Positions 1 to 64,000 of a stretch of 64,000 nt of DNA are shown here, one piece after another. The notes beneath the pieces were generated by a model, which ran no database searches, had not been told where the DNA came from, and saw only the letters and a list, made by a program, of their open reading frames with translations. Where the stretch lies: positions 62,001 through 126,000 of the IMG/VR virus record IMGVR_UViG_3300024326_000001; one strand, written 5' to 3'. Every line of letters begins with the position of its first letter. Positions within the stretch are counted from its first letter, which is position 1. The stretch is from a virus. The position numbers and the translations under genes are program-made.

Positions 1-229
1 TGCACCTCTTCCAGAGAATGTAATTAATTTAGATTCATTTGGAGATATAATTTTAGAAAAAGAAGAAGTTGCATTATTTAGAGGTGGCTGGTTAGATCAA
101 AATGGAAACATGGTGGATGATTCAGTAAAGACTGGAGAAAAAGCAGCTCTTTCAATTTACTTTGATGAACCAGCTGTGAAAAATAGCATATTCGCTAAAG
201 TTCAGGCTAAAAATAGAAAAGCTATATAA
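1..229 (+). CDS. C-terminal end of an unidentified virion protein, possibly the gp6-like baseplate wedge
   Basis: The reading frame that starts at base 2 is open to a TAA at 227-229, giving about 75 residues of a protein whose start lies outside the window. The stop overlaps the next ATG (TAATG), so the two genes are translationally coupled. The fragment is acidic and has no motif I can name; it ends in a basic tail. The only argument for a baseplate role is position, directly upstream of a gp7/P2-gpI-like candidate; in T4 gene 6 precedes gene 7. The coding call is firm and the function is a guess from synteny. Confidence 0.6.
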   Translation, partial: APLPENVINLDSFGDIILEKEEVALFRGGWLDQNGNMVDDSVKTGEKAALSIYFDEPAVKNSIFAKVQAKNRKAI

Positions 230-498
230 TGAGTATTTTTAGTAACCTTTTTAAAAGTAGAAAAAAGAGATTATATTCTATCAGGGAAAATGCATTTGAC
301 GATAGAAAAAATTTAGGTAATGATTATAGAAGTAATATTTTGAAAAACTCAATTTCTTCTCATATTTGGAGAAATAATCAAATGAACGACTTTGTTAATC
401 TTATTCAAGATACAATCGCCGATTGGGTAGATTCTGTAAACTATTTAAAAATTTACAAATCTTACACCATGAAAAAAGATGATAAAAAAATTAGATAA
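229..498 (+). CDS. Small basic protein of unknown function in the baseplate cluster
   Basis: An 89-residue ORF whose ATG overlaps the preceding stop and which ends two bases before the next start. The N-terminus is rich in Lys and Arg, with an SFK/SRKKR-like stretch at residues 4-14. The middle contains an amphipathic helix-like segment with several Trp and Ile (about residues 45-70), and the C-terminus is again lysine-rich. No signal peptide or membrane segment is visible. Its tight packing between structural genes suggests a minor virion component or an assembly factor. I do not recognise the family. Confidence 0.6.
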   Translation: MSIFSNLFKSRKKRLYSIRENAFDDRKNLGNDYRSNILKNSISSHIWRNNQMNDFVNLIQDTIADWVDSVNYLKIYKSYTMKKDDKKIR

Positions 499-500
499 TA

Positions 501-3290
501 ATGCCATATCAAAATCTTAGATTCTTTGATAATAGTTCTAACGAATTAAATTTAACGTATGATTCTACTTTAGAATATTCTACGGGTACTATATTTCTAC
601 CTGAAATATCGACAGGCCTATATGAAACGATAAATTTATATGTTCTAGAAGAAGTAAGGGATGAATTAGATAATCAAAGATTTGTACATCCTATATCAGT
701 CGATGCTAATACTAATACTTTAAGATTTGAATTTGTTTCAGGCTATGGAGATAGTAATGATATTTTTCTTTATAGTGGAACAATGAAGAACGGAGACTAC
801 GAAGTAGTTGTAGATTCTTCTCAGGTTTCTAAAATGAGAGACAACAGTCACTACACTTCAATTGACTCTGATGGTTTTAAAATAGTTCCTTTAAACGCAG
901 CGGCATTGAATGTACAAGCATGCATCGCCAATATAGCATTAAGTTCAGATAAAGAAGGTTTTCATATTAGAACATTAAATGTATATGCGACCGAAGATGG
1001 TAATGAAGTAAAGGTTGCAGAAATTAAAGTTTATGGTGAAGTAGTTGCTGAAGATGAAAGACTAAAAAGTCTTTTAACTAACATGGCATTAAATCTAGAC
1101 GAAATGGATTATTTGATATTTAGAGATTCTGATATTAAAGACCTTGGTGTAGATTATAAACTATTAAATAGAAAAAGAAAAGAACTTTTATTACAGGCTT
1201 CTACTATTAAACCCTTTATAGGAACATATAAAGCCCTATTAGGTGTTATTGATTTCTTTGGATATAGTAATGTAAGTCTTAGAGAGTATTGGTTAAACAT
1301 AAACGAACAATCTGAAGGATTTGGAAAAATGATGGTGGTTCCTGTTGCTAATCAAACTGAAGTAGGTTTCTTAGCAAAAAAGAGTAGAAATAAGAACCTT
1401 CCTAATTCTAATCAAAAGAAAACTTCTAGATTTTCATTAGCATACCGATTAAACGTTCCTACTGGAAAATTAAATGAATTTGATTTACCAGAAGTAGAGG
1501 AAATTACAGATTTTTCGCCGGATGAAATCTTAATAAAATTATATGCTTTAAAGCGTAAACTACAGAAAGAATATTTACCGCTTAACGCAAAGATCGTAGA
1601 TATCACAGCAGAGGGTGATTACTTTGACGGAGTAAATCAGAGAGTTTGGAATAATCAACACCAAATACACGCACAGTATGCTGGACAAGACGTACATTAT
1701 GATATATTTCCAGATGCTAAATCAATTTATATAGAAGATCTTAGGAAAGTAGATTATAGACTAGAAGGTCGTAATCAAAAGATAGAAGTTTTTAATAAAA
1801 CAGAAAGAAATGAATTAGAAGATTCTATTAGATCTTTCTATACAGATTGGCACGATGAAGATATGTCTTCACATAATACCATTGCAGGAATTCCAATAGG
1901 AGCTCCTATTATTTTAACTGGAACTTCACTTAAAGATACATGGGATGATGCAGACTTTACTTTCATAGATGCAAACGATACTGACGATGATGCTAATATT
2001 TTACATTCTCCACCCGGACAACCTCCATATACCACTTTACAAGATCCTTATTTAACATGGGATGATTGGTGGAAAAGAAGTGTATATGAAATTGAATGGA
2101 TAATTAAAGGTCCTAGAGGCTACTTTAAAACTATCAGAGGATCTATTGACAATTGGTATACACTACCAATAATACTTCCATACATCGGTGAGTACACTAT
2201 TGATGTTGCTTTTTGGGATTTATATAACATAAGAAGTATTAGTCACAATGAAAAGATAACAGTTAAATCTAAGAATGTTGAAGTATATGGAATGTATCAG
2301 AAACTCACGCCTGAATTAGATTGGGCTAATTATAAATATCAATGGGATGAAGCAGGTTCTTCATGGGAATGGGGTAGAGAAAACCTAAACACTGTTGAAG
2401 AAAGTATTGCTACATATTATCTAACTCTCGATAGAGCTAATTATTTACACGAAGATGAAGATGGTAAAGAATTCTCAATGGTAAGAAGATTTGCAGATTC
2501 TACAACTCCAACTGGATTTAATGAAACGACAGGGCCTTATCAATGGAAATCATTAAGAAAACATGTATGGAATGATGGTCCCGAAATATGCTGGGATCAA
2601 ACTAGGGTTGGACCAGATTTAAATTCTTCTTTTAAATTAGAATTAAACGGCGCTAATAATGGAACTATTTCTGTTTCACAATTAGATCCTTTTACAGATT
2701 TAGAAATAATAGAAGAATATACACCTGTTGCAACATATCCTACGTCTAATACTGATTTTGCGGCTTGGGAAAGCTTAAAGGATGAATTGAATAATTTGAA
2801 TCCTAACCAATGGCCTATTTTTACTAAATTCAATTGGAATCCGATATATAAAGATACTGATGGAAATATAGTAAATAATTTTGATGGAGCAGATGTATGT
2901 AATTATATGCTCGTAGTTTCTAAACAACCCAATCAAGTATATGATTTTTACAATGCTACGACTAGCACTGGAATCATAGATCCAGATAGTTTTGTTAAAT
3001 ACCAAGCATACAATCCTAGCTTCAATGATTCTTATATAATAGACGATCACGGTACTATTAATCTATTAAATCACATGACATTTTCATATGACCTGACTAA
3101 AATGCCGGGCATAATAAAACAGAAATGGAGATTGATAAATAATAGTGTAAAAAAAGAAGATATATATTATGATAATCAGTGGCTGACATACTTATTTGAC
3201 ACTAAGGGAGAGTACAGTATTGAGCTTGAATTAACTGATTTGAACGGAAATAAAAACATAACAAGAAAAAACATCTTAACAATTAAATAA
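501..3290 (+). CDS. Large baseplate wedge-type structural protein with a P2 gpI/T4 gp7-like core and PKD-like C-terminal domains
   Basis: A 929-residue protein. Around residues 215-265 it has the pattern of a helical segment rich in Arg and Lys, then KPFIGTYKALLGVIDFFGY, then an EYW motif. That resembles the tail protein I (P2 gpI) core, which T4 gp7 also carries as a baseplate wedge subunit. Residues about 530-590 (GEYTIDVAFWD) and 860-929 (KGEYSIELELTDLNGN) look like two PKD/Ig-type beta sandwiches, often used for surface or fibre attachment. It is flanked by other structural genes with gaps of one or two bases. T4 gp7 is about 1030 residues, so the size fits. A structural role is likely; the gp7 equivalence is an inference from one short region. 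Confidence 0.5.
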   Translation: MPYQNLRFFDNSSNELNLTYDSTLEYSTGTIFLPEISTGLYETINLYVLEEVRDELDNQRFVHPISVDANTNTLRFEFVSGYGDSNDIFLYSGTMKNGDYEVVVDSSQVSKMRDNSHYTSIDSDGFKIVPLNAAALNVQACIANIALSSDKEGFHIRTLNVYATEDGNEVKVAEIKVYGEVVAEDERLKSLLTNMALNLDEMDYLIFRDSDIKDLGVDYKLLNRKRKELLLQASTIKPFIGTYKALLGVIDFFGYSNVSLREYWLNINEQSEGFGKMMVVPVANQTEVGFLAKKSRNKNLPNSNQKKTSRFSLAYRLNVPTGKLNEFDLPEVEEITDFSPDEILIKLYALKRKLQKEYLPLNAKIVDITAEGDYFDGVNQRVWNNQHQIHAQYAGQDVHYDIFPDAKSIYIEDLRKVDYRLEGRNQKIEVFNKTERNELEDSIRSFYTDWHDEDMSSHNTIAGIPIGAPIILTGTSLKDTWDDADFTFIDANDTDDDANILHSPPGQPPYTTLQDPYLTWDDWWKRSVYEIEWIIKGPRGYFKTIRGSIDNWYTLPIILPYIGEYTIDVAFWDLYNIRSISHNEKITVKSKNVEVYGMYQKLTPELDWANYKYQWDEAGSSWEWGRENLNTVEESIATYYLTLDRANYLHEDEDGKEFSMVRRFADSTTPTGFNETTGPYQWKSLRKHVWNDGPEICWDQTRVGPDLNSSFKLELNGANNGTISVSQLDPFTDLEIIEEYTPVATYPTSNTDFAAWESLKDELNNLNPNQWPIFTKFNWNPIYKDTDGNIVNNFDGADVCNYMLVVSKQPNQVYDFYNATTSTGIIDPDSFVKYQAYNPSFNDSYIIDDHGTINLLNHMTFSYDLTKMPGIIKQKWRLINNSVKKEDIYYDNQWLTYLFDTKGEYSIELELTDLNGNKNITRKNILTIK

Positions 3291-3291
3291 A

Positions 3292-3852
3292 ATGGCAAGT
3301 ATTACAACAATTTTAGGAACGCATTCTCTTTCTTCTTCGAGACTTACTATCAATAATAATTTTGATAACGTAAATGAAGAATTAGGATTAATCGCAAATG
3401 TTCTAGACACGACAAGTTCTACGTTATCTTTAACTGGAGCTATTACGGCAGGCACACTGTCCTTAAACACAGGTACTTTAAATACTTTTAACGTAACTGC
3501 ATCTTCATTAGAGGCAGGCGTTGAAGCTACGTTTAAAGAAAATGTAATTTTAGAAAAAGCACTCCAGTTTACAGTGGCTCCTACTGCTACTTTTCCAGCA
3601 GGAACAGTTACTCCTACACTAGGAGCTTATATTTACACTGGTTCAGCTGATGTAGAATTAGGACCTTCAGCAGATGGACAAATTTTAACTATTATTGCAT
3701 CGACTGCATTTCAAATGCAAGGTACAGGTTTAGACAATATAAATGGCGCTGATACCTCAATAGATGTTTTACAGAACGGTAGTATCAGTTTTATAGGAAG
3801 TACGGACGGCACTTGGTGGATTACAGGTTCACATAAAGCCACAATTTCATAA
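3292..3852 (+). CDS. Short fibre-like structural protein with an N-terminal docking motif
   Basis: A 186-residue protein, Ser/Thr/Ala/Gly-rich and nearly free of Cys, with low-complexity beta-type sequence typical of trimeric phage fibres. Near the N-terminus it has LTINNNFDNVNEEL, which resembles the DKINFNF and DKVNYNF segments near the N-termini of the two long fibres further downstream, so all three may dock to the same baseplate position. The C-terminal half (residues 120-186) repeats short hydrophobic strands ending in a Trp-rich turn (TWWITGS). It may be a short tail fibre or a baseplate spike decoration. Confidence 0.5.
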   Translation: MASITTILGTHSLSSSRLTINNNFDNVNEELGLIANVLDTTSSTLSLTGAITAGTLSLNTGTLNTFNVTASSLEAGVEATFKENVILEKALQFTVAPTATFPAGTVTPTLGAYIYTGSADVELGPSADGQILTIIASTAFQMQGTGLDNINGADTSIDVLQNGSISFIGSTDGTWWITGSHKATIS

Positions 3853-3876
3853 TATAAAAATAAAACAGTTAATTAG

Positions 3877-5862
3877 ATGGCTACACCATTAATAAGGATT
3901 CCACAAGAACAAGGAGGTACGATGTATGCATTTGCTAATGCAGCAAGGGATTTGACACGCGCTTATTATAATCCGGATATTAACTTTGAATTTTCTAAAT
4001 TTGCATTACTAGACTTGCCAGTATATGCTGATTTTATTCAAAGTGATCCGACTGATCTATCAGAGGGTCCTAATTATATCAAGTATGATAGACTATTTGA
4101 AGGAGGTGGCGGTTCTAATGCTAGTTCTTATAATGATTCGTTACATGATGGTAATGGTAACGTACATTTTGCACAAACTTTTCAAAGTTATGCTCTTAAT
4201 TTAGAGAACATGCTTCTTAACCCAGAGGTTAATGATGATTTTGATGATGTTTTATTTCAAAGTGATGCTGAAAAAATATTCTTTAAATACTTATATCACA
4301 TCAATGCGATAAGAGTAAGAACTGCAACTTCACAAGAAGTTTCAACAGGATATTCTAGAATGATAGAGCTAGATGATTCTACTCAAGCCGGTTCTGAATA
4401 TAGTCAAGTTATAAAATACATTGGAAATATTGATGTAACTAACGATAAAAATTATAAAGGGCAACAGTACAACGAAATATTTGTTAACGTTCCTTCTTCT
4501 GTAGGATATACTCCTGAAGTTTTATTAGAAACATCTAAGTTTAATACTAATAATATTAAGTTTGTACCTGGTGCTGAAATTGAAGGAAGAACAAATGATG
4601 ATACTCACCCAGATCCTTTTTTAAATGTAGAATCTTATGCTGATCAAGCTGACGGAACTTATAATACTGACGAAAATGAAGTTCCAACATTTGGAATTGA
4701 TTTTAATTCAAGCGCCTACTCTAAAATAATAAATGATCCTAAATTAGATTCAATATTAGATTATTCTAAAAGAGGTGGAGATTTTAGATTCAATGCTATC
4801 CTAGTGTATTATGACATATATTCAAAGTCTAACATTGGAAATAAAGCAACAAACCTATACGGTATAATATTATTAGATAACTGGAAAGAAGATACTTCAA
4901 ATGATGGATGGTATATTCCAGAATTAACTAAGTATAAGCCGAATGAAGTTACCGGTCTTAATGGTAATGCATTTGCACTTAAATTAAATCTTAAATTTAA
5001 TTCAGCGCTAGATAATGTTGGGATAGAAAAGAATGTTAATGATTATTCTACTTTCTCAATGGACATTTTCTTAGACACAACAAGTGCCTTAGAAAACGCG
5101 GTTCAATTATTAAGAGATGCTAATACTAGATACAATGATATTTCTAAGAAAGTTGAAATGTTAGAAAGTTTCTTTTTAAGTTCTGAAAACTTACAAGGAA
5201 TATCTAAGAGACTAGACCATATAGAACAGGATGTTGAAAATGCTACTATTAATTTTCAAGATGAAAGAAGTCTTTTAGATCTAATAACAAATACCAACTC
5301 TAGATTAAATCAGGTTATTTCTGGTGTAATTCCAACAGAGATACAATATAATACAGATGTTTTAGAGTCAGGTAACCCAGGAGTGTCTATTGATAAATCA
5401 AACAATGGTAAAGTTAAAATCAGTTGTGTTAATTATGGCTATTCTTTAGGACAAGCTTATGTATATGATACTGTAACTTCTACTAATGAAAGAGAATTAT
5501 CTGCTGATTCTATGTTTTTACCAGATGAAGCTGGAACAAAGGCGGTATGGCAAAGACTTAAAGAATTTGACAACTTAGTTATGGTCTATACAGATCAGGC
5601 ACAGGACTTTGATTCTAATCTAAATATATACTTAGATGATACAATAACAAGTTGGAAAAAAGGCCAAGTAGTTAGAGTAACTTTTAAAAATAAAATAAAA
5701 AACTTATCAACACATTACATAACACTGTGGACTGATAAGAGTAATGGATGGTCGCAAAAACTTTCTATTTCTTTATCGGACTTATTATCTAATAAACCAT
5801 ATATCGAAATAGTATGTGTAGATCCAGTAAATAAAACGTTTGAATACGATATCTTAAGATAA
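3877..5862 (+). CDS. Baseplate or tail structural protein with a central coiled coil
   Basis: A 661-residue protein that I do not recognise with certainty. It begins with a conserved-looking segment (IRIPQEQGGTMYAFANAARD), followed by a long mixed alpha/beta body. About residues 412-460 form a heptad-like helical region (KKVEMLESFFLSS, then ISKRLDHIEQDVENA) that could be a trimeric coiled coil. The C-terminal 150 residues are beta-rich. The preceding 24-base gap contains TATAAAAATA, which resembles the T4 late promoter core TATAAATA. The gene ends one base before the next start, so it belongs to the structural operon. Confidence 0.5.
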   Translation: MATPLIRIPQEQGGTMYAFANAARDLTRAYYNPDINFEFSKFALLDLPVYADFIQSDPTDLSEGPNYIKYDRLFEGGGGSNASSYNDSLHDGNGNVHFAQTFQSYALNLENMLLNPEVNDDFDDVLFQSDAEKIFFKYLYHINAIRVRTATSQEVSTGYSRMIELDDSTQAGSEYSQVIKYIGNIDVTNDKNYKGQQYNEIFVNVPSSVGYTPEVLLETSKFNTNNIKFVPGAEIEGRTNDDTHPDPFLNVESYADQADGTYNTDENEVPTFGIDFNSSAYSKIINDPKLDSILDYSKRGGDFRFNAILVYYDIYSKSNIGNKATNLYGIILLDNWKEDTSNDGWYIPELTKYKPNEVTGLNGNAFALKLNLKFNSALDNVGIEKNVNDYSTFSMDIFLDTTSALENAVQLLRDANTRYNDISKKVEMLESFFLSSENLQGISKRLDHIEQDVENATINFQDERSLLDLITNTNSRLNQVISGVIPTEIQYNTDVLESGNPGVSIDKSNNGKVKISCVNYGYSLGQAYVYDTVTSTNERELSADSMFLPDEAGTKAVWQRLKEFDNLVMVYTDQAQDFDSNLNIYLDDTITSWKKGQVVRVTFKNKIKNLSTHYITLWTDKSNGWSQKLSISLSDLLSNKPYIEIVCVDPVNKTFEYDILR

Positions 5863-5863
5863 T

Positions 5864-8800
5864 ATGAGCGCTAGCAATTCTATATCACATTTACTCGAAC
5901 AGTTTCTAGAATTAAACACTAATTCACTAGAAACTTTCGAACGTATCAATGAGGCTATTTCAACCGATAAAGAAACGGTTACAATAGATTTATTCGATAA
6001 TCGCACAGGAGAAATGACTGCAATTCAAATTCCAGCATTTGGATTTTTGAAAAGAGAAATTGAAAGAATTGATAAGAACATAACTGCGATTAGTGGTTTA
6101 GATACTTCCAGTGCAAATGTAAAACTTAAAGATGGTTCTTATAGAAGAATACATACTTCTAAATTAAAAGGTCCTTCTTTACCTATAAAGTCGTTAGCAA
6201 CTCCAAAAGAATTTAATACACAACTAAACGATTTCTTTGAAGATTTCTTAAATCCTTTATTAACTATTAGTTTAGATGTTAAAGGACAAATTCCAGTAGA
6301 TACTGAAAGAGTTTATACTGAAAGAGTTATATTTGATCATGAAGACTTGTCTTCCACTGAATCCTTTGATGAAATTTTTAAAGGTCAGAATGATGTCAAT
6401 TATTCTAAATTTATTTCTAAAATAAAAGAAGATGGTTTAAAATATAGAATAGATGCAGAGACGGTAGATATGCCAGTAAGATCTATTCAGTATAATGGCC
6501 AGTTAGACGTATTAAAAGTAGAAAATGTTCAGAAAACATCTCTAATAGACGGGACTAGTCAAACTAAAACCGTAAAAGTATATACTCTAAATAAATTAAC
6601 ATATTCGGACTCTAATAAAGACATGAAAGATACTGAAACTCTAAAAATTGGAGATTCATTGGTAGTAAACACGTCTGAATATAACACAAGATATAGAGTA
6701 ACCTCTATTGATTCTTCAACAACACAAGTTGAATTGTCACTTTTAGAAGGTTATTCACCGATTAAAATAGGAGCGAATGCTCTCGCTATTTATAAAGATA
6801 TTGATGCTTCTGTTTCTATAGAAGTTAAAGTTGGATTTAATGAAAGACAAGTAGTTTTTGTTAAACCAATAGATCCTATCTCTAAACTACCAGCTACTGA
6901 TTTCTCACCAGGTGTTGCATTCTTTTCGAATGAACTTACTATTCAAAATGAAGATGGTATAGTTACTACACTTGCTAAATACTATAAAGAAGAAGTTGCT
7001 GATTTTGGTCAATTTATTAAAGCACTTAAGGTTGATTACATTCCACCTGCATCAGAAGGTCTTATCCCAGATGCACCAATCGTAGAAGTAGATAACTTTA
7101 AAGTAACACAAATTAATAAACACCTTACTCAAAACGCTAGCGTTGAACAAGTAAAAAAGATCAAATCTGATAAAGTTAAAGCTAAAGAAGTTATTAAAAA
7201 GCTTGACACTACAATTAGAAAGAAAAGAAAATTAATTGCTACTAAAAAGTTCTCATCTAAAATAGAAAGAAATAGAGAGAAAAATGAATTAGCTTCTATC
7301 ATTAGAGAAAAGGCTGCTGAAACTAAAGTATTCTCTTCAAGCGTTGGACAGATTAAAGCGATTGCTGAATCAAATGAATTACCTAAAGTTAATCCTAAAT
7401 ATAGGGTAAGAGGCTTTTGGTCTATTCCGGAGCCAAAGAAAGTTGGTGATGAAATTTCACAAGAAGTAGTTCAGTTTATTGCTAGATATAGATACGTTTC
7501 CTCAACGGGTAAAACATCTGTAATAGAGCAAATCAAATTTAATAAAAAAACTGCTGCATTTTCAAACTGGGTCGAAGTTAAAGGTCCTATTAGAAAAAGA
7601 GAAAAGCAAGCAGATGGTGGATATAGATGGATTCTAGAATCTGAAGAAGATTCACAGGCTATTAATTTTAACTCAATAGATTTATCTATTCAGCCTGGTG
7701 AAAAAATAGAAATGATGATTAAATCTGTTTCTGAAGCAGGTTTCCCACAAACCCCAGTAGAGTCAGAATGGTCAGATATTATTACTATTCCTTTTCCTGA
7801 AGGAGAAATATCTACAGACGGAGCAAATAGCCTAGTAAACCAAAATGATTTAGATAATGTTAAGGTTGAAATAAATGATGATTTAGAATCACAAGGATTA
7901 TTTACACACCTTGATAGTGGATTTACGGCAGGAGATACTTATTATGCCCATGCCGCAGAATCACTAGCATCTGGTTTTTTAACAGGAGAACAGAATCCTA
8001 TTAGCGTATATGATAAATTATTGGAATTACAGAATCAATTAGAAAGACTACAAGCTAAGGTTGAAGGTGCCGTTGGAGAATTACAAATTAAAATTATTGA
8101 CGAAGAAGGTGAAGTAACGCTAGTTAAAAATAATTCAACTGCTAAAATATTCGCAGGATATTATGTAGATGAAAAACCAGATGATGAAACTAAAGGATAT
8201 ATTGTTACTAAAAATTATAGAGTAGAACTTCATAATACTAAGGCATCTGATCTAGAATTATGTGCAAGAATTAATGGAAATCTTAAACAACCTGCTTATG
8301 TTTCTTCATCACAACAAGAATATGGCCTAGGTATTATTAATTTAGAAACTGGTAATAAACAACCAACTGGAACTACAACACCTGATGTTAAAATAGCAAA
8401 TGATACATATTATATGACAGAGGCTCAGTATGATTTAGTCCCTGTTGTTTATCAAAATCTTACAGGTGATGGAAATTCATACAATCATTTTTCTGTTGCG
8501 CCAGACCAATCATCTCAATTAAATGGACAGTTTATTTATTCTAGATTTAGAAATATAGCTAATAACGCTGATCTTTATTCGATTATAGATCCTGATACTG
8601 ACTTGTCTAGGGATTCAAACTTAACAGGAGTAAGTAGCGCAGAATATGGATTAACATTTGCAACAGTCACGAATTCTGGAATTGGATCAATTTCTGATAG
8701 AACTCATTTAAGAGATTTTACAGACTTTAAAATACAACCACATCAAGATTTACCTAGTAATTTAAACGGAGCTGGTGATTTTATATGGAATGGAACATGG

Positions 8801-9679
8801 AATAATAATGGACAGGGTGTGCAGAATGAAGATGAAAACGGATTCCAATCTGATCCGAACGTTCCTGAAGCTATTCTTCCGAACTCAGCTGATACAGTTT
8901 CTGTTTCTCAAATAACGGCTGCTAAGTATGATTCAGGTCTTTTTCTTCATAAATCACACCCGCTACTTCAGTCTGACATAGGTTTAAATACAAAGGATAT
9001 AGTTTCAACGGGAATTGTATCGATGCCGAAATATGCTATTAAAAGATCTAACGATAAGAATGGAAAAATTCAAACAGCATATCAACCGCTGACAATTACA
9101 TTTAGAAGTGACGGTGAATCTGGACCAATAGATGAACAAGGTAATGTAATTGGTAAAAAGTCTTTAAAAAACTCATTTACGGAAGATGATCAATTTTTAT
9201 TAGGTGGTCTTTCATGTGGTTCTTTCTTATACCTTTCACCTATAAACCAAACTAGTCTATCGGTAGATGGACCTAACAAGTATGGTAAAAAATTAATTGA
9301 AGGTGGAAGTCAAAATGCAGTGTCAGTTGATATGGTATTCCAATATAGAATGACAGATTATTTTGGAGAGAGTGAAACCGGTAAAGGTAGAGTTGCTGGA
9401 ATATATGGAAATGCATTTACCAATTTAACATATTCAAAGAAAATAGGGCTAGACATCATAGATTCTTATAAAACTGAATTTAGCTTCGATGTAGAAGTTT
9501 ACGCTAAATATAGAGCAGTTGGAACAAATAAAAATAGTATCAACAAAGTGATGCTGAGTAATTATAGAAACTCCCTTGGTTCCGGAAACTGGTGGTGGAA
9601 TAGAAGAAGATTCTTCAGTGGATATAATGATTTTAGTTCATCTAGATTATACGATTTCGATGCTCGTCCATATAGGTAA
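5864..9679 (+). CDS. Very large structural protein with coiled coils and a fibronectin-like domain
   Basis: A 1271-residue protein beginning with an amphipathic helix (HLLEQFLELNTNSLETFERI). Residues about 429-490 are a highly charged helical stretch rich in Lys, Arg and Glu, and residues 715-745 form a second coiled coil (KLLELQNQLERLQAKVE). Between them, about 511-645, lies a beta-rich section with the spacing of a fibronectin type III fold. The C-terminus ends in an unusual Trp/Arg/Tyr-rich tail (NWWWNRRRFFSGY). The size, the position between structural genes and the lack of enzymatic motifs support a baseplate or proximal fibre role. Family not identified. Confidence 0.5.
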   Translation: MSASNSISHLLEQFLELNTNSLETFERINEAISTDKETVTIDLFDNRTGEMTAIQIPAFGFLKREIERIDKNITAISGLDTSSANVKLKDGSYRRIHTSKLKGPSLPIKSLATPKEFNTQLNDFFEDFLNPLLTISLDVKGQIPVDTERVYTERVIFDHEDLSSTESFDEIFKGQNDVNYSKFISKIKEDGLKYRIDAETVDMPVRSIQYNGQLDVLKVENVQKTSLIDGTSQTKTVKVYTLNKLTYSDSNKDMKDTETLKIGDSLVVNTSEYNTRYRVTSIDSSTTQVELSLLEGYSPIKIGANALAIYKDIDASVSIEVKVGFNERQVVFVKPIDPISKLPATDFSPGVAFFSNELTIQNEDGIVTTLAKYYKEEVADFGQFIKALKVDYIPPASEGLIPDAPIVEVDNFKVTQINKHLTQNASVEQVKKIKSDKVKAKEVIKKLDTTIRKKRKLIATKKFSSKIERNREKNELASIIREKAAETKVFSSSVGQIKAIAESNELPKVNPKYRVRGFWSIPEPKKVGDEISQEVVQFIARYRYVSSTGKTSVIEQIKFNKKTAAFSNWVEVKGPIRKREKQADGGYRWILESEEDSQAINFNSIDLSIQPGEKIEMMIKSVSEAGFPQTPVESEWSDIITIPFPEGEISTDGANSLVNQNDLDNVKVEINDDLESQGLFTHLDSGFTAGDTYYAHAAESLASGFLTGEQNPISVYDKLLELQNQLERLQAKVEGAVGELQIKIIDEEGEVTLVKNNSTAKIFAGYYVDEKPDDETKGYIVTKNYRVELHNTKASDLELCARINGNLKQPAYVSSSQQEYGLGIINLETGNKQPTGTTTPDVKIANDTYYMTEAQYDLVPVVYQNLTGDGNSYNHFSVAPDQSSQLNGQFIYSRFRNIANNADLYSIIDPDTDLSRDSNLTGVSSAEYGLTFATVTNSGIGSISDRTHLRDFTDFKIQPHQDLPSNLNGAGDFIWNGTWNNNGQGVQNEDENGFQSDPNVPEAILPNSADTVSVSQITAAKYDSGLFLHKSHPLLQSDIGLNTKDIVSTGIVSMPKYAIKRSNDKNGKIQTAYQPLTITFRSDGESGPIDEQGNVIGKKSLKNSFTEDDQFLLGGLSCGSFLYLSPINQTSLSVDGPNKYGKKLIEGGSQNAVSVDMVFQYRMTDYFGESETGKGRVAGIYGNAFTNLTYSKKIGLDIIDSYKTEFSFDVEVYAKYRAVGTNKNSINKVMLSNYRNSLGSGNWWWNRRRFFSGYNDFSSSRLYDFDARPYR

Positions 9680-9700
9680 TATCTCGCTGTAACTAAGCAA

Positions 9701-9708
9701 GATATATA
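9701..9708 (+). promoter_or_regulatory. GATATATA motif, candidate late promoter
   Basis: GATATATA lies in the 57-base gap before the 1609-residue structural gene, 28 bases from its ATG. The same octamer sits at a similar distance from other gene starts in this window. It is followed by a small ACTCT/AGAGT hairpin. The promoter role is inferred from recurrence and AT-rich character only. Confidence 0.4.
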
Positions 9709-9736
9709 CTCTAACAAAAATAGAGTCTATTTATAA

Positions 9737-12700
9737 ATGGCGATAACGATTAACACACAAGCAGAAGGTATTTCGTATAAGGATAAGTCCTTTGCCCTAT
9801 TAAGAACTAACCCCAAGTTAACTTCTAATGTCAAATTAATTACTGACGAAGAGGGAGATATCTATTTAAGCTCAATCAAGGCAAATAGAACTCTATCGCA
9901 GTATGAATATCAGAAATATCCTATTTCTAGTTCAGGTGAATATTGTAGGGACGTTGCTCAGTTTTACGGAAGATTAAGTAAAGATGAAAGATATCAGGTC
10001 GGTAGGGAATTTACAGATCTAAGTGTTTCTAAAGACTATTCTACACAATATGAAAACCTATATAATTACGGAGCTTCATTCAATTATACAAAGGCCTATG
10101 ACGAGCAATATAGAATATTTGCTCCAATATGGTTAGAAGAAAGTGTTCCTGAAAAATTTATAATTTATAGAATTAAAGATGTAGATTTTAAAGAAAAATC
10201 TTTAGAAGATGATCCTAGTCAAAATTCTAGAATTCAAGAAATGTTATCTAATGCGACTTTAATAAAATCGTATGATATGACTAATAACTCTAAGCTAGGG
10301 AGATATCTAAATAGTCACGTATCTAATCCCTTAATTCCTAAGTCGCATATTGATTTTAATTTTGAACTGGATGATCCTACTTCCTTTAACGGAATAGACG
10401 TAATGTTAGGTGGCTTTGTTGAAAAGTCAGATTATATAGATGATGATTACGTTAAAGAAGACCTTCCCGAAATTTTAGCTAATAATACATTAACAACTAG
10501 CTTTGAAAGAAACGGAATTGTTTCTCACAATATAATTAATTTAGAATTTTTATTTGACGATAATGAAGCCGACGACTATAATGTTTATAGATATTTTGGA
10601 ATTTTCGTAGATGAACATCAAGAAGGAACTGTAGTTGTCAATTCTGTAAATTCAATAGGACACTTAAATTTAGATATAAGCAATTCATCGTCTGACGAAT
10701 TAGATAAATTACCATCTATAAAGGATTACACCCAGCCGATTCTTGGATGGGTAAAAGATATTAATAATAAATATCATAACGTTTTAAATAGATTTAGAAA
10801 GACTAGAATAGAAAAAAACCAAATACTAACATCATATAATGGAGACTCTTCTATTTTTGTAAATAAAAAACAAACAGAGTTTAACACCCCCGTAATAAAC
10901 AAAACACCATTTAATGGTTTTATAGAATTAAATATAATAGACCAGCCTTCTGATAATGATAAAGTATTTTTAGGAGACTTGCTCGAGATAAGTATTGAAA
11001 ACTTTAATTTGGGTGATTTTGTTTTAATCGCAGACACTTCTCTTCCAATTGGAACATTTCAAGAAAATAGATATTCTGCAATAGGTAATACTTCTCAAAT
11101 AGCAGCAGCACTTGCAGCGGCGATTAGAAATGCAGAAGTTATACCGTATAATGCTAGCTCTATAAAGAACAGGGTGATCATAGATGACTACTCACAGGGA
11201 AGGAATAAGAATACAACTGTATTTGGTATTAGTTCATCTAATCCGAACCCCTTTATCGATATGCAAAGTTCAACCGACGCAAATCTTGCATTTTCAAATA
11301 AGTATAACGACTTTATAAGTGAAGGTGGAACTGTTACGGGTGGATTGCAATTAGGAGACTATGAAATTTACACTATGATTGGTGGATGTTCTGTTAATCA
11401 GGGTGTATTAATATCCCCTAACGAAATAGGAAACCTACAGGTAGGGTATTTTATTAAAGAACTTAATAAGGATAACTATGTTAGGATTATAGAAATAATA
11501 AAAGATCCTTATTCAGAAAACTTTAGAGTTATTTTTCAAAAACCGGTGGTTTTTTCAATGGACAATGTGATTACAAGTTATGAAACCTATGATACTCCCT
11601 TTGGAAAGTTTTCAGCGTATGATTTCAAGGATTTTAATTTTGATTTCTACGATACTTCAAATTCTAAAATAGACTTTTTAGTTTTAGAGAGCATGCAATA
11701 TAAGAATGATGAAGCTTCGTTTGGAGTAGCAAATGTTTCTTCCATTTACGTCCTCGAAGCCAATGACCAACCTTTTCCTGGAGCAGATCCTTATATATTA
11801 ATACATGATATAGACGTTAGTGAATTTATTAAAAAAGGAGACTTTGTAAAGGTCGATACGGTAGGTAATCCTGGTGAACAGGAATGGACAGAGGTAAAAG
11901 ATGTAATCTATACATCAATGGGTACGATGTTCTTTACTAAAATAATCACGAAGGATTTAGCATCTGCTAATTATTTTTTCAACCAGTCTAACGTTGCTGA
12001 TATCTATGAAGATTTTATATTTAAACCGGGTCCTGGTAATAGTCAATTATTTAAGTTTAAATCTTTATCTAGTATTATTAGAGATGATATAGTTGAAAGT
12101 GATTTTATAGATACAGAAATCATTAATGAATATGATAGGTTAAAGGAGAACTCATTAAAGGAGACGAGTGTTAATTCAAGAGTCGTACCTACTATATGTA
12201 AATTTAATTTAAAAGATTCTACTAACTCTAGAAATTTATCATACATCCTAAACACCAATGAAGCATTCGGTGTAAATAATTTATCAGCTGATATTACTAA
12301 ACTTTCAGAAAGATCAGCTGAAAAACTAAATATGGAACACTTCTATATACATAATATTCCTACATATTTATTAGAACCTAGCAGTATTCCATTACTTATG
12401 GATTATGTCTATGAAGGGTACGAAAAGCCTTATTCAGAATTAGTCGCAAATTTAAAAAGCACTGACTTTGATTATTTTTCAACTATATTAAACTATACAG
12501 GTGCTCATCAAAATGATAGCTCAGGTCTAGCGACAATTGAACCCGGTGAATGGGTTAATTCAACCCCACTTAAAATGTACACTAAAATGCAAGGTGGAGA
12601 TTCTGTTAATTTTTCATCTACAGTTTTTAAAGGATTAAGATATATTTATAAAGATAGAACTGAATTTTTATCGACTAGCCCGATATCTTTTAAATCTTCG

Positions 12701-14566
12701 TCTGATGTAAATGATTTTAAAGTTGCAACAATACTTAACTATACTTCTAACGACGAAATAAACAACACGGGAGTAGATATAGAGGTTGTAAGAAATAATA
12801 AATTTAAAACTATTAGCATTCTTATAAATTTACAAGTTCCTACAAATGATATATCACAATTAGACAGATATTTGTTATATAATTTAAATGACCTTTTAAA
12901 TGAAGGAGAAATACTTGATAGTAATATTAGAGGTTTCTTAGAGTTTGGAGGTAGCTCAGTAACAGTATGGAATACTGAAGATCCTGAAATTACAACGATA
13001 GTGGAAGCTTCGGTGCAATCAGTTGGCGAAAATACACCTAAATTTACACAAGACATTTTTAAAATAGATGAGCAATATTCATATATATTATTTGAAAGTG
13101 GAAATGAAACTTATTCTTTACAGGTTGTTTCGGTGATAGACGATTCACAAATAATAGTTAAAGGTCTTCCTTACCTATGGGTATTAAATCAGCAGACTGG
13201 AGAATATTATCAGGATTTAGATGTACCCTATGACGATCCAACTACGATTCCTAACATTATACCTCTTAAATATTATAACGGTGGTAAAAAGGCATGGGAT
13301 AATGCATTACAAGACGTTTCTTCATTTGGATTTGCAGATAGAATTAATACACATAGAGATATAACGTATACTACTATTCTAGAGAATGGAGATATAGAGT
13401 CAGGTCAGTTTTGTTTAGAAATACAAAGCGGTGTTGAGTTTGTAAAAACCTCAATTTTAGACATAGAAATAGATGATGATAAACCTAAGGCATTTAAATT
13501 AAATAATGATAATATAGGTTATAATCTGGTTGCAAGAGAAGATGGTGGATATTACACTACTCTTAAAAGAATGAACGGTAGCTATGATCCTTTATTTAAA
13601 GATGTTGTAACTTTTTCATCTCCCTATGGCAATTATAAATTTAGAAATACCTTAGATTCTTTTAATGAAGAGCAAGAGAACAGGTTGAAAAAATACAACA
13701 GACTGATAGGAGTAAATTGTATGTTTAATTCTAATTTAGGAGTTGATGAAAATTACGGAATTATCAATAACTTTTTCTTTCATAAAGTAAATGAATTACA
13801 GCCGAAGGTTATTAAACTAAGTCAAGAATCAGATAAACTACCCCTATATCCATTAATTGGAGAAATAGCAATAGATAAAAAAGATTTAAACCTATTTAAG
13901 AGTAAATATGCTAAAGACTATTATACAAGGTCCTTTGGTGGAACAAATAGATCAAAGGAAGTCCATGGAACATTAAGCCCTATAGAAGAAAGATCTTTCT
14001 TTGCATCTACAATAATGAAAGTTAAAAATGAATATGATATAACTTCATACAATTTAAAAAGAGTAAGATCTCTTCAAGCGTTAGATGTAATTAGATATGA
14101 TGAAAGAGAAGATGATGGTGCTTATATTTTTGAAGATTCTCAAAAAATTCACATTGACTTCTACATCGCTAATTCTATTGTAAGAAAATTAAAAGAAGAA
14201 AATATAACTGCGTATTATTCAAGGTACGCTACTTCTGAATATTCGTATGGAGATAAAACAACATTGGAAGATGATTCAACAATATACATTGAAGAAAACA
14301 TTATACCTAGATTTATAATAGATCAAATAAAGGTATATGGAACTGAAATAGCAGGGTATCTTCCAAGTGATGATATAAATCAATCTAAATATAGTGAATT
14401 GGAAAGCGTAACTAATATAGAAGATATTACATCTGATGGGTTTTTTGAACTTACTAATTTTGAAATCAGAAGTTTCGCTGAAAAGCCTTTAAATTTCAGA
14501 TTAATATATAATAAAAAACCAGGGTATCGATATAATTTGAGGGTCCATTCTAAAATAATTGCATAA
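9737..14566 (+). CDS. Giant structural protein, probably baseplate or tail fibre
   Basis: At 1609 residues this is the longest ORF in the window. The N-terminal 150 residues look conserved and aromatic-rich (YRIFAPIWLEESVPEKFIIYR near 130), and the rest is a mosaic of beta-rich segments with many Asn, Asp, Ser and Tyr. I see no enzymatic motif, membrane segment or signal peptide. It starts after a 57-base gap with a candidate promoter and ends two bases before the Hint-containing fibre. Phage proteins of this size and composition are usually distal baseplate or fibre parts. Function unknown beyond structural. Confidence 0.5.
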   Translation: MAITINTQAEGISYKDKSFALLRTNPKLTSNVKLITDEEGDIYLSSIKANRTLSQYEYQKYPISSSGEYCRDVAQFYGRLSKDERYQVGREFTDLSVSKDYSTQYENLYNYGASFNYTKAYDEQYRIFAPIWLEESVPEKFIIYRIKDVDFKEKSLEDDPSQNSRIQEMLSNATLIKSYDMTNNSKLGRYLNSHVSNPLIPKSHIDFNFELDDPTSFNGIDVMLGGFVEKSDYIDDDYVKEDLPEILANNTLTTSFERNGIVSHNIINLEFLFDDNEADDYNVYRYFGIFVDEHQEGTVVVNSVNSIGHLNLDISNSSSDELDKLPSIKDYTQPILGWVKDINNKYHNVLNRFRKTRIEKNQILTSYNGDSSIFVNKKQTEFNTPVINKTPFNGFIELNIIDQPSDNDKVFLGDLLEISIENFNLGDFVLIADTSLPIGTFQENRYSAIGNTSQIAAALAAAIRNAEVIPYNASSIKNRVIIDDYSQGRNKNTTVFGISSSNPNPFIDMQSSTDANLAFSNKYNDFISEGGTVTGGLQLGDYEIYTMIGGCSVNQGVLISPNEIGNLQVGYFIKELNKDNYVRIIEIIKDPYSENFRVIFQKPVVFSMDNVITSYETYDTPFGKFSAYDFKDFNFDFYDTSNSKIDFLVLESMQYKNDEASFGVANVSSIYVLEANDQPFPGADPYILIHDIDVSEFIKKGDFVKVDTVGNPGEQEWTEVKDVIYTSMGTMFFTKIITKDLASANYFFNQSNVADIYEDFIFKPGPGNSQLFKFKSLSSIIRDDIVESDFIDTEIINEYDRLKENSLKETSVNSRVVPTICKFNLKDSTNSRNLSYILNTNEAFGVNNLSADITKLSERSAEKLNMEHFYIHNIPTYLLEPSSIPLLMDYVYEGYEKPYSELVANLKSTDFDYFSTILNYTGAHQNDSSGLATIEPGEWVNSTPLKMYTKMQGGDSVNFSSTVFKGLRYIYKDRTEFLSTSPISFKSSSDVNDFKVATILNYTSNDEINNTGVDIEVVRNNKFKTISILINLQVPTNDISQLDRYLLYNLNDLLNEGEILDSNIRGFLEFGGSSVTVWNTEDPEITTIVEASVQSVGENTPKFTQDIFKIDEQYSYILFESGNETYSLQVVSVIDDSQIIVKGLPYLWVLNQQTGEYYQDLDVPYDDPTTIPNIIPLKYYNGGKKAWDNALQDVSSFGFADRINTHRDITYTTILENGDIESGQFCLEIQSGVEFVKTSILDIEIDDDKPKAFKLNNDNIGYNLVAREDGGYYTTLKRMNGSYDPLFKDVVTFSSPYGNYKFRNTLDSFNEEQENRLKKYNRLIGVNCMFNSNLGVDENYGIINNFFFHKVNELQPKVIKLSQESDKLPLYPLIGEIAIDKKDLNLFKSKYAKDYYTRSFGGTNRSKEVHGTLSPIEERSFFASTIMKVKNEYDITSYNLKRVRSLQALDVIRYDEREDDGAYIFEDSQKIHIDFYIANSIVRKLKEENITAYYSRYATSEYSYGDKTTLEDDSTIYIEENIIPRFIIDQIKVYGTEIAGYLPSDDINQSKYSELESVTNIEDITSDGFFELTNFEIRSFAEKPLNFRLIYNKKPGYRYNLRVHSKIIA

Positions 14567-14568
14567 AA

Positions 14569-17500
14569 ATGAACATAAGAATCAAAGAACTTTTTAAGAG
14601 TGATCTAGATCCTAACAGTAGTGAATGGTGGTCAAAGGATAAAATTGATAAAATTAATTTTAATTTTAGACTAATGAAAAACGGAGGGCCAAGTGGCCCT
14701 GTAGGAATTGAAGGACCAAATGGTGAAGATGGTGATAAGGGTGAAGACGGTCTACAAGGAACTGAGGGACCACGTGGAACACAGGGTATGATAGGACCAG
14801 AGTCAAGTGGAACTTGGAAATCACAAGAGATAACAGATGATAATAATCCAACACAAAGGGTAATATATCCTTCCGTTGCTGTTAATCAGAGTGGAACGGT
14901 TACATTAGCAATTGGTGCATCGGCTCATTTAGATAGCAATGGGGAATTAATAAGTCCTTATTATGGTGAATTATCAACAGAGCCTGTCAGTGCTTCGAAG
15001 AGCGGAACATTAAATATTATAACAGAAGCTTCAACCGGTTCAAGCCCCAATAACCCCACTCCATCTCCTCAGAATTCTATCATATTTGCAGAAGATAAAC
15101 ATCTCGATAAGTCATATAATATTGGATTAAAAATAGAAGAAGATAGTAATAATATTGAATTTCCTGTTTTAACATTTACTCCGGATATCAATGCTGATCA
15201 CGTAAATAATAAATTTGCTATAAAATTTGATAGAGACAATAGGTTTTATTTTAATGGAACCATTCAAAACGTATTAGGTGCCGAATCCGTAATTCCGTAT
15301 GAACTTAATGTAGATGCAACCTCGCCGGGTAGTGTAATAGAATTTAAAGTAGGGGAGATAAAGTATTCTAATCACTCTCCAAGTTTAAATAAATTACTAA
15401 AATCACACGACACACAGGGAAGAGTTGAATGGGAAGATGTTTTTAACATGTTTCAAGTATTCCCCGTGGGATCTATAATAAGAATACCCAGTGATACCTT
15501 CTTTGGTGAAGAGAACTTTAATCTATCGGATGCCGAGACAGGGCCTATGTTAATTGTAGACGGAGATGAAGTAATTAAAACAAACTTCGGATCAGGTAAA
15601 CCAACCGGGCTTTATGCAGGATGGTACTTATGTAATGGAGAAACATGGGGTGATGGAGGAATCGTAGCATACGATACACCTAACTTAAACGGGTTTGACT
15701 GGGCTATTACTAATATAGCAGGTTTAACGGGAGATTTATCAGGCAGTACAAGTGGAGGTAGCTTAGCCACATATAATGGTAATATACTTTTTTCAGGAGG
15801 AGTTAGTGCATTGGGTCTCGATGGTTCTGGATTAAACCCTAATGTCATATCACATTCTTTTGATAATAGTACAGAAGATGTAAGAATATATGACAATGAA
15901 AATATACAGTTTGCGCCTTCTGAGCATATCATAATGGGAGAACAAATTAGTATAATTTATTTGAAAGAATATGATTATAAGTGGAGTACGGCCGCCGCCT
16001 CTACCAGCTCTTCTAATATACAATTACAATATCACGCGATGACAGGATCTATGGATTCAAATACTATCGCACCAGGCACGTACAGCACTAACATAGATAT
16101 TGCAATGCAATATGCAACTACATTAAACCCAGAAACAATACAATGGACGGCAGACGGTGCTCCAAGTGATGGAGCTCAATTAGATGCTTATTGGAATAAC
16201 GATAATAATTTTGCAAATGGTAATGTAAGATGCTATTCAAACGGACAGGAATTAGCAGACGGATGGTTAGCTAGAGAATCTGGTGGACAGAATGGATGGG
16301 GCTATGCAAGAAAATATATTAATGGTGTTGGGATATCTTCAGATGACGCTTTAGAAACAGAGCCTAAAGAATGCTGGATGATGTATTCTGAAAGTGTAAA
16401 TGGAGTTGACGGTACGTATTCTAGCATTGGTATTTCTAATAACGGACTGCTCCCTCCTGTAACAATGACAGAGGCAGATGTAACCGGGTTTACTGGATGG
16501 CCAGCCGGCACTTCTTTGGAAAAAGTATTTATTTCTAATAAAATAGACAATCATCCAGATGTCGTGGGATCTTCTAGTGATTTTAAAGATTATGAAAATA
16601 CTTCACATATATGGAAACGTAATGATGGAAATAATACCATAGATCAATTAACTGATGGTTGGTATAGGAGTGTACCAAATACGGATACGTATCTGGTTAA
16701 TTTTGGCTTCGGTGGTATGTTAACAATAGATTCTGGATTATATATGGCATGGAGAAAATATTGGTCAGCAAATGATAATGAATTTAAAGGAGATGTTATA
16801 AAATCTAGATTTGTACAATGGTCGAGTGGAGACCTTTCTCTTGGAATAGGTGCTACTACGGCATGTGATGCAACTTCAGGTAATGATATATTTTATTCTT
16901 CTGATATGTTTGAATTAGGAGAAAACCCTGGATCATGGCGCGTAACGAATTTAGGTGCATCTAATTCAAATGCCGAGAATGAAGGTAGAGTTTCGTCATG
17001 GTTGTCAAACCAAATATACGTAAGACAAGACCAGAGTTCTAACACAGTTCTTTATAGTTCAATCGCTAATCTTGGAAAATATCCACTTACATTATTAAAA
17101 TCAGATACCTTTATTCCAGGAACAAACATCTCGATAAAAATAGCCGACTGGACTGGAGACTCTGGTACATCAGGATATACAGGTGAACATTATAAAGCTA
17201 TTGATTCAAATAGTCAAGCAACTGCCACTAATCCGACAGAATGCTCGGGAGGAAGTCCATCCGGTGTTATATTTGACTGGGATGACGGAAATACCAATAA
17301 TACACTTAATTATTTCGGTGGAGGAGGTAATGGAAATGTTTATTTTACGCTTAGTGGCATATCTCCATCCCAGCTTAGTTCTTCTAATTTTACTATAGAG
17401 GATCCTAGCAACAGCATGAATTGGGCTAGTGTAAGTTTCAACCCAGGTGACAATTATGTATCACTAAGTATCATGACGCCAATAGAAGAGCCTAGTGAAA

Positions 17501-18063
17501 TATTGGACTTAGATTTTGATTATAGTGGTACATTGAATGAACTCGCTAGCGATACTACTATAGGAATTTCCATTGATCCATGTCACGTTGAAGGTACTGT
17601 AATTAGTATGGCAAATGGAACTACTAAATTAGTTGAAAACTTAAAAGTAGGAGATGTATTAGATTCGTTTGATATAAAAGGATTAAGCGATAGTGGTGAA
17701 TGGAGAAATTTTAAAACTAATGCGATGGAATTCAGGGCTCCTAAGTCATCTGCTAAAATAGTCAGAATAATAAAAGGAACTTATAAGAACTATCAAGATA
17801 TTAATAACGGATTAACTAAAATAACAAACGAACACCCTATATTAATAAAAAGACCAGATGGAGAAATATTCTTTAAACAGGCTCTTTATATTGATACGAC
17901 CGACATGATATATGTTAATGAAAAATGGACAAGAGTTAACTCTAATGAAACTATTCACAAAACGGTTAACACATATTCTATTGATGTTGAAAATGAAGAT
18001 GTTTATATTGCAGACGGTATTTTATGCCATAATGTTGAAGAGCTAGAGGAAAAGGTCCAGTAA
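14569..18063 (+). CDS. Tail fibre with collagen-like repeat, collar-type domain and C-terminal Hint autoprocessing domain
   Basis: A 1164-residue protein. Residues 1-38 form an N-terminal docking segment (DKINFNF). Residues 40-78 are about 13 uninterrupted Gly-X-Y collagen-like triplets. Around 351-375 is GWYLCNGETW followed by TPNLNGF, the signature of phage tail-collar domains. Residues 1005-1155 match a Hint (hedgehog/intein) domain: Cys1005 opens block A (CHVEGTVISMANG, then KVGD), block B has TNEH at 1086-1089, and the end is YIADGILCHN with His1154-Asn1155. Only nine residues follow Asn1155. The next gene is a paralogous fibre without the Hint part. The fibre assignment is strong; self-cleavage is inferred from the conserved residues. 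Confidence 0.8.
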   Translation: MNIRIKELFKSDLDPNSSEWWSKDKIDKINFNFRLMKNGGPSGPVGIEGPNGEDGDKGEDGLQGTEGPRGTQGMIGPESSGTWKSQEITDDNNPTQRVIYPSVAVNQSGTVTLAIGASAHLDSNGELISPYYGELSTEPVSASKSGTLNIITEASTGSSPNNPTPSPQNSIIFAEDKHLDKSYNIGLKIEEDSNNIEFPVLTFTPDINADHVNNKFAIKFDRDNRFYFNGTIQNVLGAESVIPYELNVDATSPGSVIEFKVGEIKYSNHSPSLNKLLKSHDTQGRVEWEDVFNMFQVFPVGSIIRIPSDTFFGEENFNLSDAETGPMLIVDGDEVIKTNFGSGKPTGLYAGWYLCNGETWGDGGIVAYDTPNLNGFDWAITNIAGLTGDLSGSTSGGSLATYNGNILFSGGVSALGLDGSGLNPNVISHSFDNSTEDVRIYDNENIQFAPSEHIIMGEQISIIYLKEYDYKWSTAAASTSSSNIQLQYHAMTGSMDSNTIAPGTYSTNIDIAMQYATTLNPETIQWTADGAPSDGAQLDAYWNNDNNFANGNVRCYSNGQELADGWLARESGGQNGWGYARKYINGVGISSDDALETEPKECWMMYSESVNGVDGTYSSIGISNNGLLPPVTMTEADVTGFTGWPAGTSLEKVFISNKIDNHPDVVGSSSDFKDYENTSHIWKRNDGNNTIDQLTDGWYRSVPNTDTYLVNFGFGGMLTIDSGLYMAWRKYWSANDNEFKGDVIKSRFVQWSSGDLSLGIGATTACDATSGNDIFYSSDMFELGENPGSWRVTNLGASNSNAENEGRVSSWLSNQIYVRQDQSSNTVLYSSIANLGKYPLTLLKSDTFIPGTNISIKIADWTGDSGTSGYTGEHYKAIDSNSQATATNPTECSGGSPSGVIFDWDDGNTNNTLNYFGGGGNGNVYFTLSGISPSQLSSSNFTIEDPSNSMNWASVSFNPGDNYVSLSIMTPIEEPSEILDLDFDYSGTLNELASDTTIGISIDPCHVEGTVISMANGTTKLVENLKVGDVLDSFDIKGLSDSGEWRNFKTNAMEFRAPKSSAKIVRIIKGTYKNYQDINNGLTKITNEHPILIKRPDGEIFFKQALYIDTTDMIYVNEKWTRVNSNETIHKTVNTYSIDVENEDVYIADGILCHNVEELEEKVQ
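17581..18033 (+). other. Hint (bacterial intein-like) domain coding segment
   Basis: This segment encodes residues 1005-1155 of the fibre. It has the splicing-type residues: first Cys, block B Thr and His (1086 and 1089), and the terminal His-Asn pair. The residue after Asn is Val rather than Cys, Ser or Thr, so classical protein splicing is not expected. Cleavage at either edge, as in bacterial intein-like domains, is possible. At about 150 residues there is no room for a homing endonuclease. Confidence 0.8.
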
Positions 18064-18084
18064 TAATTAGTTCTAGAAATTAAA

Positions 18085-18092
18085 GATATATA
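18085..18092 (+). promoter_or_regulatory. GATATATA motif, candidate late promoter
   Basis: AAAGATATATAC lies in the 52-base gap between the two long fibre genes, 23 bases before the second fibre's ATG. It is identical in its core to the motifs at 9701, 25064, 40541 and 63491. Role inferred from recurrence. Confidence 0.4.
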
Positions 18093-18115
18093 CTAAATAA
18101 ATAAAGATTTAAGTA

Positions 18116-21100
18116 ATGCCAATACCTATTAATTTAAAGCAGATTCTACAATCTGATACACAACAGGAAAAACTGGATAAAGTTAATTATAACTTTGATC
18201 AGTTAGTTGCTAATGGCGGTGGACCAATGGGAGCCACTGGTTCTATTGGTGAAACGGGATTTCAGGGTGCAACTGGTGACGATGGTCCTCAGGGTATTGA
18301 CGGTCCTCAGGGTTTTCAAGGACCTGCTGACGCTTCTAATAATTCAAAATGGAAAGACGGAGCAATATGGTACAATGGAGCTCTTAATATTAAAACTATA
18401 GTACCTGAACATGAGCTGGCAGGTCCAGCAACACAGGTGAATTTCCCTCCAACTAACGTATTATTAGGTTATGCAAGTAATGATGATGAGTATAATGATT
18501 TAAATTTAATATCGGGGTATCTAAATAGCGTTTTATTAATTAATAAGAATTCAAATTATCATGATTCTAACATTAGATTAATATCTGAAAAAGGAACAGA
18601 TAAGTATTTAGACATAGCATTGACTAATTATCCTGCTTTAAGTTCAATTGGCGAACAGTCTGTTCTAGAATTTAAATTTGCATCTAGTGTAGCGGCAGGA
18701 GAATATAGATGGAATGCAGATACGTACATAATCAACGATGTCAATGATAATGAGATGATGTCAATGGACGCTATTAACGGTGTAAAATTTACAGGATCAT
18801 TTCTTTCTACTAACGATGCAATATTTACAGGTAGTATTTTTAAAATTAATAACTCTTACGTAGGTGGAACAACTAACACTAACCCAGATGTAGATAAGAT
18901 TGCGGTGGCATTAGACAATACTGGAACGATAGGTTTTAAGGAAGCATCTGAAATAGGTGCAAGTGTTCCCATAGGAACAATAATATCTTTTCATTATGAC
19001 ACATATATTGATGTTAGTAACTTTACACAGAATCAAACAATAAATTTAAATAGTGATCCAAGTACGATAGATATTGTAGTTGGAAGAGGAGTTGCAGGTA
19101 CGCAATATGAGGGATGGTATTTATGTAATGGTCAAACTTGGAAAAATAGTAATATAAACTACACTGTTCCTAATTTAAATTCCTTTTCATTTAATTTTAC
19201 AACAAACGTAGGCCAAATAACATCACTAAGTGGTGCATCAAGACCTAATTTTATAGGAGGAGGTCTATTTACTTTCTCTCAAGACGCGAATTCAATTGAA
19301 TATGATATAACTGTTGATTCTACAGAGGCATGGGTAAGTGAGACTTCAACTAATTCTAATTATGCAACAACTGAGTATGCGGTTGTTAAAACTCCTCAAT
19401 TAATATATTTAGGAGCATCTGATTTATATTATAATGTTACAGGCCCTGCTCCTCTTACATTCCCTGCCATGTATTCTAAATTATTAGATAACAATAGCAC
19501 AACATATAACGATGCAGTATTTCCTAATTCACCAGATGAAGCAGGAGCAGATAGATGGAGAGAAATAAATTTAGTAGATGCTAATGGATATCAAGGTAAT
19601 TCGATTATCGTTGGACAGCCACTTCAATCAGCAGGTAGAGAAATTAAAAATACTACAACAGGAACATGGTCAGCAGGAAGTACGTCAGATGTTCAACTCG
19701 AATACGGCCAAGTTAATATATTTGACTTAAGATTAACAGCTAGAGGTAAAGATACCTCATGGTCATCAAATCCTTCTCCAGAATCACCACCTAATTGCAA
19801 TACTGAAAGAGAAGCAGAATCTTATTCATGGTTTACTGACTGGTCAGAAAGATGGAATGGAAATACATCTACTACATCTGCATGGAATTACGTAGGAGAA
19901 TTTAATCCAAGTTCAACTAGTTCATATTACGAAGGTCAGATTTTTAGTTATCAAAACAACTTTTATACAGTTTCTCCCGGACAGTCCAGTATGGGAATAG
20001 ATCCGGTGGCTTTAAATATAACAGATCCATCTGCACATATAGTTGCAACTGGAAGCTCATGGGAAAAAGGAGGAAATAGCTGGTATGGTACTCCTCGTTA
20101 TTTTTATAGATTGCCTAAAGTAGAAGATCCTGAAGAAGAGAGTTGGCACTATAGTCCTATGAATCAATCAAACAGTCCTTCTAATTCTGCTCCTCCGCCG
20201 AACAACAGATTTAGTTTAACACTAACAGGAGGTAGAGGAGGATATGGCGATTGGGCTACTAATACATCAGACGGCGCAATAGTACGTCCAATATCGGGAA
20301 GCCCTGGTCAATTTGAGCCCGTATGGCCTTCACTTTATGAGCAGGCTAATTCTACCACAGCAAACGCATTAACAAGCGGAGAATTATATGATCAACAGGG
20401 AAGATGGACATGGCCAGCAGAGGTCTTTTTAGACATTTATAATGATATAGGTCAAACTGTTGCGATGGTTCAAGTTCCTATAATTACAAGATGGAACAAA
20501 GGTATAATAGAAGACCTCTATGATAGTTTAACAATAGACCCGACAACTGACTTTCCACAATATTCAATGCCATATAACTATACAGAGGGTACTAATCACT
20601 GGAATACGGCTGCAACAATAGGTACACAAGTTGGTCCGACAATAAGCGGTCCCGGTGGTACCATAGAAAAGATGTATAGCGGAGGATGGGAAAACCCAGG
20701 GACAGGTGTATTATCTGGAGAAGATTGGGATTATTGGTATACTGGACAGAATGATACTGAATTTAGAAGATATCAGAGGGTTGAATTTAAAATCCTAGTA
20801 TCACCTTCAGTTTCAAACGACATATATTCTTATTTAGATAATAATCCTGGTTCTACTATTAAATTTAGAACTGCATGGTGGAGTGATAAGATACAAGATG
20901 GAACCGAAGATTATTTAGATCCTGACACTGACAACGGTATATATAATGGCGGTGGAAGTCCGGATTACAGTTCTTCAGCATGGAATAGACAGCCGGCTGG
21001 AATGGGATACGATCCATCAGTGTGCGTACAGAACTATAATCCACCTACTTCAGCACTTCAAATACAAGGAGGGTCTACCTTTAATTTGGATGATTATTCC

Positions 21101-21598
21101 TTTGGAGCGGGAAACGGTAGCGACCAGGTACAGTATATAACAAACGATGCTACTCAAACTCCTATTGTAATTTCAGGTACTTCCCAAAACACTGGAAATG
21201 GAACTAGGTATACTGCAACCGTAAATCCACCTAACATTAATACTGGAATAGGAACAATTGATATCCAATCAGTGACAGCATGTTCGCAATTAGGCATGGG
21301 ATATACCACTAACGATCTTGTAATACAGCATTCAGCGGGTAATTCTACGCAAATTACGTATACTGGTTCTTTAACAACAGCTACATGCCCTAGTCTATGT
21401 GAGTCACATGTGGTGACAGCCGGGACTAATTCCTCATCACTTTACTCTTATGAAGATTGTAACGGTGTTATACAGTTTGATACGATCCTGGTAAATGGAC
21501 CTTCACAAACATTCTGTGCAGCGATCGGTAGTGTAATAATAACAACTCCAAGTTCCGGTGCATCGGTTTCCCTAGGAGGAATGCTGAGATGTGATTAA
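18116..21598 (+). CDS. Second long tail fibre, collagen-like and collar-type, with a Cys-bearing C-terminal domain
   Basis: A 1160-residue paralogue of the Hint-containing fibre. The N-terminus shares the docking pattern (SD, DKVNYNF, NGGGP). Residues 36-69 are Gly-X-Y triplets, and GWYLCNGQTW at about 333-342 followed by TVPNLNSF marks the collar-like domain. The body is rich in Ser, Thr, Asn and Trp, as in receptor-binding fibres. The last 130 residues contain paired Cys and a SYEDCNG ... FCAAIGSV pattern that I associate with Bacteroidetes surface and phage proteins. The Hint domain is absent. The two fibres may bind different receptors or form one long fibre together. Confidence 0.7.
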   Translation: MPIPINLKQILQSDTQQEKLDKVNYNFDQLVANGGGPMGATGSIGETGFQGATGDDGPQGIDGPQGFQGPADASNNSKWKDGAIWYNGALNIKTIVPEHELAGPATQVNFPPTNVLLGYASNDDEYNDLNLISGYLNSVLLINKNSNYHDSNIRLISEKGTDKYLDIALTNYPALSSIGEQSVLEFKFASSVAAGEYRWNADTYIINDVNDNEMMSMDAINGVKFTGSFLSTNDAIFTGSIFKINNSYVGGTTNTNPDVDKIAVALDNTGTIGFKEASEIGASVPIGTIISFHYDTYIDVSNFTQNQTINLNSDPSTIDIVVGRGVAGTQYEGWYLCNGQTWKNSNINYTVPNLNSFSFNFTTNVGQITSLSGASRPNFIGGGLFTFSQDANSIEYDITVDSTEAWVSETSTNSNYATTEYAVVKTPQLIYLGASDLYYNVTGPAPLTFPAMYSKLLDNNSTTYNDAVFPNSPDEAGADRWREINLVDANGYQGNSIIVGQPLQSAGREIKNTTTGTWSAGSTSDVQLEYGQVNIFDLRLTARGKDTSWSSNPSPESPPNCNTEREAESYSWFTDWSERWNGNTSTTSAWNYVGEFNPSSTSSYYEGQIFSYQNNFYTVSPGQSSMGIDPVALNITDPSAHIVATGSSWEKGGNSWYGTPRYFYRLPKVEDPEEESWHYSPMNQSNSPSNSAPPPNNRFSLTLTGGRGGYGDWATNTSDGAIVRPISGSPGQFEPVWPSLYEQANSTTANALTSGELYDQQGRWTWPAEVFLDIYNDIGQTVAMVQVPIITRWNKGIIEDLYDSLTIDPTTDFPQYSMPYNYTEGTNHWNTAATIGTQVGPTISGPGGTIEKMYSGGWENPGTGVLSGEDWDYWYTGQNDTEFRRYQRVEFKILVSPSVSNDIYSYLDNNPGSTIKFRTAWWSDKIQDGTEDYLDPDTDNGIYNGGGSPDYSSSAWNRQPAGMGYDPSVCVQNYNPPTSALQIQGGSTFNLDDYSFGAGNGSDQVQYITNDATQTPIVISGTSQNTGNGTRYTATVNPPNINTGIGTIDIQSVTACSQLGMGYTTNDLVIQHSAGNSTQITYTGSLTTATCPSLCESHVVTAGTNSSSLYSYEDCNGVIQFDTILVNGPSQTFCAAIGSVIITTPSSGASVSLGGMLRCD

Positions 21599-21607
21599 AA
21601 TAAAGAT

Positions 21608-22429
21608 ATGAATATAATAAACACATATAAACTTTACAAAAACGTAATTCTTTTCGGAGGACTTGCGATTTTGTTGTTTTGTCTTTTACAACAATGTAAC
21701 TCTAACCAAAACTTAAAAAGAGAAATTATACAAGTTCAGAAGGTATCTGATAGAAACCTTAATAACTATAAAGCCACGCAAGATACTATTATAATTGAAA
21801 AGAATAAAAATAAAGAATTAGTTTCTAGTATAAGATCCTTTGAGTATGATGTAAACACCCTAACTGAAAGTAATAAGAAACTAGTTTCTAAATATGCTAA
21901 TCAATTAAATATTAATAACGAATTAGAGAATGTTAATAGTTTACTTTCAACAACTTTAAACGTAAAAGATTCTATAATAAACGCAAATGGAGTTGTAACC
22001 GTTGATACGGATTCTATAAATAATATAGATACGATAACAGTTGACGTAAACGATAAGTGGGAGTTTGATAAATATAACTGGAGAAGATTTCAAGGAAGTA
22101 TATCTCTTTTAAAGGATAGCACTAATTATAATTTATTCTCTTCTAGATTTGATATTATACAGGGAATAGGTTTAAGTGCTGCCATCATTAATGAAGAAGG
22201 ATTTGACAGACTTAAAATTACAACTCCATATAAAGGAGTAACGTTCACTAATATAGAAAATATAAACTTAGTTAACGATAGATTAAATAATAAATATGAG
22301 AAAAAAGCAGGGTGGTCTATTGGTGTTGGATTTCAATATGGACTTAACTTGAATAACAATCAAGTTATAAGTACTGGTCCATCAATTGGTATAGGAGTAT
22401 ACTGGTCCCCTAAATTTCTTAGATTTTAA
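21608..22429 (+). CDS. Membrane-anchored coiled-coil protein, possible spanin-like or virion-associated protein
   Basis: A 273-residue protein with an N-terminal hydrophobic segment (about residues 12-29, VILFGGLAILLFCLLQQC) after a short basic lead, which fits a signal anchor. Residues about 35-115 are helical and charged, likely a coiled coil. The C-terminal third is beta-rich and ends in alternating hydrophobic/Gly strands (WSIGVGFQYGLNL, then GPSIGIGVYWSP) reminiscent of outer-membrane or fusion-type beta structure. That architecture suits a periplasm-spanning protein such as a single-protein spanin. The location among fibre genes is unusual for lysis genes, so this is tentative. Confidence 0.45.
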   Translation: MNIINTYKLYKNVILFGGLAILLFCLLQQCNSNQNLKREIIQVQKVSDRNLNNYKATQDTIIIEKNKNKELVSSIRSFEYDVNTLTESNKKLVSKYANQLNINNELENVNSLLSTTLNVKDSIINANGVVTVDTDSINNIDTITVDVNDKWEFDKYNWRRFQGSISLLKDSTNYNLFSSRFDIIQGIGLSAAIINEEGFDRLKITTPYKGVTFTNIENINLVNDRLNNKYEKKAGWSIGVGFQYGLNLNNNQVISTGPSIGIGVYWSPKFLRF

Positions 22430-22444
22430 AATAATAAATAAACA

Positions 22445-24502
22445 ATGGCACAATCATCCAAATTCTTAAGACTAGATGACGACATTCTAATGGAGTTCAT
22501 GTATCATGATCAAAATGTTGATTATGTAGATGATGCTAAGATAGAAAACGACGACAACGGAAGTCAATTTAAATTTTTAAACACAGAGGCATCTAACGAT
22601 TCAGCCTCTAGATTCTTAATTCATGAATTAGGAGCAGATGTTGTTAACTTCAGTGTAAAGATACAAGATGGTTATGTTTTTATTAATGATTTTGCGTCTA
22701 GGCAATTAGTTCTTAAAAACGGCAAAACTTATAAATTTAACCTATCTGATTCTACGATAGACAATATAGCTGGATTCACAATAGATGGTTCAACTACCCA
22801 ATTAATTGGTAACACATACATATATACTCCAGGAACTAATGGAAGATTTGAATATTCATATGAAAATATGGCTGGAGATAGTGCTAGAGGTGGAGAAATA
22901 AACGTAGGAAATAGAGCTAATCCTTTATTTGCAGAACCAGAACAAGAAACTGGAAATAGTATTAAAACTGCAACAGGTGAAGTTGGAAGATATTATGGAG
23001 TTCCTTCAGAATATGATGGCAAATGGGCTTTACTAAAAAATGATTTAGCATATTTAGATAGTTCATCATGGAATGGAACAGACTCTTCTCTTGCAAACGT
23101 AGATGATAGTATAGTAAGTGATGTATGGTATGACACTATAAGATTACACTTAAAGACAGGATTTTCATTTGCAGCTAGAGGTAAAGAAGGTTTTATGTTT
23201 CAGGTAAAAGCAAAAAGAGAATCAGGAGTCTATAATTATTTCACATCTATTGTGTATTTAAATCATTCTAATTTTGAAATTAGTAATCCTAATTCATTTG
23301 TATTAGGAGATACTTCATATTCTAAATACATACAAATTAAAGTACCTTCTTTAATTTATTTTGATGTTTCAACTAAGAATAAAGATTTTCACGATGCATT
23401 CTTTGGAGAAAACGAAGATGCAATATTAGATTCTACTAACTATGAAATAAGTTTAAAATTAATAAACACTTTAACTGAAGAAGGAGATGTAGAATACATC
23501 AATGTAGAAGACACTATTGATGTTACAGTCGCAATGGAAGACGAATATGTAGATATTGCAGCAAACGTCGAGGAAGTAGAAGATATGGATTATTTTCAAA
23601 TATATGGGACCAAGGACGGATCTAGGCAAGGTTTTGAAAACTATATAAATGGAAGAATACAAACATCAAGTGATGATATCATAATATTCCATGACATAGA
23701 AGTTAGTGAACAAATAGGTTTAGATTTCTTAGACACATCTTCTATGACATTTACTCAAACCGCAAATTATGAAGCTCCGATACCATTTAGACCTATCATA
23801 TTTAATTCTGATATTGCAAGTTCATTTTATATTAGACATACTATGAGAATGTATAATGAAACCGATAATACACAGATTATTAAGGTTGCTACTATGACAT
23901 CATATAATCCTAAGAAATACGGTACTCGTATGGAAAAGATTAATCTAAGAAACGTAGATCCTACTATTATCTATAATAAACTACCTAACACTACAGTAAA
24001 TAGAGAATTAAATCAATTTGTTAATTCAATTAGACCGAGCGTTGGAGAAACTAAATATGTTCCAGTTGCGTTAGATACTTATGGTATATTAGCATCTGCT
24101 ACAAACGTTACAACAGATTTAACAGAATCTGAAGAATTAGATAACATTAAGTTTTTTGAAGAAGGTAAAGCTAGCATTAAATTATCTAAAGTATCTGATA
24201 ACTTCGTGAAATTTAATATTGCTCAGCCCGATGGTGACGATAAAAAAGCGGTTTCATTAGTAAGCGCTGAAAATATAATTTTAATTATTAAAAGCGGATC
24301 TATAGAACAGAGAATAGTACATGATCCTTCATTTCCTAATATAGATTTAGGATTAGGAGAAGTATTCTTTAAAATACCTAAAGGCACAGCTGTAAGATTT
24401 GATAAAACAGATGCAAATAAGTTCGAAGACAAATTCTATATTAATATAAAGAATGGAGAAACAGAGTCCTTATTGTATCATGGAAAAGTAGAAATAGTAT
24501 AA
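22445..24502 (+). CDS. Structural protein of unknown function in the tail module
   Basis: A 685-residue acidic protein starting with FLRLDDDILMEFMYHDQN. It has a beta-rich body with several Asp/Glu-rich patches and no enzymatic motif, signal peptide or transmembrane segment. Residues about 130-175 are Gly/Asn-rich and could be a flexible linker. The stop overlaps the start of the next gene by one base (TAATG), coupling it to the tail-tube-like protein. Possibly a tail terminator, sheath-associated or baseplate protein. Family not recognised. Confidence 0.45.
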   Translation: MAQSSKFLRLDDDILMEFMYHDQNVDYVDDAKIENDDNGSQFKFLNTEASNDSASRFLIHELGADVVNFSVKIQDGYVFINDFASRQLVLKNGKTYKFNLSDSTIDNIAGFTIDGSTTQLIGNTYIYTPGTNGRFEYSYENMAGDSARGGEINVGNRANPLFAEPEQETGNSIKTATGEVGRYYGVPSEYDGKWALLKNDLAYLDSSSWNGTDSSLANVDDSIVSDVWYDTIRLHLKTGFSFAARGKEGFMFQVKAKRESGVYNYFTSIVYLNHSNFEISNPNSFVLGDTSYSKYIQIKVPSLIYFDVSTKNKDFHDAFFGENEDAILDSTNYEISLKLINTLTEEGDVEYINVEDTIDVTVAMEDEYVDIAANVEEVEDMDYFQIYGTKDGSRQGFENYINGRIQTSSDDIIIFHDIEVSEQIGLDFLDTSSMTFTQTANYEAPIPFRPIIFNSDIASSFYIRHTMRMYNETDNTQIIKVATMTSYNPKKYGTRMEKINLRNVDPTIIYNKLPNTTVNRELNQFVNSIRPSVGETKYVPVALDTYGILASATNVTTDLTESEELDNIKFFEEGKASIKLSKVSDNFVKFNIAQPDGDDKKAVSLVSAENIILIIKSGSIEQRIVHDPSFPNIDLGLGEVFFKIPKGTAVRFDKTDANKFEDKFYINIKNGETESLLYHGKVEIV

Positions 24503-25059
24503 TGATATTAAATAGTAGAAATAACTTATTTAACTTTAAATTTCCTAGGACATTTATTCCGAAGGAAGTAGCTGACAAATATAGATCTTATTTGGGTAAA
24601 ATGCCAGGCAACATAATAGAAGAACCTATTGATTTTGTCAATTATTCAATACAGGGTTTAAGTTTACCTGGAATTAATTTTGATCCAATACAGCAATCGC
24701 CTAACGACGGAACTATCACATACCATAGAGGGTCTATTCCTATTCAAAATACAGTTGAAAGACAATTCTCTATAGAGTTACAGCTATTAGACGGGTATAT
24801 TAATTATTGGATAATGCAAGATACTTTATTATATTATTATTCAAAACAAGTTAGAGACCCTTTTATTAACGATCTAAAACTTCAAATAATGGATGCAGAA
24901 GGTATACATTTAATGAGTGCAGTTTTTGAAAAGCCTATTCTTAATTCTATTTCTGAATTAGAGTTAAACATGTCAAGTAATGTTGCTGATTTTTCTACAT
25001 TTACACTTAACTTCTATTATAATAAGTTTAATATTATCTCAGAGATAGACGGTAAATAA
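24502..25059 (+). CDS. Tail tube-like or baseplate tube-initiator protein
   Basis: A 185-residue protein whose layout resembles the tail-tube fold (T4 gp19, 163 residues; also the tube-like parts of gp48 and gp54). A LPG motif follows the first strands (residues about 50-55). A middle section has ERQFSIELQLLDGYINYW, where tube proteins carry a strand followed by the interdomain helix. The end is a strand of alternating hydrophobic residues (FSTFTLNFYYNKF), as in the last tube strand. The gene closes the structural module. The fold call is pattern recognition only, and a minor baseplate role is equally possible. Confidence 0.4.
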   Translation: MILNSRNNLFNFKFPRTFIPKEVADKYRSYLGKMPGNIIEEPIDFVNYSIQGLSLPGINFDPIQQSPNDGTITYHRGSIPIQNTVERQFSIELQLLDGYINYWIMQDTLLYYYSKQVRDPFINDLKLQIMDAEGIHLMSAVFEKPILNSISELELNMSSNVADFSTFTLNFYYNKFNIISEIDGK

Positions 25060-25063
25060 ACGA

Positions 25064-25071
25064 GATATATA
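25064..25071 (+). promoter_or_regulatory. GATATATA motif, candidate late promoter
   Basis: GAGATATATAAT lies in the 37-base gap before the glycine-zipper protein, with the ATG 25 bases downstream. The spacing matches that at 9701, 18085, 40541 and 63491. Confidence 0.4.
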
Positions 25072-25096
25072 ATCCATAACAATATAGACCAATATA

Positions 25097-25465
25097 ATGA
25101 AAACATTTTTTGAATACTTAAGCGAAGAGAATATAACTAAAGAGGAAATTACCCTTTTAGAAGAATCTCTGCAGTCAGAATGGACTGATGAATTAGAGCA
25201 AAAAGTAGATGCTGCTTTAGAAGAATTTACTAGACAGTATGCAAATGAAGATGGAACGTTTGATTTTGAAAGATTTAATGAGGAATTAACAAATGAAGGT
25301 TTCTTAGGTTCTATATTTGGTGGCCTTACAGGATTTGCTCTAGGTAAAACAATTGGTAAAACAGTTGCTAAAGTTCTAGGAATTCAGAAAGGTATTTTTT
25401 ACGATTTATTAACCTCAAGATTAGTTGGCGCTGGATTAGGTGCGGCTATCGGAAAATCATTCTAA
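25097..25465 (+). CDS. Small glycine-zipper protein with a capsid-targeting-like N-terminus
   Basis: A 122-residue protein starting MKTFFEYLSEE, which resembles the N-terminal capsid-targeting peptides of T4 internal proteins (for example MKTYQEFIAEA) and carries an L-S-E cleavage-type motif ending at Glu10. The middle is strongly acidic and helical. The last 50 residues form a Gly-rich amphipathic or hydrophobic tail with GxxxG spacing (GFLGSIFGGLTGFALGKTIG and GAGLGAAIGK), a pattern that inserts in or perturbs membranes. It sits behind a GATATATA motif. I infer a packaged, possibly membrane-active protein; no family is recognised. Confidence 0.55.
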   Translation: MKTFFEYLSEENITKEEITLLEESLQSEWTDELEQKVDAALEEFTRQYANEDGTFDFERFNEELTNEGFLGSIFGGLTGFALGKTIGKTVAKVLGIQKGIFYDLLTSRLVGAGLGAAIGKSF

Positions 25466-25466
25466 T

Positions 25467-26135
25467 TTGAATTACGTATCAGTAGACTTTTCATTAAATT
25501 CTCCAGGTATTTTTATATACCAAGAAGAAACTAACGAATATCATTTCATATCTTATATTAAAGAAGGTCAAGGAACCAAGAAAGAAAGAGCTTGGCAAGA
25601 AGACATATCTCATTTAAAGGGAGTTACTCTTATTAATCAACCTGACTGGGGAAAACATGGTGAAGATTATTCAAGCGTTGAATTAGCAAAGATAAAGAGA
25701 TACGCTAAAACCGCAGATGACATTATTAATTTAATAACGGATATTACAAAAACAAAGAAGCAATATATTATTTCTTTTGAAGGAACTTCTTTCGGTTCTA
25801 AAATGGGAACTAATAATATTATAGATATGGCTGCAGGAGCTGCGATACTTAAAGAAAGAATGCTAAGTCAACTTGAAATCTTAGATATTCAAACCATTGC
25901 TCCCACTACAATTAAGAAACACGCTGGAAAAGGAAACATGAATAAGTCTCAATTATGGGATGCCTTTTTAAGTAATGTATTAGGAGATCAAATTTTAGCA
26001 GAACATCCTCTTTTAGATTTTTGTGTGAAAGAAATTGGACCTTCTAAAAAAATACCAAAACCCTTTGACGATTTAGTTGACGCTTACTTTTTAACTCACT
26101 TCGTTAGAGCAAAGATGTCGGCCACTGAGGAATAG
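25467..26135 (+). CDS. RuvC/RNase H-fold nuclease-like protein
   Basis: About 222 residues. The likely start is TTG at 25467, one base after the preceding stop, because the conserved domain begins at once with NYVSVDFSLNSPGI, the first beta strand and catalytic Asp of RuvC-like resolvases. A GTG at 25440 would add nine residues overlapping the upstream gene. Further acidic positions that could complete the RNase H-type site are ISFEG (near residue 105), DMAAGAA (near 120) and PFDDLVDAYFL (near 205). The neighbours are gp32 and primase, so a role in recombination intermediates or packaging is plausible. The fold call is moderately supported. Confidence 0.55.
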   Translation: MNYVSVDFSLNSPGIFIYQEETNEYHFISYIKEGQGTKKERAWQEDISHLKGVTLINQPDWGKHGEDYSSVELAKIKRYAKTADDIINLITDITKTKKQYIISFEGTSFGSKMGTNNIIDMAAGAAILKERMLSQLEILDIQTIAPTTIKKHAGKGNMNKSQLWDAFLSNVLGDQILAEHPLLDFCVKEIGPSKKIPKPFDDLVDAYFLTHFVRAKMSATEE

Positions 26136-26203
26136 ATTTACCACTGAGGCTTAAAGTCTTAAGTTATACTGTCTTTTCCCCATAAAGTTTCATAAAATAA
26201 AAA

Positions 26204-26211
26204 GATATATA
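26204..26211 (+). promoter_or_regulatory. GATATATA motif close to a small gene
   Basis: AAAGATATATAAAAT lies immediately before the ATG at 26216, so only four bases separate motif and start. If it is a promoter -10 element, the transcript would be nearly leaderless for the small protein, or the true target is gp32 further on. Weak evidence. Confidence 0.3.
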
Positions 26212-26215
26212 AAAT

Positions 26216-26407
26216 ATGCAAACAGATAGAGAAATAATACCGGCACACCTATTAAAGCTTAAAGAGATTTTAAGTGATATGGTAACTCAACATAGAATAA
26301 CAGAAAATGAAATGATAGATATGTTAAGAAAGGCTGGTTTAGCTCGTCTTCCAAACTCTTCTTCAAAGTGGATTGACGAATCTGGATCAACCTATTCAGA
26401 GTTATAA
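26216..26407 (+). CDS. Small protein of unknown function upstream of gp32
   Basis: A 63-residue ORF with an ATG in an A-rich context and a composition like its neighbours. It is predicted mainly helical (residues 10-45, with LKLKEILSDMV and MIDMLRKAGL) and ends in a polar Ser-rich tail. It lies alone between two intergenic gaps, separate from both the RuvC-like gene and gp32. The helical part resembles a small DNA- or protein-binding unit, but no family can be named. Confidence 0.5.
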   Translation: MQTDREIIPAHLLKLKEILSDMVTQHRITENEMIDMLRKAGLARLPNSSSKWIDESGSTYSEL

Positions 26408-26433
26408 TTCTTCCCCCTGCCCCCTGCAATACG

Positions 26434-26441
26434 GATATATA
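26434..26441 (+). promoter_or_regulatory. GATATATA motif in the gp32 upstream region
   Basis: The octamer lies 100 bases before the gp32 start, directly 5' of a nine-base inverted repeat and 3' of a short C-rich tandem (CCCCCTG twice, 26412-26425). It could start a long-leader gp32 transcript. The role is inferred only from the shared motif. Confidence 0.35.
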
Positions 26442-26442
26442 G

Positions 26443-26489
26443 AATAGTTATTATTGTGAAACCTTTTAGGAATTGCATGTATAACTATT
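26443..26489 (+). promoter_or_regulatory. Inverted repeat in the gp32 leader, possible operator or mRNA structure
   Basis: AATAGTTAT at 26443-26451 is the exact reverse complement of ATAACTATT at 26481-26489, with 29 bases between. It is the only long symmetric element in the 134-base gap before gp32, which otherwise holds no gene. In T4, gp32 represses its own translation by binding a folded and unstructured mRNA leader, so a structured AT-rich leader here may serve the same purpose. The control function is inferred. Confidence 0.35.
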
Positions 26490-26541
26490 GAAAGTTTTTT
26501 AAAGATTAAAGACATTAACGTAAATTAAAGCAATTAAAGAC

Positions 26542-27498
26542 ATGGCAGATTTTGACATTTTTAACCTCAGCGTATCAGACGTTGAAACTCATGAAACAAA
26601 GAGCTCAAGCTCTACAAATGAGATCTACAAACCATCCGCAGATGATGGTAAAGACGGAACTTACAAAGCACTTATTCGTTTTGTTCCAAACCCAACAAAC
26701 CCAAGAAATTCATTAGTTAAAAAGTATGTACACTGGCTAACTGACGCTAACGGCGATGGAAGACTTATTGATTCACCTTCAACGGTAGGAGATAAGTGTC
26801 CAATTGCAGATGCATTCTTCAAACTTCGTAAGAGTGATTCAGCAGTAGACCGTAAGATGAGCGACAAGCTTAAGCGTAGAGAACAGTATTACTCACTTAT
26901 CAAAGTAGTGAAAGATCCTCAGAACCCTGAATTAGAAGGTACTTATAAAGTATTTAAATTCGGTTACAAAATTAAAGAGAAGATCGAAGAAGAAACTAAA
27001 CCTGCATTTGGTGAACCAACTCAGATTTATGATTTATTCGAAGGAAAGAACTTTGAACTTATTATTACTCGCCAAGGTGAATATAATAACTATGATAAGT
27101 CTAAATTCTCTGCAACTAGATCAGCTATTGCAATTGATGGAAAACCAGCTGAAAGAAACCAAGAAGCTATGACATCTATTAAAGGTGAATTAGATACAGC
27201 GCCATCTTTAGATCCTTATGGATATAAGAAATGGGATGCTGAAACTCTTGACTTTGTCAATGGTATTTTAAGACAATATCTTAACCCTGGTTCTTCAATG
27301 GATTCTGTAATTTCTACACCGAAGCCAGCTGCTAAAAAAGCAGCAGTAAAAGAAGCAGCTCCGGTAACAGGAAATGATGCTAACTTTGAATTCCCTGACA
27401 CAATGACAGCGACTCCAACGGCAGCAGAAACAAAATCTTCAACTGCATCAGCAGATAGCGATGATCTAGATTCTTTCTTAGATGAAATCGGAATCTAA
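26542..27498 (+). CDS. 32: Single-stranded DNA-binding protein, gp32-like
   Basis: A 318-residue protein that coats single-stranded DNA in replication and recombination. It has the T4 gp32 plan: a basic/polar N-terminus, an OB-type core beginning with TYKALIRFVPNP and KKYVHWLTD, then an Ala/Lys-rich linker (about 255-275) and an acidic C-terminal tail ending DDLDSFLDEIGI, the usual site for docking partner proteins. The zinc-binding Cys/His set of T4 gp32 is not complete: only one Cys (in DKCPIADAF) is visible. The length is close to T4 gp32 (301). The stop overlaps the primase start by 17 bases, so the two are probably co-translated. Confidence 0.9.
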   Translation: MADFDIFNLSVSDVETHETKSSSSTNEIYKPSADDGKDGTYKALIRFVPNPTNPRNSLVKKYVHWLTDANGDGRLIDSPSTVGDKCPIADAFFKLRKSDSAVDRKMSDKLKRREQYYSLIKVVKDPQNPELEGTYKVFKFGYKIKEKIEEETKPAFGEPTQIYDLFEGKNFELIITRQGEYNNYDKSKFSATRSAIAIDGKPAERNQEAMTSIKGELDTAPSLDPYGYKKWDAETLDFVNGILRQYLNPGSSMDSVISTPKPAAKKAAVKEAAPVTGNDANFEFPDTMTATPTAAETKSSTASADSDDLDSFLDEIGI

Positions 27499-28564
27499 AA
27501 AAATCACAGAAGATTTAAAGCAGAAGGTCAGAAGTTTAGTTAAACAAGTTTGTGTAAAAGAACATACTGACCCTAACAAACACATGATTAAGGAAATGCC
27601 AGGTCGTTTAAACCTGGCATGCCCTTATTGTGGTGACTCGCATGGTGAAACTCATAAGAAAAGAGGTAATCTATATTGGGCAACGTTACAATTCCACTGC
27701 TTTAATTGTGGACAACACTCAGATCTATATGGTTTTTTAAAAGATCATCACCTAAAATTCAAAGATACTCAAGATTCTATTACAATTATAGAATACATTA
27801 AAGAACACAAAGTATCTGTTAATGAAGTAGACACTCTACAACATGGTGTATTTAAAACCTTATATGATTTATCACCTACGAGAAAGGAACTTAAAGAAGT
27901 TTTTAAACTAGTAGAGATAGAACCAGGAGATCCTGCTTTTTTCTATTTAAAGAACAGGTTTTTACATAAGAAGCTTAATCACTTCTTGTATTCTCCCAGA
28001 GATAAAAGAATCTTAGTTTTAAACTTAGCACCTGAAGGTAAGGTTATAGGATTTCAAAGTAGATCTTTAAGGAAAAGTAAAAACACAAGATATCTAACAT
28101 ACGATATAGAAAAGATATATCAGGAAATGAATAAAGAAATACCTCTCCAGGATGAACAGCTTATATCCTCTAAGAAGTTATCAACTTTGTTTGGTATCAT
28201 GACTGCAAACTTCCAAATGCCCTGTACGGTATTCGAAGGACCTTTAGATGCCTTATTTATGCCTAACTCTATAGCATTGGCGTCTGTAACCAGATCAACC
28301 GAAGAGTTAGATGAAATTCCAACAATACGATATATGTTTGATAATGACGAAGCAGGAAAATCAAAGATGATGCAAAAATTAAAAAGAGGTAAAGAAGTAT
28401 TTACATGGGACAAATTTATGTCTGAATCAAAGATGGATAAATATCCTAGCAAGATTAAAGATCTAAACGATCTAGTTATCGCTGCTTGGAAAACAAAAAA
28501 TAAATGTTTATCCACAATGGATAAGTATTTTAGTAATTCACGACTAGATGCTTATTACTTATGA
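27482..28564 (+). CDS. 61: DNA primase, gp61-like
   Basis: A 360-residue primase that would make RNA primers with helicase gp41. An N-terminal zinc-binding domain has Cys47-Cys50 (CPYCGDS) and Cys73-Cys76 (HCFNCG). A Toprim-type catalytic core follows with Glu252 (FEGPLDALF) and the DND acidic motif at 287-289 (MFDNDEAGKSK). The size is similar to T4 gp61 (342). The start overlaps gp32 by 17 bases and the stop overlaps the next ATG (ATGA type). Zinc and Toprim residues are all present, so the enzyme should be active. Confidence 0.9.
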   Translation: MKSESKKITEDLKQKVRSLVKQVCVKEHTDPNKHMIKEMPGRLNLACPYCGDSHGETHKKRGNLYWATLQFHCFNCGQHSDLYGFLKDHHLKFKDTQDSITIIEYIKEHKVSVNEVDTLQHGVFKTLYDLSPTRKELKEVFKLVEIEPGDPAFFYLKNRFLHKKLNHFLYSPRDKRILVLNLAPEGKVIGFQSRSLRKSKNTRYLTYDIEKIYQEMNKEIPLQDEQLISSKKLSTLFGIMTANFQMPCTVFEGPLDALFMPNSIALASVTRSTEELDEIPTIRYMFDNDEAGKSKMMQKLKRGKEVFTWDKFMSESKMDKYPSKIKDLNDLVIAAWKTKNKCLSTMDKYFSNSRLDAYYL

Positions 28565-28773
28565 TAGACGATTACGTACAAATGGTAAATGACGAATTAG
28601 ATCAATTCGAAGAAGATGGAAAAAGACACAAAAATCTAAAAATGATTATTGGGTTTGCAGCAGCCGATTTATCACACGCTGAAAAAGAAATTAAAATAAC
28701 TCCTAAATACAAAAAGAAATTTAAGAGTCAAGTTTATATTAAGAAGAATACTAATAATAACTCATTATTCTAA
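28561..28773 (+). CDS. Small lysine-rich protein of unknown function
   Basis: A 70-residue ORF starting within the last bases of the primase gene (the ATG overlaps its stop). It has an acidic helical N-terminus (YVQMVNDELDQFEEDGK) and a very basic C-terminus with many Lys and Asn. Its place between gp61 and the UvsY-like gene suggests an accessory protein of replication or recombination. No family recognised. Confidence 0.55.
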   Translation: MIDDYVQMVNDELDQFEEDGKRHKNLKMIIGFAAADLSHAEKEIKITPKYKKKFKSQVYIKKNTNNNSLF

Positions 28774-28783
28774 AAAACACCAC

Positions 28784-29221
28784 ATGACAGAACAATCAAC
28801 TAACAAATCTAAGATTGTACAATTAGACGAATATTTAGCAAACCAAAGATCAGAATGGACTTTAAAGATTAAAGAACTTACTGCAAACTTAAAAGAAGGT
28901 ATTAACCTAGAAGATGTTAGTGCATATACATTAAGTTATAGGCAAATATTAGTTGAAAATTTAGCAACTATCGCTGGTAAAATTAGAACACAGAAGGGAA
29001 CAGTAGACAAGTTATATAAACAGAAATGGATTGAATATTATAAGTTTGATTATAAGATAACGGATAAACAAAGAGAACGTTTTATCGACGCAGATCTTTC
29101 AGATGATAAACAGATTTTGGATTTACTTGAAAGCCAAAAGGCCTTTATTGAAGGCTCAGTAAAAACTCTCGACAATATGGGCTTTGCAATAAAGAATCGC
29201 CTTGATATTTCGAGACTGTAA
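28784..29221 (+). CDS. uvsY: Recombination mediator, UvsY-like
   Basis: A 145-residue mostly helical protein. Its last 40 residues, with SVKTLDNMGFAIKNRLDISR, match the T4 UvsY ending, where LDAIKSRGFAIKHIQDMR occurs at the same distance from the C-terminus. The length is near T4 UvsY (137). UvsY loads the UvsX recombinase on gp32-coated single strands, and T4 also has uvsY beside uvsW, as here. The middle is basic (KLYKQKWIEYYKFDYK), suitable for DNA contact. The assignment rests on C-terminal similarity plus synteny. Confidence 0.7.
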   Translation: MTEQSTNKSKIVQLDEYLANQRSEWTLKIKELTANLKEGINLEDVSAYTLSYRQILVENLATIAGKIRTQKGTVDKLYKQKWIEYYKFDYKITDKQRERFIDADLSDDKQILDLLESQKAFIEGSVKTLDNMGFAIKNRLDISRL

Positions 29222-29238
29222 AAAAAGTTAAATGAAAA

Positions 29239-30747
29239 TTGATTTTAACTCTAACAGATGATAATCAATTCTTACGAATTGATGAAGCAGAGGAACTTGA
29301 ACTAGAGCAGATTAAAATATCTTTAACTAAAAGAATTGATAGTTGGAGATTTAATCCTTTAGTCAAGAAAGGAATATGGGACGGATATGTTTCATACATC
29401 AAAGACGATAAGTGGATTCCCGCCGGTCTTTGGAGATACGTTATGCTCATTTGCAAGGAATATAAGTTTGATCTTAAACTTAATGGAATTCAAAGACTAT
29501 TTGATAGAAACATAGGTGCAGAATCATTTGAAGCATGGGCTTTAGAATTTTTTGAGGGTAGTAAATTTGTTCCAAGGGATTATCAAATAGAAACAGCATT
29601 TAATATCCTAAAGTTTAGGAGATGTTTAGCTGAATTAGCAACTTCCGCTGGGAAAACACTTATTAGTTTTTTAACAGTGGCGTATATGTTAGAAAAAGAA
29701 AAGGCCGAAAAGATATTATTTATAGTTCCTAATGTTTCTCTAGTTGTTCAGGCCCATGAAGATTTCCACGAATACAATAATAAGAATAGAATAAAACTAA
29801 AGATACAACAGATATATGCCGGCCAGAAAATAAAGTCAGACAGGAATGTAGTGATAGGTACATATCAGTCCTTAGTTAAAAAGCCTAAAGAATATTTTCA
29901 ACAGTTCGATGCTGTTATTGTAGATGAAACTCATAAAGCGAAATCTAATTCTATTAAGACTATATTACAAAAATGTACAAGTGCACAATATAAATATGGT
30001 TTATCGGGTACAATTCCTAAAGATGGATCTTTAGACAAGTTAACACTAATGAGTCAAACGGGTCCTGTAATTAGCGAAGTTAAGGCTGCATTTTTACAGA
30101 GTCAGGGTCACATCGCTAAATGTAAAGTAAAAGTAATTGAAATGAATTACGCACCTGATTCCGCCAAAAAAGCATTTGAAGAATTAGCATTTAATAAGTA
30201 TGATAGGAAGGATGTTTTTCAACTGGAACAAAATTATATTATTAATTCTTTTGGTAGACTTAATTTTATATGTAATGTTGTTGGCAAGGTCCCTAGGAAC
30301 TCTCTAGTTCTGTTTCATAGAATAGAACATGGTAAAAAAATATACGAACAGCTCCGCCAAAACTCAGATAAAAGAGTTTTTTATGTAGATGGAGGAACAG
30401 ATAAAGATATTAGAGAAGAATATAAAAAGAAAATGGAAGCAGGAGATGAAGTAGTTATTGTAGCGAGTTATGGTACATTTTCTACTGGAATTTCCATTAA
30501 GAAAATACACAATATATTCTTTACAGAGTCATTTAAGTCCGAGGTGATCATCAGGCAGTCAATTGGTAGAGGTCTAAGGCAGCATGAGTCTAAAGAAGCT
30601 GTATTAATTGTCGATTTTGTGGATGACATTAGAACTGACGAATGGGATAACTATTTATATAAACATAGTAAGGCGAGGCAGAAAATTTATAAACAAGAGA
30701 AATTTGAGTATAGTATTAAGAAAGTCAAATTTGACGGAGATATATAG
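29239..30747 (+). CDS. uvsW: Superfamily 2 helicase, UvsW-like
   Basis: A 502-residue helicase for branch migration and R-loop or fork remodelling. The N-terminal domain has the typical RFNPLVKKGIWDGYVSYI pattern. Motif I is ATSAGKT at 134-140, motif II DETH at 229-232, motif III LSGTI near 255. The C-terminal RecA-like domain contains ASYGTFSTGISIK and the motif VI stretch RQSIGRGLRQ. The annotated start is TTG at 29239, because the frame is closed upstream (TGA at 29233). An ATG at 29232 lies out of frame: deleting one A of AAAA would give an in-frame MKLILT start. Length matches T4 UvsW (503). Confidence 0.9.
   Translation: MILTLTDDNQFLRIDEAEELELEQIKISLTKRIDSWRFNPLVKKGIWDGYVSYIKDDKWIPAGLWRYVMLICKEYKFDLKLNGIQRLFDRNIGAESFEAWALEFFEGSKFVPRDYQIETAFNILKFRRCLAELATSAGKTLISFLTVAYMLEKEKAEKILFIVPNVSLVVQAHEDFHEYNNKNRIKLKIQQIYAGQKIKSDRNVVIGTYQSLVKKPKEYFQQFDAVIVDETHKAKSNSIKTILQKCTSAQYKYGLSGTIPKDGSLDKLTLMSQTGPVISEVKAAFLQSQGHIAKCKVKVIEMNYAPDSAKKAFEELAFNKYDRKDVFQLEQNYIINSFGRLNFICNVVGKVPRNSLVLFHRIEHGKKIYEQLRQNSDKRVFYVDGGTDKDIREEYKKKMEAGDEVVIVASYGTFSTGISIKKIHNIFFTESFKSEVIIRQSIGRGLRQHESKEAVLIVDFVDDIRTDEWDNYLYKHSKARQKIYKQEKFEYSIKKVKFDGDI
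30739..30746 (+). promoter_or_regulatory. GATATATA motif at the end of uvsW
   Basis: The octamer lies in the last codons of uvsW, 34 bases before the next ATG. It precedes a gene whose product looks like a packaged polyprotein, as at 40541 and 63491. Confidence 0.35.
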
Positions 30748-30780
30748 AATAACGAAACTAAATTAAATAAACATTAAAAA

Positions 30781-32907
30781 ATGGCACAAGTTAATAAAAT
30801 TTCTTCATTTAAATCGTTTACAGAGATTAGAAAACAGGAATCTGTTAGTAAACTTAGAGAAGAAAACAATTTAAAAAGACAAGAATCAGTTGGTAAAATA
30901 GCTGCTATTCTAGATGAATTAGGATTAACTTCTTTCGAAGGTTTAGAAGAAGATCAGAAAGAATCAATTATCTCAAAAATATTTGGAGATGTTTCAGAAG
31001 AAGAAATAGCTGAAATAGAAGTAGAGGTAGAAGATGTTACTGCATCAGAAGAAGTTACTGAATCAGACGAACCAAAGTGTACTAATAAAAAAGGACATTT
31101 ATATAAGCAAATTGACAAGGACGGAACGGTAGAATGCGTACACTGTGGTCTAAGAAATTCATTAAGCGAATCTTTAGTTACTGAAGCTAAGACCGTTACT
31201 AAAGCAGCAATTGAAGAAATTGGTGATTTTAGAGACAGTGAAGGATATTCTTCTAATCAATACTATATACTAGCTGACTTCATTGATGGAGAAATCACTA
31301 TGAAAGATCTTTCAAAATTAGTAAAGTCTAAAGAAGTACAAAAAGAATTAAAGGGAGAAGATGAAATCGATATGGAACATATTGAAGAATTTTCAGAATC
31401 TTTAGTTACTGAAAAAGCTAAATTTAAAGTAGGAGATACTACTGAAAATTCAATTGGAAGCGAAGTTGAAATAATCGCTATCGATAATTGGAGAAAGATA
31501 TCAAAGCAATTTAAAAAAGAAATGGGATCAGATGCAGATTCATACGGATATGAAGATACTGCAAAGGGAGATTACTATCTTGCTAAAATTGTTAAAAGTG
31601 AAGAAGGTGATGAAGGTGATTTAGGTATATTCCCAGTTGAATACGATCACGCAAATTACTGGGGATTAGGAGAATCATTAATGAATGAGGCCTTAGATAT
31701 TAAATATAAAAGAGATGCAAAGAAAGTATTAACTCAATACAATAAAATATTTGCAGAACTAGGAAGCTTAACAGCTGATAAAATTTCTCACTTAGGAGCT
31801 ATTAAATATATTTACGCTGAAGCATTAACTGATGCTAATTTCCATAGAGAAAGAACAGCTACTGAAAAAATTATCAAAGGAAGATTAGGAAGTGTTACTG
31901 TTAATCCTTTAACTCTTGGTAAACAAGCTATTATAGTAGGAGCAAAGAAAATATCACAGATATTAGATGAGTATTATTCTAGAATTTCAAATGCTGCCGG
32001 ATGGTCAGGTATTGGAGTTGCTGAAGGCACTGCTCTATATTTAGAATCTATTGGTGAATCTAAACTTGCTGAAAAATTATTAGCAGGATTTAACGCAGTA
32101 GAAGAATCAGTTAAGTTTCAATTAACTGAAGAAGAAATTTCTTTAAAAGAATCTAAATTTAACGAAGTAATCAATTATGTAATTAATGAAGGAACTAGAG
32201 GTCAATTTGGTAAAATAGACAAGAAAGGAAATATTACTTCAGTATATACTCACTATGATTCATATCCTGAAAACATGTTGCCTATTATTAAATCAACCTT
32301 TAAAAGTGGTAAAAATGTAGATTTTGTTCTTAAAAATGGAGATAATTCAGGTTTAGATAAAGACGTTAAGAAAATTAATTTCTATGGCGGAGATGTTAAT
32401 CTGATGAAAGGTAATGTTAAGAATATTAACAAATATATTAAAGATGCAAATTACGAAGGTGGTGCAGAATTCGTTTATTTATGGGATGAAGGTTCTAAAA
32501 AATGGATGATGGCAGATATCTACGGAGAAACTGGATTAGTTCCAGCATTTGAATCAAATATTTATGAAGGTACTACTACATCTTTAGATGAATTTACAAC
32601 TGACACTAAAAGTTACTCAGGTGCTTTAGCATATTCTTTTAAGAATCATAAAAAGAATTTTGATAAAAATATTAAAGTAAGTGTTGCTCTTGGAGATAAG
32701 TTTAAATTTACAAATGAAAAAGGAGGTATTGTAATGCAAAGGTCTCATGGTCCTGAATTTGACACAGTATGGTTATCAGCTGATAAGAAAAAAGCTCAAA
32801 AAGTTGCAGATTGGCTTAAATCAGAAGGTGCTGAGATTGTTCTTTTCGGCCCAAAGACTAGATCATTTGTTGGTAGCAAAGAAGAATTTATCGATAGATA
32901 TTTATAA
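30781..32907 (+). CDS. Multi-domain polyprotein-like protein with repeated cleavage-type motifs and a zinc ribbon
   Basis: A 708-residue protein whose small domains are separated by near-identical motifs ending in (V/I/M)-x-E: SESLVTEA (Glu135), SESLVTEK (Glu211), GESLMNEA (Glu303), NYVINEG (Glu470) and ESNIYEG (Glu596). The first piece starts with an FKSFTEI segment and includes a zinc ribbon with Cys100, His106, Cys119 and Cys122 (ECVHCGL). The other pieces are unrelated small alpha/beta domains; the last (597-708) follows SLDEF. T4 prohead protease gp21 cuts after (L/I)-x-E, so these spacers look like processing sites. I infer a head-packaged precursor. The functions of the pieces are unknown. 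Confidence 0.6.
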   Translation: MAQVNKISSFKSFTEIRKQESVSKLREENNLKRQESVGKIAAILDELGLTSFEGLEEDQKESIISKIFGDVSEEEIAEIEVEVEDVTASEEVTESDEPKCTNKKGHLYKQIDKDGTVECVHCGLRNSLSESLVTEAKTVTKAAIEEIGDFRDSEGYSSNQYYILADFIDGEITMKDLSKLVKSKEVQKELKGEDEIDMEHIEEFSESLVTEKAKFKVGDTTENSIGSEVEIIAIDNWRKISKQFKKEMGSDADSYGYEDTAKGDYYLAKIVKSEEGDEGDLGIFPVEYDHANYWGLGESLMNEALDIKYKRDAKKVLTQYNKIFAELGSLTADKISHLGAIKYIYAEALTDANFHRERTATEKIIKGRLGSVTVNPLTLGKQAIIVGAKKISQILDEYYSRISNAAGWSGIGVAEGTALYLESIGESKLAEKLLAGFNAVEESVKFQLTEEEISLKESKFNEVINYVINEGTRGQFGKIDKKGNITSVYTHYDSYPENMLPIIKSTFKSGKNVDFVLKNGDNSGLDKDVKKINFYGGDVNLMKGNVKNINKYIKDANYEGGAEFVYLWDEGSKKWMMADIYGETGLVPAFESNIYEGTTTSLDEFTTDTKSYSGALAYSFKNHKKNFDKNIKVSVALGDKFKFTNEKGGIVMQRSHGPEFDTVWLSADKKKAQKVADWLKSEGAEIVLFGPKTRSFVGSKEEFIDRYL

Positions 32908-32925
32908 TAAAAAATAAAAATAAAC

Positions 32926-32955
32926 TGACCTGGATTTTTCCGGGTCAAGTTTTTT
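32926..32955 (+). terminator. Rho-independent terminator
   Basis: TGACCTGG and CCGGGTCA form an eight-pair stem (one T-G pair) with a six-base loop of ATTTTT, followed by AG and six T. It closes the unit ending with the polyprotein-like gene. Confidence 0.8.
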
Positions 32956-32974
32956 AATTATATTAGCTATATAC

Positions 32975-34345
32975 ATGGAACTAAATAACAACTTTGTAGA
33001 TTTTATTCAACATCACGCAGATGCACAAGGCATGACCAGAGAGGAATATGTTGCACATTATATGAGTGAAAATAAGAGTAAAGTTTTATCATTTGACGAA
33101 TATATCGTTGAAAAATACAATACACTTAAAGAAGAATTAATCTTAGAAGGCGGTGCAGCTGGTCACATGTCTCATCCTTTCGATGAAAAAGATTTAACAT
33201 TCGCAGATTTTAAAAAGATCGTAACGTCCGGTCTTCAAGGAGAATTAAACTTTGAAGAGGTAGCCACTGAAAAAACAGACGGTCAAAATCTATTAGCAAC
33301 CGTAAAAAACGGAGTTACGATGTTTTCTAGAAATAAAGGTCAATTAATTAGTCCCGTTGATTTAGACGGTATTATAGAAATGTTTGAAAAGCATGAGGTA
33401 CCTTTAGTGCGAGAAACATACGTGTTTGCAGCTAAAGATCTAAATGAAGCTCTTCCAAAAATTAAAGATCAGTCCATATTTAATGACGGTAAAGATTTTA
33501 TAAATATAGAATTAATCTATTCTAAAAACCCAAATGTAATCTATTACGAAAGAGATGTTCTTCAATTTCACGATATTCAAGAAACTGATGGGAATGGTAA
33601 TATTACAGGATCTAGAAAAATAGCAGGAGAATTAGTCAAAGCTTTAAAGGAAGTAGATGCCGATGTTCAAAAGACATTTACAATAATTCCTCCTCAGATT
33701 TTAAAACTAGGTAAAGATATTAATTTTGATAAAAATCAAGCTAAATTTATAAAGCAGATTGAAAAATTAAGAGATCGTTATAACTTAACAGACGGTGACG
33801 AAGTTTCTAGATATCATGAAATGTGGTGGAGAGAAACAATAGATGCAAATTTCCCAGATTTACAACAAGACTATAAGGAAGGTTTATTATTAAGATGGGC
33901 TTATGGAGATAAAAAGTCTTTAAATATGAGATCACTTGCAAAGGAGATAGGAAAAGATGAAGCTGCTTCTGTTAAGAAATTTGACAAAGAAGATGTTAAA
34001 AAGAAATATAAAGAAAACATTAGACCGTTTGAAGATTTATTTTTAGAACTAGGGTCTATAATTCTTATGAATGCTTCTAATTTTGTAGCTGCAAATCCAG
34101 ACAAAGAGATGCAAAGACTACATAATCAAATTAGATCAGAATCTGAAAAGATCAAAAAAGATGGAAGCGTTACTCAGATCGAAAAGGTAATGAAAGAACT
34201 AGAGAGATTAGATAGAATTGGAGGAGTAGAATCTATCATACCAACTGAAGGAATAGTTTTTGTATATAAAGGAAAGACTATGAAACTAACAGGTACTTTT
34301 GCTGCTATCAATCAGCTGATGGGAATCATAAAGTACGGAAGATAA
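32975..34345 (+). CDS. RNA/DNA ligase-like nucleotidyltransferase with a capsid-targeting-like leader
   Basis: A 456-residue protein. Motif I of the covalent nucleotidyltransferase superfamily is EKTDGQN with Lys100 as the likely AMP acceptor, followed by SRNKGQ. Motif IV is TEGIVF (Glu425) and motif V KLTG (Lys437). The GHMSHPFDE segment before motif I is shared with a phage ligase-like family I know only as putative RNA ligases. Residues 1-58 are not part of the enzyme: SFDEYIVEK (Glu46) and EELILEGG (Glu58) look like prohead-protease sites, so the catalytic part may be released after cleavage. Motif III is less clear. The substrate (RNA or DNA) cannot be told. Confidence 0.7.
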   Translation: MELNNNFVDFIQHHADAQGMTREEYVAHYMSENKSKVLSFDEYIVEKYNTLKEELILEGGAAGHMSHPFDEKDLTFADFKKIVTSGLQGELNFEEVATEKTDGQNLLATVKNGVTMFSRNKGQLISPVDLDGIIEMFEKHEVPLVRETYVFAAKDLNEALPKIKDQSIFNDGKDFINIELIYSKNPNVIYYERDVLQFHDIQETDGNGNITGSRKIAGELVKALKEVDADVQKTFTIIPPQILKLGKDINFDKNQAKFIKQIEKLRDRYNLTDGDEVSRYHEMWWRETIDANFPDLQQDYKEGLLLRWAYGDKKSLNMRSLAKEIGKDEAASVKKFDKEDVKKKYKENIRPFEDLFLELGSIILMNASNFVAANPDKEMQRLHNQIRSESEKIKKDGSVTQIEKVMKELERLDRIGGVESIIPTEGIVFVYKGKTMKLTGTFAAINQLMGIIKYGR

Positions 34346-34355
34346 ATAATATAAT

Positions 34356-36227
34356 ATGGCACTTAAAAAACTAAGACAAGTATTTCAGGAAACTAATATC
34401 AATGCATTTCAAGATATGTTGAATAGCAGGGTTCTAGTAACTGAAAAAATACAAGGAGCTTCATTTCACGTTAGAAGAAACCAGACTAAATTTGAATATT
34501 ACAAATCTGGAGATTCTAGAATGAACATGATAGACAGAACAATAGTAGGTTTATATGAAACAGGTGTCAAGCACATCCAAAGTTTAGATCCTAGTATAAA
34601 GGAACAAATGCCACATGATTGGAAATTTGGTTTTGAATATTTACCTGAATTAAACGTGTCAGAATATAAATATACTAAACTACCTAAAAACAATTTAATA
34701 CTTACGCACATTCAAACTATGAATGAGTCAGGTAAGATTAGAAAAACAATTAGCGATCCAATTATATTAAATAAATGGGCAAAGATATTAGAGGTTCAAG
34801 GACCTAGCATTGTGTTTGATGGTATGCTATCTCAAATGCAAAAAGAAGAATTAATAAGTGTTTTATCTATGTCAGATAAGGAGTTTTCTGAAGCATTTGA
34901 TTATGATCCAAATACAGATGCAAGATTACCTTTCACTCAAAAGATGATTAAGACATTTAATCCAAATGCAGTTTCTCCTACGTTAAATGAAGACTTTGAA
35001 GTAGAAATTGACGGATTAATAGTTTCTTTTATTGATGAGAAAAAATCTAGATCTTTTAAATTAGAAGATTTTACAAGAACTGTTAGTGAAAATAAGAGAT
35101 CAAGCCACATGTATCAAATTACTATTGCTGGTCTTATTGAATTTATTTCTACATTTGAAATGAAAGACATTCAACTAAATGAAGAAACAGCAGACTGGAG
35201 ATATATTGAATTAATGTCAGTGATGTTTAATACGTATGTTAAAGAACACTCTGCTAAGTTTATTGGTGTTAACTTTGAATCAGCTGATTTTGCAGATTCA
35301 GATTCCTTTAAACTAAATACTAAATACATTAAGAACGAGACCACTCTTTCTTATGTTGAAAACGAAATACTTGCAGAATTATTTAAAATAACTTTAGGTT
35401 CTTTTAGAAAAAAGAGAAGCAAGGAAAGCGATATCATAAATGCAGAAATGTTAGAGCATTTAAATCAAATAGTAGAAACTATAGATAAGAAAGTATTTGT
35501 AGAGAATACCGATGAAAATTCCATATACGACTTTAATAATTTCATATTACATAATAAAGTAAAGACAAGTGTTAATTTAAATGAAGCACTTAAAGTAGAT
35601 CATCCTGAACAAGGAGGAGAATTAGTAAATATGTTTGTTGGTAGATTCCAACCATTTACACTTGGACATGCTAAAGTATTAGAAACTATACACAAAGAAA
35701 ATGGATATCCTGTGGTTGTTTTATTAGTAAAAGCAAAGAATAAGAAAAAGGAAGATGCATTTAAAAGACCTTATGATGAGAAGACACAATTAGATATGTT
35801 TAAGGCGGTTCAAAAACAATATCCATTCTTAAAAGAAATCTTTGTAATTCCAACCGGAGGTATTGATACAATGTTCAATGCAATGAGACCAACTTATGAA
35901 CCCGTATTATGGGGAACAGGAAGCGATAGAATGAAAACTTACGGATTCCAAGTAAATAAAGATTCTTATAGAGAAGATCTTGGAGTTAGGAGTGATTTTG
36001 GATTATTTGAAATTCCAAGAACAGACAATAATATTTCAGCGACTCAGGTTAGAAACGCAATGCTAGACGGAGATGAAGGATTATTTAAGTCAACAACACC
36101 CAAAGCATTACATAAAATGTATGGCGAACTTAAGAAAAAATTAGAAGATTCAGTAGGTACTTCAGAATCAAATGAAGTTGCTGAATCATTATTAACATTT
36201 AAACAATTTTTAGAAAACAATGGATAG
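34356..36227 (+). CDS. Fusion of an RNA ligase-like domain and an NMN adenylyltransferase-like domain
   Basis: A 623-residue protein. Residues 1-240 form a ligase-like nucleotidyltransferase: motif I TEKIQGASF with Lys31, motif III-like WKFGFEYL, motif IV EIDGLIVSF at 217-225 and motif V SFKL. A helical linker follows. Residues 426-600 are a cytidylyltransferase-fold domain with GRFQPFTLGH and NISATQVR (559-566), the nucleotide-binding signatures of NadM-type nicotinamide-nucleotide adenylyltransferases, which make NAD+ from NMN and ATP. Exactly between the two lies SVNLNEAL, a cleavage-type motif ending at Glu410. The C-terminus ends in ESLLTFKQFLENNG. The domain assignments are good. Whether it is cut, and the true substrates, are unknown. 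Confidence 0.75.
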   Translation: MALKKLRQVFQETNINAFQDMLNSRVLVTEKIQGASFHVRRNQTKFEYYKSGDSRMNMIDRTIVGLYETGVKHIQSLDPSIKEQMPHDWKFGFEYLPELNVSEYKYTKLPKNNLILTHIQTMNESGKIRKTISDPIILNKWAKILEVQGPSIVFDGMLSQMQKEELISVLSMSDKEFSEAFDYDPNTDARLPFTQKMIKTFNPNAVSPTLNEDFEVEIDGLIVSFIDEKKSRSFKLEDFTRTVSENKRSSHMYQITIAGLIEFISTFEMKDIQLNEETADWRYIELMSVMFNTYVKEHSAKFIGVNFESADFADSDSFKLNTKYIKNETTLSYVENEILAELFKITLGSFRKKRSKESDIINAEMLEHLNQIVETIDKKVFVENTDENSIYDFNNFILHNKVKTSVNLNEALKVDHPEQGGELVNMFVGRFQPFTLGHAKVLETIHKENGYPVVVLLVKAKNKKKEDAFKRPYDEKTQLDMFKAVQKQYPFLKEIFVIPTGGIDTMFNAMRPTYEPVLWGTGSDRMKTYGFQVNKDSYREDLGVRSDFGLFEIPRTDNNISATQVRNAMLDGDEGLFKSTTPKALHKMYGELKKKLEDSVGTSESNEVAESLLTFKQFLENNG

Positions 36228-37299
36228 GTACGATTTTGAAAGAGCACTACATAGTGCTGCAAAAACCAACGCTGAAAATGAAGCGTTAATTATAGAATCC
36301 TATATTGGAGTTGCAACGACCGGAAGTAAATCTGCCCAACAGAATTTATTTAATTCAATTAATAGAACATTTAAAAAGAATAAGTGTCCATGGCAAGGTG
36401 TTAAGTTTACTTCAACACAGGATGTTAAACAACAACCTGATGGCAGGTTATGGCTTTCTAAAATGGATGACGATACATTCGGAGTAGTTTTTCAATATTT
36501 AATGTTAAATAAAAGCGAAGCAAACGAATTGTTTAATATTGGAAGAGACGATAATGGAATTGGTGCTGGAGAAATAATGCTAGCGTATATTGTAGAAAAT
36601 ATAAAAATAGGTGGAGGTGCGGCCGATACTGACTTAGAATTATATAATGAAAGGTGGTCACCAATTAAACCACCCCTTGGTAAATGTGAGTTAAAAGAAG
36701 CTCAAATGTCAAAGGGCATGTTACAAAATTGGAGAACAGGTGCAAAACACCAGGGAATTAATAGTACTTATGTACCGAAGTTAACGGCATTATATGACGC
36801 AGTAAAATATAATATTGAAGAAATCAACCCGGACGGAGATGGTAAAGATATGGCTGCCGGTGGAGGTTGGATAAATGAATGGGGAACTGTAGGTGGAAAA
36901 AGATTTAAGCATATTCAAAATTTAACTAAGACAGATATTCAGGCCCTTTCTTCTAGTGAAAGAGATTTTAAAATAGGTCCTGGAGATAAAGATAACGGCG
37001 CATTAGTAATTAAATTTAATGACGTAGAATTAGGAAAGCTAAGTGACTCTAAAACTGCAGAAAAAATTAAAAGTATAATAGAGACTGAGCCTTCCGTTAG
37101 AACATTTACTGAAATACAAGACGATGTAATTTCAGCAGTAGGAGATATACCTACTCCATTCCTTTTTATAGAGTCTAAAGATCATGAAATAGTAGCTTTT
37201 CACTATTACAAGAAATTACCTGGAAAAACTAGCGAATTACAAATATATTCTATTACACAAGGTAAATTTAAATATAAAATAAAGCCTAACCGAGTTTAA
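36220..37299 (+). CDS. PD-(D/E)xK nuclease-like protein of unknown role
   Basis: A 359-residue protein whose start overlaps the ligase-NMNAT stop by eight bases. Residues 114-160 contain GIGAGEIMLAYI (Glu118), then GGGAADTDLEL (Asp136 and Asp138), then KCELKEA (Glu157-x-Lys159). That order of Glu, Asp and E-x-K is the layout of PD-(D/E)xK nucleases. The N-terminus carries ENEALIIES, which may be another cleavage-type motif. The C-terminal half is beta-rich without named motifs. With the two ligase-like genes upstream it could act on nucleic acid ends. The nuclease call is inference from residue spacing. Confidence 0.45.
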   Translation: MDRYDFERALHSAAKTNAENEALIIESYIGVATTGSKSAQQNLFNSINRTFKKNKCPWQGVKFTSTQDVKQQPDGRLWLSKMDDDTFGVVFQYLMLNKSEANELFNIGRDDNGIGAGEIMLAYIVENIKIGGGAADTDLELYNERWSPIKPPLGKCELKEAQMSKGMLQNWRTGAKHQGINSTYVPKLTALYDAVKYNIEEINPDGDGKDMAAGGGWINEWGTVGGKRFKHIQNLTKTDIQALSSSERDFKIGPGDKDNGALVIKFNDVELGKLSDSKTAEKIKSIIETEPSVRTFTEIQDDVISAVGDIPTPFLFIESKDHEIVAFHYYKKLPGKTSELQIYSITQGKFKYKIKPNRV

Positions 37300-37319
37300 A
37301 TAAACAAATACAAATAAAA

Positions 37320-40300
37320 ATGAGCACTAAAAAAACATTCGAAAGCTTTGTAAATTCAATGAACGAAAACGTTGATTTATATAAAGTATACAAAAAGGTT
37401 TCTGGGAAATATTCCTTGAGAAAGCCTTCTTATTGGGGAGATCTATTTAACCAAAGAGCTTCTATTCCATATAGAGAATTAACTAAATATGATAAAGAAT
37501 TACATTCCTTAGACGTATACACTACTAAAGAATTAGGATGTCATAACGAATATCCATTACAATCTAACTTTAAAGTTCAAGTGCCACAGGTATTTGTATT
37601 ATATTGTAACACTGAATCAGGTGAGCTTGGAGAGTATTATGGAATGAGTATTCTTGTAAATACAGAAGGAGCAACATATCCAAGATATGCATGTGGTATG
37701 CCAGATTTCGAACCAGAATTACATAACTTTGTAAATGGAATTCCTGAAAGCTATTTAAACATTGTAACGACTGGTGCTCAATTGTTACATGAACAGATGA
37801 TAGTTGAAGGTCAATTTTCATGGCTTACATCCGATACAAACACACAAATAGGTTCTGAAAGACAGAACATGATTACAGTATTTATGTATGATAATATGGG
37901 TAACAAGTGGACGGAAAAGGATTATGAAGGATATGGTGAATTTGGTGGAATGGATTATTATGATCTTGTTGCTACAATGAATGGATATACTGAAGAAGAT
38001 GTTAAAACAATGAAAGGTTCATTTAAAGAATTAAGACAACTTGGTATTGATTTAGCATTCGGTAAAATAAAGACCAAAGATAAAAAGAAAAAGACATTAT
38101 TCCCTGCATTAGTTGAAGATCCAAGATTTAATTGGAAAAGACATGACTTTACTGAAGAAGCAGAATCTGATCCAAATCAATCATGGTATCAAGAACCTGA
38201 GTATGATGATTATGAAGATGATGACGATTACGAAAACGGATGGTATGAATCAAAGGTTACTGAAGCCAAAAAGCTTACAATTAAAGATGTTGAAAAGGCA
38301 TGGGATTTTTCTTATGGTGAAGATTTTGAATATGAATATGGTAGTGTCTATGTTGAAATCATGGGAAAATATAAAGGTAAAATTACTAAAGATGAATTAG
38401 CTAAAATATGGGACGACAAGTATGGTGAAGATTTACAAAGTGAACATGGTGGATTCTTTGATAAGCTAGACGAAAATTTAAATGAAGCTACTGTAGTAAT
38501 GGATGCAATAGATCCTAAATCAAAAACACTCAAAAAGCTTTTAAAGAAATATAATGTTAAAATGAAAGTTTTAACAATGAACGGCCCTGGTGGCAATTGG
38601 CCAGAAGTTGAAATGACAGGTTCAAGAGAAGATTTACAATCAGTATTAGCCGATCCTAATGGATGGGACGATCCTGAATTAGGAGAATACATTGAAGAAT
38701 CTAATATATTAGAAGCTAGATCTATTAACAAGATTTCAAAGGAATTTGGAGAAACAGTTAATAAGATGAAAGATATTGTAAAGATATACATCGCTGCGGA
38801 AGATGGAAGTGATGAGAAAGCAGCAACTAGACAGCAGCTAATAGATTTAACAGCAAAAAAGAAAGCTCTTACAAATGAACTAGATGATGCAGTAGCTGGT
38901 AAAAACAAAGATGTAAAATTAGTTATCAGTGAGGGTGTTATGTCTGACATTCACCAAATGATAGGTAATCACAAATCATTTGATACTTTTCAGAAAGAAT
39001 TCTTTAAAGAATACGGACATAAGAAAGTAATGAAGAAAACTCCAGAGTTTTTAGAATGGTTAAAGGCACTATATAATGATTTTGAATATACGTCAGGTGA
39101 AGCTGTTGAAGAAAGGTATACTAAAAAGTCATTATTAAAAAAATTAGGAGATGCAGATGATGCAATGATTCAAACCGGAAACGGAAAAGAATATATCATT
39201 TATAATCCTGATTCTAATAACGATGACAATGCTGCAATGTGGCATGATAAATCAGTATTTGCACTAGATCAAGACGGTGGAGAGCATGAAATAGCATATA
39301 AGGATATAGGGCTAGTAATGGTAGAATCAGCAGTTAATGAAGATGTGTATGCAGACTTAGAAGACACTATTTCTAATATGGAATTTGATGCATATCAAAA
39401 CTTAGCATCTGAATTTGGTATAGATGCTGAAGATCCCAACGAAATGATGGACTTTATTCAAAATGAACTTGACAAGAAGGGTGCTAAACTCTTAATCAAG
39501 AACATTGAAAAAGGAGTTTATGAATCATTAGTTAATGAAAAGGACGACGCCGGTGACCACTTAGATAATCTTGCAGATTTAGTAGGTAAAGCTAAAGATT
39601 TCTTTGCAATCGGTAAAGAATTAAAAGCAGGTAAATACAAATACGACTATAGTGATAGTATGATGCCAATGTATACGATAAAAGCAGATGGTTTTAAATT
39701 TGCAATACTTAACAAAAGATATGTTGACGGCGGCGATAGAGAAGTTGGAGAGATTGCTATTGGCCTAATGGAATCAATGGTTATTGAAGCTAAGGGTTTT
39801 AAAAACGATGAAGATTTCGAAGAATTTTTAAAAGAAATCGATGCTATGCCAGAAAGAGCAGTTAGAAAGATAATGGGTAAAGAATATATCGATACTCCTG
39901 GTTTTTATCAAGATGAAAAAGACAATTATGATGATGTAATTGACTTCATGATTTCAAACATGGGTGCAAATATTTATCACCAATTAGAACAGTGGTGGGA
40001 ATTAAACGTAATGAAACCGGGTCTTAGAGAATCTAAAATTCAAATAAAAAGAAGATATACCGATAATCATCCTGCACAAACTTCAGGTAGAACTGCTAAA
40101 GTCAGAAACGCAATGATCGAGGCATTAGCGGATGGTGTATTAACAGAAGAAGAATTCAATAATATTCTAAAAGAAAAATCAATCGATAATAAAAGATGGA
40201 TGAGAAGAAATTCTAAATACTTTACAGTAAGTGAAAATGGAATTGGTCTTTCTAAATTTGGAAAAAGAATATTAACTGGAATTAAACCAGTTGTTAGTTT

Positions 40301-40538
40301 AACATTAGAATCTTTTATTAACGAAGCTAATTATATTAAATTTAAAGGAAAGAAAGTAGATATTAGTTCATTAGAAATGGAAGATGTTGATATGAAAGAT
40401 TATCCAGATTTCACAGATGCATTCTTTAGTTATGGTGAATATTCTAATGGAAAAGAAATGACTGACGAAGAATTATCAGATTTCACAGATGATAATCCAG
40501 ACTTAGCTAATGAATTAGCACATGATTCCTTACATTAA
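37320..40538 (+). CDS. Large polyprotein-like protein with about nine cleavage-type motifs
   Basis: A 1072-residue acidic protein built from short domains divided by the same motif class. Candidate cuts fall after Glu16 (SMNE), Glu315 (ESKVTEA), Glu389 (ENLNEA), Glu465 (ESNILEA), Glu538 (VISEG), Glu674 (ESAVNED), Glu740 (ESLVNEK), Glu823 (ESMVIEA) and Glu1002 (ESFINEA). The pieces would be about 60-300 residues. The N-terminus (KKTFESFVNSMNE) looks like a capsid-targeting peptide. An Asp/Glu/Tyr-rich patch at about 290-310 separates the first domain. I recognise no catalytic domain in any piece. The likely role is a precursor of several packaged proteins, by inference. Confidence 0.6.
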   Translation: MSTKKTFESFVNSMNENVDLYKVYKKVSGKYSLRKPSYWGDLFNQRASIPYRELTKYDKELHSLDVYTTKELGCHNEYPLQSNFKVQVPQVFVLYCNTESGELGEYYGMSILVNTEGATYPRYACGMPDFEPELHNFVNGIPESYLNIVTTGAQLLHEQMIVEGQFSWLTSDTNTQIGSERQNMITVFMYDNMGNKWTEKDYEGYGEFGGMDYYDLVATMNGYTEEDVKTMKGSFKELRQLGIDLAFGKIKTKDKKKKTLFPALVEDPRFNWKRHDFTEEAESDPNQSWYQEPEYDDYEDDDDYENGWYESKVTEAKKLTIKDVEKAWDFSYGEDFEYEYGSVYVEIMGKYKGKITKDELAKIWDDKYGEDLQSEHGGFFDKLDENLNEATVVMDAIDPKSKTLKKLLKKYNVKMKVLTMNGPGGNWPEVEMTGSREDLQSVLADPNGWDDPELGEYIEESNILEARSINKISKEFGETVNKMKDIVKIYIAAEDGSDEKAATRQQLIDLTAKKKALTNELDDAVAGKNKDVKLVISEGVMSDIHQMIGNHKSFDTFQKEFFKEYGHKKVMKKTPEFLEWLKALYNDFEYTSGEAVEERYTKKSLLKKLGDADDAMIQTGNGKEYIIYNPDSNNDDNAAMWHDKSVFALDQDGGEHEIAYKDIGLVMVESAVNEDVYADLEDTISNMEFDAYQNLASEFGIDAEDPNEMMDFIQNELDKKGAKLLIKNIEKGVYESLVNEKDDAGDHLDNLADLVGKAKDFFAIGKELKAGKYKYDYSDSMMPMYTIKADGFKFAILNKRYVDGGDREVGEIAIGLMESMVIEAKGFKNDEDFEEFLKEIDAMPERAVRKIMGKEYIDTPGFYQDEKDNYDDVIDFMISNMGANIYHQLEQWWELNVMKPGLRESKIQIKRRYTDNHPAQTSGRTAKVRNAMIEALADGVLTEEEFNNILKEKSIDNKRWMRRNSKYFTVSENGIGLSKFGKRILTGIKPVVSLTLESFINEANYIKFKGKKVDISSLEMEDVDMKDYPDFTDAFFSYGEYSNGKEMTDEELSDFTDDNPDLANELAHDSLH

Positions 40539-40540
40539 AA

Positions 40541-40548
40541 GATATATA
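40541..40548 (+). promoter_or_regulatory. GATATATA motif, candidate late promoter
   Basis: The octamer starts two bases after the preceding stop codon, in a 34-base gap, 24 bases before the next ATG. Position and spacing match those at 9701, 18085, 25064 and 63491. Confidence 0.4.
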
Positions 40549-40572
40549 CTATTATAAACAAAACAATATAAA

Positions 40573-41907
40573 ATGAAACTATATACTAACTTCGATAATT
40601 TTATCAATGAAGCAAAGGTTATGAAGCAGAAAGATACTGCTAAAATAGCAAAAAAATTAGCAGCTGCTCTTTCAAAAGCAGACGGAAAAGAATTCACAAT
40701 TTCTAAAAATTCATTAGATTCCGGTGGTTTTGATCTAGATATGGATGGAGACGAATATGCAGGAGGAACTTATTTTATTGGTGATGCTGGTGAAATAGTA
40801 AACGCAGCAACACATAATGATGTATATGGTCACATGGACGATAGCGAAGCTGAATTAGTTAAAACAATTAAAAAGGGTAAATTTGCAAAATACAGAGCAA
40901 CTGAATCTTTAGAACTTAATGAAGCTCTAGCTTCTTCCAAGTTAAGAGGATTAATAGACATCAAAAAAGGTGGTAAGGAATTAATTAAAGGTATATACGG
41001 TCTTGCTAAAGTAGCACTAGATAAAGTTACCGATGATATGATAATTTCTAATAGCAACCCAGTTGAAGTTTATAAGAAAGCAAAAACATTCGGAAACGTA
41101 ATTGTATTTTGGATTTCTAGAAATGAAAAAGAAAATGAATATGCTCCTTCTTCCGGAAGATATGTTGAAATGATTCCTGGAAATTGTTTATTAGCTGTTT
41201 CTAATGGAAAAAATGAAATGTTTCAGAACGATTCAATATGGAATAGAAACAGCGACACAATAGGTGGTAAGAAAAACACAAGAAGACTTAAGAACATGGG
41301 TAAATACCCTGGATCTAAAGATACTGTCGGTGTTAACAAATCACACAACCAATATAGTGGAACGGGATTAGGTAACATTAAAAGAATTGCGGAAATGTCT
41401 GACGAATGTTACATTATTAATTTAGACACATTAAGAGCTTCTTTATCTACCGATGATAAGACATCTGCAAGAGCAGAGGCAAAATCTGGAGCTACTGCAC
41501 TTACAAACCCTAAGAAAATCAAAGAGGATAACTTAACAAGGTATAACGATATTCTTGCGAAGAAAGCTGATAACCCAGATAAAATAGACAAGAAAGTTAA
41601 AGAAATTATCGAAGATGCACACCAATTCTTAATGGCTGGTTTAGCTAAAAAAGAATTAGGAAACTATAACGAATTAACAATAGGAAAAGACCCTAAAGGA
41701 AGAGAAATTAGACCTAGAGATTTAACCAATTATATTGCAAATATATTGTCAGATTATCAAGGATATGTTTCAGCATACGTTAATATGAAAACTGAAGAAG
41801 AAAAATTCGGTTCATCAAGTTCTTGGTATATGAGAGATGCTAAGCGTAAAGCACTAGAGCTTAAGCAAAGAATGGCTAAATGGGATAATAAAAACATAGT
41901 TTGGTAA
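40573..41907 (+). CDS. Putative packaged head protein with capsid-targeting-like N-terminus
   Basis: A 444-residue protein starting MKLYTNFDNFINEAK, with Glu13 as the likely prohead-protease cut, close to the T4 internal-protein leader. A second motif, ESLELNEA ending at Glu117, would separate a first domain (14-117, with an acidic DLDMDGDEYAGG segment) from a basic second domain. The latter (118-444) has a conserved-looking core (GNVIVFWISRNEKENEY) and a Lys/Arg-rich C-terminus. It could be a toxin-like or host-takeover domain, but no family is recognised. Its stop is one base before the next ATG. Confidence 0.55.
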   Translation: MKLYTNFDNFINEAKVMKQKDTAKIAKKLAAALSKADGKEFTISKNSLDSGGFDLDMDGDEYAGGTYFIGDAGEIVNAATHNDVYGHMDDSEAELVKTIKKGKFAKYRATESLELNEALASSKLRGLIDIKKGGKELIKGIYGLAKVALDKVTDDMIISNSNPVEVYKKAKTFGNVIVFWISRNEKENEYAPSSGRYVEMIPGNCLLAVSNGKNEMFQNDSIWNRNSDTIGGKKNTRRLKNMGKYPGSKDTVGVNKSHNQYSGTGLGNIKRIAEMSDECYIINLDTLRASLSTDDKTSARAEAKSGATALTNPKKIKEDNLTRYNDILAKKADNPDKIDKKVKEIIEDAHQFLMAGLAKKELGNYNELTIGKDPKGREIRPRDLTNYIANILSDYQGYVSAYVNMKTEEEKFGSSSSWYMRDAKRKALELKQRMAKWDNKNIVW

Positions 41908-41908
41908 A

Positions 41909-42226
41909 ATGAAAAAAGTAAAATTATTTGAACAATACATTAATGAATCAGCTATCGATTTATTAGCAGATGAAATAGAAGATGCAAAAGCATTTGATGC
42001 GTTTTCAGATGGACAATCAGTTCAAGCAAGATCTACTAAAAAAACATGGGACGATGGTGTTCCAGTTTTAAAGTATATTGCTAGAGCTCCAAAAAAATCT
42101 GTTAAATTACCTAAGAAATTTAAAGTAGTAGACGACACTAAATATGGATGGTGGTATTTACAAGTATCAGGAGTATGGTATGGCATCGAACAAGATGATT
42201 ATGGAACTCCACCATTTGAATATTAA
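41909..42226 (+). CDS. Small putative packaged protein with capsid-targeting-like N-terminus
   Basis: A 105-residue protein starting MKKVKLFEQYINESA, a near match to the other leaders with the cut expected after Glu13. The mature part would be about 92 residues, basic in the middle (KSVKLPKKFK) and Trp/Tyr-rich at the end (YGWWYLQVSGVWYGIEQ). Size and leader are comparable to T4 internal proteins I-III, which are about 90-190 residues, though the sequence is otherwise unlike them as far as I can see. Function unknown. Confidence 0.55.
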   Translation: MKKVKLFEQYINESAIDLLADEIEDAKAFDAFSDGQSVQARSTKKTWDDGVPVLKYIARAPKKSVKLPKKFKVVDDTKYGWWYLQVSGVWYGIEQDDYGTPPFEY

Positions 42227-42229
42227 GAT

Positions 42230-44101
42230 ATGGAATTAAACGAAAACGAAAACTTATCACTTGGCGATATGGCCGGAATGGGAGAAGTCTCTTTACCATC
42301 TGAAACATCAGTTGGATCAGGGGATATTCCAGCCGGAAAAGGAGATGCCGAAGAAGAGTATAAGAAGAAGAGAAATAAAAAGAAACAACGCGAAATGAAA
42401 AACATTATATCATTTGAATCTTTCGGATCACTTGATGAAGGTAAAACAATATCTTCTTCTAAAATATCTATGATGGGTGCAAGAGTTCTTAATAAAATTA
42501 GCATCGGTACTATATTTGATACAGAAGATGGAAACTATGAAATTACGGATTATGGCCGACAGGCAAATGCATTTAAAGAATTTGAAGCAGAACATAATGG
42601 TAAAAAAGTAAAGGTAAAATTAACTGCAATGTATGGTGTTAAGTTAGAAGTAACTGACGATGTACGCAGCGCTAGATTTAATAAAGAAGTAAAGCTAAAT
42701 TCTATTATTTTAGAATCGGTTAATGAAGGTAAGTTTGACGGTATTGCAGATTTAGTAAAATCTTTACATTTTGAAATGGATCCTAAAACTGCCGAAGAAA
42801 AGAAGATTGAAATAGGTTACAGACAAGGAGAAGTAACAAAGCGTAAACAAATTGAAGGTGGTAATTATTCACTAAGAAGATTCAGAAAAGAAATTAAATA
42901 TTGGGACGGTAATAAAAGAGATCAAGAATGGGCAGAAGGCGTATTTGCTGGTCCAGACCATTATAATACTGTAAAGTCAACATTAGGAGCTGGTCCTCAT
43001 AAGAAAGCTGTTAAGAAAGTAAGATGGACTCAAAGGAAATATGACCAATGGTTAGAAGACGTTGCATCAAACGACGGTTGGAAGAATGCCTATGATATGG
43101 CACAAAACGCCCAATTCGAACCAGGTCTTATTGATTGGGTTGAGAAAAACTTTAGAGGTGATGATCCAATGCAAAGAATCCAATGGGATATTGAAGCATT
43201 TGCAGAATCAACATCCACTAAACTGACTCATTTAAAATCTATTAATGAAGATGTTATTTTAGATAAAGAAACAGATGATGAAATATTCGATTCAGAAACA
43301 TACTATACAATAAGTAAGGTTTTAGCTATTGCTAGAAAATCTAAAGAATGTAAAGAAGCATACAAAAGAGAATCTAACTTCGGTAATGGTTTACAAATGG
43401 CTGAACGTTTAAAAAAGGAATTTCCAAAAATTCAATTCAAATGTAGAGTTTATAGATCAGAATGGAATTATGGAGGTAACTTATGTTTGAGCATTGAGCT
43501 TCGAGGAAAATCATGGAAACATGAAGTATTTAAGTTTCAGTCTAACAACTCAACGCGTAAACCTAATTATTCATTTGCAAAATTATTCAATGGAACCAAA
43601 AAAGTATCAACTGGAAAGGTAGAAGATGATTGGGGTATGGGAACTGTACATGGTTCTTATCAATCTATTTCTAGCTTTGATAAATTTATGGATGATGTAG
43701 TTGGAGTTTTCAAAGATTACAAAAGAGTAAACGGAGTAGAATTTGACATGAAAACTATCCTAGCAGGTTTTAAAGCTAATGATAAAATATTAGCCGAATG
43801 GACTAGATTAAAGCCAAGAATCGAAAAGCAATATGACATCGCAAAGGCAAGCGGAAGAAAAGCACATAGAAGAATAGAATTAAGAATGCCTTATATTAGA
43901 ACGGCTGAAAAGAAAGTTTATTATAAGACTGACGAGCCAAGAGAATTAAGACATCCTGATGAATATGGAGAAAGCGCTTATAATATTATAGATGGAAGAG
44001 ATTACGCTAAGTACGAAGCTGCTCAAGCTAAGGTTTCAGATATGATTGAAAAGTTTTGTAAGAAACATAACTTTGAATTTGTATGGGCTGCTAGCTGGTA
44101 A
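42230..44101 (+). CDS. Putative packaged polyprotein with an N-terminal GSGD-type extension
   Basis: A 623-residue protein. Residues 1-55 are a Gly/Ser/Glu segment (GDMAGMGEVSLP, then VGSGDIPAGKGD) ending in a run of Lys and Arg. Then Met56 starts MKNIISFESFGSLDEG, which is itself a capsid-targeting-like leader with a cut after Glu70. The ATG at 42395 may therefore be an alternative start. Further motifs are ESVNEG (Glu166) and KSINED (Glu340). The mature pieces are basic, and the last (341-623) holds many aromatic residues and ends FVWAASW. No catalytic family is recognised. A strong terminator follows. Confidence 0.55.
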   Translation: MELNENENLSLGDMAGMGEVSLPSETSVGSGDIPAGKGDAEEEYKKKRNKKKQREMKNIISFESFGSLDEGKTISSSKISMMGARVLNKISIGTIFDTEDGNYEITDYGRQANAFKEFEAEHNGKKVKVKLTAMYGVKLEVTDDVRSARFNKEVKLNSIILESVNEGKFDGIADLVKSLHFEMDPKTAEEKKIEIGYRQGEVTKRKQIEGGNYSLRRFRKEIKYWDGNKRDQEWAEGVFAGPDHYNTVKSTLGAGPHKKAVKKVRWTQRKYDQWLEDVASNDGWKNAYDMAQNAQFEPGLIDWVEKNFRGDDPMQRIQWDIEAFAESTSTKLTHLKSINEDVILDKETDDEIFDSETYYTISKVLAIARKSKECKEAYKRESNFGNGLQMAERLKKEFPKIQFKCRVYRSEWNYGGNLCLSIELRGKSWKHEVFKFQSNNSTRKPNYSFAKLFNGTKKVSTGKVEDDWGMGTVHGSYQSISSFDKFMDDVVGVFKDYKRVNGVEFDMKTILAGFKANDKILAEWTRLKPRIEKQYDIAKASGRKAHRRIELRMPYIRTAEKKVYYKTDEPRELRHPDEYGESAYNIIDGRDYAKYEAAQAKVSDMIEKFCKKHNFEFVWAASW

Positions 44102-44127
44102 TCTTTAAAATATTTAAACAATTTAAG

Positions 44128-44160
44128 AATGCTCTGTATAACTACAGAGCATTTTTTATT
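44128..44160 (+). terminator. Rho-independent terminator
   Basis: AATGCTCTGTA and TACAGAGCATT form a perfect 11-pair stem with the loop TAAC, followed by a T-rich tail. It closes the putative packaged-protein block and precedes the methylglyoxal synthase gene. Confidence 0.9.
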
Positions 44161-44168
44161 AATAGAGT

Positions 44169-44561
44169 ATGGACAAGATGAGATTCGCATTAATTGCGCA
44201 CGATAACAAAAAAGCAGACATGGTAGCATTTGTATCTAAGAGATTAGATTTCTTTAACAGTGATGCAGTAGACATAGTTACCACAGGAACTACGGGGAAA
44301 AAGGTAGAGCATGCTGGAATTGATAGAGTTTCTACTGTTCAAAGTGGTCCTCTAGGTGGAGATGCTGAAATAGCGGCAATGGTAGTTAGAGGAGAAATCA
44401 CAGGCGTAATATTCATGAGAGACCCTCTAGATAAACATCCACATGATGTAGATATATCAATGCTAATGAGACTTTGCGATGTCCATGACATCCCCTTGGC
44501 TACCAACTACAGCACTGCAAGTATTCTTATCAAGTGGTATAGATCTAAATATAAAATATAA
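44169..44561 (+). CDS. mgsA: Methylglyoxal synthase
   Basis: A 130-residue enzyme that converts dihydroxyacetone phosphate to methylglyoxal and phosphate. Family signatures are all visible: ALIAHDNKK (His11), TTGTTG at 38-43 for phosphate binding, SGPLGGDAEIA with catalytic Asp65, and DKHPHDVDISML with His92 and Asp95, then IPLATN. It is slightly shorter than E. coli MgsA (152). It stands alone behind a terminator and begins the metabolic block. A start at the second Met (44178) is also possible. The family is clear. Its use by a phage, perhaps redirecting host glycolysis, is inferred. Confidence 0.9.
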   Translation: MDKMRFALIAHDNKKADMVAFVSKRLDFFNSDAVDIVTTGTTGKKVEHAGIDRVSTVQSGPLGGDAEIAAMVVRGEITGVIFMRDPLDKHPHDVDISMLMRLCDVHDIPLATNYSTASILIKWYRSKYKI

Positions 44562-44579
44562 ACAATTTAGTTTTTTTAA

Positions 44580-44588
44580 GTATAATAC
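44580..44588 (+). promoter_or_regulatory. GTA(T/G)AATA-type motif, candidate promoter
   Basis: GTATAATAC lies just before the ATG at 44592 and after a run of seven T. It is related to the motifs at 47679, 49543 and 54571. The distance to the start is only a few bases, so it may instead be chance AT-rich sequence. Confidence 0.25.
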
Positions 44589-44591
44589 AAT

Positions 44592-44837
44592 ATGGATAAC
44601 ATTATCTTCAGACCCGAAAACTTTAACACATGGTCAATTCAAGCGATAGAGAAAATCGAAACTGTGATTGATTCATGTTCTAGTCTTTCCCATCTAGATG
44701 GAGCTAGAAAATTAGTTGATAACTTTACTATCATCACTGCACTTGAAGAAGATGATGAAAAATCTATTGAAATAATTATTCACCAGTTGTGGCTCAGAAT
44801 TAAGTTACAAGAAAATAAAATAAATGGATCAAAATAA
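44592..44837 (+). CDS. Small acidic helical protein of unknown function
   Basis: An 81-residue ORF with ATG in an A-rich context. It overlaps the next gene by 14 bases. It is predicted helical, with WSIQAIEKIETVID and an ITALEEDDEKSIEIIIHQLWLR stretch. No motif is recognised. Its coupling to the cytidylyltransferase gene suggests a shared transcript. Confidence 0.5.
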   Translation: MDNIIFRPENFNTWSIQAIEKIETVIDSCSSLSHLDGARKLVDNFTIITALEEDDEKSIEIIIHQLWLRIKLQENKINGSK

Positions 44838-45318
44838 AGGTAAAATAGGATTTACAGCAGGGAACTTCGATCTTCTTCACCCTGGATATATTTACACATT
44901 CGAAACAGCAAAAGAACACTGTGATTACTTTATGGTATTTCTGCAAAGAGATCCTTCGGAAACTAGATTTACTAAATACAAGCCAGTAATTCCATTATAC
45001 GAAAGATATAAAACTTTAATGGCTATTAAATACGTAGACGAAGTAGTTACATATCAAACAGAAGAAGATCTTATTAACTTAATGGAATTTTATAAACCAG
45101 ATGTTAGAATTTTAGGAGATGATTACATTGGTAAAAGATTCACAGGAGATCACATGCCAATTGAGGTTATTTATACAACTAGATCACATAATTGGTCTAC
45201 GACAAGAATTAAAGATTTAATAACTAAGCAAACCATCTTACAGAATCCTTCTATTATAGAAGAAAACGTAAAGTCATTAACAGCTGATGAAGCGGCTAAA
45301 ATAATTAATAACAAATGA
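44824..45318 (+). CDS. Cytidylyltransferase-like protein (TagD/glycerol-3-phosphate cytidylyltransferase family)
   Basis: A 164-residue protein with the N-terminal signature GNFDLLHPGYI at 13-23 and WSTTRIKDLI near 124-133, the two nucleotide-binding motifs of this family. The HxGH position reads HPGY, so the last His is replaced by Tyr. Such enzymes join a nucleotide to a phosphorylated polyol or sugar; the substrate cannot be told here. It overlaps the next gene (RmlB-like) by four bases, so a nucleotide-sugar route is likely. Confidence 0.75.
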   Translation: MDQNKGKIGFTAGNFDLLHPGYIYTFETAKEHCDYFMVFLQRDPSETRFTKYKPVIPLYERYKTLMAIKYVDEVVTYQTEEDLINLMEFYKPDVRILGDDYIGKRFTGDHMPIEVIYTTRSHNWSTTRIKDLITKQTILQNPSIIEENVKSLTADEAAKIINNK

Positions 45319-46244
45319 GAATAATAGTAACTGGTGGATTTGGATTTATAGGATCTGAATTTGTAAACACGATTGGTAGAAAAAACCCAACAGCAGAAAT
45401 TGTAGTAGTTGATAAAATGACTTATGCTGCAAATCCAAATAACATTAAAACTAAAGTAACATTAATTCAGAAAGATATTTGCGAAGTAACAGTAGAAGAT
45501 CTAGGAGAATATGATTTCCTTGTTCACTTCGCAGCTGAGAGTCATGTAGATAATTCTATTAAAGACGGAAGACCTTTCGTTAGAACAAACGTTGAAGGAA
45601 CGTTCAATCTTTTAGAGTGTGCTAGACAAAACCCTAATCTTAGAAAATTTATTCATATTTCTACAGATGAAGTTTACGGCGACATGGACGACATTAGTAA
45701 GGACGTAGTAGCGGATGAAGAATTTCCGCTAGTAGCTTCTTCTTATTATTCGGCGACTAAAGCATCATCAGACATGCTAGTCCTTTCAGCTAACAGAACA
45801 TTTGATCTTCCATATATTATTACCAGAACATGTAACAATTATGGTGCTCATCAACATAAAGAAAAATTTATCCCAACTATCATGCGCTCTATTAAAGAAG
45901 GAAAGAAAATTCCTGTTTATGGAGATGGAAAGCAAGTTAGAGAATGGATGGACGTAACAGACAACACTTTAGTTATTTATAACTTAATGATGTCAGACCG
46001 AATTAACGAAGTATTTAATATTGGTTCAGAGGAAAGATACACTAATTTAGAAGTTATTGAAATGATAGGAAACATCATGGGCAAAACTCCTGAATTTGAA
46101 TTTGTAGCAGACCGTCTAGGACATGATAGAAGATACGCACTTAATAGCTCAAAGGTAAATGCTATTTTAGGAGAAATGATCCCTTTATCCTTTGAAGAAT
46201 TTTTAAAAGAAGAAACATTTAAACTACTAGAAACTCAATTATGA
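45315..46244 (+). CDS. NAD-dependent sugar dehydratase/epimerase, RmlB-like
   Basis: A 309-residue short-chain dehydrogenase-fold enzyme. Residues 7-13 are GGFGFIG for NAD binding. VHFAAESHVDNSI and STDEVYG follow the dTDP-glucose 4,6-dehydratase pattern, and the catalytic pair is Tyr145-Lys149 (YSATK). Later motifs are TRTCNNYG and GDGKQVREWMDV, typical of RmlB. It would act in nucleotide-sugar synthesis, perhaps for glycan or DNA modification, with the neighbouring cytidylyltransferase and the glycosyltransferase at 48319. The exact substrate is uncertain. Slightly shorter than bacterial RmlB (about 350). Confidence 0.8.
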   Translation: MRIIVTGGFGFIGSEFVNTIGRKNPTAEIVVVDKMTYAANPNNIKTKVTLIQKDICEVTVEDLGEYDFLVHFAAESHVDNSIKDGRPFVRTNVEGTFNLLECARQNPNLRKFIHISTDEVYGDMDDISKDVVADEEFPLVASSYYSATKASSDMLVLSANRTFDLPYIITRTCNNYGAHQHKEKFIPTIMRSIKEGKKIPVYGDGKQVREWMDVTDNTLVIYNLMMSDRINEVFNIGSEERYTNLEVIEMIGNIMGKTPEFEFVADRLGHDRRYALNSSKVNAILGEMIPLSFEEFLKEETFKLLETQL

Positions 46245-46456
46245 ATAAGAAATTAATCGAAATGCTAAGAGCTAGTGCCTTAGCTGAAAAATCAAAAGCA
46301 CTTTTATCTTTAGATCTTTTAGGAAATAAAGGATCTGGTATTGGAGATCACTCAACTGGTGATTTCTATAAAAATGCAGAAGAAGCTTTATCAATGTTAG
46401 TTGACGCTGATGATAAGTTAGAAGCACTTGACAAGTATTTTCCAGAAGATTTGTAA
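46241..46456 (+). CDS. Small helical protein of unknown function
   Basis: A 71-residue ORF overlapping the RmlB-like stop by four bases (ATGA). Two helices flank a Gly-rich turn (NKGSGIGDHSTGDFY). The first is Ala/Leu/Lys-rich, the second ends acidic (ALDKYFPEDL). A terminator follows, so it closes the sugar operon. No family recognised. Confidence 0.55.
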   Translation: MNKKLIEMLRASALAEKSKALLSLDLLGNKGSGIGDHSTGDFYKNAEEALSMLVDADDKLEALDKYFPEDL

Positions 46457-46485
46457 AACATTGCACTTTTTTTGAAAAAAAGCAG

Positions 46486-46514
46486 CCCGAGATTTTTTTA
46501 TCTCGGGTTTTTTT
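46486..46514 (+). terminator. Rho-independent terminator
   Basis: CCCGAGAT and ATCTCGGG pair perfectly around a T-rich loop, and seven T follow. It ends the nucleotide-sugar transcript. Confidence 0.9.
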
Positions 46515-46551
46515 GTTATATTAGTATAGTAATTAATAAACAAAGCAATAA

Positions 46552-47493
46552 ATGAAAAGATATTCGAAAGGAATTAAAACCAACGACCACACATTAACAG
46601 ATGTATTTTCAGCCTATGAATGTAATAGAGAAACTCAATTCGTAGAAGCCTTTTTTGGCAAAGAAGAAATGAACACTGTAATCGAAGCATGTGGTTTATC
46701 CAGCATTGAAGATATAGACAGAAAATTAGAAACACCTATCACAATTGGAATGGCAACCAAAAGAGCTGATCTTACGTTTGAAGACGAAGGACAGATGTAT
46801 TATTTTGAAGTGATGAGTCAATCTCAAAAGGGTAAATGGGACAATGATCACCATGAACAGTTCTATCTTAAATCCAATAGACTTAAACAGGATTACGAAC
46901 AAGTATATTCATTTGCAATTGCGTTTAAAGAATTCGATGCACCCTATCTTAATGAATTTTCTAAGATGGAAGATTCTTATGCTATACATCTAAGGTTCAA
47001 TGATCAAGGTTATTTTGCAGATGTATATGGAATAGAAGAAAAGAAGGAAAAGGTTTCAGTTAAACTCGCTTCGCTTGAAGAGCTTGGTTTAAAATGGATG
47101 AAAGTCGCTTCATCTGAAATGGGATTCAAAAATAGAAAAGAATTACCACACCGCAGTAGATACCTTTATATTGGAAAGGCTTATACTGGTTCTAGATTGG
47201 GTATAGAATGGGTTATTAATCAAAAGAACCATGACCTTGGAATTAAAATATCAGGATATTTAGTTAAAGATCATGGACTTACTAGAATCATAGATGAAAC
47301 AGGAAAGATAATTGATAGTATAAAATCTAAAGTTCCAGGTTTTGAATTCGTAAAAGAAAGCACAGGTGCAAATGATAAAACAATTTCATTTAAATTTGAT
47401 AACACTGATTTCTCAGAAGAAAATGTAAAGCTGCTAAAGGATATCACAGTTGCTTTCGCCGAAGAATTAGGAATAGAAAACTTACTAAAATAA
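46552..47493 (+). CDS. Unknown protein, possible nuclease-like fold
   Basis: A 313-residue protein after a terminator and an AATAAACAAAG-type leader. Residues 60-90 have RADLTFEDEGQMYYFEVMSQ, with an Asp strand and a Glu strand spaced as in PD-(D/E)xK-like folds, but the final Lys is not in place (E-V-M). The C-terminal half includes SRLGIEWVINQKNHDLGIKI, which resembles DUF4268-type regions linked to restriction-like proteins. It may be a decayed or divergent nuclease or a DNA-binding protein. Weak assignment; the coding call itself is firm. Confidence 0.5.
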   Translation: MKRYSKGIKTNDHTLTDVFSAYECNRETQFVEAFFGKEEMNTVIEACGLSSIEDIDRKLETPITIGMATKRADLTFEDEGQMYYFEVMSQSQKGKWDNDHHEQFYLKSNRLKQDYEQVYSFAIAFKEFDAPYLNEFSKMEDSYAIHLRFNDQGYFADVYGIEEKKEKVSVKLASLEELGLKWMKVASSEMGFKNRKELPHRSRYLYIGKAYTGSRLGIEWVINQKNHDLGIKISGYLVKDHGLTRIIDETGKIIDSIKSKVPGFEFVKESTGANDKTISFKFDNTDFSEENVKLLKDITVAFAEELGIENLLK

Positions 47494-47500
47494 AACAAAG

Positions 47501-47677
47501 ATGAGCAAAGAAGACGTAAAGGTATTGGTTAATCTACTAACCAATGCAGCAGATGAAATTAAGTATGCAAACATGGACCACGAAACACAATTCGCGTATA
47601 ACGAAGGAATTGAAGATCTAATAATTCTAGTAGAATCAAAATTAGAAAAATTAGCCGTAAACAAAACGCATATATAG
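47501..47677 (+). CDS. Small acidic helical protein of unknown function
   Basis: A 58-residue ORF with ATG at 47501, seven bases after the previous stop, and a TAG at 47675-47677. It begins MSKEDVKVLVNLLTNAAD and is fully helical in character with many Glu and Leu. Codon use and packing match the neighbours, and no competing gene covers this stretch. Function unknown. Confidence 0.6.
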   Translation: MSKEDVKVLVNLLTNAADEIKYANMDHETQFAYNEGIEDLIILVESKLEKLAVNKTHI

Positions 47678-47688
47678 AGTATAATAAT
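47669..47688 (+). promoter_or_regulatory. Overlapping CATATATA and GTATAATAAT motifs, candidate promoter
   Basis: CATATATA at 47669-47676 resembles the GATATATA motif and GTATAATAAT at 47679-47688 resembles the motif at 49543 and 54571. The next ATG is at 47702. This is the one place where both candidate motif types adjoin. The role is inferred. Confidence 0.3.
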
Positions 47689-47701
47689 TAAACACATTCT
47701 T

Positions 47702-47968
47702 ATGAAAAGTATCTTAGAAGAAGCAAACGAAATTGTAAACAACAGGAGTGAAGAAGCGGATCGTAATTACGGTCCTTTTTCAGAAGGCATGGACAGAGCT
47801 GCCCTAATATTTAAAGGTATGACAGGCCATGATGTAAGTGGCGCTGATATGTTTAAAGCATTAGTTGCTCTTAAGTTTTCAAGAGAAAGTTACAATCATA
47901 AAAGAGATAATCTCTTAGATGCAGTAGCATACATTCAAGGTTTAGATAATTACGAAAACGGAAAATAA
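47702..47968 (+). CDS. DUF6378-like small phage protein
   Basis: An 88-residue protein with the order ILEEANEIVNNR, a YGPF turn, a MDRAALIFKGMTG helix, and a final VALKFSRESYNHKRDNLLDA helix with a conserved Asp near the end. That layout fits small all-helical phage proteins known to me as DUF6378, often near nucleotide-metabolism genes. They resemble the helical NTP-pyrophosphatase folds, but the activity is not established. It starts after a promoter-like stretch and abuts the next gene. Confidence 0.55.
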   Translation: MKSILEEANEIVNNRSEEADRNYGPFSEGMDRAALIFKGMTGHDVSGADMFKALVALKFSRESYNHKRDNLLDAVAYIQGLDNYENGK

Positions 47969-48322
47969 ATGAAAGTACAGGTAAGAAGAACCGAGTATCG
48001 ATATATTGCCGAAGCAACTCCTATCGTAACATTAGACACTGAAAAATTCCCTAATTATAAAGGAGCAACCGAAGAAGAATTCGTTCAATACTTAGCAGAA
48101 AACTATTGGGAGCTGGAAGGAATGGACGAATTAGTAGGAACTGATATCGGGGTAAATGACGAAGAAACACATAACGCATTAGGAGATTTAGTCTATTCCG
48201 AAATGGACGTATATTCTGATTCATCTGAAAAAGGATATGAAGGAGAAATACAAATAGGAGAAGAAGACCAATCATACAGAAAACATGGAGGATTTAACAT
48301 AAAACACGGATCACAAATATGA
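47969..48322 (+). CDS. Acidic protein of unknown function
   Basis: A 117-residue ORF that starts directly after the preceding stop and overlaps the glycosyltransferase start by four bases. It has an N-terminal beta-like strand (KVQVRRTEYRYIAEAT) and a long acidic helical middle (about 35-90). The C-terminus is Gly/Lys/His-rich. No domain recognised; probably co-translated with the glycosyltransferase. Confidence 0.55.
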   Translation: MKVQVRRTEYRYIAEATPIVTLDTEKFPNYKGATEEEFVQYLAENYWELEGMDELVGTDIGVNDEETHNALGDLVYSEMDVYSDSSEKGYEGEIQIGEEDQSYRKHGGFNIKHGSQI

Positions 48323-49542
48323 AAATAGCATTAGTATTAGCAAAAGGAGTTGAAGGTTGTGGACTCACAAGACACACAATCGAATTTTATAATTGGCTTA
48401 TAAAAGAAGGCCATGATGCCACGATTTATGCAGCGGTAGAAAAGAAATGGCCTCGCCATAAAACTACAGATATTGTTTGCACTGAATTTAAAAGAAAGGA
48501 TATTCCTAATATCGCTAAAGAACTTGAAAAAAGTGATGTAGTATATTACACATCGTATCCGCATAAATCAGTAGGAGATGAATTCAACGAAGATTTTATT
48601 GAGCACTGTATTTATGGTTTAGAAAATCCTATTAAAATAGGAAACTGCTTAGATCATAACACTGCAAACTTAGCAAAGAATTATAAGTATTGGGAAATCA
48701 TGAAATCAATGGACGCTATGTTCAACTATTCTGCAAGATCTAATTTTGCAAATAAATTAAGAGAACATGCACCTGATACTCCATTAATCGAAATGAATCT
48801 TAATCCTTATGACTATGATGCATGGTCTAATATTGTGGTTCCAGTTGAAGAACAAGAAAGAAGAACTACATACTTTGGAAGATTTGCTGGATTTAAAGAT
48901 CCTTTTAGAATGTTCGATATTATGGAACTATTGAAAGGTAATAATTTCGTAACAGAATGTAGAGGAGTTGAAAGATCTATTGGAGCTCTTCCTATGTTTT
49001 TACAAGAAGATAGAAAAACTCTAAGAGAAGATATCTTTGAAGTTCATGAAATCAAAAACCCTGTTACATATCCACAAGTCGAAGACAGAATGTATATGTA
49101 TGGGCCTTATAATTTAGCAGAAGGAATGGCAGAACTTGGAAAATCAATGTTCGGTGCAGAATTCTTTAACTTACCAGAAAGACTCTATGGTTCAATGATT
49201 GAATATGCAATGTGTGAGGTTATTGCAGCGGGAACTATACCACTATTTGACAAACACTGGGGAACTCACGTTATTCACAGAACAGAAGGAGTTCCTTTCA
49301 TAGAACTTGAAGATTTTGCAATCTTCGTAGACAAAGAAGATATTGCAGCTTCTATTCCACAGATTTTAGAATTAGCAAACAATAACGAAAGAAGAGAAGA
49401 GTTTAGAAAAAACTCTTTAAGATTAGCTAAATTACACAACGCGCCAGAAGTTGTTAACAATGATCTCTTTGAAGCTATTAACAATGTTAATAAAAGATCA
49501 GTAGAAAAACCAGTAGAATTAAAAACAGATTCATTATTTTAA
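48319..49542 (+). CDS. GT-B-type glycosyltransferase
   Basis: A 407-residue protein with the plan of GT4-like glycosyltransferases. The N-terminal Rossmann half has ALVLAKGVEGCGLTRHTIEF at 4-23. A mid-protein YFGRFAGFKDP follows, where GT-B enzymes begin the sugar-nucleotide domain. A late ERLYGSMIEYAMCEVIAAGTIP segment resembles the conserved E-x7-E donor site. It lies downstream of a cytidylyltransferase and RmlB-like enzyme, so it may transfer a phage-made sugar to DNA or a virion glycan. The acceptor is unknown. Confidence 0.65.
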   Translation: MKIALVLAKGVEGCGLTRHTIEFYNWLIKEGHDATIYAAVEKKWPRHKTTDIVCTEFKRKDIPNIAKELEKSDVVYYTSYPHKSVGDEFNEDFIEHCIYGLENPIKIGNCLDHNTANLAKNYKYWEIMKSMDAMFNYSARSNFANKLREHAPDTPLIEMNLNPYDYDAWSNIVVPVEEQERRTTYFGRFAGFKDPFRMFDIMELLKGNNFVTECRGVERSIGALPMFLQEDRKTLREDIFEVHEIKNPVTYPQVEDRMYMYGPYNLAEGMAELGKSMFGAEFFNLPERLYGSMIEYAMCEVIAAGTIPLFDKHWGTHVIHRTEGVPFIELEDFAIFVDKEDIAASIPQILELANNNERREEFRKNSLRLAKLHNAPEVVNNDLFEAINNVNKRSVEKPVELKTDSLF

Positions 49543-49554
49543 GTAGAATAATAA
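49543..49554 (+). promoter_or_regulatory. GTAGAATAATAA motif, candidate promoter
   Basis: The 12-base motif lies in the 36-base gap before the dUTPase-like gene, 24 bases from the ATG. The identical 12 bases recur at 54571, before the clamp gene, at nearly the same distance. Shared by two replication-linked transcripts. Confidence 0.4.
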
Positions 49555-49578
49555 GTAACATTAAAAAGTAGCGAAAAA

Positions 49579-50046
49579 ATGGCAAACATTGACAACGAAT
49601 GTAAAGATCTAGAAGTAAAAGATTTTTACGACCAATCAACAACACACTTAGCAGATATCATGGAAAACCAAAAGAAGATGCAAGAGCAGACTTATGGTTT
49701 TAACTTTGATAATATGACAATCCGAGAAATTATGGATTTCTGGCACTGTAACACACATGCAGTAGTTGACGAAATTCATGAAATGACAGATGCTCTAGGC
49801 GGTATTAAAGACGGAAGTGGTAATGCAGTATGGAAATACTGGAAAAAAGACTTCACTAAGTATGATAAGTTAAAAATTTCTGACATGTCCGAAGGCGACA
49901 AAAAAGAATTGTATATGGAATGGGTAGACATTCTACACTTCTTTATTAATTACGCCGCTTCAATTGGGCTAGATGCTAAAACAGCATACAACTACTACTT
50001 CGCAAAAGCAGAAGAGAATGTTAACCGTCAGAAAAATAACTATTAA
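49579..50046 (+). CDS. All-alpha NTP pyrophosphatase, dUTPase-like
   Basis: A 155-residue helical protein. Acidic helices have the E-x-x-E/E-x-x-D arrangement of dimeric dUTPase/MazG-type enzymes: DEIHEMTDALGG near 63-75 and EWVDILHFFINYAASIG near 115-131. The terminal helix contains YYFAKAEENVNRQ. The T4 counterpart gp56 is a dCTPase-dUTPase of the same general fold. It removes dUTP (and perhaps dCTP) and supplies dUMP for thymidylate synthesis. Its stop overlaps the DNA polymerase start. The substrate is inferred. Confidence 0.75.
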   Translation: MANIDNECKDLEVKDFYDQSTTHLADIMENQKKMQEQTYGFNFDNMTIREIMDFWHCNTHAVVDEIHEMTDALGGIKDGSGNAVWKYWKKDFTKYDKLKISDMSEGDKKELYMEWVDILHFFINYAASIGLDAKTAYNYYFAKAEENVNRQKNNY

Positions 50047-51443
50047 TGATATTAGATATTGAACAGAGAGACAGGGATGTTATCATCTCTTACTACGACA
50101 CCGAAGGTAAAGTAGCATTTAAACAATATCCAATTTCACAGTATCAGAACTGGTATGTATGTAATGATAATGATAAAGGCAGAAGTCTAGATCATAAAAA
50201 CTGGGATGGCAGATCAGTCAAACTAGGAAGTGCAAGAAGATATAATAAGTTTTCTTTAACTTATTTCTTAGATTCATTACCCGCAAAGGATAAAGAAGAA
50301 ATCTTTGCATACAATATGCCTAAAACATACTTCGTCGATATTGAAACTGAAATCGTAGATGGCTTTCCAAAAGCTGAAGAAGCTAAAAGTAGAATCCTAT
50401 CATTTTCCATAATTACACCAGAACATAAAGCTATTGTATTAGGATTGGAAGATATGGATTCTAAAAGCATCCAAAAAATTGAAGACGATACTAATAAGTA
50501 TTTCAAAGACTTTGATCAGGATTGGGAATTCAAATATCAGAAATTCGAGTCAGAATATGACATGGTCTATACGTTCTTAATGAAGTTCCTACCTAAGTTT
50601 CCAATGATGACAGGCTGGAACTTTATTAATTATGATTGGCAATATATTGTAAACAGATGTAAAAGATTACAAATTGATATTGCTGAAGTTTCTATGACAC
50701 AATCTTTGGATAGAAATGACAGCAGACCCTTACATATTGGAATCTTAGATTACATGCAATTATATGATAAGTATGATAGAAGTGTAAAGGTAAAAGAATC
50801 TAATGCACTTGATTATGTCTCAGGTCAAGTTCTTAATGTTAACAAGATTAAATTTACAGGATCTCTACAGGATTTATATAGGGATGATTTTGTAAAATAC
50901 ATTTACTACAATGTAGTCGATTCCGTATTGGTTTATTATATAGATCAAAAGTTGAAATCGATGGAAGTTCTTTTAACCTTGGCAAACATCACAAAGATGC
51001 CTCTATATAAAGCAGCATCGCCAGTGGCAGTTACAGAATCTCTGATTGCACGAAAATTATCAGAAGAAGGTAAACGAATTGGATCTGAAAAGAAGGAAGA
51101 CAGTGAAAAGAATGCACAATATGCCGGTGCTTATGTAAAAGAACCCATTACTGGATATTATGCAGGTGTAAGTGCATTTGACTTTGCATCACTATATCCT
51201 TCTATAATGAGACAATTTAATATTTCACCTGACGCCTTTGTTGAAAAGGTAGCAAAGCATGAAGTCGCTGAGCGAAGAAAGGATAAAGAAGTAATCGTTT
51301 GTGAAAACGGAGTAGTCTATAAACAAGAGACTTCAATGTTAAAGAAAATTCTAGGAGATTTATATGATCAGCGTAAAGATTATAAACAAACCTCATACGA
51401 ATATTTCACTAAAGCCGACAGACTTAAAAAAAGATTAAGATAA
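50046..51443 (+). CDS. 43: Family B DNA polymerase, N-terminal part (exonuclease domain and motif A), gp43-like
   Basis: A 465-residue N-terminal half of the replicative polymerase. Proofreading motifs are present: Exo I FVDIETE with Asp98 and Glu100, Exo II GWNFINYDW, Exo III YYNVVDS. Palm motif A is DFASLYPSI with Asp379. The chain stops after DQRKDYKQTSYEYFTKADRL, that is within the fingers region, where T4 gp43 has its QRKEHK segment. Motifs B and C are missing here and found in the ORF at 55363. No intein residues are visible at the break. The two polypeptides probably associate in the cell. Confidence 0.9.
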   Translation: MILDIEQRDRDVIISYYDTEGKVAFKQYPISQYQNWYVCNDNDKGRSLDHKNWDGRSVKLGSARRYNKFSLTYFLDSLPAKDKEEIFAYNMPKTYFVDIETEIVDGFPKAEEAKSRILSFSIITPEHKAIVLGLEDMDSKSIQKIEDDTNKYFKDFDQDWEFKYQKFESEYDMVYTFLMKFLPKFPMMTGWNFINYDWQYIVNRCKRLQIDIAEVSMTQSLDRNDSRPLHIGILDYMQLYDKYDRSVKVKESNALDYVSGQVLNVNKIKFTGSLQDLYRDDFVKYIYYNVVDSVLVYYIDQKLKSMEVLLTLANITKMPLYKAASPVAVTESLIARKLSEEGKRIGSEKKEDSEKNAQYAGAYVKEPITGYYAGVSAFDFASLYPSIMRQFNISPDAFVEKVAKHEVAERRKDKEVIVCENGVVYKQETSMLKKILGDLYDQRKDYKQTSYEYFTKADRLKKRLR

Positions 51444-51500
51444 TCTTTTTGTCTCGAGAGGCAGTCCATTATTCTACATGAATATATAGACTACTAACGA

Positions 51501-51527
51501 GACCAATCTGTTACCAGTTGGTCTTTT
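51501..51527 (+). terminator. Hairpin with short T run, probable terminator
   Basis: GACCAA-CTG and CAG-TTGGTC pair (nine pairs with one bulged T) around the loop TTAC, followed by TTTT. It lies in the 128-base gap after the first polymerase piece. An upstream GTCTCG at 51451 can pair with CGAGAC at 51498-51503 and would compete with this stem. The gap has no gene otherwise. Confidence 0.6.
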
Positions 51528-51571
51528 GTAGACTTTAGGAACTAGTTAAAAAATTTAAGAAAACATAATTT

Positions 51572-52579
51572 ATGAAACCATCAATATTTAAAGAAAGAAT
51601 AGAATACAAACCGTTTGAATATCCAGTATATTATACTGAAGGATGGTTAAAACAAGCACAGGCGTTTTGGTTACATACCGAAATTTCAATGCAAGGCGAT
51701 GTCAAGGATTGGAATGAAACACTTACAGATTCTGAAAAGAATTTAGTTGGAAATATTCTTTTGGGGTTTGCACAAACTGAATGTGCAGTTTCAGATTATT
51801 GGACAGGGATGGTTACTGATTGGTTTCCTAAATGGGAAATCAAACACATGGCAATGTTGTTTGGTTCTCAAGAAACTATTCATGCAACCGCTTACTCTTA
51901 TTTAAATGAAACATTAGGCCTTGAAGATTTTGAAGCATTCTTACATGAACCAACAACAGCAGAAAGATTCGATTATTTAATGAATACAGAAGCAGAATAT
52001 ACTCATGAAGACCTTTTGAAAAATCCAACAGCTAGGAAGGATGTTGCTAGATCTTTAGCAATATTCAGTGCATTTGGAGAAGGAGTTGCATTATACTCTT
52101 CATTCGCCGTTCTTTATTCTTTTCAAATGAGAAATAAACTTAAGGGAATCGGACAACAAATGAAGTGGTCAGTTAGGGATGAATCTCTTCATTCAAAAAT
52201 GGGTTGTCAATTATTTAACCACATGTGCGAAGAATATACTGATCTTAGAGATTCAGTTCAATCTCAAGTAGAAGAAGCAGCTAAGTTAATGGTTGAAATG
52301 GAAATGAAGTTTATTGATAAGATGTTTGAAATGGGAGATTTAGAAAATCTTAAGAAAGAAGATCTTAAAGAATTTATTAAGAAAAGAGCTAATGAAAAAT
52401 TAGCAGAAATAGGATATCAATCTATCTTTGAATACAATGAAGAAAGTGCTTCAGAATTAGATTGGTTCTATCACTTAACAGGTGGACATACACATACGGA
52501 TTTCTTTGCAGTAAGACCTACTGATTATTCTAAAGCAGGCGAAGATGAAAACTGGGATGAAGACGATTTGTTTTCATAA
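51572..52579 (+). CDS. nrdB: Class I ribonucleotide reductase small subunit
   Basis: A 335-residue radical-generating subunit. The metal ligands align with E. coli R2: a Glu in QTECAVSD at the Asp84 position, QETIH (Glu115 and His118 equivalents), the radical Tyr in HATAYSY at the Tyr122 position, FGEGVALY (Glu204) and RDESLH (Glu238 and His241), all with the exact family spacing. The first ligand is Glu rather than Asp, which occurs in some class I variants. With NrdA downstream it reduces ribonucleotides to feed replication. It lies between the two DNA polymerase pieces. Confidence 0.95.
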   Translation: MKPSIFKERIEYKPFEYPVYYTEGWLKQAQAFWLHTEISMQGDVKDWNETLTDSEKNLVGNILLGFAQTECAVSDYWTGMVTDWFPKWEIKHMAMLFGSQETIHATAYSYLNETLGLEDFEAFLHEPTTAERFDYLMNTEAEYTHEDLLKNPTARKDVARSLAIFSAFGEGVALYSSFAVLYSFQMRNKLKGIGQQMKWSVRDESLHSKMGCQLFNHMCEEYTDLRDSVQSQVEEAAKLMVEMEMKFIDKMFEMGDLENLKKEDLKEFIKKRANEKLAEIGYQSIFEYNEESASELDWFYHLTGGHTHTDFFAVRPTDYSKAGEDENWDEDDLFS

Positions 52580-52606
52580 CAAATCAATAATTCTAATATA
52601 AAATAT

Positions 52607-54457
52607 ATGATGATAAGAAATTACAACGACGCACCAAACCCCGAATACAATGAAAAGGGAAAAGAAAGAAACTTCGGAGAATCTGAAGGATGGAAATTAG
52701 GAGTAGACTTCCCAGTATGGGCTAATACTGAAGTTTATGTAAAAACTGTTTCTAAGGGATATTTACTAGAAGGAGAAACTCCAAAGGATGCATACTGGAG
52801 AGTATCGACAACAGTTGCACAAAGATTAAGAAAGCCAGAATTAGCAAGTAAATTCTTTGATTATATGTGGAAAGGATGGTTAAATCTTGCAACTCCAGTT
52901 TTTTCAAACACGGGTTCAGAAAGAGGTCTTCCAATTTCATGTTTCGGTATAGATGTAGCAGATTCAATTCACGATATAGGTTCAAAGAATTTAGAATTAA
53001 TGTTACTTGCTAAACATGGAGGCGGTGTTGGTATCGGAGTAAATCAGATAAGACCGGCAGGAGCAACCATTACAGGAAACGGAACTTCAGACGGAGTAGT
53101 TCCATTTATAAAAATTTATGATTCTACTATTTTAGCAACTAATCAAGGTTCAGTAAGAAGAGGTGCAGCGTCAGTCAATATAGATATAGAACATGATGAT
53201 TTTTGGGAATGGTTAGAGGTTAGAGAACCTAAGGGTGATGTAAATAGACAATGTTTAAACGTACATCAATGTATCGTAGTATCTGACGGGTTTATGCAAA
53301 AGATCGAGGCTGGAGATAAAGAAGCTCGTAAAAGATGGGCCGCTGTGATTAGAAAAAGAAGAGCAACAGGAGAACCTTATATAATGTTTAAGGGTAATAT
53401 CAATAGAATGAATCCGGATGCGTATAAGCAAAATGGTTTAAAGGTTTATATGACTAACATCTGTTCTGAGATTACTTTACACACCGATGAAAATCATTCA
53501 TTTGTATGTTGTTTATCTTCTGTGAATCTTAAAAGATATGAAGAATGGAAAGATACTGATTTAATCTATACTGCAACTTACTTTTTAGATGGAGTTCTTC
53601 AGGAGTTTATTCATAGAGCGAAATATATGAGAGGCTTTGAAAATGCAGTAAGATCCGCTGAAAAAGGTAGAGCATTAGGTTTAGGAGTTCTCGGATGGCA
53701 TACTTATTTACAAGATAGAAATATTCCATTCGATTCTTTGACAGCTCAATTTGAAACTAGAAAGATATTTTCTCAAATCAAAGTAGAAAGTGAAAGAGCA
53801 AGTAGAGATTTAGCTACAGAATTTGGAGAACCTCTTTGGTGTGTAGGAACTGGAATGAGAAACACACACTTAAGAGCAATTGCTCCTACTGTTTCTAATT
53901 CTAAATTAGCAGGAAATGTTTCACCAGGCATTGAACCATGGGCAGCAAATGTATTTACTGAACAAACTGCAAAAGGAACTTTTATTAGAAAGAACCCTGC
54001 ACTTGAAAATATGTTAACTAAGATCAAGCAAAATAAGAAAACAGTATGGGACAAAATACTAGAAGACGGTGGTTCAGTTCAAGGCGTTGATGTATTAGGA
54101 GAATATTGGGTAAAGGAAGGAAGTAGTGATGCCCCGATTAAGCAAGCCACTTATGACAAATTAACAGATCACGAAAAGGATCTTTATATTTCTGTTAAAG
54201 ATGTATTTAGAACCTTTAAAGAAATTAATCAAATGGAATTAGTTAAACAAGCTGGTGTAAGACAACAATATATTGATCAAGCAGTTTCATTAAATTTAGC
54301 TTTTCCTACACAGGCTGAACCTAAATATATTAATCAAGTTCATTTAGAAGCTTATAAGCAGGGAATAAAAACTCTTTATTATATGAGAACAGAATCTGTA
54401 TTAAGAGGAGACATCGCACAGCGAGCAATGGAAGATTGTTTAGCATGTGATGGATAA
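52607..54457 (+). CDS. nrdA: Class I ribonucleotide reductase large subunit
   Basis: A 616-residue catalytic subunit. Active-site residues are present: Cys112 (LPISCFG), Asn284-Cys286-Glu288 (TNICSEI), Cys301 (VCCLSS), and the C-terminal redox pair Cys611 and Cys614 (CLACDG). The N-terminal ATP cone of the E. coli enzyme is absent, so allosteric activity control by dATP is probably missing. A structured terminator region follows. Gene order nrdB-nrdA is the reverse of E. coli. Confidence 0.95.
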   Translation: MMIRNYNDAPNPEYNEKGKERNFGESEGWKLGVDFPVWANTEVYVKTVSKGYLLEGETPKDAYWRVSTTVAQRLRKPELASKFFDYMWKGWLNLATPVFSNTGSERGLPISCFGIDVADSIHDIGSKNLELMLLAKHGGGVGIGVNQIRPAGATITGNGTSDGVVPFIKIYDSTILATNQGSVRRGAASVNIDIEHDDFWEWLEVREPKGDVNRQCLNVHQCIVVSDGFMQKIEAGDKEARKRWAAVIRKRRATGEPYIMFKGNINRMNPDAYKQNGLKVYMTNICSEITLHTDENHSFVCCLSSVNLKRYEEWKDTDLIYTATYFLDGVLQEFIHRAKYMRGFENAVRSAEKGRALGLGVLGWHTYLQDRNIPFDSLTAQFETRKIFSQIKVESERASRDLATEFGEPLWCVGTGMRNTHLRAIAPTVSNSKLAGNVSPGIEPWAANVFTEQTAKGTFIRKNPALENMLTKIKQNKKTVWDKILEDGGSVQGVDVLGEYWVKEGSSDAPIKQATYDKLTDHEKDLYISVKDVFRTFKEINQMELVKQAGVRQQYIDQAVSLNLAFPTQAEPKYINQVHLEAYKQGIKTLYYMRTESVLRGDIAQRAMEDCLACDG

Positions 54458-54507
54458 GATTAGTTGTGGTTAAGTCCACTTCTTAGGACCGAGATAGTTC
54501 TCGGATC
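54458..54507 (+). other. Structured intergenic stretch with two small hairpins
   Basis: After the nrdA stop, GTGG/CCAC (54466-54479) forms a small hairpin and CCGAGA/TCTCGG (54489-54504, loop TAGT) a strong one. They stand directly before the long terminator stem. GTCC/GGAC offers an alternative pairing across the first hairpin. The stretch is more GC-rich than its surroundings and could be the 3' end of the nrd mRNA or a small RNA. Function unknown. Confidence 0.4.
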
Positions 54508-54546
54508 GAGGCCAGGAGTTCGCTACTTCCTGGCCTCACTTTTTTT
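54508..54546 (+). terminator. Rho-independent terminator
   Basis: GAGGCCAGGAGT and ACT(T)CCTGGCCTC form a 12-pair stem with one bulged T and a short TCGCT loop, followed by AC and a run of seven T. It separates the nrd genes from the clamp transcript. Confidence 0.9.
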
Positions 54547-54570
54547 ACTGAAACTATTTGTGATTTTTGT

Positions 54571-54582
54571 GTAGAATAATAA
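54571..54582 (+). promoter_or_regulatory. GTAGAATAATAA motif, candidate promoter
   Basis: Identical to the motif at 49543 and 21 bases before the clamp ATG, just behind a strong terminator, which is where a promoter is needed. A TTGTG lies about 10 bases upstream and recurs twice. The role is inferred. Confidence 0.45.
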
Positions 54583-54603
54583 ACAAATAAAAATTATACA
54601 TTC

Positions 54604-55359
54604 ATGAAAATTTCAATCAGTAAGGTCGATTCAAACAACTTCATCGGCTTCGTTAATAGACTTAAAGTAATTGATTCTTTTGTCTATTTTAAATTAAAAG
54701 ATGGTGTCGTACAGGCATCCGCTTATTTACCACAAAGAGATGCTGTTAAGCATCACAGAATGCCGATTTCTCAAGTTTTTCAAATCGAAGATGGTGAAAT
54801 CTCTACAGACAAAGAATTAAAGATTGCATTCTTTGACGCTTCTAAAATAACAGATGCATTCAAACAATTTGACTATGATGCTATTTCAGCTGAAATCGAA
54901 TTCGTTGAAAACGAAGAAGATTGTGTTGCAACTACATTCAAAATATTTAATGATGAATTAGAAATTACACTTGCATGTTCAGAGCCATCTTTAGGTTATA
55001 AAGATCTAACTGATGCACAGATTCAAGGTATCTTTAACACCGAAGCTTCTACTTTTAAATTCGATTTAGATTACACTTCACTTGCAAAGGTAAGAAACCT
55101 ATTCTCTTTAGATAAAGAAGAAACGTTCTCAATAAATGCAAACGGAAATGGTGTAAAGCTTTTAGGAAAAACCTACAACATGTTAGTAACACCAGATTAT
55201 GACGGTGAATCAGGAACTAACGTTACATTATTCAAAAAATATCTTAACCTTTTAGATAAAGAAGATTACACTGCCCATGTATTAGACAATAGAGTAGTTC
55301 TTAGATCTAATGATTCAGAAACTTTGCTAACGATTGCAACTTGCCAAACAGCAGAGTAA
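54604..55359 (+). CDS. 45: DNA polymerase sliding clamp, gp45-like
   Basis: A 251-residue protein, close to T4 gp45 (228). It has the clamp-like mix of strands, with an early VKHHRMPISQVF and a late NVTLFKKYLNLLDKED helix, and an acidic overall charge as expected for a ring around DNA. It ends three bases before the C-terminal polymerase piece, with which it would work directly. Similarity is judged by pattern and context, not by a unique motif, so the call is good but not certain. Confidence 0.7.
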   Translation: MKISISKVDSNNFIGFVNRLKVIDSFVYFKLKDGVVQASAYLPQRDAVKHHRMPISQVFQIEDGEISTDKELKIAFFDASKITDAFKQFDYDAISAEIEFVENEEDCVATTFKIFNDELEITLACSEPSLGYKDLTDAQIQGIFNTEASTFKFDLDYTSLAKVRNLFSLDKEETFSINANGNGVKLLGKTYNMLVTPDYDGESGTNVTLFKKYLNLLDKEDYTAHVLDNRVVLRSNDSETLLTIATCQTAE

Positions 55360-55362
55360 TTT

Positions 55363-56562
55363 ATGGATATAAACACACTAATTAACAAGCCCGAAGACGA
55401 CCTTACACGGGATGAAATGCAAACCTTGGCGGATCACTATCAAACAATGTCCGCCAAGTTTACTGCATACGAACAGGCCGTTAAAGTAACTCTTAACTCG
55501 ATCTATGGTGCATTTGGTAATAAGTGGTTTCACTTTTTTAATATAGACATTGCAGAATCTATTACACTACAAGGACAGAATGCAATTCTATATTCTGAAA
55601 AGATTCTTAATAAATATTTTCAAGAGTTTTGGCCTAAAGATACTGTGGTCCATGAACATTTCAATATTTCTATTAAGAATAAATTAGTAAGACCTTCCGT
55701 GGTTTATATTGATACAGATTCATGTTACGTTCAGTTTGAAGAAATGTATGAATCTATTGAATGGCTAGGAGATAATAAACTACCAATTGATAAGTTTATT
55801 ATGGAATTATATACGTTCAGAATCAAAGACTATATCACGAAATGTATGGCAAAGTATGCCGAAGTTACGAACACAGACAACTTTTTATATTTCGATTTAG
55901 AAACAATTGCATATTCAGGAATATGGTTAGCTAAAAAGAAATATTTACAAGACATTGCATGGGAAGATAAGCTCGAAGTAGACGATAGATACCCTTCTCT
56001 TAAGAAGATTAAGACGATTGGATTTGATACTATTCAATCTTCTACTCCTACATTAGCAAGAAAGCATTTGACTGAAGCTCTTAAATTGATTTTATCTGAA
56101 AAGCCAACTGCAGAGATGTTAAGTAGATTAGTTTCTTTTTTGAAAACGGCAAAGAAAGAGTTTAAGATGTCTAATGTTGATGAAATAGCTTTCAATAAAA
56201 GAACTAATAATATTGAAAAATACATTGTAGATGATACGATAGAATTTCAATATGGTTTAAAATGTCCTCCGAACGTCAAGGCAGCAGGATTCTATAACTT
56301 CTTAATGAATCAGAATCCAAAATATAAAAACAAGTATAAAATGATTGGTAATGGCGAAAAGCTAAAATTATATCATTGTAAACATAATGTATGTGAAATG
56401 TATGCATATCAACCAGGTGCCCATCCTTATGAAATTGCACCACAGGTAGATTATGAAACACAATTTGAAAAATCTGTAATAGATCCTATCAATAGAGTAT
56501 TATCTTCAGTAGGTCTTCAGAGACTAAACAGAAATCTAATATATTCATCTTCATTATTCTAA
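55363..56562 (+). CDS. 43: Family B DNA polymerase, C-terminal part (motifs B and C), gp43-like
   Basis: A 399-residue polypeptide with its own ATG that supplies what the N-terminal piece lacks. Motif B is KVTLNSIYGAFGN (Lys41), motif C YIDTDS (Asp117-Asp119), then the thumb domain, with YIVDDTIEFQYG and a hydrophobic C-terminus ending SSSLF that may bind the clamp. The first 40 residues (EDDLTRDEMQTLADHY) correspond to the fingers helix after the break. The halves are about 3.9 kb apart with nrdB, nrdA and the clamp between. All catalytic Asp residues are present across the two proteins. Confidence 0.9.
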   Translation: MDINTLINKPEDDLTRDEMQTLADHYQTMSAKFTAYEQAVKVTLNSIYGAFGNKWFHFFNIDIAESITLQGQNAILYSEKILNKYFQEFWPKDTVVHEHFNISIKNKLVRPSVVYIDTDSCYVQFEEMYESIEWLGDNKLPIDKFIMELYTFRIKDYITKCMAKYAEVTNTDNFLYFDLETIAYSGIWLAKKKYLQDIAWEDKLEVDDRYPSLKKIKTIGFDTIQSSTPTLARKHLTEALKLILSEKPTAEMLSRLVSFLKTAKKEFKMSNVDEIAFNKRTNNIEKYIVDDTIEFQYGLKCPPNVKAAGFYNFLMNQNPKYKNKYKMIGNGEKLKLYHCKHNVCEMYAYQPGAHPYEIAPQVDYETQFEKSVIDPINRVLSSVGLQRLNRNLIYSSSLF

Positions 56563-56573
56563 AAATAAACAAA

Positions 56574-56750
56574 ATGGATTTTAAAAGTAAAATAATAGAA
56601 TTGGTTGAACAAACCCCTAATAATTATGAATTAGGAGATAAGGTAAGAAAAATGATTTGGCCTTTAATTTTTAAAGAAAAAACAATTTCAAATGATCCTA
56701 AACAAATTAGTATCTTTGACGAAATAGAAGAAAGAAAAAACAATGCTTGA
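56574..56750 (+). CDS. Small protein of unknown function
   Basis: A 58-residue ORF behind an AATAAACAAA leader, overlapping the next ATG by eight bases. Residues 20-35 hold a GDKVRKMIWPLIFKEK helix and the C-terminus has an ISIFDEIEE segment, which resembles the short hydrophobic clamp- or partner-binding tails of phage replication proteins. It starts right after polymerase and clamp, which fits, but no family can be named. Confidence 0.55.
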   Translation: MDFKSKIIELVEQTPNNYELGDKVRKMIWPLIFKEKTISNDPKQISIFDEIEERKNNA

Positions 56751-56931
56751 TCCAAATAATCTTACGGAAGAACAGAATGTATTTGTTGCAAAATACAAAA
56801 CACTCTATAATAGGCTAGTTTCTCTTCAAGAAAAAATGGATTCTATGAAAAAGGAATCCGATGTTCTTATTAAAGAACTCGAAACACTAAGAAAACAAGA
56901 AAAAAACATATTTAAAAATGGCAAAAAATAA
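56743..56931 (+). CDS. Small coiled-coil protein
   Basis: A 62-residue ORF overlapping both neighbours. Heptad spacing from residue 10 to the end (YNRLVSLQEKMDSMKKESDV) indicates a coiled coil with a Lys-rich tail. Its overlap with uvsX (14 bases) suggests translational coupling. No family recognised. Confidence 0.55.
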   Translation: MLDPNNLTEEQNVFVAKYKTLYNRLVSLQEKMDSMKKESDVLIKELETLRKQEKNIFKNGKK

Positions 56932-58027
56932 AGACTTTACATTCGACGATTTAAATAAGCAATTAGCTGATTTAAATCCATTAGGATCTATCATGGAAAC
57001 TTCAAACTTTTCAAAGGTAACAGATTGGATTCACACAGGAAATTATCATTTGAACGCATGTGTATCAGGTTCATTATTTAAAGGATGGCCAAACAATAGA
57101 TCATCATCTATCGCTGGTCCTTCAGGAACAGGTAAAACATTCTTAATGTTAAACACAGTTAGAGAAGCTATTGATAAAGGATATAGTGTAATTTATTATG
57201 ATTCTGAAGCAGCCGTTGATAAGGAACAAATGGAAAAGTTTGGAATTGATACTTCCAAAGTAAATTACCAACCTACAAATACAGTTCAAGATTTTAGAAC
57301 TTCTGTAACTACAATTACTAAGAAAATGCAAGATGCTAAAAGAGCAGGTGGTGAAGTTCCTAAAGTAATGATTATTTTAGATTCAGCCGGTAACTTAGCG
57401 ACTGCGAAAGAAATAGCAGATGCAGCAAGTGGTTCTGACAAATCAGATATGACTAGATCTAAGGTTTTAAAATCTATCTTTAGAATTATAATGACTCCAT
57501 TAGCAGATCTTAAAATACCTTTCTTATTTACAAACCATACATACCAATCTCAATCCTTTATTCCAATGCAAATCGCAGGTGGTGGAACAGGACCACAGTA
57601 TGCAGCATCAATTGTACTGATGTTAAACAAGGCTCAATTAAAGGACGGAGCTGAAAAAGTAGGTATTATAGTTACGGCTAAACCTGATAAAAATAGATTT
57701 GCAAAGCCACATCCTATTAAGTTTCACTTAAACTTTACAGAAGGTATGAATCCTTATGTTGGATTAGAACAATATGCTACATGGGATATTTGTGGAATTA
57801 CTAGAGGAAATATTGTAAAAGGAGAAAAGATTCCAAAGGCAACAGCAAGAACATGGATATGTAAACACCTAGATCATACTGTTGCGAATAAAGATTTCTT
57901 TTCTGAAATGGTATTTACACAAACCGTACTAGAGCAAATCGAATCGCACATTCAACCTTTGTTTAATTACAACACTGAAATTTCTGAAATTGACGTAGAA
58001 GAAATGTTAGAAGATAGTGAAGCATAA
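56918..58027 (+). CDS. uvsX: RecA-like recombinase UvsX
   Basis: A 369-residue strand-exchange ATPase. Walker A is GPSGTGKT at 67-74, Walker B KVMIILDSAGNLA near 146. Later LFTNHTYQS and GGTGPQYAASIVL give the RecA-family loop region. The C-terminus is acidic (EIDVEEMLEDSEA), as in T4 UvsX. Length is near T4 UvsX (391). It would work with gp32 and the UvsY-like protein at 28784. It overlaps the next gene by one base. Confidence 0.95.
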   Translation: MAKNKDFTFDDLNKQLADLNPLGSIMETSNFSKVTDWIHTGNYHLNACVSGSLFKGWPNNRSSSIAGPSGTGKTFLMLNTVREAIDKGYSVIYYDSEAAVDKEQMEKFGIDTSKVNYQPTNTVQDFRTSVTTITKKMQDAKRAGGEVPKVMIILDSAGNLATAKEIADAASGSDKSDMTRSKVLKSIFRIIMTPLADLKIPFLFTNHTYQSQSFIPMQIAGGGTGPQYAASIVLMLNKAQLKDGAEKVGIIVTAKPDKNRFAKPHPIKFHLNFTEGMNPYVGLEQYATWDICGITRGNIVKGEKIPKATARTWICKHLDHTVANKDFFSEMVFTQTVLEQIESHIQPLFNYNTEISEIDVEEMLEDSEA

Positions 58028-58338
58028 TGAAGTTGAACATAAACAAGATAAACGAAGATAAGCTTCCAATTAAATATATTCTGGGAATACAAGAAGAATT
58101 AGAATCTTTTCCCGATGCATTTGACATTATGCATATATTTATAACTAGAGCAGTGAGACAGCCTGACAGACAAAAGGCGTCTTTCACCAAACATGCTCTC
58201 AATAAATATTTCGCAAAGGGGAAAAATGAAAATGTAGAATCCGGATTAAATGAAGCAATTGGTATGGGACTAATAGAACAAACCAATTCGAACGAAGGTA
58301 AAGAAGCTTATAAAATATTAATTAACCCATTCCTATGA
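58027..58338 (+). CDS. Small protein of unknown function between UvsX and the oxygenase
   Basis: A 103-residue ORF coupled to uvsX (TAATG overlap) and to the next gene (four-base overlap). Its helical core has SFTKHALNKYFAK and LNEAIGMGLIEQT, an arrangement like a winged-helix DNA-binding domain, followed by a terminal strand (AYKILINPFL). The winged-helix idea is only a shape impression. Confidence 0.5.
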   Translation: MKLNINKINEDKLPIKYILGIQEELESFPDAFDIMHIFITRAVRQPDRQKASFTKHALNKYFAKGKNENVESGLNEAIGMGLIEQTNSNEGKEAYKILINPFL

Positions 58339-58928
58339 TAACAATTAGAGACAACTTTATTAAAGATGAAAAACTCCTCAGAGATATTGCAAATGATAAC
58401 ACATTTTTTGCAGATCCAGGTGTTTATTACTGGTGGAAAGGATGGTTCAACGAAGAACCAGGCCATGAACCTACAGTAAAACAAAGGCTTATATCAGCTA
58501 TTTGGGCAAATGATTGCCCAATATCTGAAGTATGGGATATAGCAGGATTTGAATATTGGACAGGTATTCAGTCTGCTAATCCTACATTAGGACATAAGGA
58601 CAATTTAGGATTTCATTTTGATAAAGATGAATCTTGGTTCAAGAAAACCAACGGAGAAGAAATAGTAAGACCTGTAATAGGCACTGTATATTATCCGCCA
58701 CAACCTGAGTTTGAAGGAGGAGAATTAATAGTTCATACTGCAGGAAAGGATAAAGCGCCTGATGTAATTCAAACCCGACCTAATAGATTAATTATATTTA
58801 GAGCAGGTGATGATGTCCATGCAGTCGATACGGTTACTAAGGGAACTAGAAAGGCAATTGCAATTAATTTATGGTCAGATGTACCTTTTGCAAAAACAAA
58901 TGGTGATTTAGTGGTAGAACAAGTATAA
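58335..58928 (+). CDS. 2-oxoglutarate/Fe(II)-dependent dioxygenase
   Basis: A 197-residue double-stranded beta-helix oxygenase. The iron triad is His94-x-Asp96 (GFHFDKDE) and His162 (DDVHAVD), and Arg172 (GTRKAI) is positioned for 2-oxoglutarate. GTVYYPPQPEFEGGELIVH is the usual strand before the second His. These enzymes hydroxylate proteins or modified bases. Inside a recombination and replication cluster it might act on DNA bases or on a host protein. The substrate is unknown. Confidence 0.85.
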   Translation: MITIRDNFIKDEKLLRDIANDNTFFADPGVYYWWKGWFNEEPGHEPTVKQRLISAIWANDCPISEVWDIAGFEYWTGIQSANPTLGHKDNLGFHFDKDESWFKKTNGEEIVRPVIGTVYYPPQPEFEGGELIVHTAGKDKAPDVIQTRPNRLIIFRAGDDVHAVDTVTKGTRKAIAINLWSDVPFAKTNGDLVVEQV

Positions 58929-58938
58929 AAACTATAAT

Positions 58939-60252
58939 ATGAAATTTGGACCTGATTTTGAAAAAATATTCTTTAAATTATCTTTACAGAAACCCAAGTA
59001 TCTAGGAAATATTAAACGAGGATTCTACACCTCAGAAGATATTGACTTAATACACTTCCTTGCTACTAAGTTCTATGATAAGTTTCATGAAACTCCTTCT
59101 AACGAGCAAATGAAACTGCTTATTAAGAATGATAAGATTTCAGGAAAGGTTGAAGAGTCTATTATAGATATTGTATATAATGTAGACCTTGACCAATATG
59201 ACGAAGAATGGTTAACTTCTACAGCCGAAGCATGGATTAAATGGCGTAACTTTGATAATACTCTTATAGATACTATCGAGTATATTAAAACAACTGAAGT
59301 AACACCGGATAATGCAGACTCGATCATCTCTAAGGTTAAAACTTTAATTAATGATAGAAACTCTATCGTATTTAACTCTGACCTAGGATTAGACTTCTTT
59401 AAACCAGAGGATCACTCTTTCGAAGATGCCGTTAAAGTATCTACAGGATATAACTTTTTAGATCGAGCCTTAAATGGTGGTTATGATAAAGATGGTTCTT
59501 TAGTTGTTTATGTAGGTGAACAGAATATCGGTAAATCAATTTACCTTGCTAACGATGCCGCTAATTTTGTAAAGATGGGAACAAACACTGCGGTAATCAC
59601 TGCAGAAATGTCAGCTATTAAATTTATGAAAAGAATCGGTTCTAATTTACTAAGCATAAATATTTCAGACTACGAAGAAAAATCTAAAAATTCTGATTTG
59701 ATCAAAAGAAAATTAGAAACAGTAGGAGACGGCTTTACTCCCCCTGGTCAATTATTTGTAAAACAATTTCCAACATCACAGGCGACTGTTCCAGATATTG
59801 AAGCATACTTAAAGCAAATTGAAGAAGAAAGAAAAATAAAACTAGGTGCAGTAGTTATTGACTATATTAATATTCTTTCTAATTTTAGAAATCCTAATTC
59901 TGAAAACACATATCTTAAGATCAAGCAGATTGCAGAAGATCTTAGAGCAATGGGTGTAAGAAACGGATGGCTAATTGTAACAGCAACACAGATTACAAGA
60001 AACGGTTATAATTCAAGCGATATCACAATGACAGATGTTGCAGAATCAGCAGGTCTATCACATACTGCAGATATTATGCTTGGTATTATACAAGACGATA
60101 TGATGAGAGCTAGTTATGAATACTGGCTTAAAATATTGAAAATACGAGACGGTGAAGGTAGAGGATCTAAATGTAAATTAGGAATTAACTATAATTACAT
60201 GAGACTTACAGAGACCGATGAAGTTACTAATTCTAACATACACAGCTTATAA
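58939..60252 (+). CDS. 41: Replicative DNA helicase, gp41-like
   Basis: A 437-residue DnaB-family hexameric helicase. A helical N-terminal domain leads into a RecA-type core with STGYNFLDRALNGG, Walker A GEQNIGKS at 193-200, ITAEMS, and Walker B GAVVIDYINILSN near 300. LIVTATQITRNGYNS is the family motif 3 region. Length is near T4 gp41 (475). It unwinds the fork and recruits the gp61 primase encoded at 27482. Loader gp59 is not seen in the window. Confidence 0.9.
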   Translation: MKFGPDFEKIFFKLSLQKPKYLGNIKRGFYTSEDIDLIHFLATKFYDKFHETPSNEQMKLLIKNDKISGKVEESIIDIVYNVDLDQYDEEWLTSTAEAWIKWRNFDNTLIDTIEYIKTTEVTPDNADSIISKVKTLINDRNSIVFNSDLGLDFFKPEDHSFEDAVKVSTGYNFLDRALNGGYDKDGSLVVYVGEQNIGKSIYLANDAANFVKMGTNTAVITAEMSAIKFMKRIGSNLLSINISDYEEKSKNSDLIKRKLETVGDGFTPPGQLFVKQFPTSQATVPDIEAYLKQIEEERKIKLGAVVIDYINILSNFRNPNSENTYLKIKQIAEDLRAMGVRNGWLIVTATQITRNGYNSSDITMTDVAESAGLSHTADIMLGIIQDDMMRASYEYWLKILKIRDGEGRGSKCKLGINYNYMRLTETDEVTNSNIHSL

Positions 60253-60254
60253 TT

Positions 60255-60701
60255 ATGAGAACAAAAAGAGATAAAATATTTGACAACACTTTCGAAGACG
60301 GCGGAGACTTTGAACTAAATGGAACTATTTCATTTAACCTTAATCCACAATACACGGATAACAGAGACGAAGAAGATAAAATAGAAAGTGAACAAATCAG
60401 AAATAAGATTCATGAATTAATAGAGGCTTCAAGATTTAAGAAGTTTAATGAGGTAGATGAATTTCAGCAGATAACTAAATTAAGAAAATTAGACATAAAT
60501 GAAGTGTATGGGTTTATGTATGACGAACTAAGCACAAAGTTTTCTATAATAGATTTATTTTCAGAACTATGCGATTACTTTAATATCAATCCAACTAAAT
60601 TTTATTCTTCACTAAGTAACAAATATAAGGAAGCCCTTATTCAAGAACTTGACAAGAAAACAAACGTCTTAAAAAGAAAGAACATAAATAAACTTTTCTA
60701 A
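60255..60701 (+). CDS. Acidic helical protein of unknown function between gp41 and gp47
   Basis: A 148-residue ORF with gaps of two bases on both sides. The N-terminus is acidic and likely disordered (FDNTFEDGGDFELNGT). The rest is helical with SIIDLFSELCDYFNINPTKF and a very basic end (KKTNVLKRKNINK). A protein of this size in the same operon position occurs in other T4-like phages as far as I recall, without a known function. It may be an adaptor for helicase or nuclease. Confidence 0.55.
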   Translation: MRTKRDKIFDNTFEDGGDFELNGTISFNLNPQYTDNRDEEDKIESEQIRNKIHELIEASRFKKFNEVDEFQQITKLRKLDINEVYGFMYDELSTKFSIIDLFSELCDYFNINPTKFYSSLSNKYKEALIQELDKKTNVLKRKNINKLF

Positions 60702-60703
60702 AA

Positions 60704-61819
60704 ATGATAGAGCCAAAGGTATTAGAGAAACCAGTAAATAGAATCTGGATTCTCGGAGATATGCACCTTGGAGTTCGTTCTAATTCTCTGGAATGGTTAC
60801 AGACACAGAAAGATTTTTACGAAAACCAATTTATTCCAACACTAAAAAGAGATGTCAAAGAAGGCGACATTTTAGTTCAGGTTGGAGACGCATTCGATAA
60901 TAGACAAAGTATAAACTTAAGAGTTCTGCACTATGCAGTAGATCTTTTTGAAAGATTAGGTGAAATTTTGCCAGTTCATGTTATATGCGGTAACCATGAT
61001 ATATGGGCTAAAAAATCCAATGATGTAAGTTCAATAGATTCTTTAAAGTGGATTCCTAACGTTGCAGTATATAAGGAACCTAGGGAATTTAAATGGGGAG
61101 GAAAGAAAGTTCTCTTAATGCCATGGAGAAGAGATTCCACACATGAAGCAGAAACACTTGCACAATTTCCAAATTCAGATATTGTATTTTGCCATTCTGA
61201 AGTTTCAGGAGTTTCTTTAAATTCTAAAGTTAAAAACCACCATGGAACAGATACTATTTCTTATAAAAACTATGATGCAGTTTATTCAGGACATATTCAT
61301 TATAGACAAACTAAAGGAAAGTTAAGATTAGTAGGAACTCCTTACGAATTAACAAGATCTGATTCGGGTAACACTAAGGGCTTTGATATGGTTGATCTAG
61401 GAACCATGGAAGAAACCTTTTACGAAAATACTATATCACCTAAGTTCGTAAAGTTTTATCTTACAGGTCTTTACAATGTTTCTCTTGGTGAATTTAAAGA
61501 TAAGATTAGAAATAATTATGTAGATTTATATGTTCCTTCTAATATTGCAACAACAAGTGCACTGTCAAGATTAATAAACAAAATACAAAAAATAGGTAGA
61601 AGAATAGAACCAAACATATATGAATTAGATTCTTTCTTAGATAAGGACTTATATGATATGGATGAAATAGAAGATCTCTATAAGAACTATAACATTCTAC
61701 ACCTATGTAATACGTTCGTTGATGGTCTTCCACATGATGACGAAACTAGAGAAAGAGTTAAGACTAGTTTAAAAAACTTGCATGATAAATGTGCATATAA
61801 TTACGATAACGAAGCATGA
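60704..61819 (+). CDS. 47: Recombination endonuclease subunit gp47 (SbcD/Mre11-like)
   Basis: A 371-residue metallophosphoesterase. Metal-binding motifs are in order: GDMHLG (Asp19 and His21), VGDAFDNR, GNHD at 96-99, a CHSE histidine in the middle, and GHIH at 196-199. With gp46 it resects DNA ends for recombination-dependent replication. The stop overlaps the gp46 start by four bases, as is common for this pair. Length is close to T4 gp47 (339). Confidence 0.95.
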   Translation: MIEPKVLEKPVNRIWILGDMHLGVRSNSLEWLQTQKDFYENQFIPTLKRDVKEGDILVQVGDAFDNRQSINLRVLHYAVDLFERLGEILPVHVICGNHDIWAKKSNDVSSIDSLKWIPNVAVYKEPREFKWGGKKVLLMPWRRDSTHEAETLAQFPNSDIVFCHSEVSGVSLNSKVKNHHGTDTISYKNYDAVYSGHIHYRQTKGKLRLVGTPYELTRSDSGNTKGFDMVDLGTMEETFYENTISPKFVKFYLTGLYNVSLGEFKDKIRNNYVDLYVPSNIATTSALSRLINKIQKIGRRIEPNIYELDSFLDKDLYDMDEIEDLYKNYNILHLCNTFVDGLPHDDETRERVKTSLKNLHDKCAYNYDNEA

Positions 61820-63489
61820 AAATCAAATCAATAGAATTTAAAAACTTTGCATCATACGGAAATTCAATTCAAAGGATAGAATTCGAAGATGATAAAGCGG
61901 AGTTGTTATTAACTCTTGGTAAAAATGGTCATGGTAAAACTACCATCGCCAATGCAATAGTATATGCGCTATACGGTAAAGTTGAAGGTGTTAAGATGGC
62001 GGACCTTCCTAATAGAATTAATAAGGAATTATGGGTAAGAATAGAACTTCAATGTAAAGGAACTATAGTAGAAATCGAGAGAGGTTTGATGCCTAATAGA
62101 TTTAAAGTTCTTTTAAATGGAATTGAATTTGATAAAGCAGGTAAGAAATCAGTTCAGGATTATTTAGAAGAAGAGATATTCGGAATCCCATATCATGTAT
62201 TTAAAAACATTATAATTTTATCTGTAAATGATTTTAAGTCGTTCTTAACAATGACAAATCATGATAAAAGACAAATCATCGATAAAATGTTTGGATTCTC
62301 CATCCTTAATGATATGCAAAAGCAGATTAAAGATGAAAGAAGAGATCTTAAAATAGAATTAGATTCTTATGAAAAAGAATTAAGCCAGCTTAGTGAAAAT
62401 ATAGTTTCAGTTAATATGAAATTAAATCAATTACTAGCAGAAGCTGACACTAAAAACAAAGAAGAAATAGAATCTTTGAAAACTAGTCTTAAAAAATATG
62501 ATTCTAATAGAATTAAATTAGAAGAGGCAAGCACCAAAGTATCTAAAATGATTACTTCTAATTCTTCTGACTTACAGGAAAAACAATCTAAATATACTTC
62601 ACTTAAATATGAGTTAGTAGAATTAAAGAAAAAGCTAGCGTTATATGAAACTGATAAATGTCCAACATGTGAAGGCGAACTAACCTCTTCTTTTCACCAA
62701 GAAAGAAAAAAAGAAATAGAGTCTAAGGCAGAATCTCTTCCTTCTGATATCTCAAAGGCAGAAACAAAGGTGAATGATATTAAATCTAATATTTCAGATT
62801 TAAGAATTAAGGACAAGGCAATTAACGATAAAGTGTCTACTATTAATACTAACATTAGAAATTTAAAGAATGAATTAGTAAAGATAAAAGATTCTTTAAA
62901 TTCTAATAATGATTTTTCACACTTAAAGCAAATCATTGAAGAATTCGAAATACAAGAATCATCAAAGTCAAATTTAAAGGATGAAACTTCTGGTAACTAT
63001 AATTTCTTAGAAATAATAGAAGAGGTTCTAGGTGAAGATGGCGTTAAGAACCTTGCAATTCAAACTATTTTACCAGGTCTTAATGCTAATATTGCCGCAA
63101 TGGGTCAGACAATGCACTTACCTTTCCATATAAGATTCGATGAAAAGTTTAATTGTCTTATTAATCATTTAGGAGAAGAGATCAATCCACTTACATTATC
63201 TACAGGTGAAAGAAAGAAGGCAGACTTTATTATAATTATTGCTATCATTAAAATACTTAAGTTAAGATTTCCACAATTAAATCTTTTATTCTTAGACGAG
63301 TTATTATCTTCAGTAGATGCAGATGGAGTCCATAATATTCTTAAAATTCTATCACAGGTTATTAAAGATAGTAAGATTAATACTTTCGTAATTAATCACA
63401 CCGTTCTTCCCCATGAATTATTTGATAAAAAGATACAAATATATAGAGAAAATGGATTCTCTAAACTCGAGATAGAGGTTATAGAATAA
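61816..63489 (+). CDS. 46: Recombination endonuclease subunit gp46 (SbcC/Rad50-like)
   Basis: A 557-residue SMC-type ATPase. Walker A is GKNGHGKTT at 35-43. Two coiled-coil arms flank a zinc hook CPTCEGEL with Cys282 and Cys285. The signature LSTGERKKAD and Walker B LLFLDELLSSVD (Asp494) follow. Length is close to T4 gp46 (560). It forms the resection complex with gp47. It is the last gene of the recombination block, and the gap behind it carries a GATATATA motif. Confidence 0.95.
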   Translation: MKIKSIEFKNFASYGNSIQRIEFEDDKAELLLTLGKNGHGKTTIANAIVYALYGKVEGVKMADLPNRINKELWVRIELQCKGTIVEIERGLMPNRFKVLLNGIEFDKAGKKSVQDYLEEEIFGIPYHVFKNIIILSVNDFKSFLTMTNHDKRQIIDKMFGFSILNDMQKQIKDERRDLKIELDSYEKELSQLSENIVSVNMKLNQLLAEADTKNKEEIESLKTSLKKYDSNRIKLEEASTKVSKMITSNSSDLQEKQSKYTSLKYELVELKKKLALYETDKCPTCEGELTSSFHQERKKEIESKAESLPSDISKAETKVNDIKSNISDLRIKDKAINDKVSTINTNIRNLKNELVKIKDSLNSNNDFSHLKQIIEEFEIQESSKSNLKDETSGNYNFLEIIEEVLGEDGVKNLAIQTILPGLNANIAAMGQTMHLPFHIRFDEKFNCLINHLGEEINPLTLSTGERKKADFIIIIAIIKILKLRFPQLNLLFLDELLSSVDADGVHNILKILSQVIKDSKINTFVINHTVLPHELFDKKIQIYRENGFSKLEIEVIE

Positions 63490-63490
63490 A

Positions 63491-63498
63491 GATATATA
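63491..63498 (+). promoter_or_regulatory. GATATATA motif, candidate late promoter
   Basis: AAAGATATATAAA begins within a few bases after the gp46 stop and 27 bases before the ATG of another protein with a capsid-targeting-like leader. It supports a switch from the replication operon to late transcription here. Confidence 0.4.
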
Positions 63499-63525
63499 AA
63501 TCAAATAAAAAGATTTCACTTAAAC

Positions 63526-64000
63526 ATGAATAATAAAATCTTAAAATACGATCAGTATTTAAATGAAGCTATGAAAACGGGTTCAATAGAACTTGTAAAT
63601 CCTTCTCTAAATAAAGCAGCTACGATAATCGCAAGATTTGTAAATAAGAAAACAAAGAAGGACTTTAAAAAGTTTCCATTTGAAATGATAACTGATATGG
63701 GTTCTGGAGTAATGTTTTACTCAAGTAAAGGTACAGAGGCATTTATGGTAACTCCCGCTGCTGCAAAAAACCCTGGTATTGTAGGTTCTATAATCTATTT
63801 CTCAGATGCAGCAGACGCTAAATCTGATTTTTCTATTTCATCTGAAACATTCCCAATTGTTAAATTAGTTGGAGAATTCGTTAGATTAATGGATAAAAAA
63901 TACGTTGCATCTATACAAGAGTCAATGTTATTAGAAAGAAGAACTAAAAGAGCATTCTCTAAAGAAGAAATTAAAATGATCGAGGCTAAATTAGCAGCTG
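63526..64000 (+). CDS. N-terminal part of a putative packaged head protein
   Basis: At least 158 residues, running off the window end. It begins MNNKILKYDQYLNEAM, with a likely cut after Glu14, the same leader type as at 40573 and 41909. An internal IQESMLLERRTK near residue 130-142 is another cleavage-type motif (LLE). The first domain (15-130) looks like a compact alpha/beta domain (FKKFPFEMITDMGSGVMFYS). No family recognised. Confidence 0.55.
   Translation, partial: MNNKILKYDQYLNEAMKTGSIELVNPSLNKAATIIARFVNKKTKKDFKKFPFEMITDMGSGVMFYSSKGTEAFMVTPAAAKNPGIVGSIIYFSDAADAKSDFSISSETFPIVKLVGEFVRLMDKKYVASIQESMLLERRTKRAFSKEEIKMIEAKLAA

Follow-up and report, generated by a model that had tools for sequence, protein, structure and literature searches.

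In bacteriophage T4, the leaders of the internal proteins IPI, IPII and IPIII, which are cut by gp21, carry aromatic residues at positions Tyr4 and Phe7, an aliphatic residue at position 8 and Glu at position 10; according to the available part of PMC9026906, mutants show residues 4 and 7 to matter for targeting, and residues 8 and 10 for processing. The same excerpt describes the multiply cut T4 proteins as scaffold proteins, which are mostly expelled, and the delivered ones as losing terminal peptides; Alt, a packaged and injected enzyme, is processed at both its N- and C-termini (PMC9026906). In phiKZ-type phages such as SPN3US, a large set of head and ejection proteins is also cut after Glu by the prohead protease, and the portion of PMC10052503 at hand gives an A-x-E motif, multiply cut long propeptides, and 13 of 14 cuts that remove N-terminal propeptides. 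The polyvalent proteins of phages and conjugative elements are multidomain proteins thought to be packaged and delivered, and have been likened to RNA-virus polyproteins, with release credited to embedded zincin-like peptidases (Iyer et al., 2017; PMC5512222, in the part available).

The window analysed here comprises 64,000 nucleotides of a marine T4-type phage record, a virus of bacteria (IMG/VR record IMGVR_UViG_3300024326_000001, positions 62,001 to 126,000). It contains a block of genes, listed in Table 1 together with two further leader genes, whose proteins resemble the T4 internal proteins in having accessory bodies behind a common leader, with the same two aromatics, aliphatic residue and Glu, and an S77 protease encoded in the same genome. 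Unlike the T4 proteins, they combine many modules per protein with sites in between, include enzyme-like cargo candidates, carry tags also internally and at the C-terminus, and are acidic in half of their segments. They share predicted multiple cutting with the long SPN3US-type propeptides and differ in motif and in the placement of the cuts; shuffled modules with shared tags are a feature of the block that the available text on SPN3US-type head proteins (PMC10052503) does not mention. As in polyvalent proteins, several unrelated domains stand in shuffled order on one polypeptide, whereas the predicted sites fit the head protease, and Pfam, which covers sequence families only, detects no peptidase domain, zincin-like or other, in the 8 block proteins. 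Alt may be likened to the proposed cargo, although the available part of PMC9026906 mentions no C-terminal targeting sequence for it. We consider it probable that the block codes for cargo packaged into a T4-type phage head, that the S77 protease cuts tags and modules, and that some of the products are delivered to the host. Two features would apparently be new: cargo polyproteins built of modules, and targeting tags at the C-terminus that have a cut site upstream.

Table 1. Block genes and two further leader genes of the window, all on the plus strand, with predicted tags and cuts (↓, predicted cut).
Position	Predicted product	Tag or leader	Further predicted sites and features
25097..25465 (+)	leader protein	MKTFFEYLSE↓E	C-terminus after LTNE↓G Gly-rich, hydrophobic; 18 non-redundant homologues in related loci
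30781..32907 (+)	cargo polyprotein A, 708 aa	F-x-x-F tag, residues 10-13; cleavable P3/P1 absent	cuts after E94, E135, E211, E303, E470, E596
32975..34345 (+)	nucleotidyltransferase-like cargo protein, putative ligase	VLSFDEYIVE, residues 37-46 (33083-33112)	LILE↓GG as second site, cut after E58 (33148)
34356..36227 (+)	two-domain polyprotein	C-terminal targeting tag (36186-36224) after predicted cut VAE↓S	NMNAT-like domain 411-610, separated by cut LNE↓AL from N-terminal domain 1-410
36220..37299 (+)	359-aa block protein		IIE↓S, residue 26 (candidate site)
37320..40538 (+)	cargo polyprotein B, 1072 aa	KKTFESFVNSMNE	cuts after E16, E315, E389, E465, E538, E674, E740, E823, E904, E1002
40573..41907 (+)	cargo protein	LYTNFDNFINE↓A, cut after E13	another cut after E117 (LELNE↓A); residues 118-444 form a conserved C-terminal module
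41909..42226 (+)	small cargo protein	KKVKLFEQYINE↓S	92-aa module
42230..44101 (+)	cargo protein	internal, from Met56 (42395): IISFESFGSLDE↓G after E70	another cut after E166 (ESVNE↓G)
63526..64000 (+)	AAA-type ATPase	KILKYDQYLNE↓A	internal site ESMLLE↓R; gene extends beyond window end

For the detection of leaders, a profile was built from the leaders of relatives, with the window and T4 sequences excluded from training. The training set consisted of 38 k-mer filtered leaders, although some homologous bodies slipped through the filter, e.g. several of the 25097 family. Collection imposed P7, P3 and P1 and allowed F, Y, I or L at P4; P4 was nevertheless F or Y in 86 of 86 collected leaders. The scan covered 114 plus-strand ORFs in the last 114.6 kb of the record, with a 99.9% shuffle level of 9.9 bits. 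Eight ORFs exceeded 10 bits (41909, 88618, 40573, 25097, 63526, 37320, 112463, 32975), a test that is independent as regards T4 and not independent for 25097, 32975, 40573 and 41909, as leaders of their homologues were in the training set. The DNA ligase 112463, which lies outside the window (score 12.4), was dropped as tagged cargo because its apparent leader is part of the conserved ligase N-terminus, F(V/I)EASN..SNSN being common to three diverged homologues. Seven of the 114 genes thus carry leader sequences that we regard as convincing, six of them inside the window (25097, 32975, 37320, 40573, 41909, 63526); 36220 has no convincing leader in this profile. The preliminary description had assigned leaders to these six and also to 30781, which scores -1.0; it has the F-x-x-F but no cleavable P3/P1. 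The leader it placed at Met56 of 42230 was retained; the gene probably still starts at 42230, since the part upstream of this leader is conserved in relatives.

When applied to T4, the relatives' profile ranked ipIII, ipII and gp22 at the top of 66 ORFs, with ipII and ipIII each scoring 15.1, and its top-scoring site among the 521 aa of gp23 was E65 (10.0), exactly the known cut position (PMC9958956). T4 ipI, gp67, gp68 and gp24 were missed, and E72 of gp21, which is not known to be a cut, scored 9.8. No leader of at least 8 bits was found in the 48 ORFs of a crAss001 stretch or the 63 of a Syn9 stretch, nor at 8 bits in stretches of PTm1 (49 ORFs), Mel-JY01 (25) and LR756508 (19); the latter three indicate that not every relative has the system. 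The proposed likeness of the leaders to that of the T4 internal proteins is thus borne out, with agreement at all four positions of mutational importance given in the available text of PMC9026906. That the tags address proteins elsewhere, e.g. to a replication compartment, with the capsid link a mere resemblance, appears extremely improbable: several leader proteins are enzyme-like, but the profile, though trained without T4 sequences, finds proteins that T4 packages as well as a proven gp21 site, and the conserved positions are those needed for T4 targeting (PMC9026906, in part).

Internal sites of cleavage type were counted in the block (8 genes, 4390 aa). [IVL]xE[AGS] occurred 34 times vs 14.9 in shuffled sequences, and ES-x(1-5)-[IVLM]-x-E-[AGSK], a pattern devised after inspection of the block proteins, 14 times vs 0.74 (0 of 500 shuffles reached 14). 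The latter was found once in 98 other genes (3.1 shuffled) and showed no enrichment (2 vs 0.97) in another seven genes for leader or head proteins. In a prior-free pattern count, NEA occurred 23 times vs 8.7, but ranked merely 40th. With a window-blind internal-site profile, 22 sites of at least 8 bits fell in the 8 block genes vs 25 in all remaining genes combined; with the full profile, the numbers were 23 (shuffles 2.4) and 23 (shuffles 15.4), and high-scoring sites also occurred in genes without known head role (5864, 12.6; 65790, 12.2). Chance or composition as the source of leaders and sites was ruled out by the shuffles. P1' was A, S or G in 199 of 241 module-boundary segments, which were selected by [IVLMF]xE, absence of Pro after it and alignment support, and are distinct but not independent. 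At the level of sequence, the earlier observation of leaders and prohead-protease-like sites in the block is confirmed; as it had described, the motif class recurs mostly at segment edges, and the sites delimit modules. For 37320, 68 fragments were found and 36 aligned, eight misaligned ones being removed; in the resulting structure model, 6 of 8 sites lie inside low-confidence stretches making up 36% of the scored part, a weak result from a poor model (pLDDT 53), which was used for boundary positions only, as it is too poor for folds.

Between relatives, 635 of 952 rearranged alignments, which are not mutually independent, start at a shared site, vs a mean of 131.7 for interior positions (200 draws, maximum 156). 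At least two distinct left contexts, the N-terminus counting as one, were found in 29 of 52 module clusters of at least two members, and dN/dS was at most 0.35 in 21 of 23 module pairs. In one relative (L086), a module starts right behind the start Met, M-ATV where others have NE-ATV; in two other phage groups a stand-alone module begins M-GTR or M-ATK vs NE-GTR (weak matches). Residues 471-596 of 30781 resemble an entire small protein of Streptococcus and Prochlorococcus phages, and the small protein of the distant phages starts at the residue right after the Glu (both weak matches); position 2 of a PHROG profile of the module (5.5e-12) aligns with module residue 1. Searches of phage records by tblastn gave no match for 40573 and two block-type proteins of relatives, and none for 37320. 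Given this clear reshuffling at the ES..xE motifs, these might be uncut recombination seams or inter-domain linkers in long proteins whose tags target the head and which are packaged whole, as the N4 virion RNA polymerase is packaged without processing (PMC5512222, in the part available). We hold this to be improbable, since the same P3-P1-P1' preference appears where reshuffling is not evident, namely in the leaders at N-termini, at LILE↓GG in front of the putative ligase body, in the N-terminal region of the capsid protein and in the protease fusion, and since stand-alone modules have their start codon where the P1 Glu would be.

Among N-termini from the 30781 family (26 rows minus L027_13145, a different protein), all 25 keep both aromatics, whereas one has an aliphatic P3 and six have a P1 Glu. 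Judged by these residues, tag and cut are separable, as they are in the T4 mutants. The C-terminal tag, as in 34356, shares its sequence with the leaders at N-termini. Having lost the Glu position of its own and lying downstream of a cut site, it would be the T4 leader mirrored, which we slightly favour as part of a general delivery system.

The preliminary description had made its interpretation depend on a prohead protease, and a gp21-like S77 protease is encoded in the same record (Peptidase_S77, E 8.3e-12, over the curated cut-off; PHROG annotation, head maturation protease). Of the 22 related records searched, 17 contain an S77 protease; nine records are near-identical to the source phage as judged by gene 32975, and 8 of the remaining 13 have the protease. 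The internal-site profile also finds sites of the same type in the protease-scaffold fusion of the source phage and its neighbouring head genes. A capsid gene is present in seven of the records, including that of the source phage itself, and in all 7 the protein has I(N/T)E↓(A/S) at residue 26; the cut position is not fixed, and may be this site or a later LYE↓D near residue 45. Relatives of this capsid gene point to hosts among the Bacteroidota.

By our own cuts, 28 segments of at least 30 aa, some of them long, are predicted in seven block genes. Together with the seven leader genes, this fits the suggestion that the set is bigger than the few internal proteins of T4. The pI is at most 5.0 in 14 of the 28 and at least 8 in seven, so that they are not the small and basic proteins typical of T4; as mature T4 internal proteins are basic (pI 9.0-9.7), the acidic half counts against packaged cargo. 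The main rival takes the block proteins for scaffold material of the prohead, which would be brought to the core and multiply cut like gp22, gp67 and gp68, with the pieces leaving before DNA entry and no effectors delivered. Multi-site cutting is the T4 scaffold pattern (PMC9026906, in part), the acidic half recalls gp22 and gp67, and the same sites occur in the phage's protease-scaffold fusion and adjoining head genes. The predicted sites are indeed many, but segment charge is mixed and several domains are enzyme-like (NMNAT-like, AAA ATPase, putative ligase), the modules are diverse and shuffled, one resembling a whole protein of other phages, and the phage already owns an acidic part of 473 aa (net charge -81) as a fusion with its protease. 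We therefore regard scaffold material as an unlikely, though not negligible, explanation.

Among the candidates for enzyme-like cargo, 32975 and its relatives have E58, G59 and G60 and the residues of KxDG, EG and Lys motifs, which we take to be nucleotidyltransferase motifs, invariant in 11 of 11 aligned sequences. There was no PDB match, and a weak PHROG RNA-ligase match (E 0.009) in a single member of the 11; of the ligases proposed earlier, 32975 remains a candidate by its motifs and this weak match. At E 0.01, Pfam gave only CTP_transf_like and DUF6329 (the latter below its cut-off) for the 8 block proteins. PF01467 supports the NMNAT-like domain in 34356, and the suggested nuclease found no such family match in the 8 proteins. 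The C-terminal module of 40573, modelled mostly with confidence over residues 146-444 (low stretches 221-239 and 304-309), had no structure match in PDB or BFVD (best E 0.19 and 0.07, respectively), and profile searches of Pfam and PDB gave nothing significant.

Tags, sites, protease gene and reshuffling at the sites can be read from the sequences, evidence that we regard as strong at that level, and the earlier interpretation as an injected protein set is supported in part. In the proposed mechanism for packaged cargo, the tag, aromatic-x-x-aromatic on most block proteins and usually N-terminal, sometimes internal or C-terminal, would dock the protein on the prohead core. After prohead assembly, the S77 protease would cleave behind [I/V/L]-x-E, removing the tag, and split long proteins into modules mostly of 40-150 aa, some up to 457 aa, including the NMNAT-like and putative ligase domains. 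All or some of these would be retained in the head and pass into the host together with the DNA, like the T4 internal proteins and Alt. From the sequences we infer packaging, cutting and delivery, and a role in anti-defence or takeover.

On balance we lean, by a narrow degree, towards general delivery by cargo polyproteins in a widespread marine T4-type lineage, in which a single FxxF tag, N-terminal, internal or C-terminal, would import interchangeable modules and the head protease free every one of them; whichever module was gained between two sites would then be delivered at infection time zero. If true, the separation of targeting from cutting, made by mutation in T4, would have a naturally occurring counterpart in this lineage, and tags at the C-terminus would suggest an additional route for loading phage heads. 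The lineage would evolve its injected arsenal through module exchange between protease sites, akin to RNA-virus polyproteins, and each module between two sites would be a predicted delivered protein with a predicted N-terminus, giving a search rule for early takeover or anti-defence proteins.

The window takes up bases 62,001-126,000 of a source record of 176,577 bases, which is possibly a fragment. The packaging and cutting proposed in the preliminary description could be checked by the presence of a prohead protease, and an S77 prohead protease gene was found in the same record. Within its product of 675 aa, 473 aa form a long acidic part (net charge -81) that is scaffold-like and in which Y-x-x-Y-LAE-like units are repeated; whereas protease and scaffold are two genes in T4, protease and apparent scaffold are a single gene here. 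Of the 969 phage records that the capsid protein matches, an uncultured 462-kb phage is the nearest (52%), followed by the Prevotella Lak phages (about 38%), with Tenacibaculum phage PTm1 at rank 20 (32%). Relatives of 32975, one of the eight block genes (30781, 32975, 34356, 36220, 37320, 40573, 41909, 42230), are frequent in IMG/VR; 80 of the 241 confirmed stretches were retained. The protein set, drawn from 83 loci (L005-L087) and the record's own ORFs, was reduced from 1593 to 633 non-redundant proteins. Coordinates are collected in the table.

Features and their locations (L002 and L003, same record outside the window; L006 to L062, related loci)
Feature	Location	Remark
Portal gene, S77 prohead protease, T4-type major capsid protein	4-10 kb beyond window end	
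S77 protease and apparent scaffold, one gene	L002:6183-8207, just beyond window end	protease runs on into acidic part
Unrelated ~150-aa family with LLFEQFINKD-type C-terminal tag	L038:2097-2555; relatives in L039, L041, L042, L056, L062	
Proteins with hydrophobic Gly-rich stretch	window 25097-25465; L003:4618-5061; L002:9926-11308	leader or FxxW N-terminus in each
Gene 5864	window 5864-9679	internal-type site at residue 30
ORF at joined position 65790	L002:1790-2542	internal-type site at residue 86
MGS-like domain region	window 44169-46244	directly after block
Mel-JY01 fusion protein	L006:11243-13162	joint IIAE↓GGLGGH

Leader-like N-termini, e.g. MKHIKLFEQFVNEA, occur in 86 of the 633 proteins. 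For the leader profile, a k-mer filter on the bodies left 38 training leaders outside the window, with no window or T4 sequences among them; some bodies are still homologous (e.g. several of the 25097 family), many are unrelated. The first 40 start positions of each ORF were scored. Within T4 60-110 kb, just three of 66 ORFs exceeded 8 bits, namely ipIII, ipII and gp22; ipI, gp67, gp68 and gp24 were missed. E72 of T4 gp21, where we know of no cut, scores 9.8. Over the whole length of gp23, the top-scoring place was E65, at which gp21 removes the 65-residue N-terminus (PMC9958956). In control stretches, one per genome, the profile found leaders in 0/48 (crAss001), 0/63 (Syn9) and 0/49 (PTm1) ORFs. 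In the source record, eight of 114 examined ORFs exceeded 10 bits (99.9% shuffle level, 9.9). Homologues of some of these eight had contributed to the training set, and a DNA ligase among the eight was rejected as a tagged protein. Homologues at 88% and 61% identity retain the leader of 63526, a gene near the window end. Three proteins carry, by eye, hydrophobic Gly-rich stretches, as might be expected of packaged membrane-active peptides.

The pattern ES-x(1-5)-[IVLM]-x-E-[AGSK] occurs 14 times in the block genes (0.74 expected; 0/500 shuffles with as many), twice in seven further leader or head genes (0.97 expected) and once in 98 other genes (3.1 expected). As it was composed only after the block proteins had been read, and as NEA ranks just 40th in a prior-free pattern count, the test that counts is that of the relatives' alignments. 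Modules at different places in relatives were collected as blastp alignments of at least 40 residues and at most 92% identity, with both starts more than 35 residues in and differing by more than 40 in position. A shared, aligned [IVLMF]xE↓ site (↓, predicted cut) lies near the start in 635 of these 952 mutually non-independent alignments, versus a mean of 131.7 and a maximum of 156 at interior positions of the same alignments (200 draws), which bears out the earlier description of sites recurring at segment edges. The 241 distinct boundary segments taken from these alignments, with at least two supports apiece, together show the consensus E-S-V-[V/I/L]-[N/T]-E↓[A/S/G], with A, S or G at P1' in 199, where selection had barred only proline. 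Divided at such sites, the proteins fall into 404 segments with a median length of 112 aa, which group into 127 clusters. At least two members are present in 52 clusters, and 29 of those show at least two different left contexts. In its 24 copies, the ATVV module by itself occurs in 10 left and 11 right contexts, counting protein ends. Strong internal-type sites were also seen in gene 5864 (12.6 bits) and the ORF at joined position 65790 (12.2 bits), neither with a known head role.

Several edges are exact. A gene in L086 starts with the ATVV module as M-ATVTMDA, the counterpart in 37320 being LNE↓ATVVMDA. Module 471-596 of 30781 is a member of PHROG 1987 (5.5e-12), its first residue falling on profile position 2. 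It weakly matches, with alignments starting at residue 471, proteins encoded by the Streptococcus phages YS387 and Javan123 (identity about 26%; E 8e-4 and 4e-3), which are just 114 aa long and begin M-ATKARIG, and, also weakly, Prochlorococcus phage P-SSM2 protein 070 (E 8e-3, 30%), which begins M-GTRSRIG versus INE↓GTRGQFG in 30781. In these stand-alone modules the start Met occupies the position of the P1 Glu. All 11 sequences, 32975 and its 10 homologues, keep E-G-G ahead of the conserved body, the preceding stretch being variable, and LR756508 has an insertion after the E-G-G. In 34356, the N-terminal domain is joined to an NMNAT-like domain by [L/I]xE↓(A/G)L in 7/8 aligned sequences, the distant eighth reading TFE↓AL. 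Microcystis phage Mel-JY01 combines NMNAT-like and 32975-type domains in one protein.

For T4 IPIII, PMC9026906, which describes the targeting sequence, assigns targeting to residues 4 and 7 and processing to 8 and 10; by position, the aromatic pair of the leaders here corresponds to 4 and 7. Among 25 N-termini of the 30781 family (one foreign row dropped), the pair is present in 25, aliphatic P3 in one and P1 Glu in six. The 34356 family carries its tag at the C-terminus in 24/25 members, with P1 Glu in 0/24 and [VLIM]xE↓[AS] at most 18 residues upstream in 19/24. Predicted targeting and predicted cutting thus come apart in these proteins. An unrelated ~150-aa family (six entries, including a 74-aa fragment) and a further single protein also end in tags of LLFEQFINKD type. 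C-termini scoring at least 10 number 25/633 (99.9% shuffle level, 10.0): 16 from the 34356 family, six from the ~150-aa family, the further protein and two chance-looking cases. In the titles and abstract openings listed by searches of an open-access library, neither C-terminal targeting tags nor cargo polyproteins processed by a prohead protease are described; what is described are phiKZ-type cut head proteins (PMC10052503) and polyvalent proteins in which peptidases are embedded (PMC5512222; see also PMC3012670).

The previously proposed NMNAT-like domain matches PF01467 in 8/8 sequences; of the proposed ligases, 32975 has nucleotidyltransferase motifs, with weak family support. 63526 has an AAA ATPase match under the Pfam cut-off, and the gene is present in 3/9 records. 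The remaining modules scanned gave no informative family match, and the conserved C-terminal module of 40573 no structural match. The region directly after the block has an MGS-like domain (PF02142), together with genes that are cytidylyltransferase-like and sugar-nucleotide dehydratase-like as judged by eye. dN/dS is at most 0.35 in 21 of 23 module pairs (one 1.16, one saturated), 5/28 segments being without a pair.

As read from sequence, leaders and sites fit one mechanism, in which the aromatic pair would dock the proteins to the prohead core and the S77 protease would then release the pieces. These could instead be scaffold, expelled before DNA entry: 14/28 segments are acidic (pI 5.0 or less), and cutting at many sites marks expelled scaffold in T4 (PMC9026906). 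However, cargo is favoured by enzyme-like domains among the modules, by their shuffling, by homologues that occur as whole proteins and by the scaffold-like part that this phage already carries elsewhere, and we consider it fairly probable that the pieces are cargo delivered into the host.
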